Origin: Cafeteria roenbergensis
Taxonomy: Eukaryota > Sar > Bigyra > Bicosoecida > Cafeteriaceae
Assembly (NCBI GenBank): GCA_008330645.1
Contig: VLTN01000008.1
Location: 248,001-312,000, forward strand
Length of the DNA: 64,000 bases
Reading direction: 5' to 3'
The notes below the pieces were generated by a model. That model did not search any database. It saw only the letters and a list, made by a program, of their open reading frames with translations, and was not told the origin of the DNA. The translations under genes were made by a program, and so were the position numbers. This document shows, in pieces, positions 1 to 64,000 of the stretch (its first letter is position 1; every line of letters starts with the position of its first letter).

Positions 1-1944
1 GAGTTCATCTCCGCCCAGCGCCCCCGGGAGGCCGTTGAGATGCACCTCCACCAGAAGGCGTGGGACTCCGCGATGCGCGTCGCAGAGGCGAACGACCAGT
101 CGAGCGTCCCCCGCGTCCTCATCGCCCACGCCAACAGCGAGGTCGCCTCGGGCAACCTCGACGCCGCCCTCCGGCTCTTCCTCGACGCCAAGCAGCCCGA
201 GCTCGCCGTGGAGGCCTTCATCGCGACAAAGCGCTACCCCGAGGCCATGCGCACGGCCAAGCAGCACCTTCCCCGCGACCGCGCCGCCGCCTTCCAGCGC
301 CAGATCAAGCGCCTCATCTCGGGGTCGGAGGCCGGAGACGGCGGCGACTTCCACGACGTCGACGGCGGGGCCGGCGGCGCGGCTGCGAGCGGGCCCTCGG
401 CGCACGGCCGCAAGCCCGCCGCTGCCCCGTCCGACTCGGCCGCGGGGTCCCTCTCCATGGGGGCTGGCGGCGGCACTGGCGCTGCTGCGGCCAGCGCGGC
501 GGCGGCGGCCGTTTCGGCCGCGGCGATTGGCTCGCACGGCGGCGTGAACCACCTCGAGAACGGCCGCATGTACGAGGCGTCCCACGAGCACGCGCTTGCG
601 ATCGACGAGTACCTCAAGGTGACGGAGGCCGACGCGTCGTCCCAGGCGGCCAGGGAGAGCGCCTGGATGCGCGCCACGCAGCTGGCTGCCAGCCACGACG
701 AGCGCCGCTACGAGGAAGTGGCGGTCCGGGCGGCTCGCCTCATGGGAGGAGCGGGGAGCTGGGAGAAGGCGGGCGACCTGTTCGCCGGCGCCTCCAAGCC
801 CGAGGATGCCGTGGGCGCTTACCTCCGCGGAAAGAAGTTCAAGAAGGCCCGCCAGGCGGCCAAGGAGGCGCGGTCGCCTGCGCTGGAGAAGCGGGTCATG
901 GACGAGGAGAAGGCCTTCAACGAGAGCTCGGGCGACGTCGCCGGCCTGGAGCAGAGCGGCCACGTTCAGAGTGCCGTGCGCGTGCTGGTGCAGCAGGGCC
1001 GCTGGGAGAGCGCGCTGGAGAAGATCGCCAAGGCCAAGGCCACGGAGCTGCTGGAGGAGGTGGCTCCGCAGCGGGTCAACGCGCTCCTGGGCGAGCGCAA
1101 GGCCGCCGAGGCGGTGCGCCTGCTCGCCACCTACGGCGCGCCTGTCGGCGACGGCCTCGCGGAGATGTACATGCGCCTCACGCAGGCGGTCTTCATCGGC
1201 CCGCGGGCCAAGGCCTGCGCCCCGGCCGTTGTGGCATCGCTCAGGGACGTCTTGTACAAGGTTGCGGCCGCGCGGCGGGCGGGATCCGCGGCCACTGCTG
1301 CAGCAGCTGCAGCGTCCGGCGCGGCCGGTGCCAAGGCTGACTCGTCTGTGATCGAGCGTGCTCTCATGGCCTGCCACTACTCCGCAATGGCCTCGGAGGC
1401 AGCGCGGCTGGGCCTGCCGGCGCTGCGCGCGGACGCCTCGCTGTCCCTCCTCCGCTACTGCGGTGTGGTCCCGGCCGACAGGGCCTTCCTTGAGGCCGGC
1501 GAGGCCTGCCGCGATGCCGGCCGCCTCAACGTGGCCTACGTGATGCTCAACCGGTTCCTCGACCTGTTCGAAGCCATCGAGGAGGGCGACGCCAACGACA
1601 TCGACAACACTGACTTTGAAGGCACAGACATCCCGTCCCCGCTCGACTTCCCGCTCCCCGCGGCGCACTGGCTCAGCGAGGACGAGACGGAGGAGGCGCG
1701 CAAGTGGGTGCTCTCGGCCTCGGTCGACAAGACCGTGGCCCAGACCCTCTCGCACGGCGACCTGCCCACGGCCGAGCAGGCGTCCCAGAGCCGCTGCGCC
1801 ATCACGGGCTTGCCCGTGTCTGCGGCGGACCGCGTGGCGTGTACGTCTTGCTCGTCTGTGGCAATCCGCCGCGCGTGGAACGCAATCGTGGCCAAGACGG
1901 GCGCCTGCCCCTGGTGCTCGGCCCACCAGGCGCCCTTCTACTGA
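1..1944 (+). CDS. IFT172: IFT172, C-terminal part (5' truncated by window edge)
   Basis: IFT172 is the largest peripheral subunit of the intraflagellar transport IFT-B complex and works at the ciliary base and tip. The frame is open from base 1 (first codon GAG), so only the C-terminal 647 residues are present; the family is usually about 1,750. What is seen is helical TPR-like sequence (residues 1-100 and 190-400) interrupted by an Ala/Gly/Ser-rich insert (about 105-175). Near the end come the family hallmarks: a helix ending FLDLFEAIEEGD, then NTDFEGTDIPSP, then a tail with Cys pairs (CAITG, CTSC, CPWC) resembling the U-box/RING-like C-terminus described for IFT172. The last conserved block aligns well with animal IFT172. 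The visible part has no intron. The next gene (PGK) is convergent. Confidence 0.93.
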   Translation, partial: EFISAQRPREAVEMHLHQKAWDSAMRVAEANDQSSVPRVLIAHANSEVASGNLDAALRLFLDAKQPELAVEAFIATKRYPEAMRTAKQHLPRDRAAAFQRQIKRLISGSEAGDGGDFHDVDGGAGGAAASGPSAHGRKPAAAPSDSAAGSLSMGAGGGTGAAAASAAAAAVSAAAIGSHGGVNHLENGRMYEASHEHALAIDEYLKVTEADASSQAARESAWMRATQLAASHDERRYEEVAVRAARLMGGAGSWEKAGDLFAGASKPEDAVGAYLRGKKFKKARQAAKEARSPALEKRVMDEEKAFNESSGDVAGLEQSGHVQSAVRVLVQQGRWESALEKIAKAKATELLEEVAPQRVNALLGERKAAEAVRLLATYGAPVGDGLAEMYMRLTQAVFIGPRAKACAPAVVASLRDVLYKVAAARRAGSAATAAAAAASGAAGAKADSSVIERALMACHYSAMASEAARLGLPALRADASLSLLRYCGVVPADRAFLEAGEACRDAGRLNVAYVMLNRFLDLFEAIEEGDANDIDNTDFEGTDIPSPLDFPLPAAHWLSEDETEEARKWVLSASVDKTVAQTLSHGDLPTAEQASQSRCAITGLPVSAADRVACTSCSSVAIRRAWNAIVAKTGACPWCSAHQAPFY

Positions 1945-2013
1945 GCGGTCCTCGGGCTCGGCGCGTCTCCCGCCTCGGCCCTGCTCCTGCTCCTGCTCCT
2001 GCCTCGCCTCGGC

Positions 2014-2050
<37 letters not shown>

Positions 2051-2323
2051 GCTCTGCTTGCTTGGGTGTTTCTTTTGCGTGCGCGAGCTGCTGCTGAGTG
2101 CCTTGAGCCTCGCGGGGCCCAATCAGCTGCTGCCCAGCTCGCGCCTGCCCCGCGTGCGATCCCACTCGCATTTTTTGGGCTGTGTGATCGGCATGGGCTG
2201 GTGGCGGTCCCAAAAGTAGCTCTGTGCGATGAGTGAGCGACAGTGCACTGGCGCAAGCAGCGCGGGCTTTTCGAAACTCCTCGCATTGGTTTGTGGCGAC
2301 GTGCAACAAGCGACACCTGAGGC
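1945..2323. other. Convergent 3' spacer between IFT172 and PGK
   Basis: This 379-bp spacer holds the 3' ends of two converging genes. It contains the hexanucleotide repeat annotated separately and no supported gene. Short open frames here have no family resemblance. Confidence 0.6.
1979..2052 (+). repeat. TGCTCC hexanucleotide microsatellite, probably IFT172 3' UTR
   Basis: Two runs of the hexamer TGCTCC (about 3 and 6 copies) are separated by a short CCTCGCCTCGGCC segment. They start about 35 bp after the IFT172 stop. No function is visible. Confidence 0.85.
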
Positions 2324-3508
2324 TCAGGCATCGGTGAGAGCCGCCACGCCGGGGAGGACCTTGCCCTCAAGGAGCTCGAGCGAGGCGCCGCCGCCGGTGC
2401 TGACATGGCTGACCTTGTCGGTCGCGCCGTACTTCTCGCAGGCGGTGGCGGTGTCGCCTCCTCCGATGATGGTCGTGGCGCCGGCCTCGGTTGCCTTGGT
2501 GACAGCGGCCATCATGCCCTTGGTGCCACTCTCTGCGAACGACAAAGTGAGCGGTTGTGTGAGACAGCGGGAGAGGGGGGGAGGGAGGAGGCATGCCGAG
2601 GTGAATTGGGGGGGGGGGGAGGAGGCATGCCGAGGTGAATTGGGGGGAGGGAGGAGGCATGCCGAGGCGAATTGGGGGGGGCAGAAGGATGCAAGCGGGG
2701 GCCTCTGGCATCGCGCTGATCGTTGACCGCCTGCAGGGGGGCCGTGATTCGCTGGCTGGGGATTGTGCATCGCTGGAGGTGCCCGCTTGCGGGATGCGGC
2801 AGCGCGACTCACCGAAGCCCGAGAGCTCGAACACGCCGGGAGGGCCGTTGAAGACGATGGTCTTGGCCTCGCCGATGACCTTGGCAAACGCCTCGATGCT
2901 GTCGGGGCCGATGTCGAGGCCCTTCCAGCCGGCGGGGATGTCGGTCTCGCTGCTGTAGACGGTGGTTGGGGCGTCGCTCTCAAACTTCTCGGCTGCAAGG
3001 CGGGATTTTCAGAGGCGCGGCACGACGAGGGGGCGCGGGTGGGGTGGGCCGGCGCAGGAACGACTCGGCAGCAGCGCGCACGGCAGGCTCAGGGGCCGGA
3101 CGACGGGGACCCAGCGCGCGCAGCTCTGCCTGAGCAGCGCCGGACTCACAGCAGACGACGTCGGTGGGCAGGTGGATGGTGACCCCGCGGGCCTTGGCCT
3201 TCTCCATGATGTCGGGCACGAGCTTGGCGCCCTCCTCGTCGAAGAGGGAGTCGCCGATGTCCTTGCCGTTGAGCACCTTGAGGAAGGTGAAGGCCATGCC
3301 GCCAGCGATGATCATGGCGTCGACCTTCTCGAGCATGTTGTAGATGAGCTTGATCTTGTCCGCGACCTTGGCGCCGCCGAGGATGGCAAGGAGCGGGCGC
3401 TCCGGGGTCTCGAGGGCCTTGCTGAAGTACGCGAGCTCCTTCTTGAGGAGGAAGCCAGAGCAGCGGGTGTCCAGGTCCACGCCCACCATGGAGGAGTGAG
3501 CGCGATGG

Positions 3509-3541
<33 letters not shown>

Positions 3542-4349
3542 CCGAGCTTGGTCAGCGACGAGCGGAAGCCGGCAACGTCCATCGTGGCGGCGTCGCCCTT
3601 GCCCTCCTCCTCCTTGTGGAACCGCAGGTTCTCCAGAAGGATCACCGAGCCGTCCGCGGCGGAGGCGCACTGGCTCTCGACTTCGGCGCCCACGCAATCG
3701 GACAGGAAGGTCACTGGCTTGCCAAGCAGCTCCTCCAGCTTGCGGGCGACTGGCGCGAGGGAGTACTTGGCATCAGGCGCGCCCTTGGGGCGGCCGAGGT
3801 GCGACATGAGCACGACTGACTGCGGAGCAAGCAGGCGCACGCGCTCAACAGCGAGCGGGTGGCCGCCAGCGCAGGCGGGAGGGCGCTGGCGTGGGCGCAG
3901 CCTTTGCACGGCCGGCTGCTCACCTTGGCGCCGTTGTCCACGGCGTAGCGGATGGTGGGCATGGCAGCCTCGATGCGCTGGGCGTTGGTGATGGCTCCCT
4001 GCGCGCCACGAGCGAGCGGGGGCGCGGCGGGTCAGCAGGGTCGCAGATCGGGCGCCCACGCCAGGCAAAGCGGGCGGCTGGGGCCGCCCCCTTCCACCCC
4101 CACCCCCGGCCAGCGATGCGCGAGAGCAGCGAGTGCGGGGGCAGGCAACGGGAAGGCGCGCCGCGAGGCATCGGCGGGTCAGCAACGCTGTCCCGCGGTC
4201 GTGAGGGGGCAAACGTTCCGCACATCCTTCATGGGGGTGTTGAAATCCACGCGGCACAGCACGCGGCGGCCCGTGAGGGGGACCGCGTCGATGCAAAGCT
4301 TGCGCAGCGCAGACTTGGAGGTGGCAGCGGCAGTGGCGGCGGCGGCCAT
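2324..4349 (-). CDS. PGK: Phosphoglycerate kinase, five exons
   Basis: Catalyses reversible phosphate transfer between 1,3-bisphosphoglycerate and ADP in glycolysis. Exons on the minus strand: 4349-4224, 3998-3924, 3819-3150, 2992-2813, 2532-2324. Together they give 1,260 nt, 419 residues, the normal length. Visible family motifs are RVDFNTPM in exon 1, [12 protein letters not shown] and [12 protein letters not shown] in exon 3, [22 protein letters not shown] at the end of exon 4, and [10 protein letters not shown] plus [16 protein letters not shown] in exon 5. Splice sites are GTGCGG (intron 1, the only departure from GTGAG), GTGAGC, GTGAGT and GTGAGT, with GCAG at every acceptor. The short N-terminus (Ala/Thr-rich, about 15 residues) shows no clear targeting peptide, so cytosolic enzyme is likely. 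The LigB-type gene lies upstream on the same strand. Confidence 0.96.
2581..2680. repeat. G-rich minisatellite in PGK intron 4
   Basis: Three imperfect copies of a unit of about 32-38 bp, each with the core GGCATGCCGAGGTGAATT followed by 7-13 G residues. The third copy has GGCGAATT. The array lies wholly in the 280-nt fourth intron of PGK. On the transcribed strand it reads as C-runs. Confidence 0.9.
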
Positions 4350-4488
4350 GTTGCAAGCTCGGCTTGGGCGCGAGGAGTGCGCAAGATTCCGCGGGCTTCT
4401 GAGGCGGCGACCCGCGGCTGACCGAGGCCTCGGGCAGAGCGCCACGTGCACCCCACTCACACAACACGCGCAGTCGCCCCGCGCTGCC

Positions 4489-5493
4489 TCATTCGTCCCC
4501 GAACCGCCAGGCATCCAGCGCGAAGCTGCCCGACGCCATGGCCCGGTGCACGCGGGTCGCCTTGACGCTGTCGGCGCCTTGGCCGCGGCTCGCTCCGGCC
4601 CCGGCGCCCGCCGCGACCATGAGAGGCAGCAGGTGCTCCTCGCGCGGGTGGGCGGTCCGAGCGCCGCGCAGCGTCGCCCAGCGCTCGAGGGCTCCCAGCG
4701 GGTCCTTCCCGGTCAGCGCGTCGCTGACGTCGGCGATGAACGCGTCTGCCCACGCAAAGTTCTTGCCCGGCGGCGGAGGCCCGCCGCGCATCGCGCCCAG
4801 GTTGTGTGTGAGCGCGCCCGATCCGACGACCAGGACGTTGCTGCTGCGAAGGGCAGCCAGCGCGCGGCCCAGCCGGACGTGCGCGGCCGCGTCCAGGCTG
4901 GGGTGGAGCGACACTTGCACCAGCGGCGCCGGCGCTCCCGCCGGCCAGGCCACCGAGAGGGGCACGAACACGCCATGGTCCAGGCCTCGCTCGCTGTCGC
5001 GGGCGGTTTCGAAGCCGGCCCCGGAGAGCAGCGCCTCCACGCGAGCGGCGAGCGCGTCGTCTCCCCGCGCTGGCCACCGGATGTCGTAGCTCGCGCGCGG
5101 GAACCCGTAGTAGTCGAAGAGCAGCTCGTGCGAGGGCCGGCTCAGCACGCCCACGCGGCCGCGGGAGGCTTCACGGGGGAGCGCGCCGCTCCCCTCGTCG
5201 GGGCCTTCCCAGTGCGCGCTGACCACGACGATTCCGGACGGCGTCCGCGGAAGCGCTTCCGGAAGCGACCGCAAAAACTCGGCGGTCGGCGAGTCCTTGT
5301 CCATGTCCTTGAACATTGGCACGTCGCGCGCCGAAAAGAAGAAGCAGGGGCCGCCGCCGTGCGACAGGAAGATTGCCGGCTGCCCGCGGCCCGCAGGGGC
5401 GGCCTCGGTTGGCGCTGCGGATGGGACGAATTCTGCCGACGGCCCCGCGCCCGGCCCGGTCGTCGCCGCAGCGGATGCCGCAGCCGCAGCCAT
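4489..5493 (-). CDS. LigB/DODA-type class III extradiol ring-cleavage dioxygenase
   Basis: Member of the YgiD/4,5-DOPA-extradiol-dioxygenase branch of class III extradiol dioxygenases, which open catecholic rings using one metal ion. Intronless, 334 residues from the chosen start. Visible metal/active-site histidines: H45 in LSHGGGP, H94 in SAHWE, H173 in LDHGVFVPL, and H282/H287 in HPREEHLLPL. These are the conserved family positions, so the enzyme looks intact. The frame is open upstream to a Met at 5664; I chose 5493 because residues before it look like untranslated GC-rich sequence. The first 35 residues are Ala/Gly/Pro-rich and outside the domain. Its 3' end is 139 bp from the PGK start on the same strand. 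The physiological substrate cannot be read from sequence. Confidence 0.9.
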   Translation of the reverse strand: MAAAAASAAATTGPGAGPSAEFVPSAAPTEAAPAGRGQPAIFLSHGGGPCFFFSARDVPMFKDMDKDSPTAEFLRSLPEALPRTPSGIVVVSAHWEGPDEGSGALPREASRGRVGVLSRPSHELLFDYYGFPRASYDIRWPARGDDALAARVEALLSGAGFETARDSERGLDHGVFVPLSVAWPAGAPAPLVQVSLHPSLDAAAHVRLGRALAALRSSNVLVVGSGALTHNLGAMRGGPPPPGKNFAWADAFIADVSDALTGKDPLGALERWATLRGARTAHPREEHLLPLMVAAGAGAGASRGQGADSVKATRVHRAMASGSFALDAWRFGDE

Positions 5494-6146
5494 GGTGACA
5501 GCCCACGCCCGGACAGCGAGCTGCCGCTGCAGTGCTCGCCCCGCGAAGCAGGGCCTCGCAGGAGTGACTGCCACGGCTGCTCCGCGCAAGCAGCGAGTGG
5601 TTTGGGCAACTCCCCACAACCACTCCGGGCTCTGCCAGCATTCGAGCTCGGGACCCAACCGCAACCGGCGGCGCCGGCGGGCGCGCCGGACGACCCTGCG
5701 TCAGCCGAGCGCCCATCGGGGTCCCCGCCTCGGGCCTGGGCCGCGTGCTGCTTCGGCCAGCGCGGGGGGCGGCCCAAAGACGGCGCCTGGCCGGGTTTTC
5801 GCAGGCCTCGCCTCGGCGCGAGCGGCTCGAGGCAGCAGCGCACGTCCCCGGCCCCGCCCCCGGCCCCTCGGGAAGCGCGTCTGTGTCGCATACATCGGCG
5901 ACGGCCGCTGCGGGCCCCGCCGCCGGCCGGAGGCGCGGCGCGTGGCGAGCGCGTGGTGCCTGCTGCAAACCGGACACGGCGCGGGGACGACACGTCGTGC
6001 CAGCAGCTCTGCCGCGGCGGAAAGCACCGTCGAGACTGCGACTTGAGGTTTGCATTTGCGCCCACGCCTCACTCTCCCCTGGGCTCCCAGGGCCTCCGCT
6101 TCCGCCCTCGAGTCGCGCTTCGGCCTCTGCGTCCTGCACAGCAGCC
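5494..6146. other. Divergent upstream region of LigB-type and F-box genes
   Basis: A 653-bp space between two outward-facing starts. Both flanking reading frames continue into it without stops because of the high GC content, so either gene could start somewhat further out. No TATA-like element or other site was recognised. Confidence 0.4.
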
Positions 6147-7907
6147 ATGGCCACAACTCTGGCTGCGCCCTCGGAGGCTTGCATGTCGTGCTTCGCCTGC
6201 GGAACAAGGCTGACGGACCCAGTCTCGCCGTCGGTTCTGCCCTCGCTTCCCGAGCCAACGGGCGCGGCCGCGGGTGTGTTTCGCGCGGCAGGCGGCCTAA
6301 CCGTGTCAGGGCTCCCCCCTAGGCGGAGGGCGAGGCCCGTGGGCCAGTGGGGGCCGCGCCCCAAAACGGGGACGTGGCCTGCACTGCAAGACGGACCACC
6401 GGCGACGTCCGGCATTTCCACCGCCGCTGCCTCCGACGCCTCGGCGGACAGCGCGTCCTCGGGCGGCGCGTCGAGCGCAACCCTCCCGGACGTGGTTGCG
6501 GGCTCGGAAGCCGCTCCTCTGGCCTCCGCGGTTCCGGCTTGCGCTCCGTGCCTGACAGGCGGCCATTTCCCTGGTTGCCGTCCCCTGCACAGCGGCGGAT
6601 ACTGGAACCCGTGCTGCCCCTGCCTCTTCGGGTCGCTGAGCGGGGGCGTGCTCGAGCACATGATGTCCTTCCTGGCCCCGCGGGACGTGGCGTCCCTGGC
6701 GGCCGTCAGCTCCCGCTTCGCGTGGGCAAGCGCGTCCAGCGAACTTTGGTCGCGCACCACCCTCCGCGTCATCTCTGCGCCGGAGCCCGCCGCTCTCCTC
6801 GTTCCAACGGACCGGCTCGAGCGCTTGGTCGCGCCGAGCACGCGCCCTGCCGGCGCCTCGGCGCCCGCTGCTTCGGCCTCGGAGGCGGCAGCGGCGACAG
6901 CCTCCGCGCGTGCAGGCGCGCCTAGCCAATTGCTGTCGCCGTCGAATCTCGCCGCGCCCCTCTCCCTGGACCCTCACGAGCTGTCCACCTCGGGGCTCGC
7001 CGCCCTCATCCGCCTGCACGGGCCGGCGGTGCGCCGCTTGGAGGCCCGGGGCTTCGACCCCGCAGCCTTCCCGACTGCCGCCGCTGAAGCGGCCGCAGGC
7101 TCCGGCCCCGCCTTCCCCACCTCGCTCGGCCCGCTGCGGCGCCTCGTGAACCTCCGCGATCTCGACTTGGCGGGGTCCAAGCGCCTTGGCGCGGCCCACC
7201 TCCTCGCCCTGGTCCGGGCCAACCCGTCCTTGCAGCGCCTCGTGCTCTCCGGCTGCGCTGCCGCGGTGGACGACGCCACGGTGGAGGCCGTCGCCTCGTC
7301 GTGCCAGGGCCTGCAGCACCTGTCCCTGGCCCGCTGCCGCGCCCTCACTGCGGCGTCCCTGGGCGCCCTGGCCGCCTCCGGCGCGCTGCGCCGGCTGCAC
7401 TCCCTCGACCTATCCGGCATCTCCGGCATCAGCGGCGCCGACGTCGTTGCCGCCTTCTCCAGCGCGGGCCCGCTGCCCTCGATGCGCTCCCTCTGGCTGC
7501 GCGGCCTCCGTGGCCTGGACGACGCCGCGCTCGCCGCCATCGCGGCGGCCTGCCCCGGGCTGGTGGCGCTCGACGTCGGCGCAGCAGACGCCACTGGGTG
7601 CATGGCCACGCTCGCCATTGCGCGGCACACCCCCGACATCACGGCTGCCGGCCTCGCTGCCCTGGCCGCGGCGCCCTGCTCGCGCACGCTGACCTCGCTC
7701 GGGCTGAGGGGCCGCGCGGGGCTCGCGCTCTCCGTGGGCGCGCTCGAGGCGTCCGCGGCCGCGCTCAAGTCCCTCCCTCTGCTGGAGACCGTGGACCTGG
7801 AGCTCAGCGCTCGTGCCGTGGGCGGAATGTGGCGCCGGGACCCCTCGGGCGCGACGTCCCGCGTCCAGGCGCTGGTGGCCCTGGCTGCGGCAGAGTGGGG
7901 CGCCTGA
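6147..7907 (+). CDS. F-box and leucine-rich-repeat protein
   Basis: Predicted substrate receptor of an SCF (SKP1-cullin-F-box) ubiquitin ligase. Intronless, 586 residues from the Met that begins MATTLAAPSEACMSC. Residues about 140-165 are Cys-rich (CAPCLTGG, YWNPCCPCLFG). An F-box follows at about 163-205 (LEHMMSFLAPRDVASLAAVSSRF, then ELWSR). From about 300 onward are leucine-rich repeats of the cysteine-containing AMN1/FBXL type, for example LVNLRDLDLAG, LQRLVLSGC, LQHLSLARCRAL and LHSLDLSGISG. The target protein cannot be inferred. The ORF is open upstream to 5745; the chosen Met is the first in a context followed by conserved-looking sequence, so the N-terminus is uncertain. Confidence 0.85.
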   Translation: MATTLAAPSEACMSCFACGTRLTDPVSPSVLPSLPEPTGAAAGVFRAAGGLTVSGLPPRRRARPVGQWGPRPKTGTWPALQDGPPATSGISTAAASDASADSASSGGASSATLPDVVAGSEAAPLASAVPACAPCLTGGHFPGCRPLHSGGYWNPCCPCLFGSLSGGVLEHMMSFLAPRDVASLAAVSSRFAWASASSELWSRTTLRVISAPEPAALLVPTDRLERLVAPSTRPAGASAPAASASEAAAATASARAGAPSQLLSPSNLAAPLSLDPHELSTSGLAALIRLHGPAVRRLEARGFDPAAFPTAAAEAAAGSGPAFPTSLGPLRRLVNLRDLDLAGSKRLGAAHLLALVRANPSLQRLVLSGCAAAVDDATVEAVASSCQGLQHLSLARCRALTAASLGALAASGALRRLHSLDLSGISGISGADVVAAFSSAGPLPSMRSLWLRGLRGLDDAALAAIAAACPGLVALDVGAADATGCMATLAIARHTPDITAAGLAALAAAPCSRTLTSLGLRGRAGLALSVGALEASAAALKSLPLLETVDLELSARAVGGMWRRDPSGATSRVQALVALAAAEWGA

Positions 7908-8383
7908 ACTGGAAGTGGCTCCCCGAGCCGCCGGCCCCGGCTGCTTTCAACACGTGATTATTGTTTCCCGGCGCGCCTTCCGTGGCTCGTTTGCAGTTGT
8001 GTGACGCGATTTGCGCTGGTGATGTTGTTCAATGCCGGACGCCAAGGCACCCTCGCTCCGTTCGCGCGCTGTCCCTCGCCCACCCGTGGCACAAGGCTCG
8101 GCAATCGCGACGCCCAAGGCTCGCTTGAGCAGGGGCGCGGGCCGTGCCCGGGGCAGGCAGCGGGCGGCGTTCGTTGCGCTCTGGTTTGCGTAGAGGGCTG
8201 CTTTCCAGTCGTGAGCGGCTGGTGTGATGCAACTCACAAAGACTCGGACAGAGCGAATTCGCGCTCTGGAATCGCTTCGCCGCGCGCCCCGGGTCCGGCT
8301 CGGACACCGAGAGTGCGGACTGATCATCCCTCTCCTGCCTTGACCTTGCCCTGGGCAACCCCGGAACGAACGGCTTCCCGCGG
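7908..8383. other. Spacer between F-box gene and CAF1 gene
   Basis: 476 bp between two co-oriented genes. It presumably holds the F-box 3' UTR and the CAF1 promoter. No RNA gene, repeat or coding sequence was recognised. Confidence 0.4.
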
Positions 8384-10075
8384 ATGCTCTCAGGACCGAG
8401 TGCAGGAGCGGGCGGCCAGTTCGACTGGCATGGTGAGCGCGATTTGACAACGGCGCCGCGCTAGCGTCGCCCGCCCGCCGCGCGCAGGGGAAGCCCTCCC
8501 CTTTGCGACACGGCCCGTGGGGGCTTGGCAGCGCCCTGCGCCTCGCGGGGAGCGAGGGGCGCCTCCTTCGGGGGGCGGAGACCGCCAGTGCAAGGCGGAG
8601 GACGCGGCGCGAGCCAATGGCCTTGCCGGCGCCGGGGGCTGCCTTCCGAGGCTGCAGCGGCATGGCCGGGCCGCCCGCCGGTGCGGGCTGTGCGGTGGCG
8701 CGCCGCCGCTGTGGCTGGGGCCCCATCCGCCAGCTGGCCGTGCGCCTGGCCCCCTTCGCGGCCACGCGCGCCTGCCCGAGCGAGGCTGCGAGCCGCTTTT
8801 CCTGCCGCCCCGCGGCTCCACGCGCTCTCTCCCCCGCAGGCCGCTCTGTTGAAGTCATCGATGTCTGGGAGGGAACCATTGACGAGGAAATGACCAAGTT
8901 GCGCAAGCTTGTGGAGAGGTTTCCGTTCGTCGCAATGGTGAGTTCATCACTTGTCACGGCCGGCTGCGCCGCCGGCGCGCAGTCCCTCGGCCGCTGGCCC
9001 GGCGCGCGACGCGGGGCCGCACGCAGGCGGGCCAGGGCGCTGGGCTGCTGGCCCCACGCACGAGCACACACACGCAAACACAAGCTCGCCCGCCTTGTGC
9101 TGCTGCGCCCACGGGCGGCTGGCTGCCTACCGCAGGACACGTCCTTTCCCGGCATCGTTGCTCGGCCGCTGCGGCCTCTCTCCGAAGGCCCGGCCAAGCT
9201 GACCGCCAGGGACGTGGAGGAGTACCACTACCAGTCCATCCGCCTCAACGTGGACGTGATGCCGGTGCTGCAAGTCGGCTTGACGCTGTTCGACGCCAGC
9301 GGCAACATGCCCCCCGGCGGTCCCGTCTGGCAGTTCAACATGCGGTTCGACCCCACCAACGACCTCGCGTCCCCATTCGCGCTCGACCAGATGCGCCGCA
9401 CGGGGTTGGACCTTGAGCGCCTGAGCCGCGAGGGCGTTCCGCACAGCCGACTCGGCGAGGTGCTGATGGTGTCGGGGCTGGTGCTCGTCGAGGGTCCCAA
9501 GTGGGTCACGTTCCAGTCGGGGTACGACATGGCATTCTTGCTCAAGGTGAGAACCGACGCGGGATCATTGCCCAGAGGCCGTGCGCCCTGAGTGCTGGGG
9601 CCGGCGCGCCATCTGCGCCGACCACGGTTTTTCGCCTCCCCCTTGCCGTCCTCTGCTTGCTCCGCTTGCCGATGCTGACCCGCAGCTTCTGACCTGCAGG
9701 CCGCTCCCTGAGACCGCGAGCGGCTTCGCGGAGCAGCTGGGGCTGTACTTCCCTGCGGTAGTGGATTGCAAGTGCGTGTGCGGCTCCGTGAAGCGCCCGG
9801 CGCTGTCCGGGGGCTTGGCAGCGGTGGCGTCGGCCCTGGGCGTCCCAAGGCCACCCACGGGAAGGCAGGCGGGTGCGACGAGCTTGTTGACGATGGGCAC
9901 GTTTGTTGCCTTGGCCAAGGCGCTTGGAACGGGCGGCAGAACCGAGGGGCTCGCGGACCTGGTGTCCCGGTTCAGGCATAAGCTTGCTGGCCTGCCGGCA
10001 GCTCCGACCAAGGCCGCCCACGGGGGGCCCTCGTCCACGAGGGGGAGGACCACGATGGGCGCGAGGCGCAGGTGA
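8384..10075 (+). CDS. CAF1: CAF1/CNOT7-family protein, probably catalytically dead
   Basis: Belongs to the CAF1/POP2/CNOT7 family, the DEDDh exonuclease subunit of the CCR4-NOT deadenylase. Exons 8384-8432, 8840-8937, 9136-9546 and 9686-10075 give 948 nt, 315 residues. Family landmarks: EVIDVWEGTIDEEM, FPGIVARP, VWQFNMRF, LVLVEGPKWVTFQSGYD, YFPAVVD. Compared with human CNOT7 active-site positions (D40, E42, D161, H225, D230), this protein keeps the first Asp (D50) and D180. It has Ser52 in place of E42, Arg246 in place of the His and Thr251 in place of the last Asp. The usual HQAGSD motif reads RQAGAT. The fold therefore looks kept but the metal site does not. It may be a structural paralogue in CCR4-NOT, with an active copy elsewhere. 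Splice signals are GTGAGC/T/A and CCGCAG. The first coding exon is 49 nt. Confidence 0.9.
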
Positions 10076-10324
10076 ACGCGCACTGCGTTCCTGGTCAGTG
10101 CGTAGCGCGTGTTCGCGGTGCTTTGTCGGGTCCCGAATATCGAGCTCTCCGTCCGCGCCGGCTGCAGCCTCGACGCGCGGCCCGCCGAATGCCACGGCAC
10201 GCAAAGAACCGGGGCGCGGGCCTGCGCCAGCGCCACAGCGCGCGCGCCCGAGGGCGCTGCGGAGCAGCGGCGCAAGGCACGCTCGGCCCGCAGGTTGACG
10301 CAGGAAAACTCGCTTGCGGTCATA

Positions 10325-13300
10325 ATGACTTGGCATGTGCTCTACGGGATTTTCTGCCACACTCCGACTTCCGCTGCCGGCACTTGCCCAGCCATGGGAA
10401 GACAGACCATCCTCACCTGCCCCACATGGGGCAGCCACATGTTTGTGGAACTGTACCTGGGGCGGGAGCACCGCGAGCCCAGCGCGCCCAAGGACGCAAC
10501 CCTGTCCGGCTCCGTTTTTCTCGGCCGCCTTGCCTGGACCTCCGAAGCCGGGGGCGGCGTGCAGCGGTCCGGGCCGATTCTGCTCAAGGCCTTCACGTCC
10601 GATTCCCGCCTCATGACGTGCATCCGCGAGGCCTCGGCCCTCGCGCGCGCCAACGGGTGGCCCGAACGCGAGCACGTCCACTACTGCGGCACGACGCTCG
10701 AAGCCGCGTCGGCCCGGGCCAGGAGGAGAGCCGACGCGTGCGGGCCCACGAGCCCCCTCGGCGCTGCCCTTGCGGTGGATGTGCTGGACGAGGCCTTCGA
10801 GGCCGAGGGCTCGCGCCTCGGGGATCGGCCGCACTCGTTCGCGCCGCGCATGCTCGCGTACTCGACGCACGCGCGGCTGATGGAAGTTGACTCCGACGAG
10901 GCGGCCATGGCGGCAGCGGCACGCGCGTGCGAGGCCACCCCGGGCCTGGGGAGGCACGGGGGGCGCGGCTACCGGAAGCCCCCGCTCTCCCGCTGCGAGA
11001 GCGTGGTGGTGATGCAGGGCCTCGACACCACCCTCAGCCGGCTGATCGACCCGAGCAGCGACTCCCTGGCGTGGACCTGCCTCCCCGAGTCGGAGTTCGT
11101 CCGGCCCTTCCTCGGCCCCTCCCTACTGGGGGCGCTGGCCCGCTGCCACAGCGCCGGCATCGCTCACCTGGACGTGAAGCCCGACAACATCGGCATCCAC
11201 GTGTGCGCCTCCCGGGGCACCGTGCGGGCGGTGCTCATCGACTTTGGCCTGTCCTTCGTCTTCCCGCTCGACGAGCCCGCGGCTGCCGAGGAGGCCGCTC
11301 GACGCGCCGCGGCTGCCGAGCTGGCCGGCGATGACGCTGGCGTCGTCCCGCCAGGAGTGACCGACGGCCAGCCCCACTGCGTCGAAGCCGCCTCCCTCCC
11401 CACCGGCTGCGTGCTGCGCTACCACAAGTGCGGCACCATGCAGTACGTGCCTCCCGAGATGTTTCTCGCCTCGCAGCGGGCGGAGCGGCACCACCGCGTC
11501 ACCCAGATCGACACCCGCCGGGCGGACGTGTTCAGCGCCGCGGCGAGCCTGGCGGAGGCCATCACGGGGCGCCGCCTGCCGTGGGCGGACACCCACCTCC
11601 TCGCCGTCGCCTTCATGCCCGCCGTGGCGGAGCTCATCCCCGCGCCCGCCAGCGGGGGGCCGGTGGCGGCCAAGCTCGTCGCTCGCAGGCGGGCGGAGGA
11701 GCTGATTCGCCGGGCCAGGGGCCTGGCCGGCGCGTGGTACAACCCAGCAGCGGACGCAGCCCCCGCGGGCCACGCCTCCCTGCAGCCCGAGGCCGTGATC
11801 AGGGGGAACGAAGCCTACGCGCGCTTCTGCCGCGACCCGGCCTGCCGCCACGCCATCAAGCCCGGCGCCAGCCCCACCGCCTTTGAGCCCCTCCCGGCGT
11901 TCGCGTCGGCCCCCGCGGACGGAGAGGGAGCTGGGAGCGCCCGCGGCAGCGGAGGCCCCGGCGCGGCCCCCGGCGCGGCAGCCTCGTCGCCCCCCCACGT
12001 GTTCGAGGACGACCGCGAGATGCAGCGGCTGGCCGAGGCGGCGGCCAACCCCAAGGCGCCCCTCCCCGTCAAGACCTTTGACGAGGTTGCGCAGCGCGTC
12101 CGCGCCCGGCTCGCGATGCTGGAGCCGCCCACCCGGCTTCCAGCCCAGTCCGGCGCAGCCACCCCAGTCCTCCTCCCCACGTTTGCCGAGTACATCACCC
12201 GCCCACTCCGCCCGGGAGACGACCCGTCGCTCGGCGCCCGCGCCGACTTCTTCTCCTTCGCAATGGCCTTCGCCGGACTGGAGGGCAGGTTCCTCACGGA
12301 CCGCGCCCTGCCCCGGGAGCTCCTCGCCCATGAGTACGTCGCCGGGGCCCAGCGCGTCCTGGCAGCCGCGGACGGCCTGCCCCCCACGGAATCGGCCGAC
12401 GAGACGGTGCTGCACGTGATCCGGGCGCGCGTGGGCGAGATGCTGGTGGGCAAGCCCTCGGCCGCGACCAGAGCCAGAGTCGAGTCCGTTGTGGGAAAGC
12501 TTGCGGTCGCCATGGCCGTGCCGCGGGCAGTGGGGGGGCCTGTCGACGTGCCCGACGAGGCCGCCGCCACGGCGGCGCCAGATGCCACCGCCTACAGCGC
12601 TGGCGAAGCGCCTGGCGACGGGGCAGGCGAGCTGCTTGCCCAGGAGCCGGCGCTGTGGGACGCGAAGGCCACCATGGCCACAGGCGAGCGAGTCGCCGCG
12701 GCCGTGGTGCGCGCCACTCGGACCATGTCGGGGTCCAACGCTGCGCTGGCCGTCAGCGTGCTGAGCGGCGCCCGCGCGGCGAGGGTCGGCGGGGGGTCCG
12801 TCTCGGCCGGCGCGGCAGGCCGCTCTGTCGCCCTGGGGCACGGCGCCGCCGTCGCCTCCCTGGGAAAGAGCAGCATTCCCTCGTCCGTCGGGTGGTCGCA
12901 GGCGGAGGCGCAGGCGTTCGTGTCGGTCCAGGGCGTCCCGGGCTTTGGTGACGACCAGGCCCTGCTCAGCATTGACGGCGTCGCGAGGGAGCCGGTCGAC
13001 GGCCCGTCCAGCGCAGTGGTGCAGTTCGCCTTCCCCCGGTCCGCTGGCACGGAGCTCGCTGCCGCAGCGGACCTCAGCAACGGCATTTCGACCAGGGGCG
13101 TGCAGGCGGTCCGCCGCTCGGGGGCGTCCTTGTCGCAGCCGCCGCTCGCTCGGGCCACGGAGTCGGGCGGAAGCACGGCGGGAGCGGGCGCCGCTCCCGC
13201 CCGGGCCGAGCAGAGCGGTCTGTGGGCCACGCTCTCTGGGGCAATCGCCTGGATGGTAGCAGGGCCTTCGGGGGCGCGCCCCCTTCCCGAGATGGCCGAG

Positions 13301-14458
13301 TCGAGCAGCCGCACGGCGGCCACCTCCCCTGAGCTCGAGATGCTGGCCAGGCTGCGCCACTCCGCGGCCACGGCGCAGAAGCTCGGACGCACGGACGGCC
13401 TGGAGAGCGAGGCCCGCGCGCAGTGGGCGGCCGCCGCTCGCCGAGCCATCGCCGCCGTCGAAGCCCGGGAGGCCTCCGCGTACGGCATCGTGTCCCGCCA
13501 GCTGGGACTGGACCCCGCGCAGAGCCGCGTTGCGCAGGCCGTCAGGCTTGCGGTGGCGCAGGCGAACCCCGAAGCCGTTGCAACGAGGCTTGCCAACGAG
13601 GTGTCCTTGGCCTCGTTCGCGCGAGAGAGGCTGGCGGGCCGGGACGCCCTCTGGGCCCAGGGGCCGGGCGCCGCCCTTGCCGTCGCGGCCGGGGCGATTG
13701 AGCTGCTGCGCGCGCCGGGGGGACTGATCGATGCGGTCGGCCGCCTCCAGGCCGTATCCAAGGCCAGCCAGGAGCTGCTGGGTGTCGCCGGGGCCATCGT
13801 CTTCTCGCCCGTCGTGTCCACCATCTCTGGGGGCGTGTCCATGCGGCTGACGCTGGCTGTGCTTGAAGAAGCCCGCAACACGTCGCTCGGAGCGGTTCGC
13901 GTGTGCTTTCGCGGAAGCAAGGTTGAGTCCCTTCCCGAGGGCGATGAGGCAGTGGAAGAGGCTGACGAAAGCGACGCCTGCTCAGCGGCCTCCGCAGCAG
14001 GTGCGGATGGGCCGGCTTCAGGCGCCGAAGAGGCTCCCGCGGCCGCAGCCGGAGGACTTGCCGAGGAAGGCGTATGCGCGCTCCCCGAGCGGCTCCCTGG
14101 CGGATGGGCCATGGGCGCGGTGACGGGAGTGCCCGCCTGGGCCTCCGCTCGCCTTCTCGTGATCGATGTGATTGCGACGCGGCACCCGTGCGTCGGATCC
14201 AGCACTGTCAGCGTGCGCCGCGCGGACAGCCAGCCCATTTCCAGGCACGCCATTGAGCTCTCGGCCATGGCCGACACCCTTCGGTCCGATCAGGGCGCCG
14301 CTGGCGGTGCCCTGGGATTTTGGGGCTCGCCTCTCCACCAGCAGTTCTCGTCCGCGGACGAACAGGAGAGAGGCGTGGCTGTCGTGCCGGTGGCCAGCGA
14401 CGACGCGTTCCAGTGCGTGTCCGCCGCAGTGTCTGCCGCACTTGCCGCCTGCGATTGA
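10325..14458 (+). CDS. Large protein kinase with long unassigned C-terminal region
   Basis: Eukaryotic-type protein kinase, intronless, about 1,377 residues from the chosen Met (MTWHVLYG). Kinase motifs: a likely beta-3 Lys in ILLKAFTSD (about residue 95) with an alpha-C Glu in CIREAS; catalytic loop HLDVKPDN (about 281, so a non-RD kinase because Arg is Leu); DFG in LIDFGLSF (about 306); GTMQYVPPE (about 370-377); and DTRRADVFSAAASLAEAITGRRLPW as the F-helix region. A glycine-rich loop is not obvious. There are inserts between DFG and the PPE motif and within the N-lobe. The region after about residue 560 is Ala/Gly-rich with helical stretches, and I recognise no domain there. The frame remains open upstream to 10109, only 34 nt after the CAF1 stop, so the start is uncertain. 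The kinase group is not assignable. Confidence 0.82.
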   Translation: MTWHVLYGIFCHTPTSAAGTCPAMGRQTILTCPTWGSHMFVELYLGREHREPSAPKDATLSGSVFLGRLAWTSEAGGGVQRSGPILLKAFTSDSRLMTCIREASALARANGWPEREHVHYCGTTLEAASARARRRADACGPTSPLGAALAVDVLDEAFEAEGSRLGDRPHSFAPRMLAYSTHARLMEVDSDEAAMAAAARACEATPGLGRHGGRGYRKPPLSRCESVVVMQGLDTTLSRLIDPSSDSLAWTCLPESEFVRPFLGPSLLGALARCHSAGIAHLDVKPDNIGIHVCASRGTVRAVLIDFGLSFVFPLDEPAAAEEAARRAAAAELAGDDAGVVPPGVTDGQPHCVEAASLPTGCVLRYHKCGTMQYVPPEMFLASQRAERHHRVTQIDTRRADVFSAAASLAEAITGRRLPWADTHLLAVAFMPAVAELIPAPASGGPVAAKLVARRRAEELIRRARGLAGAWYNPAADAAPAGHASLQPEAVIRGNEAYARFCRDPACRHAIKPGASPTAFEPLPAFASAPADGEGAGSARGSGGPGAAPGAAASSPPHVFEDDREMQRLAEAAANPKAPLPVKTFDEVAQRVRARLAMLEPPTRLPAQSGAATPVLLPTFAEYITRPLRPGDDPSLGARADFFSFAMAFAGLEGRFLTDRALPRELLAHEYVAGAQRVLAAADGLPPTESADETVLHVIRARVGEMLVGKPSAATRARVESVVGKLAVAMAVPRAVGGPVDVPDEAAATAAPDATAYSAGEAPGDGAGELLAQEPALWDAKATMATGERVAAAVVRATRTMSGSNAALAVSVLSGARAARVGGGSVSAGAAGRSVALGHGAAVASLGKSSIPSSVGWSQAEAQAFVSVQGVPGFGDDQALLSIDGVAREPVDGPSSAVVQFAFPRSAGTELAAAADLSNGISTRGVQAVRRSGASLSQPPLARATESGGSTAGAGAAPARAEQSGLWATLSGAIAWMVAGPSGARPLPEMAESSSRTAATSPELEMLARLRHSAATAQKLGRTDGLESEARAQWAAAARRAIAAVEAREASAYGIVSRQLGLDPAQSRVAQAVRLAVAQANPEAVATRLANEVSLASFARERLAGRDALWAQGPGAALAVAAGAIELLRAPGGLIDAVGRLQAVSKASQELLGVAGAIVFSPVVSTISGGVSMRLTLAVLEEARNTSLGAVRVCFRGSKVESLPEGDEAVEEADESDACSAASAAGADGPASGAEEAPAAAAGGLAEEGVCALPERLPGGWAMGAVTGVPAWASARLLVIDVIATRHPCVGSSTVSVRRADSQPISRHAIELSAMADTLRSDQGAAGGALGFWGSPLHQQFSSADEQERGVAVVPVASDDAFQCVSAAVSAALAACD

Positions 14459-15153
14459 AGCCAAGCAAAAGGAGAGCCAGACCGCTTCGTTGTGGTGTTT
14501 GAGTTGTTCCTTTTGAATGAGTCCGTGTGAGTGCATGTTCCATCCAGAATGTTGCAGCATGCACTGTGCCCACCTCGACGAGGCTTCGTTCACGCAGCGA
14601 GCGCCGCAATGCTCGGTGGCAACTCTCCGCGACGGCCTAGGAAACGGGGTGGCACGGGAATCTCAATGTCCAGAGCATCTCTGTATCGATTGTGAACCCG
14701 GCTGTACTGCTTGCGAGGGATGAAGGGCAATTGTTTTGTTGGTTGTGCCTGGCCACAATCCAAGGCGGAACGCATAGCAGGAACTGCTTGCAGTAGATAC
14801 TATCTCGACAGCAACGTTCACGCCTAAGCAACAACGCCAGCGGGGAAAGGAATGGGGGGACACTCGCCACCCAATGATACCATTCTTCCCGCAACAGCCA
14901 AGCCACCGGGGCGAGGTCTCGACAACAACTGTTCCATCACACGCAATGAGTCGTCGCACATTGAACCTATTCAGGATCGCAACGCATCCGAGACCTGACC
15001 CGGTGTGGCCTGCCACGCCCGCGGCGCCCGAATGTCGCGGCGATGCGCATTGTTTGTCCAGGCGCAAACATTCGGCAGCGAGGATCGACGATTGCGGCAA
15101 CTGCCAGCCTCAGGCACCGCCGCTGGTCTGGCTGAGCGAGCTCGCGCGGTCTC
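14459..15153. other. Lower-GC spacer, no supported gene
   Basis: 695 bp between the kinase and the WDR47-like gene. Base composition is clearly more balanced than in the neighbouring genes. Short open frames here lack the GC-rich third positions of real genes in this window. No repeat, tRNA or transposon motif was recognised. It probably contains the kinase 3' UTR and WDR47-like promoter, possibly with old inserted sequence. Confidence 0.4.
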
Positions 15154-18100
15154 ATGGCCGGGCGCAGCAGCGACGATCATGGCGTCGACGGCGAGGTGGC
15201 AATGCGCCTTGAAGACATTGTCGTGCTCGTCCAAGTGAGGCTCCAACGGCGGATGCTGTCGCGCCTGCCGCCAGGGATCAGCGCCCGGTTGCAACGCGGC
15301 ATGGGCCCTCTCGCGCCCTCGCCCCCCCCCGCCCCCGAGGATTGCAGGATTTCCTTGAGGAGCAGGGGATGCTGGAGTCGGCTCGCGCCCTGGAAAAGGA
15401 GTCGCTGATCGCGCGGGCCTCGATGGGCGACGAGCTCACCGCACTGCGGTCCCTGGTCCTCGATGGACGATGGGACGCAGTAGAGAGCGTGCTGCGACCG
15501 ATGCACGGCCACCCAGGGCTCGACACATCGGGTGCGTTGCTTGCAGTTCGGAGACAGCGGTTCTTGGAGCTGTTCGAGGGCTCGGTGAGGCGGCTGCGTT
15601 TCAAGCGCTCGTGTGCAAGTCTGCGCCAGCGCTCCCCGCCGGGCTCCCGCCAACGGAGTTGCCTTCCGCCCCCACGCACCCGCCCTTCTTCCATCTGCCC
15701 CACGCTCGCAGGGCGACACCGTGGCGCCTGTGGCGGCGCTGGTCGAGGCGTTGCGTTCGCTCGAGCCTCTCGCAAGCCGCCAAGAGTTCAGCCGGCTCAC
15801 CTACTGCCTCACGCTGGACTCCCTGGAGGAGCACCCGCAGTACGCTGACTGGACGCCAGCACGCGGCCGTGCCGACTGCTTCGCTATCCTGGCTGAGGCG
15901 CTGGCGCCCGCCTTTCAAGAGGACATCGACGCCGCCTCGGCCACGGCGCCGCCCCGGGTGCCCGGCAGGCTGGTGGCGCTGCTCGCCAGGGCAGGCACCG
16001 CCGCAGTGTCCGACAGGACTGGGGAGGATGTCGTGTTCGACCCGCTGGCAGACGCCGCCGCCACAGTGCGGTCGCTCAGCAGGCGATCCCTCGCGAACGA
16101 GGCGAGCATCTGCGTCGACCTAGCCGCGAAAGAGGCCGCAGCGGCAGCTGCCCGCCGCCGCAGACACGCGGCGGCGTCTGGGCTGGGCGGGGCCGCGGGG
16201 GACGTCAGGTCATCCTTCGGCGGGCTGCGGAGGGCGCGGTCGGCCGCCGCCGACCACGACGACGACGACGGCCCCGCCGGCAGAGGTGCGTTGCTCGGTG
16301 GAACGGAGGGGGGCAGGCGCCCCGTGGGCCAGGGCCGGCTGCTGAGGTCTGCGGTTTTCGGCCCTGGCGAACTGGGGGGCGGAGCGGCTTCCGCGCGGCC
16401 GCTGGCGGGCCTGGCTGCTCTCACCTCGACACTGCGGGGAGGGCCTCGGGCAGGAGGCACCTCGGCGCAGCGAGAGGCCGAGGAGGCGGCGGACGCGAGG
16501 GCGCTGGCGGAAAGCGGGGCCTTCTCGCCTGGCCGAGCCGCCTCGGGAGCCATCCCGGGCCTGGGAGGCCGTCTCCAGGCCAGCATGAAGGAGGTCGAGG
16601 ACGTCAAGCGCCTCCTCTCAGGGAGCAGTGCGGGCCCTGGCGCGCCGGGGGCGGACACGGGGGCAAGCGTGTGGGATGACCTGGCGGCCGACGTCGAGCA
16701 AGAGGAAGGGTTCCGTGACGGCGACGACGCCGCCGAGGACGGCAGCCCGCACCCGGACGAAGCCGATCCGGCGTGGGAGCAGCGGGGCAGCGGGAGCACG
16801 AGCCGCGAGGGGAGCAGAGGGGCGGCGTCCCCGGCGCGGGCGGCAGGTCGCCGCAAGCCGGGCGACCACGCAACGCGGGGGGCGCTGGGCAGCCACACGT
16901 CGACGGAGAGCGACTCGGACCAGGCGGCGCAGGAGCGAGGGGGACGGCGTGACGCGGCAGCCGCGCTGCCAGCCCCGCCAGCTGACGTCGGATCCGCTGC
17001 CAGGCGGTTTCGCCGCGGGGAGCTGCAGCGCGGAGCTGTGGCCTGGGAGGTGCCAGCAGACGCGCGACCGCCCACCGCACCGACCCGGCGCCTGGTCCCG
17101 GAGCTGGCGCAGGCGGAGCGCGGCCCTGCGCCGGCCGGCCGGTTCAGCGACGCGTTCGGGGCGCAGACGCGACCTGCAACCGCGCCGCGGGCCGGCCGAC
17201 GCCCTGCCGCCGCCGCCGCCGCCGCCGCCGCTGCTGATGGCAGCCGGGGAGAAGAGACTGATGTCGACGCCGACGCCGACGCGCTTGCGGCTCTGCTGCG
17301 CGGCTCTGCCATCGAGATGGACGGACCGCTGCCGGGTGCAAAGGCCCTCCCCTCGTCTGCAGCCAGAGCGCGTCCCGCGTCCGCCGCCCCCCGCGGCCCG
17401 GCGGGCCGTCGAGATGTGGAGGGCGGGACGAGGGGCGGGGGCGCGGCCGTCTCACGTCCTGGCCGAGACAACCCGGGAGAGGCGCGGCATGGTCGCCGGC
17501 CCGCGCCTGCGCCGGCGCCGGAGCCTGCGCCCGCACCAGCAGTCGGCGGCAGGCCGCAGAGCGACGCGCGGTCGGGAAGGGCGACGGAAGGGGAAGGGCG
17601 GGGAGCGGCGGTGGGTCGCGCTGGGAGCGGCGCGACGCGCGACGCCGCCCCAGCAAGGACTGGTCCCAGCCCCCGCGCTGGCCACAGCTCCAGCCCCGGC
17701 CGCCGGACGGCGCTGCCGCGCTCGCCGGGTCGCTCTTCGGTGAGAGGGGCGTCGAAGCTTCAGTGGGAGGGCCCCGCCATGGCCGGGGCGGCATCCCTGG
17801 TGCGTGTGGCCAGCTTCGAGGGCGGGAAGGGGCGGCCGATGCGGGCCTGCGGCTTTGACCCGACCGGCACGTCGCTGGCCGTGGGCAGTAACGCAAGCTG
17901 GGTCAAGGTTCTTTCCCTGCCGCAGCAGCTGCTGCGGCTCGGGGTGGCCGGTGCAGGGGCGCTCCCAGGCGCGGGGAGCAGCGACGCCGAGGCGGCGACG
18001 CTCGACGTGACCCACACCTGGGACCAGATCCACGGTGGGTCCGTGTACGACCTGGACTGGGCGGCCTCCTCGGCGCCAGACGCCCGGGACTGGGCCAAGT

Positions 18101-18978
18101 ACTGCGGCATGGGGCCCGAGGCGAGCACGGACCGCGCCCCGCCCACGCTGCTCGCCACCGGAAGCAACGACGCCACGGCCGTGGTCCTTGGCTGGAGGTA
18201 CGACGGCGCCCCTGCGGGACAGGCGCGGGGCCCCTGGCCGTTGCGAGGAGGCCAGTCAGCGCAGGGCAGGAGCCGCTTGCGGCCGAGCTCGGGCACGGTG
18301 CGCTGCGTCCGGTTCGCGTCCCCAGGGGTGCTGGTCACGGGAGGCGGGAGCTCCGACGGCTCGCTCAGCGTTTGGGACGCGGAGGCAATGCGGTCTGACC
18401 CACTGAGCCGGCTGCGCGGCCACGCGGGCACGGTGCACGCTCTGTCGCGCTGCGCGCCCGGGGACGGCCTGGTGCTGTCCGCGAGCGACGACGGAAGCGT
18501 CCGGCTGTGGGACGTGCGCGCCCCGCGCGGAGACGCGGGCGAGGTGGTGTCGGGGCTGCGCGCGGCCGCCCTGTGTGTTGGGTTTTGCCCCGACGCGGGC
18601 GCTGCGCACGGGGGCACGGTTGCCGTGGGAATGGACAACGGCGACATCGCGCTGGCTGACCTGCGGATGCGGGCCGGGGCTGCGTCGGCGCGGCCAGTGC
18701 GAGCCGTGCGGGCGGCGCATAGCGCTGCCGTGCGCTCCGTTGCTTTTTCGCCAAGAGGGGGCTTGCTCCTCTCAGCGTCGTTCGACGGCACGTGTCGAGT
18801 CCTTCACTCCTTCCCTCGTCCTGGCGGCGAGGGGGCCGGCGTGCTGGACGAGGTGGCGCCAGCGGTGGCTGGCGGGGACGGCCAGCGAATGCTGTCGGCG
18901 CGCTGGCACCCGTGGGCCCCGCTGCTCGCCACGACAAGCACCACCGGCGTGCTCAATGTGCTGCATGTTCGCACGTGA
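15154..18978 (+). CDS. WDR47: WDR47 (nemitin)-like LisH/CTLH/WD40 protein
   Basis: WDR47 is a microtubule-associated scaffold in animals. Exons 15154-15234, 15348-15584 and 15712-18978 give 1,194 residues. The first exon supplies MRLEDIVVLVQ, joined to DFLEEQGMLESARALEKES, making a complete LisH motif (about 17-47). CTLH follows (LVLDGRWDAVESVL, about 60-75), then a block with LTYCLTLDSLEEHPQYADWTPARGR (about 130-155), matching the WDR47-specific region rather than SMU1. Residues about 200-790 are low-complexity and Ala/Gly/Arg/acidic-rich. The C-terminal approximately 400 residues form WD40 repeats, seen in FDPTGTSLAVGSN, LLATGSNDATAVVLGW, DGSLSVWDAEAM, LSASDDGSVRLWDVRAP, SVAFSPRGGLLLSASFDG and SARWHPWAPLLATTS. 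Two Met codons (residues 1 and 17) are possible starts. The 3' end converges on VPS13 (234-bp gap). Length exceeds animal WDR47 (about 920) because of the disordered middle. Confidence 0.88.
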
Positions 18979-19212
18979 TCCAGTTGCGCCTTCGCCCAGT
19001 CATTTATGTGCGCGGCTGCGCGGGCTCGCTAGCTTGTGTGTTGGCTCAGGGGCACAGCGGCCGCCTTTGAAGCGGCCCACACTGTGCCGACCAGGTGTGC
19101 GTGGAATGAGCCCTTGTCGCCGCTGCGCTTGGCGGGGAGTCGCTGCTTGGCGAATCGCTGCACCCAACACGCCGCACACAACCTGGGGAGAGGGAGGCAG
19201 GAGCCACATCAC

Positions 19213-22200
19213 TCAGAGCAAGCCAGGCTTGAGCGCGGCCCGGGCAAGCAAGGCAAGCACCGCCGCACCTGCCCCCGGGGGCAGTGCCGCGGCCGATGCT
19301 GTGCCTCGCGGCTCCGCTGTCGCCAGCGCCCGCAGCAGCGGCGCCGCTCCAGCGAGCGTTGCTGGGCCTGCTGTCAAGGCCACCGACACCGCGTCCGCGG
19401 CAGTTTCGAATGGACTGGCGTTCGATCCGAACGGGAGGGCCTCCCTCAGCACCTGAAGCAAAGCGGCGATTGCCGCGTCGCGCAAGGGCGCCCACGGGTT
19501 GAGCCGCGGGGCTGCTCCGAACAATGCCAAGTCCACGGGCCGTGGGCGCAGCTCCGTGGGGGCCACCGCCCCAGCCTCGGCAAGTGAGACGGTGAGCGCC
19601 GGGATGGAAGCAGTGCCTGGTCGCCTGCGCAGGTCTGGAAGCACGTGAGCCAGCGCCTCCACAGTCGACTGCAGAGGCAGCTCGCCGAGGCTCAGGCCGG
19701 AAGGAAGGCGAGTCGTGGCGAGCACAACGCCCAGCTTCTCCAGCAGGCCCAGCACGGGGGCCACCGCGGTGGCGAGCCCCTCCGGGTGGCTGCGGCCAGC
19801 CCCGTGGCCCGACCCGAGCTGCAGGCTCAGGCTGGCGCCTCCAAAGAGCAGCGTCTCCAGCGACACTTCGGGCGCCGGCTCCGGCTCTCCAGCCGAGCGC
19901 ACTCTGGCTCCGGCGTCGAGCTCCGAGTCCGTAGGCTCTTTGGCAAGCGCACCGCGCAGCAGCCGGGCACGGTATGCAGCGCGCTGGCGCGCGTTGCTCG
20001 ACAGGAGCGCGCCTTGCACCGCGTCCGAGGCCCATGCAGCGAGCCACCGCTCCCGAACGTCCGTCAGCAGCCGCAGCAAGGCGGCTGACACTCTCCCCTG
20101 CGCCGCCTCGTCGTCCGCGGCCTGCGCCTGACTTGCGGCGACGGCTGCAACAAGCTCAGCCGTCCAGTCCGAGGACCGCACGGGAACTGCGCAACGCACC
20201 GGCACGGCGCCGGGAGCAGCGGCGAGCGGGGCCGGGTCGCGCTGCGAGGCCGCCAGCTTCTGCATTCTGGCCACCTGCTTCTCCAGCGCAGATCCGCGCG
20301 CGGGGGCAGCTGGGGCCGGGTCGTCTGCGGGGCCCGGCTCCGCACACGGGTCCTCCTCGTCAGCGGGGCCCGACTGAGTGCGGTTCGAGCCGGATGGCGA
20401 CGCGGCACCGCCCCCAAGCGCCGAGGCCGCGTCCTCTCGCGCCGCGCCGCCCCGTCGGTCCGCAGGCAGCTCAGAGCGAGCCGCAGCAGAAGCGCCGGCG
20501 TCGTCCGCCGGGCAGGGGGCCTCGTGCTGCGGCGAAGGCTCAACCCCAGGCCTGGAACTGGCGGCTGCCGGTCCGGTGGCCGCCGTCGAAGCTGCAGGGC
20601 TCGCCTTGGATGATGCGCCTGAAGGGCGCATCGGCGGGCTTCTAGAGCCCTGGGTGGGGAGCTGCGGCGACGCTGGGGCCTTGCCAGGCGGCTGCGCGCT
20701 GGCGCCAGCGAAGAGGTCTCCAAAGCAGCGCCTGACCGCTTCAGGCGCTGGTCCTGCTGCAGCAGGGATCGCGCGAGACACAGAGTGCCCCCCGGCAAGG
20801 GCGGGGCTGCCTGCCCGGGGCGGCGACATGGCCTCCCCGCCGCCCGGGGCGACGACCGGTGCAAGCGCCGCCGCGAGCCGAAGCGCCATGGCTGGCGACA
20901 TGGGGCCCTGCTGCATGGGGCCGCCGGAGAGGGCATTGAACAGCGACAACCGTGCCTTGGTCGCGACCGCAGCGGCGGCCGACGCTGGGCATGCCAGAGC
21001 GGCGGTGCCGCGGTTGAAGGCCAGCGTGGCGGCGCGCTCTGCGAGCGGCGCAGCCGCATCCAGCGCCTGGCCGAGCGAGGCTAGGAAGGCCCGCTCCCTG
21101 GCATGCGCTGCCTCCACGGCCGCCCGGGGCAGCAGGGCAAAGTCCAGCAGGCTGGCCAGCGTGCTCGGCGGCACGAGCGCCGCGGCTGCGACCAGCGCCG
21201 GGCCAGTCAGCAATGGCGCGAGCGCCAGCGGGGAGGCCGCAGCGTGCTCCACCACGACAGAGGCAAGCCTGGCCTTGCTGTCCGACACAGCGCTGAGGAA
21301 CGCATCTCCAAGGGACGCGGCGGTGTGAAGGGTGGCTCCGCCGATGCGCGCCTCCACGCTGCTTGGCATCCCGGAGGGCGCCGGCGGAAGCACTGACAGC
21401 GTCACGTCGCCGGCCTGGGAGAAGGTCACGCGAGCCGCGACGCCAAGGCCGCGGTGGCTTCCAGCCGCCAGGCCAGCGTCAACGGCCGTCCACGGCAGCA
21501 GTGGGAGCTGCGTCGCCTCTGCAGCTCGACTAGCCTCTTCCGCAGAGGGACCGCGCGACACCTCTGTCGCTGGGGAGACCAGACCGCTTCTCCCTGCCGA
21601 CGCGTGCGGCGAGAGAGCCTCGACCGGGAAGCACCTGGGGGCAGCGGCCAGGGGGCGGGGGTCGTCGTCGCTGCGCACGACCGGCGAGCAGGGGCTTGCC
21701 CAGTCGAAGAGCCCCGCCCGGTCGGAAATGGACGGGGACACCACAAGAGCAGACTGGCCGCCCAGGTCCAGCTCCACGCCGGTGGTGAGCAGCGACGCGG
21801 ACGCCACACTGCTTTGGGGCGCCGCTGACGAGGCGCGCGGGGCCGCGTCCCCGTCGCGCCGCACCCGCATTGACAGCGCCTGGGCTGCAGACACAGGCTG
21901 CCCGGGCGGGAGCTGCCGCTGCCCGCTGAAGCGCGGCTCGATCGCGATGACTGCCACAGTCGGCCCAACCCGGAGTGACGCAAGCCGCGTCTCGTCAGGC
22001 CCGGCGTGCTCGAACGACGGAACCTCGAGCGAGAGCCCTCCCAGCCACAGCCTCGCGATGGCACCCCCGGGCCCGGCCAAGGCGGCCAGGCCGGCGAGGG
22101 GCCCTGGCAGTCCTGTCTCGCTCCGAGGCAGCTGGACGTCGCCGCTGCACTCTACGGGAACCCGGACTGCTGATTCCGCCTCCGAGCTGGCGGACGCAGC

Positions 22201-25200
22201 CTGCGGCCGGCTCTTGGCCAGGCCGCTGGCCTCCGACAGGGCGGCTGCCGATCCTTCGTCGGCGACCCCTTGCCCAGCCACCCCTGCCCCAGCCTCCACA
22301 AGCAACACCAGCGGGCCAGCCTCGGGCGCAAACACCCGGGCACGAACCCTTGTCGCGCCGCTGGAGCTGTCCGGGCCCAGGCCCGCGACGCACTCCTCCC
22401 AGCCGCAGTCGCTGCCTCGCGTCGCGGCGCGCACGGGAACCGCCAGGCTGGCCGAAGCCGAGCCGCCGTGCGCCCATGGTGCGCTGGCGGCCAGCTCCAC
22501 CTGCAGCCACGGGACGTTGGCCTGCGGCACTGCGGCGGCCTCGCCCCGCCCCAGGCGCTGCGTGCGCCAGCTCGCCTGCGCCCGGGACAGCCACGCGTCG
22601 CTGCGGGCGGCTCCCGAGCTGGCCATGGCTGCCGGCTCAGGGCAGGGCAGAAGCATCGACCTGGCCTGGCGCGACCGCACGGTGACTGCGAGCAAGTCTC
22701 CGTTCTCGTCCCCGAGCTGCCGGCACGTCACGGCCACGGCGTGAGTCGCTGTAGGGCCGGCTCCGCAGTGCACGACCAGGAGAGGGGGCAGCACAGGCGG
22801 CGAAGCGGCCTCAGCAAGCGCATGCGCAGGGCCCCGGCGCGGGACCAGCGGCAGCGCGGCCAGCAAGCTCGGCTGAGCGAGGCGGCGGCGGCGCGCCGCA
22901 GCGTCGAGCGCCGGCGTCACAAGGTCGAGCACTGGCTCCGGCAGCAACGAGGGCAGGGCCGCTCGTGTGTTCCGCGACACGGTGCGATATGACACGGCGC
23001 GTAGCCTCACCACAAAGGCACCCGGGACGACGCCGGTGCCGCCTGGCTGGGCGCGAGGCACGGCCTCCACGACAACCGCCGCCACCGCTCCCCTCCCCTC
23101 CGCGCCGGCCGGCGAAGCGCTGCCGCTGCCGAGGCCCGGTGTGCTAGCTGCTCGCCCTCCAACGGCAGGCAGCACGACACCGCCTGGGCGCCTGATGGCG
23201 GGACTGGTGGGGTCGAAAGGAGGCGTCCACGCCACCGAGTGGGTCGCCCTGCCAGTCTGCGACCTGGATCGAAGCCGCACGCGCACTGCCACGGCGCGCC
23301 GGTCTGCGCCGTGGCGCCAGCTCCAAGCAACTTCCTGCAGTCGCGACAGTGGCAGAGCAGGGTACAGCTCCGCGGCAGAGCCCAGCCCCGCCTGGGCCAC
23401 AGCAAGCTCAACCACCTTTGTCTCCGCGTCCACGGCGTCGCAGGCGACGCTGTCGAGCTTTTCCCCTCCAGGGCCTGCTCCGGCCGCCTCAAGCCGCGCG
23501 GCAGGGCCACCGGCAACGCGCCCTGCCGCCATGGCTGCAAAGCTGAGAGCCGGCACCAGGACCAGCTCGGCTGCGCGGTGAGTCGGCGGTGCCTCCTCGG
23601 GCGTGCTCCTCGTGAGCACGAGCGGGAAGGCGCTCGCCACGGAGGCCGGACTGGCCGCAGCAGCGCGAATCGTCGCCGCAGCTGCAGATGCAGCGGCAGC
23701 GGCCGCCTCCGACATGGATGCCGGGGCAGCCTTGCTGCGCCGGGCAGCCGCGCCCGCGTCACCCGCTCCGAGCACTGGCTCCACTGCCCACTCCACCATG
23801 GCCACCGCGCTTGGCTTGGCAGCGAAGACGCCGATCGCGGCAGCGGACACGTGGGAGCCCTCGGACCGCAAGGACAAGCCCCACGCGGCCCCAGCCGCCG
23901 CGCTTGCCACGGCGCCAAGCGGAACCGGCTTGCCGAGCTCCGACCCGGCCCCAAAGTCTTGCTTTCCGCGCAGGCTGAACGGGGCTGGCCATACCGCCTG
24001 CGCGTGCGCTGTCGCCGCGTCGCGCTCCTCCCTGCTCAGCTGCATGGGCGCGCCGCTGAGCACCCAGGCCGTGCTCAGCTCCCAGCCACCGCGGACGCGG
24101 ACGCGCTCGCTCGTCCGGACCTCGCAGCCAGCTGCTGCAACCGCCCCTGCAGCGCTGTCCAAACCCGGTGCGGAGGGAAGGCGTTCCGACCATGGCGCTT
24201 CCAGCACGGGCCTCGTGGCGGCTGCAGGCGAGGCGCGAGCCCGCAGCCCCAGGACCCCGTCGAGGGGGCTGAGGATTCGGCGAAGCGAGCGCTGCTCCGC
24301 CTTTGCAGCATCGGTCTCCAGCGCGGCTCCGCCGAGCGCCGCAGCCTCGGCAACGCGGACGGGGCGAAGCGTCCCGCCACGGCTTGGACTGCGAGCCGGC
24401 CGTGAGGCTGCTGGGCGCCTGGAGGCCTTTCGGCTTGTGGCGCCGCGCCAGCCTGCCAGACGGCTGTTGCTCGAGGATTGCGTCACCGCTGTTGCGACGC
24501 GCCACGCTTCGGAAACGTCGGCCACTGGCACGGCGCTGGAGGGCTCGCCGGGGCGGACCCAGACAAGCGCCCCGGGGGCGCCGTGGGCAGAAGGGTGCAC
24601 CGACAGGACGGCAGCAGCGCTGATGGTGGCAGTCCACAGAGTGTCGCTCCCGCTCCCTGGCCGGACTTCGAGCCTGAGGCAGGACACGCCTCCGCCAGCG
24701 AAGGAGCAGGGCATCCAGGCGACGAGGGGCCGGGGCCGCCCTGCGGCCCGTCGGACGACGGCCACTGGCTCCTCCTCCCACCGGGCGGGCCTGTAGGAGG
24801 CGGCCAAGGTTGCGGCGGCGGCGGCGGCCGCTCTTGCGCCCTTGCTCCCGTCGCCCCCAGCAGGGGAGGTGTCCAGCACCAGAGCCGACCCCTGCGAGCA
24901 CCCAGGCAACTCCAAAACGATGCCTGCAACGCGAGCGTGGCTGCCCATCACGCTCAGCGTGGTGGGACCTCGCGGGCGAAGCGGCCGTCGGAGTGTGGTG
25001 GGGCGCAGCCCCGACGAGCCGACCGTGACAACCGTCGCCGTCACCGCGCACGGCAGCTCGGACCGCACACGAAGCCAAGGAGTGAGAGCATCGGAGCGCG
25101 GACCAGTCGCTGCCGCGCTGGCGGCTGCCGCGTTGGCGGCTGCCGCTGGGGCAGCGGCATCCGCGCCGTCAGCAGCTTCCTGCAGCGCCGTCTCCGGCGC

Positions 25201-28200
25201 GAGAGAGGCCCGCACTCCGGAGAGCGCTTCGGCCGCACCTCGGCCCAGCAGGTCAGCGGCGGCCCTGGCAGCGACCTTCCCACGGCTCTCCGCCTCGGCT
25301 GATGCGGCCTTGGCTGCGGAGGCCAGCATGCAGTCCGCGCTGTCTCGAAGCGTGGCCACGGCAACCGTCGATGCGAGTCTTGGAAGGTGCACGTCCAGCT
25401 CGAGCGGAGCGCCGCTGCCTCCGCGACGAGAGAGCTTGGCGTCCACTGTCACTAGAGGCAGGGCCGGCAGCCAGCTGGAGCTCGAGGGTTCCGGGACGTG
25501 GTCGCTGGCATCCACGGCCACCGACACGCTGACGCTCGCCGTTGCAGCTCTCAGCAGCGGCGCCAGCATCACAGTCGCGCCAACCTGGGCGGCCTTCGCG
25601 CGAACGTGCAGCGGAGGCCCCCCAGGAGCCGTGGGCGGGATTGTTGCAAGCACGCACGACGGGTCAATGTCCAGTCTTCCGGCGATCATCGAGCTCAGCC
25701 GGGCCGACGCGCTCCCGGGTCGCAGGGACGGCGATGTGACTGAGACACTCGGCAGCGCGGCGCCCCCGCCCGGCTGCACCCCGGAGCCCTGGTCCGTCGT
25801 CGGCACCTGCCCAGCTGCGGCCCCAGCCCCAGCCGGGTTCGCGGGGCTGAAGTTGCGAGGCCGCGCGGCAGCCGCGGTGGCCGCGAACACGCTGCCGAGA
25901 ATGGCGGCCGAGCGGGAGTCCACCGCCACCGTCACCTGGCTCATGTGAAGGCTGGCCGACCACACCGTGGACACGGCTCCCGCGTCAACGAGCGCCTGCT
26001 TGGCCGCCTCAAGGCGCCTCGCCGCGAGGGCAGTCGGGCCCTCCGGCAGCACGCCCTCGGCGGCGTCTTGCAGCACGGGGTCCAGCGACACCAGGGCGAG
26101 CGAGAGCTCGGGATCGAGCCACAGCGCCGGCGCGGAGCCGTCTCCCCGCCCCCCCTGTTCGGCCGCTGGTGCGCCCCGCGCGCTGGGAGGCTGCTCTCTC
26201 AGGGAGTGCAGGCCGCCCAGAACGGCGAGGGGCAGCAGCGAGCGCGCGGCTCTGCGGTTCGCTTCCGCGGCCTCCTGCCACAGGTGGCGGATGCAGTCGC
26301 TCTCCTCGGGGGCCACGGACGCGTGCGGCAACCAGGGGGCCTCTGCGGCGGCCGCCGCCTCGGATGCCGCTGTGGATCGAGCGGGAGTGAGCGGTGCGCT
26401 GCCCTGCCTCCCTGCGTGGCCGCTTCCCGAGCGACCGGGGGTCCGCGCGGCGTCCACAAGCGCCGAATCCGACCCCACCGAGGACCCGGCTTCCGAGAGC
26501 TCAGAGGCGTTGTCGGGAATCGCAGCCGACCACCGGCCGAGCATGCCGGATGGATTCCACGTCGGCGGGCAAATGGGCCATCGCTCGATGTGGGCCTCGA
26601 GCGCTGCCGGCTGCAGCAGGCTCGTTTCTTGGACGGACCTTGCCCCGGACTGCGACGTCGCTGCCACCGCGACGGTGCCGCGTCGCCCCTTGGCCTTGAT
26701 GACAAGCGGCTGCAGCACCCACGACGACATGTGGGCAAGCTCGTCCAAATCGTGGGCGTTTGGGGCAGCAAACAGCGGCCCTGCGCTGCGCCCGTCGCCA
26801 GGAAGCCGACGAGAGGCTGCCCACGCACCGAGTGCCCCCAGCGACACGGCGGAGGTGTTGCACAGGGGCGCTGGGATGGGGACGAGCAGAGCTCGCGCGC
26901 TCACGGAGAACTCGACCACCACGACACCCGCCAAGCCCGCGGTCGCGCCAGCGCCGGCCAGCGCGGACTGGACGAGCGGGGCGCGGCGTGGAAAGTCCAC
27001 GCCGTCGGCGAGGGCGTCTTCACGTTCGTCCTCCTCCGGTGGGCTGGTGCCGTGCGGCGGGACAGCAGCACTGCCATCCGGGCACAAGGCCACAATGAGC
27101 TTGCGCAAAGACACTCTGGCGTCCAGCGGGCACGGCCGCGCGAGCGTGAGCCCACTGGTTCGGGCCAGGGGCACGCTAGGAGAAAGGGAGCCACCGAGGT
27201 CGCCCGCCCCAAGGCCGCCGCGGTGAGTTGCTGCTCCGGCTTCCAATGCAGGCGATGACCGAGAGGCAGCCGGAGACTGCTGGTGGCGCTGCGCCTTGGG
27301 CCCCAGGAGCGATGCTGCTGTCGCGATGGCTTGCACTGCAGCCTGCGTCAGCGTCACGCGGATGGTGTCCACCGCAACCGAGGCGACAGAAAACCGCGAG
27401 ACCCTTGGCCGTCGGGGCTGGGCCACGCCCTCGAATCCCGACGCGGCGTCCTGCGCATGGGGCAAGAATGCCACGTGCCGTTCTCCGCCTGAGTGCAGGC
27501 TGACGCTGGGCGGCAGGCGGAGCTTGAGGCCTTGCGCAAGCCGCCCCTGGCCCAGCATTTCTGAAAGGCTTGCTTCGGCGTGCCACGTCGTCGGCGCCTG
27601 CCCTTGGTGCGGCTGCCGCCTGGCGTCGGCGGCGTCGCTGGTGCTTGCTGGCTCGACCCTCCTGAAGCGGCGGAGCCAGTGCACTGCTCGCCGGCAACGA
27701 ACGGATTGCGCCCAGTTGAGCACGATTGCTTCGGGCGCCTCGCCTCCGGCGCTGCCTCTCGGAGCCGTGCCGCGCACAGCTGCAATCAGCTGCCTCCCGA
27801 AGCTGGAGCGCAGCACCCCAGCGTGCGCTGGCTCGTGCACCAGCTTGGCCGATTCAATCGACACCCGTGCTGCCAGTCCCTGCGCGTCGGACGGCTCCTC
27901 CCGGGCGCTCTCGGAGCCAGCTGCTGGCCGCGCGGCACCCTGCGGCCCGAACACGACGACGTCGAGAAGCACGTTCTCCGTCAGCAGGGCGAGCTCCGCG
28001 TTGCCCCGGAACGACGTCACGCCCGCGAAGTCGCGGTGGCCCATCGAGGCCGTTCGCCAGGCGAGGGTAAGGTCCGACTCGGAAGCGGCAGCGCGCGGGC
28101 GAGAGGCCGCAGAGGGGTATCGCTGCCTGGCTTCGAAGGGCGGCGGGAGCAGCTCGATCTCGTCCACGCCGTCGGCAGAAGGCACCCGCGAGCGGGGCGT

Positions 28201-31200
28201 CCTGGCGGGCGAGTCGATCCCCGAGGTGGACGAGCGCGGGCGGACTGTGCTGGATGCTCGGCGCGGGCTCCGCCGAAGGGGTCCTTCCGCGCCACCTTCG
28301 ACACCGGCTTCCAAGGGAGTGTGGCTCGGGTCGTCGTCTCCGACAGAGTCGTTGCGGCGCCGCTCCGCACGCGCAGCCGCCGCGGAGCTTTCCCCGTGCA
28401 TGCCAGGGGAGCCACTCGCCACAGAGGCCCCGGACGTTGACGACGCTGTGAGTTCGTCGAGAGACTGAACCCTAGCCATCGGGCGGGCCATGCTTCGTGC
28501 TGCCCGGCGGCTTCGGGGCTGTGCCTGAGCGCCAGGCGCGGCGGTGCCGCCGACCTGGCCACGAGGGCCTGCCGGGCTCGCGCGACGTGCGGCCCCAGCG
28601 CGCAAGCTTGGGCCCGCGCCTCCCGGTGAAGGTGCAATCTCGGGCGACAGCGGTCCTGCAAGTGACCGGTCCGCCACTCGCACGATCTCCACAGCAACAG
28701 TGCCGATGCGCACCCTGAACGCGCGCCCCAACGCAGTCACACTGCGCGTTGGGTGCGTCAGCCGTCCCGACGCATCAGGCTCCGCTTGAAGCTGCGCCTC
28801 GCCGCCAGAATGCGGCTCGGCAGCTTCAGCATCTTCCAGCCAGCGGTCGTCCCAGCGATTTTCAACAGAAACGTCGTCATCCTCGTCGTCGTCCTCCGAA
28901 TCGCCCTCGAGCATCACCGTCAGCCCTGCTGCCGCCCTGGCGGGGCCGCGACCCCCAAGTGTCGGAACGGGCGCCTCAAGCCTGGCGCGCGGCGCGAAAG
29001 GCGACGCAGCGACCGACGCGGACGACGGCGCGAAGGGTCTGGCAGAGGGCGAGGCCAGCGCCGGAGGAGGCAGCGAGGAGGCGCTCGTCGCCCTCGGGGT
29101 CAGCGCCGCTCGGGACGCCGGCGCGGCCACGCGGTGGTCATGAAGCAGCGCCTCCGGCGCGACAGGGGACTGCGAAATCGCTCGCGGGAGAGGCGAAGTT
29201 GGCCTGCTGGATGCGGGCGACCTTCGCGTCGGCAACGGGCTCTCTTGGCCCCGGGCAGTCGGCCCGAGCTCGGCGACTTGGACTGGCTCCCGCGAGGCGA
29301 ATCGGCGAACGAGGCGCTCGGCGCTCGAGGATGGAAGGCCGGAGAGCACGGCAGGCGGCAGGTCGAAGTCCCACTCTGGCACTGCGTTGGCCGCAGCGCC
29401 GCGACCGTCGGCCAGGGGCGCGAGGTTCTCGGACCAGACTCGCTCCAGCGCATGCAGCTGAGCACGCGAAAGGCGGAGCGTGAGGCGATCGAGCTCGATC
29501 GCCCCGTAGGTTGGAGGGCCCCCCGGGGCCTGAGGAGGCCGAGCTCGCGCGGACGCCGGCGCCGCCTCCGGAGGCGACGACGACGACGACGCCAGGAGCA
29601 AGGGGAGGGCCACGGTGCCATCCAGGCGCCCGTCCTCCAAGAACGTGAATCGGCGCGGCTCGCAGGACGCTGCCAGACCCACCGCCGCCACTGTCAGGTC
29701 CGGGATCAAGCCGAACGCCGAATCACCCCCGTGCGTGCCCGGCCCCGCCGTGGAGCGGTTGCCCGTTGCGGCAGAGTGTTCCTCCTCGCTTCCCTGGTCA
29801 GGGCCAGGGGCGGCCAGCGCTGCCACGGCAGGCAGGTCAAGCGTGCCTCCGCGAGACGCGCGCAGCTGCGCAGCGGGGGCGGCCGCTGAAAAGCCCTGGG
29901 GTCGCGACCCCCGGCTTGGCGATGCGGCCATCGAGCCCTGCGCCTGGCCGATACCCGCGGCCACGCCACAGCCGACTGTCACGGCGTGGAGCTTCACCTG
30001 AACCCACGGGGTGCGGTCGCATGCAGCCGCCCCGCGCGTGCCGCGCCGCGAGCGGGGCAGCGATGGCGCGGCCGGAGCGGCCGCAAGGTCTGACTCAGCT
30101 GTCGGGTCGGTCGGCTCAGAGCTGCTCGCAGCGCGCGGGTCGAAGTGCCCGTCTTTGCGGAGGCTGCGCATGGAGCCGTCCTGGAGCAGAAGCAGAGGAG
30201 CAACAGGGCTGTCGGCGAGGCGAGCGCCGCCTTCGGCAGCGGGCCGTGGGAGGCCCCGGACGTCGCACACTCTCTCGGGGACAAAGGCGGTGGGACCATC
30301 AATCTCGCACCACATCCGCAAAGCGGTCGCAGAGAGAACACCTTGCCCCGCGCTCGACGGCGAGGCGCGGGACTGGTTGCTCGCGTTCCGTCCTTGGGAG
30401 GGGTCCGCAGCCGGCAGCGAGGCCGCGCTGGTGCCTTCGCTGGCCGCCGACGGGCGCAACCCGGGGGGTCGCCGATGCCTGCGGACATGCTCGCCGTCCG
30501 CCGCGCTGAGCGCGGAGACGTCGTCCGCAAAGTCGTCGGACCGGCCGCTCACTGCATCGGCCAACACGGCCAGAGATGCCGCGGCGGCAGACGTGAACGC
30601 CGGAGTCAGGGTCGTCGCGTAGCTGACCAGCCGAGCCACAAAAGGAGACTCGACGAGGATCTGCGCCGCCCCAACGCGGCCCTGGACTAGCACGGCTCGC
30701 CGAACGCGCGTGGCCGCCCCTCCGTCGGCGCCAGCCTCGGCGGTGCCCAGTCCAACTTTATGGCGCAGCACGGCCGCGCTGCCCAACGCGACCGCGGAGC
30801 CGCCGGGGCCGTCCAGGTCCGAGGCCCGGGGGTAGACGCCGGGCGTGCGGGGATCGTGCAAAAGCGGCGCAATCTCGTCTGCGACCACAGGCAGCAGGGC
30901 CGCTCGGAATTGCAGCGCGCTGCTGGCCCTGGGAGAGTCGTCTCCGGATGGGGTGGCGTGTGGCTGCCCAGCAGTCGCAAATGGCCGACCCGGCCGAGCG
31001 CCCGACGACGCAGCCGCGGCCAGGCCGCCGCCCCCTGGGGGCAGCTTGGGTGCGTCACTGGGTTGCTCTGCCGATTCGCGGACAGGCCCTGGGGCCGCGC
31101 CCACGAAGACAACGGGCTTTGACAGGAGCGGAAAGGACCCAACAGGCGTGCTGGCAGGACTCTGGGATTCCCTCTGCCACGGAAGCTCAAGCAGGGAGAC

Positions 31201-34200
31201 ACTGCCGCAGGAGAGGCCCATTGTTGCGGACACCAGCTGGCTCGCTCCCAGCGCGCTGCCGGCGGTCCCAGTGCCCAGCTTGGCCAAGGAGGCGTTGGCG
31301 GCCAGCCGGTTCATGGCCAGCGCGGCCAGCCAGCGCCCCCCGGCGTGCGTTGCAACTGCCAAGTGGCCCACTGACAGCGCCACGTCGGCGTCAACGACGG
31401 AGATGGACGGCCGGGCACTCGGCTCAGGCGCGAGGGCACCTGCGCTGGCGCTGCTGCCAGCCGCGGCGAGGTCGCTGATGGTACCTCTCGCACGACGGGA
31501 CGCGGCCACCCGCGACACTAGGAGCACCGCCTGCCTCAGGGAGAGCACGGACTCTGCAACGGAGCGATTGTCATCCACGTTGGCGGTGGCGCTGCGAGCT
31601 GCGGCCGAGTCCGAGCGGTGGTCGTCGGCTCGTTCGTCCGCGGCAGCCGTCGTGTCGCCGGGGAAGCGCTGCCCCAACAACGCGTCGGCGTCCTCTGCCA
31701 CGCTGTCGTTGGACGCAAACGCCACGGTTGCCTCGGCGATTGCTGCAAGCACTGCGAGCGGCAGCGACGCCGTGGCAACTGCAAACACTCCTGTTGCATG
31801 GGCCGCCACGCTGAGTCCTACCGGGCTCCCAGCGCCGTGTCTCGGAGTGAGCGAGAACCAGGCGTCAAGGAAAGGCGTTGAAACAGCGCTGCCGACCGCC
31901 TCCGGAGCAAGCAAGGACCCAGAGTCGCACGGGCGCAGCCGGGCGACCAGCCCGAGTTCCGATTCGGCTCGCGGAGCCGCCGCTGACTGCAGCACGAACC
32001 GCCGCGGGGAAGCCCGCTGCTCGCGGCAGTCCTCGACACCCCAGCTGCCAACGACAACGCGCAGACTGGCAGAGGATGCTCGATCAGGCTCGCCAGCGCC
32101 GCCCTCGCTTTGCGAAAAAGGCAGACGCCGCACCACTGCCGCCGCCACGACGCATTCCGCCCTGGCGCAAAGAAGGTCTTCGGTCGTCTCCCGAGCAGCG
32201 GGCTCCTCCCCAGACCCTGCGAAGTCCCCATCTTCGGCAGGCAGGCAGGCTGCCTCAAAGTCAAGACGCGACTGGCGCACCAGAGTCAGGCTGGCGTCGT
32301 CCAACGAGACCGACACGCTCAGACCCACTGGCGGCTGTCGCGCGGCCACCATCGCCTCGCGCTGCGGCGACGCCGAGCCGTGGCCGGGACGAGGCGACGA
32401 CTCGCCTGCGCCTGTCCGCGACGGTCCACCACCGGCGGGCGTCCCCTCGGGCGTCACGGGCTGCGCTGCCCTGAGCGGACCCTGGGCCCCGTCGCTCGGC
32501 TCGAGGCCTGCCCCCCACTGGCCGCCATCTGAAGAGTCGCTCTCGAAGTCATCGTCGTCGAATGACCGGCTGCGCACAGGGGGGCCGCGCGAACTTTCGC
32601 GCGAGGAAGTGCGAAGCAGGCGGCGCGGGGGAGTGGGCGTGGGTGCGGCCGGGCTGGCGATTGAGAAGCTGGAGCGGCGCTGGAGGCGCCCCCGCAGCCG
32701 AGACAATGACGACATGTTCAGCGCCTCCCCGGGATCAAGCGCTGCCTCCTCGATGAGGTCCTGCCCGATGGAGTCGATTCCGGTGCGAGGCAGGCGCACC
32801 GGAGTAGCTCGCCCTGCGGTCCTGGCAGCCGAGCCCAAGTCGCTTGCACGGTGCCGGTCCTCCCCGCCACCTCCTGCGCCTCCTGCCCTTTCGCTGGCGT
32901 CGTCCGTTGAGGAGCTGAGCGAGTCGCCGAGAGGGCTTGAGCTGCCGCTTCCGCCCCGCATGCGGCCGTGTGCTCGGCCCCGACGCCCTGAGCGAGCTTC
33001 GCTTGCGCGAGCCCTGCCCTCCGCTCCGCCAGCCGAGCCGTCGTGGTCGCTGTCGCTGTCCCAGGCATCGCCTCCGGCAACGCCCGCATCGGCCGTGCCC
33101 AGCAGCGGGCGGATGGCGGACTCAACCGAAGCTGCGAAGCCCGACAGCACGGTCGCGGCGGCAGCAACCTGCGCAGACGACAGGCGCACCACCGCGCGCC
33201 CAATGACCACGGAGGCCTGCCATGACACTGGAAGCTGGGCCCCCGACAGCCCATCCGCAGCCGAGGCAGCCAGCCGGACCGCGAGCGGGTCGGGCGGGAG
33301 AAGCGTGACGGCGACACGCGCAGCCGGCAAGATCTCCAGCCCTCGCGCAGTTCGCTCCCACGGCTTCCACCAAGGCGTGTCGCCCCGCGCAACCGCTGCG
33401 CTTGTTCGCGACAGCGTCAGGCGCCAAGGCCGTCGCTGAGGCGCGAAGGCTTGGAAGGACGCTGACGCCCCAGGCGACATGGCTCCGCTGCCTGCTGTTG
33501 CTGCTGGCGCTGCTGTTGCTGCGCCAGCAGCCTCAGACGCAGCAGCTCCACGGGCATCTCTGCCAGAGTGGCGGCGCGAGCTATCCACTGACGACGGCGC
33601 GCGAGGCTCGCCGCCGGTCGGCGACATGGGCGCCGGGGTGACGTTCCCGCGGGAGGGAGCGAGCGCCCGCACCAACGGGGATGCCGCCTCCAGCTTGCCC
33701 AGTTGCACCGCGGCCAGAAGGCTCATCGCCGACGTCTCGTCGCTCGGGAGCACGATGGTCGGCGCGCTGACGCTCAGGCGGACCGCAGCCTGCTCTAGCC
33801 AGTCTGGCTGCGACGGAGGCAGCGCCGGGAACTGGAACGAAGGCGCCAGACCAGCACGCGGCTGCTCCTCTCCTGGCTGCTCCCGCTCCGCTGCGTCCCG
33901 GGTTGCCCGGCGTTCACCCTGGCCGCGGTTGGCCGCGCGGGGCCCGGGTCCTCGGCTCTTCGGCTGAGCAAGCGGGAGGAAGCGCAGCGCAGCCTCCATC
34001 ACCCCTGCTGAGGCGACAATGGCCAGCGGGCGAACGTACACCTCAAGAGCATGCGCTGCCGACCCCACCCAGGACGGCCGTGCGGTTCCGTCGAAAATTC
34101 GCAAGTCCGGACCGCGCCGTCTCCGGCCCGATGCCGACGCAACCCGGCCGTCGATGGCCCTGCCCGCGCCGCCTTCCCGCCCGCGGCTGAAGCTGCGGCC

Positions 34201-37200
34201 GTAGCTGCCTCCCGCAGCAAACGGCTGCAGCCTTGCGAACCCCCTGCTCGCGGCTCCGTCGCTTTCTCCGGAAGCGGCTGACTCCAGGTCAGTGAGGCCG
34301 CTGGCGAGCATGGCCGCCGAGCCCTTGCGGCTCATGCGGTGAGGAGAGCGGCGGGACACGCTCGTGGCCCTGGAGGCAACGGAGCCCGTATCGCTGTCAG
34401 CCCCCGCGCGTGCGCGTCGCTGCTGCCGCACGAATCGGTGGCGGCGCGCGTTGCTGCTTGCTCGTGACCCAGCGGCACCGGCCTCGGTATCCGTCGCGTG
34501 GGAGGGGCCGCTGCGGGTGCGCCCCCCGGCCTGGCCCGGCCTGCCAGCCATTCGGCTGGAGGACCGCGTCGGAGGCCGTCCAGCCTCCACGTCGGACGCA
34601 GCCCCAACCGGGACCCTGGCTGCGCCTCGCGTCAGGCCCGAGTGCTCCCCTCCGCCCTGCCAGCCACGGCTGGGCCGCAGGGCCCCGCCGCCGCGCGCCT
34701 CGGACGCGCCGGCCAGCTGGCCGCTGGGCAGGTCCGACTGCGCCAGCACGCCCACGGAGCCAGGAGCCATGGGCGACAGCGGCGGGGACTCCAGCTCTGA
34801 CCCGCCGCGCGCCTCCGACGGCGCTGAAGGCGTGGCCAGCGCGTTGAGCCCCGACAGCTCCGCATTCGATCCGAGGGCGCCGCTCCCCTCGCGCAAGCCC
34901 CGCGCCCTCGCAGGCCTTCCAGTCTCGAGCCCGAAAAACGAAGGGCTCTCCGACCGGCGCGCGCTGCCATCGCCAAAGAGTGTCCCCACGCCTCCAAGGA
35001 CGCCGCTCTCCATGAGGCTGCTCCGGCGCCCAGGCTCGCGGTGGCCTGGGCGCGGCAGCGAGCCCCCTTCGTGCTGCCCTCCTGCATATGCGGCACCCGC
35101 TCCGCCCGAAGCCTCCTGCTCTTCGTCCGACGAGCCATCGGCCTCCTGCGCCGCCACCGGGAAGGCCTCCAGAGCAACGAAGAGCAGGCAGTGGTCATAC
35201 ACGGTGCGGTTCAGCGACACCGTGGGGTCGTCCGGGAACCGGCCGCCGCAAGTCGGGTCCTCGTCAGCCACTGCCGCGACGGCAAGCGCTCCCGCTCCCA
35301 CTGCTTGCCTGCCCAGAAAGGGAGAGCCCGCAGGGCTCGCGCCCCCCGAGCCAGGATACCCTGTCCCCCCCGCAGCATTTCCTCCAGAGGAGAGGCGCCA
35401 CGGGTGAGCGTGGCCCCCCGAGCGGTTCCTGTCGGACTCGTAAGGGTCGGCACCGCTCATGCCCGCTTCGTCCTCGGTCACGCCGCCAGCAGCGGCTGTT
35501 CCACCCGCCCCCAACCCCGTGAGCCCTGCCAGCGTGGACAGGGCCGAAACAAAGGCCCCCTCGAAGAAGGACGAACTGCTCGAACCGGCTGCTCCGGCAC
35601 CCTCCCACGGGGCGGGGGCCTCCACCGCCCCAGCGCTGTGCCGCACCGCCTCCATCGCGCCCGCGATGGCACCGGGTGCGGAGGTGTGAGCGGCCATAGC
35701 CTGCGCTGCAAGCCTCGAGCGGCCTGCAAGAGTCAGCCCCGCCGGGCCAGCAGCCACGGCTGCGCTGAGGGGCACGAGCGCAAGGGGCGGTCCGAAGGCG
35801 CCTTGCGACGCTGACGGGTCCTCCATCGAGGCGTGGCGGAACGCCCCGTCGTGCTCGTCCTCGTCGTCCCCGTCCTCGCTGCCTGCCCCAAAAGCGGGAA
35901 CGTCGGGGTCCCCCGCGACGCTGCCTGCTCCGCCCGCGCCCTCCGAGCCAGCAGCGGCGGCCCTCCCAGCAGCGCCTCGCGGAGCGCCGGGCGCGGCGAT
36001 GGGAAGACCCGCCACCATCGCTCTGCGCTTCGCTGCGGCAGCCCTGGCCAGCTGCCGCTCGCGCTGCTGCTGCCGAAGGTACCACCCAGGCGCCCTGGAG
36101 TCGGGGAGAGGCTGCAGCAGCTGCCGGAAGGGGCGCGCAACGTTCACGGCGGCTCCCGCTCCTGCGCCGATGGACGCCACCGCAAGCTCCACGCGGGCCG
36201 AGGAGGGGCGAAGCGCAAGGCGAGCGAAGACGCCTCGGAAGCGGAGGCCGACGAAGGGCTTGTGAGCGTGGGGCGGCACCAGCGCGAGCGCGGTCGTGCT
36301 GCTCTGCGTCAGCGTGTGCCACGCGACCAGTGCTGGAGGGCAGACGGCCGGGCCGCCGCTGGAGTTCTCGAACACGTCATGGGGGCGGTCTCCGCCCCCC
36401 GACACCCACATGGCGCCTCCGCCCTGCCGAGGCGCTGGGCCGCCTGGGTCCTGCCAGCTTCCGGGCCCACCTCTGCCCGGGCCCGCACGATCGGGGCCTT
36501 CGCTCCCCGAAAGCTCGCTGTAGTGCCGGCGCCCGCCAAGTGCTCGCGCAGCGCCTGGCATGGCGGCCTCCGATTCCGTGCCGCTGGCGTTGGTGTGCCA
36601 GCCCGTGCCCTCGCTCTCCGTGCCAGCAGCGCTCGGCCAGCCCCGCGGCCCGCCGCGAGATGTGCCGCTTGAAACAGCAACACCTGATCGCGGCGCCCGA
36701 TGCGACGCCAGGTCCAGCGCGGGCGAACCCGCTCCCGGGAGCTGGCGGTGGTCGCGGCGGGGCCTCATGCCAACGTGGCGATCGCCACGCCTGCGCAGCG
36801 GTGCCCGGCTTGAGGCGATGCCTCCTGCCGCCCCCCTTTGCCCTCGCAGCAGGCCGTGTCTGTCGAGAGCTTGCTCCGCAACAAGGTCCGACTCGGCCCC
36901 GTCTGCCGGCACTGCCGGGCCGGAGTTGGGCCCCGCGCCGCCCGCCCCCGAGGCGCGACGCCGCCTCTGCCCAGACGCAGCCCAGTCCGCGGCGCGGTCC
37001 CGCTCCCCGCCGCTGGGCGGCTCCGAGTGCTGCTCGAAAATGTCGTCGATGAAGTCCACTACCAGCGTCCCCAGCCTCAAGGCAAGCACCATCTGCGTGT
37101 AGCCTGGCGGGTAGGCCCTGGGAATGTCAGCCGGCTGAAAGTCCACGGCGCCGTACAGCGTTTGCCGCTGCACCTGGGAGAGCGGGGCGTTGGGTCCGGA

Positions 37201-40200
37201 GGCCAGGGACAGGGACGACTCGCTGGAGAGGCTGCCAGCGCCCCGCTGGCCCCTGCCAGCGCGGCCGTCTGCTGTGCCGAGCGAGCCAGGAGCACTCAGG
37301 GCGGCAGGCACGCCGTCACCGTCTGCGTCAGCAGTGGAGGGCCCAGATGCTGCCCCCGAGGCGGCCCCGCCGCTGCCGAAGAGGTAGCCGAACACCGACG
37401 TGACAACCGTCGACACGGTCAGAGGCTCCTCCGCGCCGCCGCGACCGTGGGCGTGCTGGTGGCTCTGCTTCCCAGCAGCGACCCCCCCTCCGTACACAGG
37501 CGTCTTGCTTGAAGCCGCTTGCCTGCCCAGGTGGCGGGCGCGCCGCATGCGCGCCTCGGCTGGGCTCTCCCCAGCCCTCGCCGCGCCGCGTCGTGCACCC
37601 GAAGGACTGTCTCTGGCCGACGGGTCTGACGTCTCGCTCGTCGACTGCTCGCCGCCCTCGGTCGCGGCAGCCTGCTGCGCAGCAGCAGCGGCTCCGGCAG
37701 CTGCAGAGGCAGCGGTTGCTCCGCGCCCTGGAGCCGCGTCCCCTGTGCTGGCGTCGCCCGGCGCGGCCCCGAGGCCCGCGAGGCCCTGCAGAGTTGTTCT
37801 TGGCGTCGCAGCTCCGAGAAGCGGGCTCAGGGACAGTCCTTGCGCGTGCATGGCCGAAATGGCCTCATCGCGGCGAAGCTCGGCCTCCGCTTGCAGCCGC
37901 CAGAGTGCCAGCACTGATGTGGGGATGGCGGCGTCGAGCCGGCCGATGGCTGCAAGCTCCAGCCTGTTGAGCTGAGGACGGGCGGCGGGGGCGACGATGA
38001 CCGTGGCGTCCTGCACTGCGGCGGGGGCACCGCAAACGCTCGGTGGCGCCGGCGCCAGCGGCTTGGTTGCCCCCTCGATGCGCTGCTGCGCGAAGGCAGG
38101 CTCGCTCATGAGGGCGTCGAACTCCGCCCAAAGCTGCTGCCGAGCCCGGGCGTCCGCCCTGTCCTCTGGGGCGAGCTCCTCGTCCTCGTCGTCGGTGTCG
38201 GGCAGCTCTGCCAGCTGCGATGTGCACACCTTGAACCGGCGCGCCCATCCCAGCCACCGGTTGGGCGCTTCGCCGCACACCACCCGCAGCATGCCGGGCA
38301 GGTCGGTGGCTGACTCGATTCCGCTCGGCTCGCCGTAGAGCCGCCTGGGGGCCCCTCGCGGCCACATGCGCCTGCGCAGGACGTACTCTTCTGCGCGCGC
38401 CCGCTGTTCGGGGGGCAGCGCCCGCAGGCGGCGCCGGCGTCCAGATGGCGCCTCTGACGGCGAGCGGGAGGCCAGCCGGCTGCCTTGCTGCAGGTCGCTC
38501 TCCTGGTCCGACTCGTTCCCGCCAACGAGGCTCTCGTCCCCCGCGGACACCAGCAGGCCGCGCAGGCGGGGCCCGGTGGCCGCGCCACTTGCTTGAAGCC
38601 GGTGCCGGCGGGTGCGGTGCGACGAAGCCCTCCTGACAGCGTCGCGGTCCTCGGCGTCCGTGACGGTTTCAAAGGCCAGTGCGCCGCTCGCATCGTCCGA
38701 GCTTGCCGCGGAGGCGGAGCTGTGCGCGAGGGTCCGCCGGGACCGTCTGCGGGACTTTTGGCCTCGCCGGCCTCGGTGGCCGTCGCCTCTCGGCACGCGG
38801 CCCGACTCAAGAAATCCTTTGCCCGCGCGGCGACCTCGCTGGGGCCGCTTGTCGCTCCCGCTCAGCCCAGCAGCGCTGCTCCCATCTGCGGCATTGCCGG
38901 CTCCCGCCGTCGCCGCATCCAAGTCGTCGTCGTCGCCTGCCGCGAGCACGGACCCCAGAACGTCTGCGTCGCGGAACGAACCCAGGCTGCCCTCCGCAAG
39001 ACCCTTGTCCGGCGCCACGCTGGCCACAAAGTCTGGAGGCGGGTCTGCGCGACCGGCGAGGCGGCGCTTGTGGAGCGCGACGTACCAGCACCGCACCTGT
39101 CGCTTCACGGCAAGCGAAGCGAGCGACAGCGATCGCGGCGCCGTGGCGCCGAGCGTGCAGGCTGCGGCCAAGACTGCCTGCTCCTCCGAGATGGGCTGCT
39201 GGGGGTGCGCTCTGGACCCAGGAGAGCCGCTTGCTCCCAGCCTGGCCCCCGCGACGTCGGCGGCCAGGGGGCCGGCGAGGCCAGCGGCAGCGGTGGCAGG
39301 CGAGGGAGGAGGGGCCTTGTCTCCTGCTCCCCTTGCGCTGCAGGCCCGCTCTGCCAGCGCACAGGCGGCCGCCCAGCGCCACCACGAGCGCGCGATGGCG
39401 CTGCGGCGAAACAGGGACGCTCTGTCGCCGTGCGCGTCGTATCGCTCCGTCTGCGGCCGCGCCTGCGGCCGCAAGGGGGCGTACCGGCGTCGGACCCGCG
39501 CGAGGCGGAGCGACTCCGCCACCGCCACGGCCCACCGCAGCTGGGAAGAGGCCACTGCCACCCGAACCAGTCCCAGGCGGATGTCCGCCACCTGCTGAGG
39601 GTGTGTGACGTCCTTGGGCCGCTTCGACAGGGACAGCCTCACACTGACGTCGGTGGGCTCAATCACGTACTGGGTGCGCGGCGGGCCGGTCGGAGCCGCC
39701 CTTGGGACAAGCAAGTCGACCCCGTGAAGGGGCAGGCCGTCCAGGTCGTCCCGCTCGGGTCCAGCGCCCAGCGCTGGCGATGCCGACGTCGCAGACACGG
39801 TGCGCGTGTGGCCGGCTCCCGGCATGCACCAAGTCGCGTCCGCTGCAGCAGCTGCGCCTGCGTGCGGGTGGATGGGCACCACAGTGCCCGGCTCGTTGAT
39901 TCCCTGGCCGAGAATGCCCACGAACTCCGCCAGCCCGCACCGCTCCAGGTCGACCGCCCCAAGCACCAGGTCAAACGCTGCCGGGACCATGGAAGTGCGG
40001 GCGATGCGGGCCGCGTCGTCCACGAGGCGGAGGGCGTCGGCCGGGTCGTCTGCGCCCAGGCAGCCGAGCCACACCAGCACGTCCGGCTGCACGCTTTGGG
40101 CGGCGCCGCTTCGCTCCGTGCCGCTGCCCGGGGCGCCGCCAGCGCTTGCGCCGTCCGCAGCCACCCGCAGGGCGTCCATGGCCTGCTTGCGCATGCGCTC

Positions 40201-42626
40201 GATGCCGCCCAGCAGCCGCTCCCGCACCGCTGCCAGCTCCTTCGTCGTCACGCTGCGCAGGCTCGAGCACAGCCCCGACGTCGACTCCCAGCTGCTGGGA
40301 ACAGCCCAGGGCGCCGCCCCGTCGAGGCCGCCACCCCGCATCCCCGCAGCAGCCGCTGCCACCGCGCCGCTCGCGCCGCAGGCCGAGCTGCCTGCTCCGG
40401 GGGCGAGTCTCGCGCCGGCAGCCGACACCCTGCCGAGCGCTGCAGGCGCTGCCCCACTGTCGGGCGCACCGGGGGCAGTTGCCTCCGAGTCGAACCCGCT
40501 CGTCCACCCGCCGTCCGCGGCGGAGCTGACGGCCCGGGTCGTCTGCGGCCGCCGGTGCTGAGGCGCCCGGCCCAGCCTGCCGGCGAGGCGCTCTTGGTGC
40601 CGGCTTGCAACGCCGCTCCGAGCGCGCGTGAGCCGGGCACGCTCGCGCCGGCTGGTGAGCACCGCCGGGTCGCCCGCGTAGCCCCCCGCCGCGCCGCCAC
40701 GGAAGCGGGGCGAGGTGCGGCCACTGCGGGGCGCACCCGACTCGGGGCGCGAAGGCGTCGCCGCTTCGGGAGTCACGGAGTGCAGGGGCGCTCCGCCGGC
40801 TTCGGGCGCTGATGGCTGCTCTGCCATCAGAGCTGACGCAGCGGCCTCGGGCTCTTCCAGACCAAGCAGGGCGCGGCCGCGGGTTGCTGCCTCGCGAAGC
40901 TTTCGTGCGCTCGTTGAGGCCGCCAGCTCCGCCCTCACGGCGTCCCGCACCCGCTGCACCCGCGGCCCGAGCGTGCTGGCGAAGTCTGACTCGTGGCGTC
41001 GCTTGGACACGGCGCGCATCCATTCGCGCTCCACGTGCGCCACCACGTCGGGGGGCGCGGCGCTCATGTCGATGGCCTCCCCACCAGGCCGGCACAGGAA
41101 CAGGTGAGGGTTTACGTAGACAGAGGTGGACCCGATGCGCACCAGCTTGAAGACCATGCCCCCGAGCCCCGACTGACCAGAGGGCTGCGGACTCTCCAGA
41201 GGGACGAAGCGGGGCGTGGCGGCCGTGAACACCGTCTGCCAAGCGGTCACACCTGCGGCGAAGGGGTGGCCGGGCACGGAGTGGCGGTCCTCCAGCCGGA
41301 CGTGAAGCCGTGCGATGCGGACCTGCGAGCGGCGGCGGCGGTGGGGCGGGCGAGGCGTGCGCGTGTCAAGGGAGCGGGGGCGAGGCAGGAGGGCAGTCGC
41401 CGGGGACCGTGCCGAGTGGGGGGCGGGGGGGGGGGGAAGCAGCACGCCCAGTGCGCATCGCTCCGGTGCTCGATGAGTGCGTGTCTGGGTGCGCGCCCAG
41501 TGCGCTCTGAGCGCCCCGCCGGATCGCCAAAGCAAGCAACGCCGAACAAGTGGAACCGAGGGGAAGGGGAGGGGAGGGGGGTGCGCCGAACCGCGACAGC
41601 GCGCTTGCGTTGGCTTTGCTTCGCGTTTGAGCTCACCATGAGGTTGTCGAGGAAGCGTGTCAGAAGCCGCTCGATGAAGCCGGGGGGTGCCGCGGCTGCC
41701 GCAGCGCCCCCCATTGCTGCAGTGGCATCGTCTGCGCCCGACAGCGGAACAATGTGCCACGGCTTGTCCCCAGCCGAGGCTGCTGCGGCTCCGTCGCTCC
41801 GAGCGGCAGCGCCGTCGCCTGCTGCGGGACTGGCGGCGTCGGGGCCGCCGGCTGGGCCAGGCACCGCTCCGCCTGCCACCCCGGCTACCAGCCTCCCTGC
41901 CCACCCAAGCACGCCTGCGCTCGGAAGAACGCCATCGCTCGAGGCTGCGCCGCCCACGGCAGCGCGCTTGATTGAGTCGGTCAGGGCCTGCGCGAGCGCC
42001 TTGCGGGTGCGTTCAACGGCGGCCGCAACAGCAGCTTCCTTGCCCTTGTCGATGGCCCGCGACAAGGCAGGGTGGTCTTCGGCGTCCAGGGCGGTGGTGC
42101 GCAGCAACAGCGACACCCCGCCGATGGAGACGGAGGAGGTGCGCGTTGCGATGTTGCCGTACGGAATGTTCACGTACACCGCGCTGAGCACCCCGCGTGC
42201 CAGAGTGAAGGGCACATCGATGCCCAGGCGCTCCAGGATGTTGGGCTTGAGCTCCAGGTCATCGCGGAATTGCAGGGAGCCTGCGCGCGGCGAGCGGTGA
42301 ATCGGCGCCAGGGGGAGGGCCGAGGATGGCAGGCGCCGCGCAGCTGTGCACAGGAGCGCTGTTCCGCACCCTTGGCCGCGCGCCTGGAGGCCAGTGCGCG
42401 GGGGGAGTGCGAGTCGCGCGCCTCGAATCGCACGGCAGTCTGGCCGTCGTCCGCGCCAGTGGTTTGTGGCACACCACCAGCTGGCCTGCTCGCTTTCGCC
42501 GGCGACCTCACCTTGAAAGATTGCAGTTGCAAACCCACCCGACGGGATCGCCCTCTGGAGGCTTCGCTCTGTGACGTAGTCGCCGAAAATGCGCGCGACA
42601 AACTGGCGAAGCAGCGCTTCCGCCAT
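19213..42626 (-). CDS. VPS13: Giant VPS13-type bridge-like lipid transfer protein
   Basis: VPS13 proteins form rod-like hydrophobic bridges that move bulk glycerolipid between organelles at contact sites. Exons: 42626-42512, 42280-41637 and 41322-19213. The first two encode 253 residues and the last, 22,110 nt without a stop, encodes 7,369, for about 7,622 in all; typical VPS13 is 3,000-4,300. The N-terminus is a clear chorein domain: FVARIFGDYVTERSL, then DDLELKPNILERLGIDVPFTL and VYVNIPYGNIATRTSSV. Across the second intron the join gives LMVRIARLHVRLEDRHSVPGHPFAAGVTAW, matching the family. Beta-strand-rich segments alternate with very long Ala/Ser/Gly/Pro-rich and acidic inserts. Near residue 5,665 DALTPWLRVRSELPCAV resembles the start of a VPS13 adaptor-binding-like region. 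I do not recognise the usual C-terminal ATG2-C or PH-like domains. It shares a 283-bp divergent promoter region with TMEM138. Confidence 0.9.
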
Positions 42627-42909
42627 GATGGGCGGGCCGCAAGCTTCACTGTGCGAGCGGCTCCTCCCACCTGGTGGCGCTCCTCCTTCGGGGCCGCCCC
42701 CCCCACCCGCCTGTGCCTTTTCGATCCAGGTGCGCGCGGCAGCCGCGTTGTGCAAGTCGGCACACGCGGGAGCAACCATTGGTCGTCCGCAGGCGGCTCT
42801 GCCCTGGCCGAGGCACGACGCGCCGCCGCCGACGCCGCCGCCGCGGAGCACTCCCGGAGGGGAAGGGCACTGCCGAGCTGTGCGGGGGCAGGCAGCATCC
42901 GCGTGCCTG
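42627..42909. promoter_or_regulatory. Bidirectional promoter region, VPS13/TMEM138
   Basis: 283 bp separate the two divergent start codons. The region is GC-rich with a GCCGCC run near 42830 and no TATA-like element. Shared regulation is inferred only from the head-to-head arrangement. Confidence 0.5.
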
Positions 42910-43863
42910 ATGTCTGGTCGGTCGACGGGGGTTGAGTCCAACCGCGGCCCGTACACGGTCAAGGCGATTGGAGCGCTGGCTTGCCTGGTCATCGAGGCGG
43001 GCATTGCGGCCACGGCCGACTTTCATGACCTTCCCAGCCTGGACAGGTGGTACCCCATGGTCTTGATAGGGTGAGCGCGCAGGCCACGCTGGCTGCCTTG
43101 GCGGCCGTGCCGAGCGGGGGCACAAGCGCGCTCTCCTCCGCGGTTGAGCTGTTGCCGCCGTTGCCGAGGCGCCAGCTGCAATCGCTCCTCCCCTCGTGAC
43201 CCGGAGCCTCGCAGCGTCCAGTTCTTGATGCAAGTGCTCGTGGCACTGTGTCTCTTTATGCTGTTTGCGGGAACGTACGTTTTCCAGGTGAGGGGGCGGA
43301 GTTCCCACGGGCTGGCGCGCAAGCCCCAAGGCGTCAATGTTCCGCGAGCGATTTCCCCCCCCCAAAAAAAAACACAAGTCGCTCGCTGCTCCCCGTTTTG
43401 CCTCGCATGGGCTGCAGGTCGGTCTCATCAGCGTGCTGCTGCGCGAATTCCGCACCGTGCTGCTGCTCTCGCTGTTGTATTTCCTAGTCTTCGTCGCTTA
43501 CGCCGCGGTCAAGGCTCTCCTCATCTTCGGAACCCAGACGCCCGAGGAGCAGTTCTGGAGCGACTCGGGCTTTGCAGCGGCGTCCACAGCGACGCGTTTG
43601 CGTGAGACTTCACGAAGTGACGGGGGCGCGCTCGCGGGTGCTTGGTCGGGGTCCACAGGCCATCCGCTGCGCCTCGCCGCGGGCACCCGACCGCTGCCCC
43701 GTTGCTGGTCCTTTCTCGCGCCCGCCCGTCCTCGGTGTGCGCAGTGGCTGTGGTGTGGTACACGTTCGTGCTGGAGGCGGTGCTTCGGCTCGGGCGGGTT
43801 GCATGGTACCACCGCACGCCCTGGGTGTCGGGCTTTCGCGACGCTGCGGGGGCCTCCATCTAG
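42910..43863 (+). CDS. TMEM138: TMEM138, ciliary transition-zone membrane protein
   Basis: TMEM138 is a small four-pass membrane protein needed for ciliogenesis, and its loss causes Joubert syndrome in humans. Exons 42910-43070, 43215-43287, 43418-43601 and 43745-43863 give 537 nt, 178 residues (human 162). Membrane segments: ALACLVIEAGIAATA (about 20-35), LMQVLVALCLFMLFAGTYVFQ (about 58-78), LLLSLLYFLVFVAYAAV (about 92-110) and LLAVVWYTFVLEAVLRLG (about 138-155). The family signatures are GTYVFQVGLISVLLREFR across exon 2/3 and RLGRVAWYHRTPWVSGFRD near the C-terminus. Each join keeps frame with GTGAG donors and GCAG acceptors. It is divergent from VPS13 and convergent with the small minus-strand gene. 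Confidence 0.92.
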
Positions 43864-44086
43864 GCTGCGTGAATGCCCCGCTATTTCGCCGGCCGGCCGT
43901 GTGTTGTGGCCGCTGCGCTGACGCCGCCGGAGCAGCGGCGGCCTCAGCTCGGTTGCGCGGCCGCCGCCGCCGCCCTGGCGGCCAGCTTGCTTCATGTCCT
44001 GTGCTTGCGTGCGAGTCGTGTGTCCCGCTGCGCGGATTGCAAAGAATGGATTCCTTTTCCTGCGCCGGGCAGGCCTTGCGCACGCG

Positions 44087-44489
44087 TCACTCCGCGGGCT
44101 CGTCGCCGCCCTCGACTGGGGCTCCATCGCCCGTGCCGGACGCCTCGCCGGCTGGGTCCTCGCCCCCCGCCGCGCCCCCCTCGGTCGCGGCGGAGGCAGC
44201 AGCTGCAGCCTCGCGCTCTTTGCGCACGTGGTCTGCCAGCGTGTGGATGGTGACGCCTGTTGCGGGCTGGGCTGCAACCCATTCGGGGTTGTCGTGCAGC
44301 TGCTTCAGCAGCGTGTGAAGCAGGTCATCAACAGACTCTGGCCTTTGCTCAGTGGGCCCGCCGGGGGCTGCGAGCGCTCGGGCGGAGGGAGGGCGGCGGG
44401 CGAAAGCGGCCTGCTCGGAGCAAAACTCGCCCGGCGCGCAAACAATGCGCTCGTTGCGGAGCCTGGGGCTCACCCGCAGGGTCCGCCAT
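44087..44489 (-). CDS. Small acidic-tailed protein of unknown function, two exons
   Basis: Exons 44489-44474 (only 16 nt) and 44367-44087 give 297 nt, 98 residues. The donor is GTGAGC and the acceptor TCGCAG, and the frame is exact across the join. The product starts MADPAAPGGPTEQ. It has one conserved-looking helical stretch (residues about 16-60, including VDDLLHTLLKQLHDNPEW and TIHTLADHVRKERE) and ends in an acidic Gly/Ala/Glu-rich tail. There is no signal peptide or membrane segment. I do not recognise the family. The start is 258 bp from the divergent transporter gene. The model rests on splice signals, codon bias and helix content, so confidence is moderate. Confidence 0.5.
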
Positions 44490-44747
44490 CTGGAGGATTC
44501 GGGCTCGACGCGCGTTGCAGCCGGGTTTCGATGCTGTCTCTTTGCAGAAAGGGAGGGAAGCCCGGCGCGCGTGCAGTTCGAACCAGCGGCGGCACCGCAA
44601 TGTTTGACACGCGCTAATATCGGCCCCGCCTCGGACAAAAAAAGGTTCGCTCTGCCGGCAGCACCTGCAACTTGCAGCTGCACGCTTGCACTCCGCCCTT
44701 GCGCGCCGTTGCGCTTTTGTCCCTGTCCACTCCCCGTGCCTGGCGCC

Positions 44748-47700
44748 ATGGGGACGATCCGGTGCGGTGGTTACATCTTTCAGGCCTTCTTCGTGACGAT
44801 TGCGACCATCCTCGGCACCGGCATCCTCGGCCTGCCAGTCAAGCTGGCCAAGGCCGGCCTGATCCCGTTCGCCGTGGTGTTCGGCGTCGGCCTCATCATG
44901 CAGATTAGCGTTGTGTGGCTCATGACGGACCTCCTGCAGCGCACAAAGGTGCGGCTCATGGCGCAGGCGCGCGCCAGGCAGCTGGCGAGTCGCGACGAGG
45001 AGCAGCCTGCGAGGCCCGCCGCAACTTCGATCCCCTCCACACCAATGAGCGAGCGCGAAGACGGCCCGCTCGGAGTGGCTGCTCGTGACGCGCCTGACGG
45101 CCTTGCAGTGGCCATCGTGGGCGACGCGGAGCAGCCGGAAACCGAAGTTGCAGCTGCTGTTGAACGCGCGAGCGTTCCTGACTTGCACGCGCTCGGCAAG
45201 TTGTACTTGGACCCGGGCTCGCGCCTGGTGTTCGACGCGTCCGTGATGCTGCACTTCGTTAGCATCCTCGTGAGCTACGGCCTGGCAGGAGCGCAGTCCT
45301 GGTCCAAGCTGACGGGCGTTTCCAGCGAGATTCTCATCAGCGTTGTCATTGTGGGGTACGGCACCATCGTGGTGGTGGCCGGCGAGGCCATCAAGCCCGC
45401 CATTGCCACGCTCACCGTCGTCAAGTGCGTGGTCCTCCTCGTCATCATCGGCGTCATGGGGGCGGTCGCGGGCTCCGTGGGCATCGTGCCCACCGATGAC
45501 TGGTCGGCCGGGCTCGAGCCATTCCTGCTCGGCACCGTGGCGCTGGGCGGCGTCGTCAACATCATGCCGGTGCTCTTCACCTCGGTGCCCTTCGAGCGCG
45601 GCCCCATCCGCAACTTCCGCTGGGCGGTCACGGCCGGCGTCGTCGTCTGCTGGGTCCTCAACATCCTCTGGAGCGCCTTCATCCTGGGGATCGTCCCGCA
45701 GACGAGGGAGGACGCGCTCCACGACACCGCGCACCCTGAGCTGGCAGAGCTGGGCGTGTCCCTGGAGCAGGCGCAGGAGGAGGGAGAGATCTCCACTGTT
45801 CCGGCGGTGGCGGTGATCGAGAAGCTGCAGCCGGAGCTCACGTGGGTCTCCTCCTCCGTCACCGCCTTCATCCTGCTCAGCGTCAGCGTGTCCTTCACCA
45901 CCATGGGCACGGGCCTCAAGCACGTCCTGCATGGGGTCTCGCGCGACATCCTCGCAGCGCAGGAGTCGGACGACGCGGCCCTCGCCGCTGGGCGCCAGCC
46001 CCGCCCCCGAGGGTGCATGGCATGCGCCCCGCCCTGCCTGCAGACGCGAGCCCGCTCTTGCGCCGGCTGCCTCCGCGGCGCGCTCCCGTTCCTCTGGACG
46101 GAGCGCGGCACCCTCGTGCGCCTCTGCCTCTTCTGGTTCGGGCTGGTGCTGCTCATCGCCCAGGTGAACCCGCAGGGCTTCCTCGTCGTGCTTGAGGTGT
46201 TCACAAGCTTCGCCCTCAACCTCGAGGCAGGGCTGCTCGTCGCGGTGATGTTCTACTACGCCGCGATTCGCCGCGGCCGCGGGCACCGTCACGGGGCGGC
46301 GTCCTCCACAGAGGGAGCGTCCCTCCGCGGGTTCTGCTCCGACCTGGCCGTTGACCTCTGCTGGGGGTGGGGCACGGAGGACCCCATGGCGGCGCGCGAC
46401 AAGGCCCTGGAGGACGGCGCAGCTGGCCACTCCGTGTCGGTGCGCCATCGGCAGACCAAGGCGCTGCTCGGGAGCGCGGAGGACGTGGCCGCGGGCCGAG
46501 GCTCCGAGGTTGCCGCCGATGCGGCGGGGAACCGCCTGACGGGCCTGGGCGGGGGAGTGGACGCGGTGGGGGACGGCGTGGGGGCCAGTCCCGCGGGAGG
46601 GAGCGCCGCGGCCGGCTCGGCCTCGGCCGCTGCCTTGGCGACGGGCGCTGCACCCGCAGGCTGCGGCACGGCTTTCAAGGCAGGCTCGGCTGCAAGGCCG
46701 GCCGCCGAGGCCGCAGGGGCCATCGCTTCTTCGGCCCTTGCGCCCCTGTCAGAGGACGCCATTCCCCTCGCGCTGGGCCGCGGCCCCGGCGCCGCCATGA
46801 CCATCGCCATCCTGATGCTCTTCGGCTTCGCGCTCGGCTTTGACGTCGTGGACTCCTCGCTGCGGTACCTCGGCCCCCTCGCCACGGGCTGGGTGCTGCT
46901 CATGGTGCTGGTCGCGGCCTGGCAGCTCGGCGTCAGGAGCCTCCTCACCGGCGAAGGCGCTGCCTGGTTCGCCTCGCACAAGGCACCGCCCGCAGCACCC
47001 CCTCTGTGCTCGTGCCTGTGCCTGCGCGCGCCCCGTGAGGACGTGTCCTTTGCCGTGAGGCCGGGGCACGCGCGCCCAGAGGGCAGGGCGGGTTCCGGTC
47101 ATGTCAGGCTGCGCCTCCACGACAACGACGACGACAACGACGAGCGCAGCGCTGGGCGGGACGACCGGCGCGAGCAGACGGCGGCCGCCGGCACAGGGGT
47201 GCGCGCGGCAGGCAGGCCCGCAGGCGGCTGCTGCGCGTCCGCCAGCGCCGGCGTGTGGTCCGTTGTGGCTGCGCCCTGGGCGCGCAACACTGTGCTCCCC
47301 GTCGCGACCGTTGCAGCCGCGTGCGTCGCCATGGCGCTGTCGGCCGACAAGCCATGGGCAAGCGCCGGCGCCGGCGCCGCGCGCGGCCTCGTGCTGCTGC
47401 ACATCGCACTGCGCTTGGTGGGGGACCTGGTCCGCGAGGGCTGCAGGTCCATGGAGACCGCCCTCGTGTTCCAGGTGTTTGCGTGCGCCGCGCTGGGCCC
47501 AGCCGGGGCCTTCCTCTTCATCGAGAACTTCCCGCTGGCCGGCTCGTGCGCAGTGCTCGCCTTCTGCCTCTCCCTTGTCGAGTGGCGGGCACAGCATGCC
47601 GTGTGGTGCATGAAGGAGGCGGTGGCCTCCCACGGACACCGGGCCAGCCATTCGGGGTCGCGGGCCGCAGCGCAGAGCTACGGCGCCATTGACGTGGCGC

Positions 47701-47963
47701 TGGCTGCGGAGGAGGACTCACAAGGCTGGGACGGACAGGCCCTTGCGCCGGAGGCCGGCGGGGAGGAAGGGGCAGAGACAGGGAGGTCCGCGGTGGACCG
47801 CGCTGCGGAGGGCGGCCTGGACGAGTCTCTGGAGGTCGAAGAGAGCGGCGACGAGGAAGACAGCGACGACGACGGAGAGGCCGGTCGCGCGGACGACGGC
47901 TCCGGCGTGTTGGCAAGCCCTGATGAGGATGCGGGGGAAGGAGTAGAGGAAGACTTGGTCTGA
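44748..47963 (+). CDS. Amino-acid permease-like multi-pass transporter (AAAP/APC superfamily)
   Basis: Predicted membrane transporter, probably for amino acids by H+ or Na+ symport. Intronless, 1,071 residues. The first membrane helix contains the typical broken-helix motif TILGTGILGLPVKLAKAG (residues about 17-35) of the AAAP/HAAAP group. About eleven core hydrophobic segments can be counted, including IPFAVVFGVGLIMQISVVWLM, LHFVSILVSYGLAGAQSW, TVVKCVVLLVIIGVMGAV and WAVTAGVVVCWVLNILWSAF. A long hydrophilic loop lies between TM2 and TM3 and another Ala/Gly-rich loop near residues 530-680. After the core there are further hydrophobic segments (about 685-740, 840-950) and an acidic tail. The start was chosen at the Met directly before TM1; the frame is open upstream, overlapping the antisense small gene. 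Substrate unknown. Confidence 0.8.
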   Translation: MGTIRCGGYIFQAFFVTIATILGTGILGLPVKLAKAGLIPFAVVFGVGLIMQISVVWLMTDLLQRTKVRLMAQARARQLASRDEEQPARPAATSIPSTPMSEREDGPLGVAARDAPDGLAVAIVGDAEQPETEVAAAVERASVPDLHALGKLYLDPGSRLVFDASVMLHFVSILVSYGLAGAQSWSKLTGVSSEILISVVIVGYGTIVVVAGEAIKPAIATLTVVKCVVLLVIIGVMGAVAGSVGIVPTDDWSAGLEPFLLGTVALGGVVNIMPVLFTSVPFERGPIRNFRWAVTAGVVVCWVLNILWSAFILGIVPQTREDALHDTAHPELAELGVSLEQAQEEGEISTVPAVAVIEKLQPELTWVSSSVTAFILLSVSVSFTTMGTGLKHVLHGVSRDILAAQESDDAALAAGRQPRPRGCMACAPPCLQTRARSCAGCLRGALPFLWTERGTLVRLCLFWFGLVLLIAQVNPQGFLVVLEVFTSFALNLEAGLLVAVMFYYAAIRRGRGHRHGAASSTEGASLRGFCSDLAVDLCWGWGTEDPMAARDKALEDGAAGHSVSVRHRQTKALLGSAEDVAAGRGSEVAADAAGNRLTGLGGGVDAVGDGVGASPAGGSAAAGSASAAALATGAAPAGCGTAFKAGSAARPAAEAAGAIASSALAPLSEDAIPLALGRGPGAAMTIAILMLFGFALGFDVVDSSLRYLGPLATGWVLLMVLVAAWQLGVRSLLTGEGAAWFASHKAPPAAPPLCSCLCLRAPREDVSFAVRPGHARPEGRAGSGHVRLRLHDNDDDNDERSAGRDDRREQTAAAGTGVRAAGRPAGGCCASASAGVWSVVAAPWARNTVLPVATVAAACVAMALSADKPWASAGAGAARGLVLLHIALRLVGDLVREGCRSMETALVFQVFACAALGPAGAFLFIENFPLAGSCAVLAFCLSLVEWRAQHAVWCMKEAVASHGHRASHSGSRAAAQSYGAIDVALAAEEDSQGWDGQALAPEAGGEEGAETGRSAVDRAAEGGLDESLEVEESGDEEDSDDDGEAGRADDGSGVLASPDEDAGEGVEEDLV

Positions 47964-48076
47964 GCGTGCGTGGATTGCAAACCGTCTTGAGAATGCAGAC
48001 TGTCACAGCCTCCAGGCCACTCACAAGCCCCGAGCAAGGCCCATGACACACGCGGCCGTCCCTCGCCTGCCGATCA

Positions 48077-48083
48077 TATATTT
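48077..48083 (+). promoter_or_regulatory. TATA-like element upstream of GatC
   Basis: TATATTT in an otherwise GC-rich spacer, 85 nt before the GatC start codon. It is a plausible core promoter element by position and composition only. Confidence 0.35.
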
Positions 48084-48167
48084 GACAAGCGGCAAACAAA
48101 CACGCAAGGCCTGAGGCAGCCGCCCCTCGCCGCACCCACGACCTGGCCTGGGGAGGGGAGCGCCCAA

Positions 48168-48758
48168 ATGCTAGCAGTTCGCCGAATGGCGGGCGTTGGG
48201 GGACGCTCGGCTGCTCGCTGGCTGCCAGCTCCGGGACGGCAAATGAGCGGGCCGGCAAGTCACCCAGCGTTTCCTGCCGCGCCCACGTGGTCCGTGGCCG
48301 AGCTGCGCGAGGAGAGCCCGGCGCCGCTGGATGCCGCGACGTTGAGGCACGTGGCCGGCTTGTCGCGGTTGCAGGTGGATGCCGAGTCCGAGGCAGGCCG
48401 GAAACTCTGCGAGCAGATGGGCGCCATCCTCGCCACGGCCCGCAAGGTCGCGAACGCAGCAGAAGGCACTGGCACTGCGTCAGCCGATCGCCAGCCGTGC
48501 ATGCCGGCATCCCGCGCGGGGGCGGGAGCTGAGACCCTCGCCGGGTTTGAGGGCGAGAGCGACTGGCCGGCAGCGGACTCGGAAGAGGCGCGAGTGCTTG
48601 GGCAGGCCGACGTTGCCGCGGGGTCGGCGGGACTTCGCCCAGACATGGCCCCAAGTGCCGCCTTGGGCCGCGATGCGCTCCTGGAGGCGGCGCCGGCGAG
48701 CCGACCGCCCTACTTCGCCGTGCCCAAGGTGCTCGGCGACGTGGCCGAAGAGGGCTGA
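48168..48758 (+). CDS. GATC: Glutamyl-tRNA(Gln) amidotransferase subunit C, mitochondrial type
   Basis: GatC is the small stabilising subunit of the GatCAB complex, which converts Glu-tRNA(Gln) to Gln-tRNA(Gln) in bacteria and organelles. Intronless, 196 residues, about twice the bacterial length because of an N-terminal extension and an insert. The N-terminus (MLAVRRMAGVGGRSAARWLP) is Arg/Ala-rich without acidic residues, as expected of a mitochondrial presequence. Core motifs are LRHVAGLSRLQVDAES (about 60-78), EQMGAILATARKV (about 84-96), RPDMAPSAALGRDALLEAAP (about 150-172) and the terminal YFAVPKVLG typical of the family. Met7 and Met26 are alternative starts. The downstream RAP-domain gene is convergent. 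Confidence 0.87.
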   Translation: MLAVRRMAGVGGRSAARWLPAPGRQMSGPASHPAFPAAPTWSVAELREESPAPLDAATLRHVAGLSRLQVDAESEAGRKLCEQMGAILATARKVANAAEGTGTASADRQPCMPASRAGAGAETLAGFEGESDWPAADSEEARVLGQADVAAGSAGLRPDMAPSAALGRDALLEAAPASRPPYFAVPKVLGDVAEEG

Positions 48759-49065
48759 GCGCCTCTGGCCCTGTAGGGGGCGTCTGCGCCCGCGCCAATG
48801 GCGCCCCTCCCCCCCCTCGGTGTTGCTGCTGCTGGACCGCCCGCGTCGCTGTGTGATCTGGGCTCAGCGACCTGCACGAAGCGAGACGCAGTTGTGCGGA
48901 CGACGCACAGGGCTTGCGAAGCGGCCTCCCACACAGGCACATTGACAGAAGACGACGGAAGCGCTTGTGCACGCACCCACGCAGCGGCCGCACGCGAGCC
49001 CAGGCGCGCGCACACACGCAAATGGCCGCGACCCCGGCAACACACGCGGCGCACCGGCAGCCGCG
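48759..49065. other. Convergent spacer between GatC and RAP-domain gene
   Basis: 307 bp of GC-rich sequence with a few CGCACACACGC-type stretches near 49005-49020. No gene or regulatory element was recognised. Confidence 0.4.
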
Positions 49066-52000
49066 CTACACGCGCAGCAACCCCGCAGCCCACAGCGCCG
49101 CTCCGGCAAACGCGAGCTCGGCCTCGGTGGCCGGGGTGCGGTCCATGATTCGGCCGAACGCGGCAACCTTGGCGCTCTGGCACGACTGCCCCACGCTCCA
49201 GTGGTCCAGCGGCACGCCGGCTGCGTGGGCAGCGGCGACGCTGCGGGCCTCCACTTCGGCCGCGGCCTGCAGGCACTCGCGTCGCGGGATCACGGCGACG
49301 GTCGCGAACTCCGCAAGGGGGACCGCGGTCACCCGCCAGCCGAGCGCGGCCAGCAGCTGCAGGCGGAACTGCGCCTGCGCGGCCGGGTGCAGCGCGGGAA
49401 GCGGGCTGCCGTCGGCTGGGCCCTGCAAGTCCGAGCAGGAGGCGCTCGCCGCCAGAATGGAGGGCAGCTGCGGCCAAGCCGAAGCACCCCACAGACTCGG
49501 CGGCTCGCCATAGTCGTCTGCCGCGATGGTGGCTCCGGCGACGCCAGCTTGCAGGCGGAGAAGTGGCGCGGCTGCCCCGCCACACGTGCGCTCCTCGCCC
49601 AGTGCCCCTCCTGGCTCCGTCGTCAGCGCCGGGTGGAGCAGCACCAGACCGCGGCGGTGCACCGAGTCGCCCAGGTCGACAACGACTCGACCGCCTCCGT
49701 CAACCACCGGCCCCAGTGGGGGCGCCGAAAACCTGTCGCACTGCAGGCTGCCGGCGCCGGCGAGCGGCGACCCGTCTGCCGGAGAGAGCTCTTCAAGCAG
49801 GCCGGCTGCACCGCCTTCCGCCGCTGCAGCCGCCAGCATTTCGAGGGCGGCCGCGTGAGCCGCCGCCGCAGCCTCGACGGCGTCCTCAACCCCCCCAGTG
49901 GCGCGCTGGCCGGCGGCACTCGCCTCCGCCACAAGGGGTGCCAGCCGCTCCGCAGCCCAGGAATGGGCCATGGCCGCGTTCATGCCGCGGCCTGTGAAGG
50001 ACGAGCAGAGCGCGGAGAAGCGGGCACGGTGCAACGCCGTAGCGGAAGGGCCGACCAGGCCCACCAGCCTGAGCACGTCAGGGACCCTCTCGCCGCTCCA
50101 CGCGTCGTCGCCTGCAGCGCTCCCCGCGCCCAGGCCGTGCCACCAGCCAGTCGCGGCGCACGTGTCGGCGCCCGCGCTGTCCGAAACTGGGCCGGCGCGC
50201 TTCCCATCAGAGGCCGAGCCGCGGGCGCGGTCTTCGTCCTCGGCCACCTCCATGTGAAGCGCCTGCGCGCCCCACGCCTGGGCAACGCCACTCAGGCTCG
50301 CGGCGGACACGGCGTCGATCAGCCCGCCCACCGCTCTGTCGACGTCGCAGGGCGGCACCGCCCCGCCGACCCCGACCGCTGGCACGTCCCTTGCCGAGGC
50401 GTGCAGCGCGTCAGCGAGCAGCTGGGCGGCGGGCGAGTCGGGGCGGTCGGCTGCAGCGTCCCGTGCAGCGCGGACGAGCGACACCACCCCAAGGAGAGGA
50501 GCGGCCTGCGCAAGGGGCGGCGCCGAGACGAGGCCCTGACCGCCCTCCCCGCCGGCCCACAGCTGCCTCCCGCTCGGGCCCGTGAGGGCGTCGAGCACGG
50601 CCGCCGACCACTCCTGCGTGGCGTAGGTCGCCTGCCCCAGCTCGCCCGAGGGAGCGAATGCCGTGCTCCCGGAGGGAAGGGCGGTCGGCAGGGCGGCGAT
50701 GGCGTCGTCCAGGCTGGACAGCAGGGACGCGGCTGCAGCAGCCGCGGGCCGAGAGGCGTCAAGGCCGAGGCTGACCAGGCAGCCGAGGATGGTGGCGAGG
50801 TGCCTTGGGTCCTGCATGGACAGCACGGAGCCCGGGGTGGCAGCGTCAATGCCCGTGAGGTTGTCGATGCGGTCGTCGCCCCAAGAGCGGCCGGCAGCGT
50901 CAACCGACGTGCCGTCGCCAAACGCGGTCGCACTGCCCCCTGCCCCGGCAGCGTTGCCGGCCTCCTGGCTGAGCATGCTGTCCAGAGAGGCCAGGCCGCC
51001 CTCGGCCTCGTCCGCCTCGCCGCGGAGCAGGGCTGTGAGAACGTCGTCGCCGTCGTCCGCCAGGCTCGGCCCGAAGTCGTCGCCGGGCTCGCCGCCGCCC
51101 CAGCGCTCCTCGCGGAAGGCGCTCGCCTGCAGGTTGGCCACGAGGCTCATGGCAGCTGCGTCCGACCGAATCCCAAGCACCGACATGGTGGACAGAACGA
51201 TTGGGACTTCGCGGAAGGACAGGTCTGCGGACCGCGCCGCGATGGTGGTGGCCAGGCCGTCAAGCAGGGTCGCGGGGGGGCGGACGGCCAAGGCCTGCGC
51301 GGCCCGCAGCGTGGCCATCAGGTCCGACGGGCGCATGGCCTCGCGGCCCACCGCGTCGGGCTGGGCGAAGCGGGACAGGACAGCCATGAGAACGTCGGAG
51401 CTGTCCTCGCGCAGGCGGTTGATCGCGGAGAGGGCTGCCTCGCCGCCGGCAGCGTCGAGCGCCGCGGACTCCAAGCCGCCGGGGGTGGCCCTTGCCTGCG
51501 CGCGCAGCGCGAGCAGTGCTGTGCGCAGGGCCCCCTCCGACATGGCCAGCTGGGCCACCGGACCGGAGAGGCGGCTGCAGGGGAGGTCCTGACGGCGCGA
51601 CGCCAGCTCGGCCGACGCCGCCAGGGCGGCCCGCGCCACGGCCCCGATGGCCTCGCCGAGAGCGACACCCAGCCTCGCCTGGTCGGCAGCAGCGCAGTCA
51701 AACAGCGCCGCCAGGCCGGACGACACCGACGCCAAGTTTGCCGCCGCCAGCCCAAGCGCGCGGCACGTCTCGAGCACAGCGCGGCCGCTCGACACCGCCG
51801 CAACGGCCGCCTCGCGCTGAGAGCCGACGCAATGCTTGGTTCGCTCCACAACGACGATGGACCCGGCTGGGCCGTCGTCTGCCGCGAGTGGCACCGTCAT
51901 CGCTCCGGCCCGTGCAGCGTCAGGCGCGTGCGCCTGGGAGCCCGAAGCCGAGGGGCCTGATCCGCCCATCGCCAGCGCATACGTGGCGTCGGCATCGGCG

Positions 52001-53373
52001 AGGACGAGGGGCACGAGCTCGCGCGCCGCGTCAGCCGCTTTGGCCGTGGCGGCTAGGGCGTGGCACATGGTAGCGAGGGGAGACTCGTCGCGGGGACCGT
52101 CTGCCTCGCCAGCGGGCGCCGGCCTGCCGTTGAGCGTCGCCACGGCGTCGGCGGCACAGGGAATGCTCAGCAGCCGGGGGCCGAGGGCCCTGCTCACGAT
52201 GTCTTCGCGCTCGAGCTGGGCGTCCTCGACCCATCCGTGCCGCCACCCTTGCGCCGCTGCCGCAGCCTGGGCGGTCTGGGGTTCGGTCGTCTCGTCTGAG
52301 GCCGCGGCCGCTGCGCGCCCCGGGGTGTCCGAGGCCCTGGCGACAAAGCGCGCCGTCACGTTGGATGCCACCGAGCTGGCGTTGGCAAGGAGGGCTGACG
52401 TTCCCGCCAGGGCGTGGTCTGCCCGAGGCAGCGCCGTCGCGGCGGGCAGCGGCCAGCCCGCCTGCGCTGCTTCGGAAGCCGGCGACGCCTGGCCTCCTCG
52501 CTGGCGAGGGAAGGAAGGGCGGAGCGTCCTGATGTCCAGGCTGACCTGGCCCCGCGCCTCGGTGCCTCCGTGCACCAGGGGGCGGAGCAGCCGCTCGCCC
52601 ACAGCTCCAAGGACGGCCGACGCAACTGCCCGGTCCCATGCCGAGAGGCCGTGGGCAGCCGTGGGGACACCGCCGGGCGCGGTGTGGGTGGAACTGTGAG
52701 GCCGGGTCGGGCCGCCGAGGGCCTCGGCCCAGGCCGCAGTGCCGCGGCAGCGCAATCGCCGCTGGGCGGCGTAGGAGGCTGGGGGGCGCGCGCCGTGCTT
52801 GTGCCCTCTCCGCCCCGAGGCTGCCCTGACAGCAGCAGTCGCGCTGTCGAGCGAGTGCTTGGCCACGCACACAGAAAGCGCCTCGGCGAGTCGCGTCCAG
52901 CGCTGCTTCGCGACGGCCGAGACCGTCTTGAGCTGCTCGGCAGAAAGGGCGGCCGGCCCGGGGCGGCCAGGGGGGGGAGCGCCGCCGTCTTGGGCGGGAT
53001 CGCGCGCACTTGCGCGTCCTGCTTGCGAGCGCTCAGTGCTGCGACCAGACTGGGGTGCAGGCGGCGCGCGCTGGCGGCCGTCAGACTGCCCAGCTGCGCC
53101 GCCGCTTGGCCCCGTCCCCGGCCTGGCTCTGCGCCTCGGGGTCCCCCTCAGCTCGGGGGCGCTATCGCTCGCAGAGTGCAGCATGCGGACCGAGCTGGCA
53201 GCCCTGAGGCGGTGCGCCACAGCGCAAGCTGGCGGCACGCTTTCGCCGTCGCCCGCGCGCACGGCTGCCACGGGGCGGCTGGCCGCCGGAGCGAGCGGTG
53301 CTGCCGCGCGGCCGACCAGGGCTTCGCCCATGACGAGCCTCGATGCCGGGCGGCAGGCCACGCCGATGCGCAT
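49066..53373 (-). CDS. RAP-domain helical-repeat protein, probably mitochondrial RNA factor
   Basis: Intronless, 1,435 residues from the chosen start. The C-terminal part (about residues 1,285-1,365) contains QAQFRLQLLAALGWRVTAVPLAEF, the signature end of a RAP domain, preceded by VVVDLGDSVHRRGLVLLHP. The middle has FASTK/octotricopeptide-like helical repeats, for example PSDLMATLRAAQALAVRP and LSFREVPIVLSTMSVLGI. Proteins of this class act in organellar RNA processing, stability or translation. The start MRIGVACRPASRLVMG is Arg-rich and non-acidic, like a mitochondrial presequence, and lies about 80 nt downstream of a TATA-like element. The frame is open upstream to 53841, but that part crosses the TATA-like site. 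Long Ala/Gly-rich inserts separate the repeats. RNA target unknown. Confidence 0.78.
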   Translation of the reverse strand: MRIGVACRPASRLVMGEALVGRAAAPLAPAASRPVAAVRAGDGESVPPACAVAHRLRAASSVRMLHSASDSAPELRGTPRRRARPGTGPSGGAAGQSDGRQRAPPAPQSGRSTERSQAGRASARDPAQDGGAPPPGRPGPAALSAEQLKTVSAVAKQRWTRLAEALSVCVAKHSLDSATAAVRAASGRRGHKHGARPPASYAAQRRLRCRGTAAWAEALGGPTRPHSSTHTAPGGVPTAAHGLSAWDRAVASAVLGAVGERLLRPLVHGGTEARGQVSLDIRTLRPSFPRQRGGQASPASEAAQAGWPLPAATALPRADHALAGTSALLANASSVASNVTARFVARASDTPGRAAAAASDETTEPQTAQAAAAAQGWRHGWVEDAQLEREDIVSRALGPRLLSIPCAADAVATLNGRPAPAGEADGPRDESPLATMCHALAATAKAADAARELVPLVLADADATYALAMGGSGPSASGSQAHAPDAARAGAMTVPLAADDGPAGSIVVVERTKHCVGSQREAAVAAVSSGRAVLETCRALGLAAANLASVSSGLAALFDCAAADQARLGVALGEAIGAVARAALAASAELASRRQDLPCSRLSGPVAQLAMSEGALRTALLALRAQARATPGGLESAALDAAGGEAALSAINRLREDSSDVLMAVLSRFAQPDAVGREAMRPSDLMATLRAAQALAVRPPATLLDGLATTIAARSADLSFREVPIVLSTMSVLGIRSDAAAMSLVANLQASAFREERWGGGEPGDDFGPSLADDGDDVLTALLRGEADEAEGGLASLDSMLSQEAGNAAGAGGSATAFGDGTSVDAAGRSWGDDRIDNLTGIDAATPGSVLSMQDPRHLATILGCLVSLGLDASRPAAAAAASLLSSLDDAIAALPTALPSGSTAFAPSGELGQATYATQEWSAAVLDALTGPSGRQLWAGGEGGQGLVSAPPLAQAAPLLGVVSLVRAARDAAADRPDSPAAQLLADALHASARDVPAVGVGGAVPPCDVDRAVGGLIDAVSAASLSGVAQAWGAQALHMEVAEDEDRARGSASDGKRAGPVSDSAGADTCAATGWWHGLGAGSAAGDDAWSGERVPDVLRLVGLVGPSATALHRARFSALCSSFTGRGMNAAMAHSWAAERLAPLVAEASAAGQRATGGVEDAVEAAAAAHAAALEMLAAAAAEGGAAGLLEELSPADGSPLAGAGSLQCDRFSAPPLGPVVDGGGRVVVDLGDSVHRRGLVLLHPALTTEPGGALGEERTCGGAAAPLLRLQAGVAGATIAADDYGEPPSLWGASAWPQLPSILAASASCSDLQGPADGSPLPALHPAAQAQFRLQLLAALGWRVTAVPLAEFATVAVIPRRECLQAAAEVEARSVAAAHAAGVPLDHWSVGQSCQSAKVAAFGRIMDRTPATEAELAFAGAALWAAGLLRV

Positions 53374-53911
53374 GGCGCGCAACGGGCGAGCCTGGGGGCC
53401 AATCGAGAGTGCGTCAGCCGGACGCTTGCGAAAGTGTTGCCGCGCGGCATATATGTGAGCGGAGTTGCGCGGCGCTTGCGAACCGCGCCGCCTTCCCGAG
53501 CGCCCCGGGGCGAGGGCGGCGAGGGGGCGCGCAGAGCGAGCTTGCGGGGCTTGGCACAGCTGTGCCGGCGTTTCGCGGGGAGGTGCGGACGTTGGGGAGC
53601 AGCGCAACCAATCGCAAGTGCATTTTCGGGGCGGCTCTCGTTTGCCGCTTTCGTCGGCAAAGGCTCCTGTCCGACCTTTCGGCATCCGCGAGGCGAGCCG
53701 CAGCACGGCCTCTGGCGTCAACGCACGAGCCCTCTGTGCTCTGGCTGCCGACGCCGCAGGGCTGCCGGCAGGCTGGGCCGGCCGCGGGCTGCTCTGCGCA
53801 GCTGCAAACGCGCGGCCGGCAGAGCGACGAGGCGAGAGCACTCATCAACCTCGCGGCGAGTTCCCCCGCACTTGCGCAGCCGAGCAGCGCCGGCAGGCCG
53901 CATCGGCCGAC
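53374..53911. promoter_or_regulatory. Divergent promoter region, RAP gene/ABCG gene
   Basis: 538 bp between two head-to-head starts. It contains the TATA-like element listed separately for the RAP gene. No equivalent element is seen near the ABCG start. Confidence 0.4.
53449..53454 (-). promoter_or_regulatory. TATA-like element upstream of RAP-domain gene
   Basis: The minus strand reads CATATATGCC, 76-81 nt before the chosen ATG. The spacing resembles that of the GatC element. It also supports starting the protein at 53373 rather than upstream. Confidence 0.35.
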
Positions 53912-56516
53912 ATGGAACTCCGCTGGGACTCGGTTACAGTCGATGTCACAGACCCGGCAGGCAACCCGCTCCGGTGAGGAGTGGCCCCGTGGCGCGCCGA
54001 GATGCGCCACAGCTTTGCCTGACGTGGGTGGCCTGCGGAACGGCCGCTGCGCCCTTTCCTTCCGGCCCGCTGCTGGAGGGAGCTGGGGGCTTTCGGGGCT
54101 GCTCTTCCGCCACCGGCTGCGCCCCGTCCCTATGCCGCTCCACGCATTGCCTGCTCTGTGTCGTGCCGCTGCTTGCCCGGAACGGCAGAATTCTCAAGGG
54201 CATTTCGGGCGTCGCCTGCCCCGGCGAGGTGGTGGCGCTTCTCGGCCCCTCTGGCGCCGGCAAGACGACCCTCCTCGCTGCGCTTGCTGGCCGCACCCGC
54301 ATCTCGGGAGGCGCAGTCACGGTGGACGGCATTGCGAAGCACAAGGGCGAGGGCGCTGCAACCGCGGCGGAGCGCAGGAAGATGCCGAAGCAGTCCGTCG
54401 CCTTTGTCACCCAGGAGGACACCCTCCTGACGCAGCTCACGGTCTTTGAGACGCTGTGGTACGCCAGTGCTGTCCGCCTCCCGGCGCACTACTCTCAGGA
54501 GGTGAGGGAGCGAAACTGGGCGTGCCAGCGCATGCTCGCGGTCCGCATCGCACGTTCGGCCGTGCCAGGCTGTGCTGCTGCGCTGCTGTTGCTCTGTGCT
54601 TCGCAGGAGCGGCTGGCGCGCGTCCACGATGTCATCAAGCGCCTGGGCCTTGCAAAGGTGGCTCACACCCAGGTCGGGACCGTAATGTCTCGCGGCCTCT
54701 CGGGAGGCGAGCGGAAGCGGCTCAACGTGGCGCAGGAGCTCCTGACGGACCCGCCAGTGCTGCTCGCGGACGGTGAGCGCATGCGCACCTGACGCGCTGC
54801 ACGCCATGGCTGCCTTGACGCGCCTGAGCTGCGCAGGCCGGCGCCGACTCATGCGCCTCGCTGCCTTTTGCCGCCGCCCGCGCAGAGCCGACCTCTGGAC
54901 TGGACCACGTCGCCGCCCTCTCGCTGGTTGACGTTCTGGCCGACATTGCCGCGGCCGGGCGCACCGTTGTTGCGACCGTCCACCAGCCGAGCTCGCGCCT
55001 CTTCCGCCGCTTCACGACCTGCTGCGTGCTGGCCGAGGGCCGCCTCGTGTACTTTGGCCCCGCGTCCGCCATCGCCACGTACATGGAGTCCCCCCCCGTA
55101 TCCCGTCCCTGCCCTGCGCACTACAACATCGCGGACCACACTCTGGAGGTGGTGCAGGCGATCGACCCGACGGATCTGGGCGCCGCCTGGGAGGCGGCCC
55201 CGAAGACCTCGGGCGGGACCTACGACGTCGCCGCCCACGTCCGCGCTCTGGGTGCCGACGTGGACGAGGGCTCGGTTGCGGCTCTCGATGCCGCCAAGAC
55301 TGGGGCGCAGGACAGCGGCGACAAGCAAGCGAGCAGGGCCGAAGCCGCGCTCTCAGCAGGTGCCGCCGGCGCCGAAGGCGATGCCGACGCTGCCGAGACG
55401 GCCGAGCCCGGGCCGGCGGACAGCGCATCCGCGAGGGGCTCGCCCTCTGCGCCTGCTGTGGTTGTGGGGGTTGTTGACCCCAGGGACGAGCCGGCCCTCG
55501 GCGTGCCCGTCAAGCCGCTGCCGCGCACCAGCACCGCATCCTCAGCCTCGTCGGACGACGACGTCGTTGTTGGTGTGTCGGCTGCCGTCCGCAAGGCGGA
55601 GGCGGCGCTCGCCAACACCAGGCCCGCGAGTGCCGCGCCCCCAGCGTGCATGCGTAGCTGGGGCAGCGATCCCCGCTGGCCGACGAGTTGGTGTCAGCAG
55701 TTCTTCGCCTTGACGGCACGGGCCCTCCGCACTTCCAAGGGGTCCACGTTGACCTGGCTCATGCTGGCACAGCACATGTGCATCACGCTGGTGGCGTCCA
55801 TCATCTGGTGGCAGCTTCGGCAGGGCGCCGGCGCCATCCAGGACCGTCTCGGGATTCTGTTCTTCTTCGTCATTTACACAGGCTTCACCTCCCTCTTTGG
55901 GGCGCTCACCACCTTCCCTGCGGAGCGCTCCGTGCTAAGGAGAGAGCGCCAGTCGGGCGCCTACAGGCTCTCCGCGTACTACTTTGCCAAGTGCGCGGCA
56001 GACATTCCTGTCAGCTGCGTCTTCCCGACGCTGATCGCATGCATCGTTTACTGGACGGTGGGGCTACGCGCCGATGCCGGGGCTTTTTTTGGCTACATCG
56101 GGACCATTTTGCTGGTGTCTCAGGTGGCGCAATCGCTGGGCGTGCTCGTGTCGGCCTCTGTGCTCGACTTCCAGCGCTCAATCACTGTGAGCTCTGTGCT
56201 GATGCTGGGCTTCATGCTCACCTCCGGCTTTTACAGCACAGAGATCCCGGCAGTTCTGTCTTGGATCAAGTACATTGGCTTCCCAACGTACGGCTACAGC
56301 CTCATGGTCTTCAACGAGTTCCCCGCAGACGCGCTGTACCAGTGCGGATCGGCAAACGACGGCTTCAGCGGCTACCCCTGCCCGGTGTCGGGAGCGCAGG
56401 TCCATGATGCCATCCTGCCCCCGTTTGCCACGAGCGGCCCAGCCGTGGGCGTCTTGGCAGGGATGTACGTGTTCTACCGCGCCCTTGGCTACGTCGCGCT
56501 CCGTTCCAACGCCTGA
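53912..56516 (+). CDS. ABCG-family half ABC transporter
   Basis: ATP-driven exporter half-molecule (nucleotide-binding domain first, then membrane domain) that should dimerise. Exons 53912-53973, 54189-54501, 54607-54772 and 54886-56516 give 2,172 nt, 723 residues. Walker A GPSGAGKT (40-47), Q-loop VTQEDTLLTQLTVFETL (about 88-104), signature LSGGERKR (156-163), Walker B and D-loop VLLADEPTSGLD (176-187, joined across intron 3) and H-loop His213 (TVHQPSS) are all intact. A linker of about 150 residues (300-450), acidic and Ala-rich, precedes about six membrane helices (465-715), such as FFFVIYTGFTSLFGALTTFP and YYFAKCAADIPVSCVFP. An extracellular loop near the end has two Cys (QCGSAND, YPCPVSG), as in the ABCG white/BCRP group. 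Substrate unknown. Confidence 0.93.
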
Positions 56517-56660
56517 TTTCTGCTTCGGCGCACTTGCGCGATGCGCGACCGTGCATGCCAAAGCTCTGCACGACCAACAGAGCTGCGTGAGCCTCGGGAC
56601 CTGCCGCGCGTGCGGCCCCACAACAGCACTCCACGCCCAGATCGCGCAACCCACGACACA

Positions 56661-57783
56661 ATGGCAGCAGCAGGAGCAGTTCCCGCACCCGCGCGCGACG
56701 AGGACCGCGCGGCTTCCTTGGGTGAGCCTGCACGAGCATGCGCTGCTGCCGCTGGAGCTGTGGTTGCCGCTGCCGGATCCGGGCTCGAGAGCACACCTTC
56801 ACACGCAATGCGGCCCGTGCATCGCCCAAGCATCGCATCGGCGCGTGCCTAGGCTGCGAGAGATGCGCGGTCTGTCCCCCTCGCCTGTTCCGGCGACCCC
56901 GAGCCCGGGATGTTCGATTTCCTTCGAGCCACTCTTGCTCCCCTTCCGAGCGCGCAGAGCTCACTCAGATGCATATCGGGCCGAAGGGCTCCATCGCGTC
57001 TCCCGACGGCGCCAAGCACATCAAGTTCCTCTCCGAAGTCTTCGGGGCCAAGGTCCTGAATGTGTGGCCGGAGGACTCGCTGACGGCAGGCAAGCCCATC
57101 GTGCACGCGACGCTGTGGGTGAACAACGGCGTCGTCTACCTCTTCGACGCCTCGACGTGAGCACGAAAGCCTGCCCCGCGCGGCCACTGATGCTCGGGAG
57201 CTGCTACCCTGCACGGCGCTCGGCACGCCTCGAGAGGGTCTCTCTGCATCTGAAGTCGCACCGTCGCGCGCACTGGCCCAGCTGAGCGTGTGCCGCCCGC
57301 GCGTGCTTGTGTGCCCCCCCCCGCCTACCCCTCGCAGCTTTGAGACAGGTGCCAAGCCCCATGCCGACGGAGTGTCGTGCGCGATGGCCCTGAACATCGA
57401 GCTGGACAGCCCCGAGGAGGCAAAGCGCGTTTTCGCAGCCGCCATCGCCGCTGGCGCAACGGAGGCGACGGAGCTCAAGCTGCACTTCTGGCAAAGCGAA
57501 GGTGAGTGGCGCGCGGTGGTGCTCGGCAGGCGGGGCGGTGCGCCTTGCCGTGCGCAGTGGCCGGCCTGGTCGCCTCCGGCGACGGGTCGCGGGTTTTCGG
57601 CTCCGTGGCTTGCCTCCGCGACTCCGCGCAGGCTCGCTGTTCGGTGCCGTTCGCGACCCCTGGGGCTTCCGCTGGACAATCGACTTCGAGAGCGCGGAGC
57701 AGCGGAAGAAGTACGGGGACAGCCTCGCCAAGCAGATCGCGGAAGCTCGCGCAGCCGAGGCGAAGCCGGTGGGCCGCGACTGA
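56661..57783 (+). CDS. VOC-superfamily (PhnB/glyoxalase-like) protein
   Basis: Exons 56661-56721, 56958-57156, 57338-57501 and 57632-57783 give 576 nt, 191 residues. The product has the paired beta-alpha-beta fold signature of the vicinal oxygen chelate superfamily, PhnB/YjdN branch: KHIKFLSEVFGAKVL, HATLWVNNGVVYLFDAS, ALNIELDSPEEAKRVFAAAIAAGA, then LHFWQSEGSLFGAVRDPWGFRWTID. The DPWG-W-ID ending is typical. The first 20 residues (Ala-rich then DEDR) come from exon 1 and are outside the domain. All joins are GTGAG/GCAG and in frame. The function of this branch is not well defined; a small-molecule-binding or lyase role is possible. It begins 144 bp after the ABCG stop on the same strand. Confidence 0.85.
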
Positions 57784-58190
57784 GAGACGAGCGCCTTCCG
57801 CTTGCGCGGCGCGGCTGGGGCCTGGCGTGCATGGGTGGTGCTCACACGCGCGCCAGCGAATCAGCATGGGCCACCCGCGTTGCCTGTCACAGTGCGCACG
57901 CGCCGTGCTGCCCCTTGCGGTTGAATCGCGGCGAGACGAGGCAAGGGAAGCTTGAGCGTTCGGCCAAACCAGTGTGTCGGGCCGCCGCCGGCTACTTGAA
58001 GCGCCACGCCGCCGCCAGCGGGCCATTGCGGCCGCAGGCGCGCCGCGGCGTTCGCAAGGGCGCGCCCGTCCCGAGGGATGCAGGCTCAGCGGTGAGGGAG
58101 GAGGGGCCGGCCCCAGCAGAGAGGCGCGCGGGAGCGAGCGAGCGCGGTGACGTCGCACTCCGGAGGCAGAGCGATCGCTTCGCAGCGGAT
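57784..58190. other. GC-rich spacer before the transposon relic
   Basis: 407 bp with host-like high GC content lies between the VOC gene stop and the left inverted repeat. Nothing recognisable was found in it. Confidence 0.4.
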
Positions 58191-58220
58191 CGACTGCAGA
58201 GCTACCCGGGAGAGAAAAGC
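58191..58220 (+). repeat. Left inverted repeat of the transposon relic
   Basis: Begins CGACTGCAGAGCTACCCGGG and ends AGAGAAAAGC. It is the reverse complement of 61310-61339 with a single mismatch (G versus T at repeat position 24). Confidence 0.85.
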
Positions 58221-58410
58221 TTAAGCAGGGACGCACAAACCCTACCCTCCCAACGGCCCCACAGGCCCGCTGTGCGCCCTCTATGTGGCCCAGACGCAAG
58301 AAGAGCGCAAAAGTTTAGTTTTCACCGAGGCGATTGTGGATCCGTGCCTCCTGGCGCGGATGCGGGCCCGCGGCGAGTGTGAGAATTTGGCGGCCGCCAA
58401 TTTTTTTTGA

Positions 58411-58427
58411 ATGCTCGGAAGAGAAAA
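58411..58427 (+). repeat. Subterminal repeat, left copy
   Basis: ATGCTCGGAAGAGAAAA, an exact 17-bp match to the reverse complement of 61283-61299. It lies about 190 bp inside the left inverted repeat. Confidence 0.75.
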
Positions 58428-58578
58428 ACTTTTTAACGCATTTTCCATTTTTCTCGCGCTGAGGGAATGCCAGTGCAATAGAACCGCTACCATTGCATGT
58501 TTGTTTGTATTGACGACAGCTTGCGCACATTCGCGTGCTGGACCAAGGACTCTGAGCGGCTGGGGAGCCAGGAGAAGC

Positions 58579-59175
58579 TCATTTCGTATTGAGAAAATCA
58601 TTCGTGCTCCAGGGCCTTAACGCCCAGCTTGAACGCATCAACACGTCATATCCAGCATGGGGAAACTGTGCTAGAATTGCTGTGGCCATGCGGGCGATGG
58701 TGGTCGAGATGGACGTTGCGGAAGTTTTTGGTTTGAATTGGCTGGGCGGTGCTTCAGCCCCCGCGTCGTTTGTAGGTGCCCCCGCTGGCTCAGCGGCAGG
58801 GGAACGAGGGTTTGGTTGAGGCTCCATCGGTGGGGCGTACGCTGCGCTTGATGCCGCCGCCAGCCGCGCGGAAACTCGTCGGCGACGCTTGGTCGTCGCG
58901 ACCGGGAACAGCCGAATCTCCCGCCTTTCGGCAGCCGGGACAGCGGGAGCGCCTGCCGTTGCCGAAAAGGATTGTTGGGGTGCTTCTGGTGCGGCCGGGT
59001 CCGGCGGAGAGGCTGCGATCGCGGAGGACTGCCAGGCTGCGGCGGAGCGGGCCAGGCTCCCCTCTTGCGGCTGCGCGTGATTGGCCGCCGAGGACGACGA
59101 GGACGAGGATGGTGGTGCGGCCGCCGACACTGATGCGCCTTCTGCAGCTGCGTGGTGGGCTACTACAATGCGCAT
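58579..59175 (-). pseudogene. Possible transposase C-terminal remnant
   Basis: Minus-strand open frame of 198 codons, Ala/Ser/Pro-rich in its first half, with a short basic patch (TTKRRRRVSARLAAA). It follows the transposase fragments in the same orientation and could be the tail of the same broken gene. No domain is recognised, and it may be a chance frame. Confidence 0.25.
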
Positions 59176-59199
59176 CGTGCCCAGTGCGGTGGAGGGCGG

Positions 59200-60470
59200 C
59201 TAGTCCGTACTCTCAGCTTGGAGGCCAATGACGCCACATGGCGACTGTCGGCACGCTGCGAGCTCCTTCCCAGCGCTGAGTACGCGCAAGGCCATGCTGT
59301 GGGCTGTCATGTACCCCTCCCAAACAGCCTGCTTGGCTGTGAGCTCATTGAGCCGGGAGATGCGCTCGCTGGCGAGGCACTGGGCAACCGACTCCGTGCT
59401 TACTGCCAGCTTGAGGTGATCCAGGCCTTGGCGCTCGTCCACAGTGAGCTCGGGTGGTGCTGGTAGCCCCCCTCGTTCCGTTAGCTGCTGGGCAATGCGC
59501 TGCCGCGCCCCGCGGTCGGGGAGCGGCGCGTCAGCGTGCGCCCCAATGGACCGGCGACGCTTCGCTCTGGCCGTACCGGCGGCGGCCTCGGCCGCTGCTA
59601 CCTTGGCCTCTTGGCGCCCGCAATGCCGCTCCATCACCTGGTGCGCAGTGAACACGCTCTGCACTTGCACACTGTCCTGGACCGGCGTGCTTGCGGCCTT
59701 CTCGTCCGCAGGCGCCGATGTCCAGTGGTTGGAGGACGTGGGAACACCTGGGTGGGAGGAACATTAAACGCATTCCCCTCTCCGTTGCATCCGTCTGAAC
59801 TTGCGGTGTGGTGTGGGTGCTGCAATCGTCCTTGAGCCTCAGAATTGGCTGTTGAGCCGAAACTCCCACCTTCCACACCTGCTCGTGTGGCTCATAGACA
59901 GACTCCAACGCCATGATGATGTGCCTCTCGGCTGACCAGCCGTCTTTGCTCTTGTGGGCACCATGGATTTCGCGTGCTCCTCTGGAATTGATGCGACCCA
60001 GATTGCGTCCGGAGGAGTAGAATGATTCCGGCTGGCTGGACAAGAGCGAGCACTGGGAGCGTTTCCCCGCTTACCGTATCGGTATTGGTTGATGTCACGT
60101 ACTGGTGCTTGGTTCCACCTGGATGGCGATGGACAGGAAGGCCAGGAATCCCAGAGAAAACTTTTGCGACCATTGTCATATTGAATTGTTTGTGTGCAAT
60201 TTGTTCCTGATTGGCAGGTGGAAGGCGTGCATCACTGATGGAAACCAAATGCCAGAGGTTCGACTCGGCGGGCACCCCCAGGGTCGCCTGTTGGGACCCG
60301 CTTTGAGCTGCTTGCGAGCGACCTCCTCCGGCATGCCAACTTCCACGCGTCTCGCAATGCCCCTCTCGGACAGAGTGGCGAAAGCGTGTTTACGCGCCCG
60401 CCGGACCCATCTGTCGCGCAGGGTTTCCACTCCGTGTTCAGAGATGCTCCTGAACATTGTAGTGGCTGCC
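59200..60470 (-). pseudogene. Frameshifted pogo/Tigger-like (DDE_1) transposase
   Basis: Fragments of one transposase appear in several overlapping minus-strand frames. In order of reading: 60457-60176 has a basic, helix-rich segment (VETLRDRWVRRARKHAFATL), possibly part of the DNA-binding region; 60275-59892 has GGTKHQYVTSTNTD then GETLPVLALVQPAG, resembling the first DDE_1 block; 60043-59531 has GAHKSKDGWSAERH, then KDDCSTHTTPQV and LMFLPPRCSHVLQPLDIGAC, a near-perfect match to the DDE_1 motif region containing the second catalytic Asp; 59670-59200 continues as a Lys/Arg-rich helical tail. At least two frame changes break it, so it is not functional as it stands. Confidence 0.75.
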
Positions 60471-61282
60471 GGATGGACTTTGCTGGCTCCGATTCAAGCG
60501 GCTTGAGAGAAGACTCATTCTGATCTCGGCTGCACTGGAGCGGACGGGGACGCTCTGGCCGTAAATTGCGTCGTCCCGCTGCATTTCACGAGTCCAACAA
60601 ACGTCAGCAGCAAAATCAGCTTCGGTGTTGGCGGAAATAACTTCAACAAGGCCACACCAAGCGCTCGTTTGGCGGCGTTTTCGCCGAGTTGCAGTTGGGC
60701 CCCAAGCACCTCGTTCCGAAGGCCACAGTCAACAGTGTCGCAAAGGCCCCGCGCAACTATTGACTTTGGGACCTCACGAACCCCAGAGCCGTGAGAAATG
60801 GTCACTGGCTGTTTGCCATCCTTTTCAAAATGGCGGGTGAGCTTTCGGTCGAGATGTCGGGGAAGTGCTGGGCGCTCGAAGGAAACCGCAAAAAAAGCGC
60901 ACGACACGATCTGCACAAACACAAAAACGTGTGTGATGGCCTCAAAATTCAAAAACATGACTCCTAGGCGGAAGGATGCTGCGCACAAGTTTTCGGCAAC
61001 GGCGGCAGGCGCCTCCCCAACCAGCGCGAGTCCGGCGCCCTGACCACATACACTCGCTATGGGAGCATACTGCCCACACTTTTCGAAGAAGAGATTGGGG
61101 CTGGAGCTGCCCTGGGGCGGTTGGGAGGGTGCGCCCCGCCCGCCGTTGCAGACAACCGCGGCGCGCCTCGCGCGCCAGGAGCACAAGCCGCAATCGGTCA
61201 AGGCCATTTTCAGCGCCTCACTAGGAAACGGGCACAGCCGAAGTTTTGGGTCGATTGGACAATGTCCATACCGCAAAAGTGC

Positions 61283-61299
61283 TTTTCTCTTCCGAGCAT
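61283..61299 (-). repeat. Subterminal repeat, right copy
   Basis: Reverse complement of 58411-58427, located 10 bp inside the right inverted repeat. Confidence 0.75.
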
Positions 61300-61309
61300 C
61301 CGCTTTTTG

Positions 61310-61339
61310 GCTTTTATCTCCCGGGTAGCTCTGCAGTCG
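61310..61339 (-). repeat. Right inverted repeat of the transposon relic
   Basis: Partner of 58191-58220. It ends 112 bp before the start codon of the secreted repeat protein, so the element sits in that gene's upstream region. Confidence 0.85.
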
Positions 61340-61451
61340 GTCCAGAGGTTCGCCGAGGGCGCACTTGTTCGCGAGCGAGGGACCCCCACAGCTGCCTGGC
61401 GGGAACTCTCTCGGCCAGCCAAGCGTCCCTTGAAGCTTTCGGCAGTCCTCC

Positions 61452-64000
61452 ATGCGGTGGGCGGCTGCGTTCGCCGTCTCCCTTGCGGGGGCATGGGCGG
61501 TCTCAGCGCGCGGCGAAGATTGTCCGCACCTGAACTTGACGACCGCGTCGAGAATCTCCACGTCGTGCACGCTGGACGCGGGAGAGTACACGTTTGACAC
61601 CCTGGTCATCGAATCAGGAGCAACCATGACGCTCGGGGGTCCGGCCCGACTTGAGGCCGCAACCAGCATTGAGGTCGCTGGGAAGCTCGTCTCGGGCGGA
61701 GGCGCGGGGCAGTTGGTGGTGGTGACCCCGACTCTGCGCGTGCCCGCGGGAGGGCACGTGTCAGCCGACGCCAAGGGGTACACGGCCGACTCCCACCACT
61801 CCAGCTGCACCACCCCGGGCACGCGCGACGGCGGGCGGCACGGCGGCGGCCCGGTGGGGACCACTTGCGGTGACTACGAGTGGCCGGTGCTGGCGGGGGG
61901 CGGCGGCCGGACGGGAACCCGGACGGGGGGCACCGGTGGGGGCTCGCTGCTGCTGCTGTGCAACTCGACGCCCTCGAGCGTGCTTGATGTGAACGGCACG
62001 GTGAGCGTGGACGGCCAGAGCGGCACGTCGGCGACATCGGTGAACCAGCAGGCGAGCGGCGGGGGCGCTGGCGGGTCGCTGCTGGTGGTGGCGTCGCGTC
62101 TGTCGGGCACGGGCGTGATGTCGGCGGACGGCGGCAGCGGCGCCGACGGCTACAGCAGCTACGACAGCAACGGCGGCTCGGGCGGCCGCATCGCGATGCA
62201 CGTCAGCCACTCGGGCCGCGGCGACTTCCGCGGGACGGTTCGCGCGCGCGCCGGGGCGGCGTACGGGTCGTGGTCGTCGCAGAACGCGGCGGGCACGGTG
62301 TTCTGGTGCGAGCGGCCGGGCACGGCGGTGGACCCGGACCCGGAGACGAACCGGTTCGGCTGCGGCGTGCGGCGTGTGGAGGCGGACAACGCCGGCCGGA
62401 CGACGTCGACGTACCACACGCAGCTGGCCTTGGAGGGGGGTCGGCGCCGCTTCGAGGTGGACGAGCTGTACTTGGGGCCGTCGGTGCACTTCAGCGTGTC
62501 GGCGCCTTCGGAGTTCGACGAGGACACCATGCCAGACGCGCGCACATCGCTGGTGCTGGGCAACGTGACGTCGTCGGGGTCGCAGGTCCCCACGCTGTTC
62601 GTCGAGGCGGGCGTGACGCTCACGCTCGCGGGGCTGGGCGACGACGACGTGCAGGTGGGCCACGTGCGCACCACGTCGTCGCAGAGCGCGTTTGCCGGGG
62701 AGTCGTCGTGGTCGACCCAGGTGGTGCGCCGGACGACGGTGCAGCGCCCGCTGGAGGTGTCTGTGGCGTCGTTGACGGTTGAGGAGCACGGCCGCGCGGT
62801 GCTTCCGCCGTCGGTGGTGGTGCGGAACGCGGCGCTCAACGTGGCGGGCGAGCTGGTCGGCGTGAGGAGCCTGACGCTGGACCAGGGGTCGTCAACGACG
62901 TTCTCGAGCGCGGGCGCGACGTGGGTGAACGACACGGCGGTGGGTCTGTCGGGCGAGTCGTGGGCGGCGTGGGCGTGCGGCGAGGGCCGTGTGACGACGT
63001 GCGCGTCGGGCGGGTCGGTGCGAGCGTCGGGCGGGGACCGCGGCCGTTTCGGCTTCTCGCAGCTTCGCATGCTGGGCAACGCGGCCCTCACGCTGGGAGC
63101 GGGTGTGACGGCGCTCGGCGCGGTGGAGGTGTCCGTGGAGGACACGTCGCGTCTGACGCTGGGCGCGCTTCCGAGCCAGCAGTTCCGGCTCACGGCGCGG
63201 GACGCGCTCCGCGTGGCTGTGGGCGCGGTTGTGAGCGGCGACGCCACGGGGTACACGGCCAACTCCCACCACTCCAGCTGCACCACCCCGGGCACGCGCG
63301 ACGGCGGGCGGCACGGCGGCGGCCCGGTGGGGACCACTTGCGGTGACTACGAGTGGCCGGTGCTGGCGGGGGGCGGCGGCCGGACCGCAACCCGGACGGG
63401 GGGCACCGGCGGGGGCTCGCTGCTGCTGCTGTGCAACTCGACGCCCTCGAGCGTGCTTGATGTGAACGGCACGGTGAGCGTGGACGGCCAGAGCGGCACG
63501 TCGGCGACATCGGTGAACCAGCAGGCGAGCGGCGGGGGCGCTGGCGGGTCGCTGCTGGTGGTGGCGTCGCGTCTGTCGGGCACGGGCGTGATGTCGGCGG
63601 ACGGCGGCAACGGCGCCAACGGCTACAGCAGCTATGACTCTCGCCCCGGTTCGGGCGGCCGCATCGCTGCTCATGTTTTGTCGTCGTCCTGGAGTGGCTC
63701 GATCCACGCGTGCGCTGGGAATCCCTACGGCTCGTACTCCAATGCTCCTGGCACCGTGTACTTCTGCACGGGCACGCAGTGCGGGGGCGCGAGCAGGAGC
63801 GCGATGGGAAACGCGACCGACGCTTCGACACGGAGACGCGTCGTCGTCGATGCCTGCGGTCGCACCGTATCTTGGTCTGCCGCCATCGGTGATGGCTCCC
63901 GGCCGGCTGAGGCCTTGGACGTTGTCGAGCTGTCCAACAGGGGTGTGGCTACTCTCAGGCCAACGCGGGATGCTGCCAAGGTGCCATCAACCCAGCTGCG
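61452..64000 (+). CDS. Secreted glycine-rich repeat protein (3' end outside window)
   Basis: Open frame from ATG 61452 to the window end, at least 849 residues with no stop. The N-terminus MRWAAAFAVSLAGAWAVSARG is a classic signal peptide, followed by EDCPHLNLTTASRISTSCTLDAG, where the chain of short beta-strands begins (YTFDTLVIESGATMTLGG). Such hydrophobic-Gly/Asn-turn repeats suggest a parallel beta-helix or adhesin-like surface protein. Gly-rich modules such as GGGAGGSLLVVASRLSG and GGSGGRIAMHV recall glycine-rich extracellular proteins of plants and protists. Several N-glycosylation sequons (NGT, NST, NVT, NDT) are present. A 391-bp block occurs twice, 1,473 bp apart. Antisense frames over this region are also open but lack any feature. 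Function unknown; cell-surface or matrix role inferred. Confidence 0.8.
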   Translation, partial: MRWAAAFAVSLAGAWAVSARGEDCPHLNLTTASRISTSCTLDAGEYTFDTLVIESGATMTLGGPARLEAATSIEVAGKLVSGGGAGQLVVVTPTLRVPAGGHVSADAKGYTADSHHSSCTTPGTRDGGRHGGGPVGTTCGDYEWPVLAGGGGRTGTRTGGTGGGSLLLLCNSTPSSVLDVNGTVSVDGQSGTSATSVNQQASGGGAGGSLLVVASRLSGTGVMSADGGSGADGYSSYDSNGGSGGRIAMHVSHSGRGDFRGTVRARAGAAYGSWSSQNAAGTVFWCERPGTAVDPDPETNRFGCGVRRVEADNAGRTTSTYHTQLALEGGRRRFEVDELYLGPSVHFSVSAPSEFDEDTMPDARTSLVLGNVTSSGSQVPTLFVEAGVTLTLAGLGDDDVQVGHVRTTSSQSAFAGESSWSTQVVRRTTVQRPLEVSVASLTVEEHGRAVLPPSVVVRNAALNVAGELVGVRSLTLDQGSSTTFSSAGATWVNDTAVGLSGESWAAWACGEGRVTTCASGGSVRASGGDRGRFGFSQLRMLGNAALTLGAGVTALGAVEVSVEDTSRLTLGALPSQQFRLTARDALRVAVGAVVSGDATGYTANSHHSSCTTPGTRDGGRHGGGPVGTTCGDYEWPVLAGGGGRTATRTGGTGGGSLLLLCNSTPSSVLDVNGTVSVDGQSGTSATSVNQQASGGGAGGSLLVVASRLSGTGVMSADGGNGANGYSSYDSRPGSGGRIAAHVLSSSWSGSIHACAGNPYGSYSNAPGTVYFCTGTQCGGASRSAMGNATDASTRRRVVVDACGRTVSWSAAIGDGSRPAEALDVVELSNRGVATLRPTRDAAKVPSTQL
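61775..62165 (+). repeat. Intragenic repeat, copy 1
   Basis: 391-bp block encoding about 130 residues (from GYTADSHHSSCTTPG to GYSSYD). It matches copy 2 at 63248-63638 with about seven differences by eye; the offset is exactly 491 codons. Confidence 0.95.
63248..63638 (+). repeat. Intragenic repeat, copy 2
   Basis: Second copy of the 391-bp block. Sequence diverges sharply on both sides although the flanking protein keeps the same general pattern. Confidence 0.95.

Follow-up and report, generated by a model that had tools for sequence, protein, structure and literature searches.

A giant VPS13-type gene of Cafeteria roenbergensis probably encodes a bridge-like lipid transfer protein with an ordinary groove and disordered linkers

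A giant VPS13-type gene, here called W, lies on the minus strand at positions 42626 to 19213 of a 64,000-nucleotide stretch of Cafeteria roenbergensis DNA (contig VLTN01000008.1; hereafter the window) and consists of two small exons and one exon of 22,110 nt. W is a real coding frame, and its existence is confirmed by the results below. We propose, with a probability of roughly 0.57, that it is a single gene encoding a bridge-like lipid transfer protein with a VPS13-type N-terminus, in which an ordinary groove is combined with disordered linkers. VPS13 is a membrane-bridging protein that moves lipids. By analogy, the chorein end of W would pick up lipids at a donor membrane, which is usually the ER, and a β-sheet groove, probably ordinary in extent, would carry them to an acceptor membrane; the extra residues would mostly form low-complexity linkers, rich in Ala, Gly, Ser, Pro and Arg, that separate the groove elements. 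Judged by its N-terminal homology, W appears to belong to the repeating-β-groove (RBG) superfamily; the groove past residue 320 we infer from one motif, and the disorder, like the function and the membranes served, is predicted.

The spliced model of W is a 22,842-nt CDS of 7,613 residues with a single terminal TGA, and the interval 19213-42626 contains zero N bases. Exon 1 (42539..42626, minus strand), placed by sequence and splice sites, supplies the start codon and the first 29 chorein codons (MAEALLRQFVARIFGDYVTERSLQRAIPS), the match to Pfam VPS13_N starting at residue 2. It is followed by intron 1 (42281..42538, minus strand; 258 nt, GT..CAG), predicted from the open frame, the splice sites and the homology across the join. 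Exon 2 (41637..42280, minus strand) encodes the remaining chorein domain (RBG1) and the beginning of the second groove element, as judged by positions 2-220 of the VPS13_N profile and the PDB chains 6cbc, 9yrm, 9yqp and 9yg4. Intron 2 (41323..41636, minus strand; 314 nt, GT..CAG) has a negative codon score in six of six frames. Exon 3 (19213..41322, minus strand) encodes residues 245-7613 and the stop codon, as supported by a codon-table frame test, and its 22,110 nt are exactly the uninterrupted frame length given in an earlier reading of the letters (the sequence-only reading). Before splicing, the mechanical ORF ending at 19213 spans 7,563 aa, more than any other frame of the window; the runner-up among the frames listed has 1,591 aa. 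Downstream of W, the nearest frame is of WD40 type and lies on the plus strand, convergent with W and ending at 18978.

Three further VPS13-like frames were found in the genome, namely C5 (5,912 residues), C2 (6,281 residues) and C11 (13,674 residues); each of them is giant, runs without interruption and has a chorein N-terminus, and a search for the first exon of C11 was negative. We ranked the six frames of the exon 3 DNA by codon usage, training the table on the frames of these three paralogues and on nothing else. The W frame came first in 70 of 73 adjoining 100-codon windows and in 71 of 71 overlapping 300-codon windows, and a leave-one-out run left the result unchanged. Further, the W frame is more than chance because each of the five alternative frames across this DNA is broken by 45 to 85 stops. 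These results bear on the alternative that the 22-kb frame combines several genes or includes in-frame introns, and that the true protein is shorter. In its favor, the three exceptional 100-codon windows (33522-33223, 29322-29023 and 28422-28123) score slightly better on another frame, all narrowly; GC content is ~73%, where introns can be stop-free; and the model is a prediction from genomic DNA. However, every 300-codon window favors the W frame, and the test does catch non-coding DNA: besides intron 2, which scores negative, the first two windows, which lie upstream of each frame's first family match, fail in three of three paralogue frames. We therefore regard this alternative as very improbable, although a short in-frame intron may be present in the predicted model, at the three exceptional windows or elsewhere. 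The very long single coding exon of the sequence-only reading is thus upheld by both the spliced model and the codon test.

The N-terminus of W is of VPS13 type. It matched Pfam VPS13_N with E 1.5e-13 over positions 2-220 of 1317, at a score (49.9 bits) that falls under the curated cut-off of 80 bits. Searched against the PDB with phmmer, it matched the solved Vps13 chain 6cbc at E 2.1e-11, and chains of Vps13, VPS13C and VPS13A at E 2.1e-11 to 4e-5, with both the chorein domain and the second groove element aligned. Thus W has the N-terminal chorein/RBG1 of the RBG superfamily (VPS13_N, 6cbc) as well as the VPS13-type RBG1-RBG2, whose alignments to 6cbc, 9yrm and 9yqp contain H.R.ED...P..PFA.G(V/I)T, which we take to be a segment of VPS13-type RBG1-RBG2. 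The VPS13-type segment VRIARLHVRLEDRHSVPGHPFAAGVT ... FKLVRIGSTSVYVNP (residues 245-317; 41104..41322, minus strand) was likewise aligned by phmmer to Vps13, VPS13C and VPS13A chains. Within the genome, BLASTP matched the N-terminus to C5 and C2, residues 235-313 matching C5 at E 6.5e-5. ATG2_CAD, the profile that would mark an ATG2, gave no Pfam match in the N-terminus at E up to 10, and the BLTP3 family was absent from the Pfam scans of frame pieces, N-terminus and chosen segments. The chorein N-terminus in two small exons, recognized earlier from the letters, is therefore supported by both Pfam and PDB chains.

Past residue 317, W matched neither the VPS13 families of Pfam (in two overlapping frame pieces and 15 chosen segments) nor the VPS13 chains in the PDB. 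Weak Pfam matches in W segments to DUF883 (E 0.1), DUF5885 (E 0.037), GARP (E 3.1) and E2-E1mid (E 0.18) were taken as chance. With phmmer, no colinear paralogue-window matches were found past the N-terminus, two windows of C5 and two of the reversed control reaching at least 8 bits, and counts of regular-expression groove motifs were near shuffle level. The only groove element recognized past the N-terminus is the groove-strand motif LSVSAPTIVLPSDETSAMSLLA (residues 2760-2781; 33712..33777, minus strand), found with a profile of C5 copies. This motif, of a type picked after a by-eye sighting in W and C5, scored 11.3 bits when the profile was built from three C5 copies (reached by 0 of 100 block shuffles) and 8.0 bits with a longer profile (reached by 0 of 200 shuffles); one of the C5 copies sits within a stretch aligned to VPS13C 1188-1279. 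AlphaFold run without an alignment returned two uninformative models, with a pLDDT of 30.6 for residues 5640-6829 and of 37.7 for residues 2640-2990, where helix rather than strand was modeled around the motif, at low confidence.

An alternative is that W is a chorein module fused, past the first few hundred residues, to a long non-groove protein, either a scaffold or disordered. It would account for the lack of VPS13 family matches past residue 317, for the presence of at most one groove motif and for the failure to detect the paralogues' common C-terminal region (below). Consistent with it, the alternating hydrophobic windows expected of β-strands number 134 in W against 121 in shuffles, barely above, unlike in C5, C2 and C11, where they are 1.4 to 1.5 times the shuffle level. 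However, the motif at 2760-2781 counts against it, and silence in Pfam is to be expected of W, since 4 of 11 scanned paralogue pieces are silent at E 1, among them two of 3,332 aa (L014, L017), although the paralogues are VPS13-like at the N-terminus and have a C-terminal region in common. We consider such a fusion rather unlikely.

The proposal of an ordinary groove with disordered linkers draws on a comparison with C5, which after trimming has 5,662 aa, W being a third (34%) longer. By a strand counter that is a crude measure, W and C5 hold 180 and 184, 130 and 140, and 77 and 94 candidate strands, respectively, at three thresholds. The residues VILFYWMC number 1,659 in W and 1,463 in C5, 13% more for 34% more length, and hydrophobic-poor runs of at least 50 residues number 13 and 3. 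The longest such run of W (138 residues, 7128-7265; 20260..20673, minus strand) is probably disordered, and the second longest spans 113 residues (2457-2569; 34348..34686, minus strand). By TOP-IDP, 2,332 residues of W fall in low-disorder segments compared with 2,888 of C5, the full 5,912-aa stop-to-stop C5 frame being used here. Two other measures were dropped: a two-state composition HMM failed to tell order from disorder and found even more "order" in shuffled proteins, and segments defined by hydrophobic density were almost as frequent in shuffles of whole proteins. W is longer than C5 and has more hydrophobic-poor runs but not more strands; judged by composition and these crude counts, disordered insertion therefore appears more likely than an extended groove. 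Of the two possibilities left side by side in the sequence-only reading, insertion is thus favored and a longer bridge disfavored.

A truly longer bridge would be a long lipid conduit with groove units far above the usual 12-15. The 13,455-residue Toxoplasma VPS13 (PMC7613979) offers a precedent, and the 130 candidate strands of W do exceed the shuffle mean of 104; indeed, the excess over own shuffles is larger in W than in C5 throughout (32 and 21, 26 and 16, and 19 and 17 at the three thresholds). However, at none of these thresholds does W have more strands than the shorter C5, its hydrophobic residues lag behind its length, and masked BLASTP of W versus itself at E 1 revealed no internal duplication, nor were internal repeats found in any of the three paralogues by the same search. 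A longer bridge is, in our view, quite improbable for W.

The size of W in itself had been thought unusual, but VPS13s of 7,192 (Chlamydomonas), 9,307 (Plasmodium) and 13,455 (Toxoplasma) residues have been published (PMC7613979), and the other large frames of the genome are giant too. W, about twice as long as the solved VPS13C chain (3,777 residues), has its giant size in common with these protist proteins; the Plasmodium and Toxoplasma giants come from parasites, whereas the organism that carries W is probably a free-living bicosoecid flagellate. An algal origin was rejected because the light-harvesting family PF00504 had no match in the genome. Whether giant VPS13s are long bridges or padded ordinary ones has been read both ways, in each case from predictions: the Toxoplasma protein has 188 predicted strands, read as ~38 units and >75 nm (PMC7613979), whereas PfVPS13L1, a precedent for insertion without a lengthened rod, has about twice the residues but 12 RBG domains, and was modeled as a normal rod of 12 units that flexible stretches inflate (PMC13036008). 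The gene W itself points to padding.

The likeness of W to the VPS13 family (VPS13A/C/D, Vps13) lies in its chorein domain and second groove element; VPS13_M, VAB and VPS13_C are not recognizable in it. PfVPS13L1, by comparison, retains VAB and C-terminal domains (PMC13036008), unlike W as detected. C5, C2 and C11 have a C-terminal region in common, which leave-one-out profiles detected in three of three paralogues (32.6, 24.4 and 18.6 bits) and which scored below 0 in W with each profile. In C11 this region adjoins the Pfam VPS13_C match, and we take it to be of the ATG2_C / VPS13_C type, a VPS13 trait that W, as far as these profiles detect, lacks. The best E values of any window frame for it were 0.25 and 0.31; a minus frame just downstream of W (17455-18255; E 0.37 and 0.79) was judged a chance match because it overlaps WD40-coding DNA. 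The Pfam VAB model, which of the three paralogues detects C5 alone clearly and a second one weakly (E 0.086), had no match in W or its genomic place. Pfam PH had no match in W either; divergent PH domains often escape detection. The earlier suggestion that the C-terminal adaptors are absent or strongly diverged is supported, by the leave-one-out profiles, for the region shared by the paralogues. Since that region goes undetected in W, the acceptor end would have to be held by something else. SHIP164/BLTP3 is likewise a bridge protein without a specialized C-terminus but has six groove units (PMC7613979), and the N-terminal PDB matches of W are VPS13s. No ER-anchoring motif is claimed for W, because its best FFAT-like score (14.5) is at shuffle level (mean best 14.7).

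Together, the four VPS13-like giants, one of them without the detectable shared C-terminal region, form a natural comparison set. In genome searches VPS13_C was found in C11 only and ATG2_CAD in C2 only. C11 also has Pfam VPS13_M and C2-domain matches, its VPS13 matches falling at either end of the frame as well as in the middle. Compared with C5, it has 2.4 times the length, about twice the hydrophobic residues and 1.6 times the strand-like segments, and it is a better candidate than W for a truly longer bridge. One could imagine that bridge proteins have split two ways here, with a truly lengthened groove in C11, in a free-living flagellate, and, in W, a distinct bridge type that keeps the VPS13 entry end and has a new exit end of unrecognized type. 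We consider this reading unlikely; if true, it would count against the suggestion that giant bridges are a feature of intracellular parasites. Other large frames of this genome look stretched too, three FAT-domain frames reaching 4,822, 6,494 and 7,147 aa.

Residues 1-7,613 of the VPS13-type protein under study, W, are encoded by three minus-strand exons, 42626-42539 and 42280-41637, joined via GT..AG sites, and 41322-19213, giving a CDS of 22,842 nt. The underlying open frame, which ends at 19213, runs for 7,563 aa, compared with 1,591 aa for the second-longest frame in the window listing, and the spliced model bears out the 22,110 nt that the sequence-only reading had given for the last exon. 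A frame with WD40 matches (15613-18978, plus strand) lies downstream of W and converges with it, their ends being 234 bases apart, and therefore leaves little space for additional W exons.

The coding status of this frame was assessed by stop counts and codon usage. The five other frames of exon 3 contain 45-85 stops. When the codon table was derived solely from the frames of three paralogues in the same genome (the C5, C2 and C11 paralogues, named after their contigs), the W frame outscored the other five in 70 of 73 adjoining 100-codon windows and in all 71 overlapping 300-codon windows. When each of the four proteins was scored by a table built from the other three, the 100-codon windows passed were 70/73 for W, 57/59 for C5, 54/62 for C2 and 129/136 for C11, and the 300-codon windows passed were 71/71, 56/57, 60/60 and 134/134, respectively. 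In each of the three paralogue frames, windows 1-2, which precede the first family match, failed, and the test therefore detects non-coding DNA. The W frame may contain small in-frame introns.

The W gene is real and encodes a very large bridge protein of the VPS13 type. The protein's first 420 residues are matched by positions 2-220 (of 1317) of the Pfam profile VPS13_N, with E 1.5e-13 and a score of 49.9 bits against a curated cut-off of 80, and its N-terminus matches the VPS13-labelled PDB chains 6cbc (E 2.1e-11; a chain we take to be from Chaetomium) and 9yrm (E 5.1e-10), as well as 9yqp of VPS13C (E 2.6e-8) and 9yg4 of VPS13A (E 4e-5). Three of these W/PDB alignments each span both the chorein domain and the next groove element. 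ATG2_CAD gave no match in the first 420 residues at E up to 10. Past residue 317, Pfam gave no VPS13-family match in either of two overlapping parts of the frame or in any of 15 chosen segments, and no VPS13 match was found in the PDB.

A VPS13_N search of the genome (G000; 167 contigs, 36,303,456 bases, with the window at G000:C8:248001-312000) returned the further frames, of 5,912 aa (C5), 6,281 aa (C2) and 13,674 aa (C11) from stop to stop. The C5 paralogue matches VPS13_N (104.9 bits) and VAB (30.6). The C11 paralogue matches VPS13_C (30.3 bits), the Pfam domain named C2 in two stretches (45.1) and, under the curated cut-offs, VPS13_N (31.7), ATG2_CAD (16.8), VPS13_M (27.8) and, weakly, VAB (E 0.086). 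The C2 paralogue, with VPS13_N (37.1 bits) and ATG2_CAD (26.9) both under their cut-offs, may be an ATG2-like or VPS13B-like member. In C5 (locus L011, minus strand), residues 2833-2912, some 190 residues past the VAB match, match dysferlin chains (4cah, E 2.2e-5; 9b8k, E 0.0015) and also the Tectonin-repeat protein 8p5p (E 0.0025).

The three paralogues have a C-terminal region in common, and a profile of this region from any two of them detects the third (32.6, 24.4 and 18.6 bits). W scored below 0 with each of the three two-paralogue profiles, and across all window frames the best E was 0.25 with a longer profile and 0.31 with a short one; the region is therefore undetected in W, whose C-terminus is most likely unusual. 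The minus-strand frame 17455-18255, just downstream of W, gave weak matches (E 0.37 and 0.79) and, overlapping WD40-coding DNA, was taken as chance.

In the bridge family, lipids enter at the chorein end, which draws them from a donor membrane, and are conveyed along the groove to an acceptor. W would probably work in the same way, its N-terminal part by homology and the rest by what is known of the family, and its acceptor end would attach without a detectable copy of the paralogues' C-terminal region. Judged by sequence, residues 2760-2781 are one recognisable groove element in mid-protein. They scored 11.3 bits against a profile of three C5 copies, a score reached by 0 of 100 block shuffles, and 8.0 bits against a longer profile, against which any hit at all was seen for 126 of 200 shuffles, every one of them below 8.0, although the significance is flattered because the motif was chosen after a by-eye sighting in W and C5. 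One C5 copy falls within a stretch aligned to VPS13C (9yqp) 1188-1279 (E 4.2e-5). Two structure predictions of parts of W were uninformative; the second gave helix rather than strand around 2760-2781, with local pLDDT below 50.

W is most likely an ordinary groove with disordered padding. When W (7,613 aa) was compared with C5 (5,662 aa, the upstream part of the frame having been trimmed by eye), candidate strands at a threshold of 1.15 numbered 130 and 140, respectively (C2, 124; C11, 227), and 180/184 and 77/94 at two other thresholds. VILFYWMC residues numbered 1,659 in W, 1,463 in C5, 1,441 in C2 and 2,962 in C11, and the hydrophobic-poor runs that were 50 residues or longer numbered 13, 3, 9 and 29. 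These counts therefore point to a potential groove in W similar to that of C5, spread over a longer chain. Shuffled sequences gave 104 (W), 124 (C5), 108 (C2) and 184 (C11) candidate strands, and the excess over shuffle was larger in W than in C5 at each of the three thresholds (32/21, 26/16 and 19/17), which would also be expected from a longer groove and would count against padding. Alternating-hydrophobic windows in W were barely above shuffle (134 versus 121), with observed/shuffle ratios of 1.50 in C5, 1.52 in C2 and 1.40 in C11; this pattern would fit a protein of limited groove content and count against an ordinary groove. The C11 paralogue (G000:C11:150336-191357, plus strand, loci L016-L020), an uninterrupted frame with 2.4 times the length of C5, about twice its hydrophobic residues and 1.6 times its strand-like segments, is a candidate for genuine lengthening of the groove and is a more surprising object than W.

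Kinases of the TOR and ATM type, usually about 2,500-3,900 residues in size, form the family marked by the FAT domain. Three frames with FAT matches (G000:C36:270337, C80:58872 and C85:58454) measure 4,822, 6,494 and 7,147 aa from stop to stop; therefore, on this small sample of three, stretching and a scarcity of introns may be general among the large proteins of this genome. Published VPS13 lengths include 7,192 residues in Chlamydomonas, 9,307 in Plasmodium and 13,455 in Toxoplasma, the last with 188 predicted strands, which were interpreted as about 38 units and >75 nm (PMC7613979). PfVPS13L1 is about twice as long, in residues, as yeast Vps13 or VPS13A yet has 12 predicted units, the remainder being largely flexible stretches (PMC13036008). 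One open-access library yielded no literature on Cafeteria and VPS13. A genome-wide six-frame search ignoring introns gave no match to PF00504, the light-harvesting family, and the organism is therefore likely a heterotroph.

GC in 2-kb blocks of the window ranges from 62 to 77%; the C. roenbergensis assembly CrBVI is described as 170 contigs, 36,327,047 bp and 70.1% GC (PMC6972860). The 1,591-aa frame (49066-53841, minus strand), without a Pfam match at E 0.01 and partly opposite an ABC transporter frame, may be open by chance because of the high GC. That transporter (52414-56516, plus strand), with ABC_tran in 52414-54792 and ABC2_membrane in 55026-56516, is probably a single spliced gene. 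Also on the plus strand are a protein kinase frame (10109-14458; partial match, E 1.2e-8) and a tryptophan/tyrosine permease family frame (44352-47963; E 1.6e-6).
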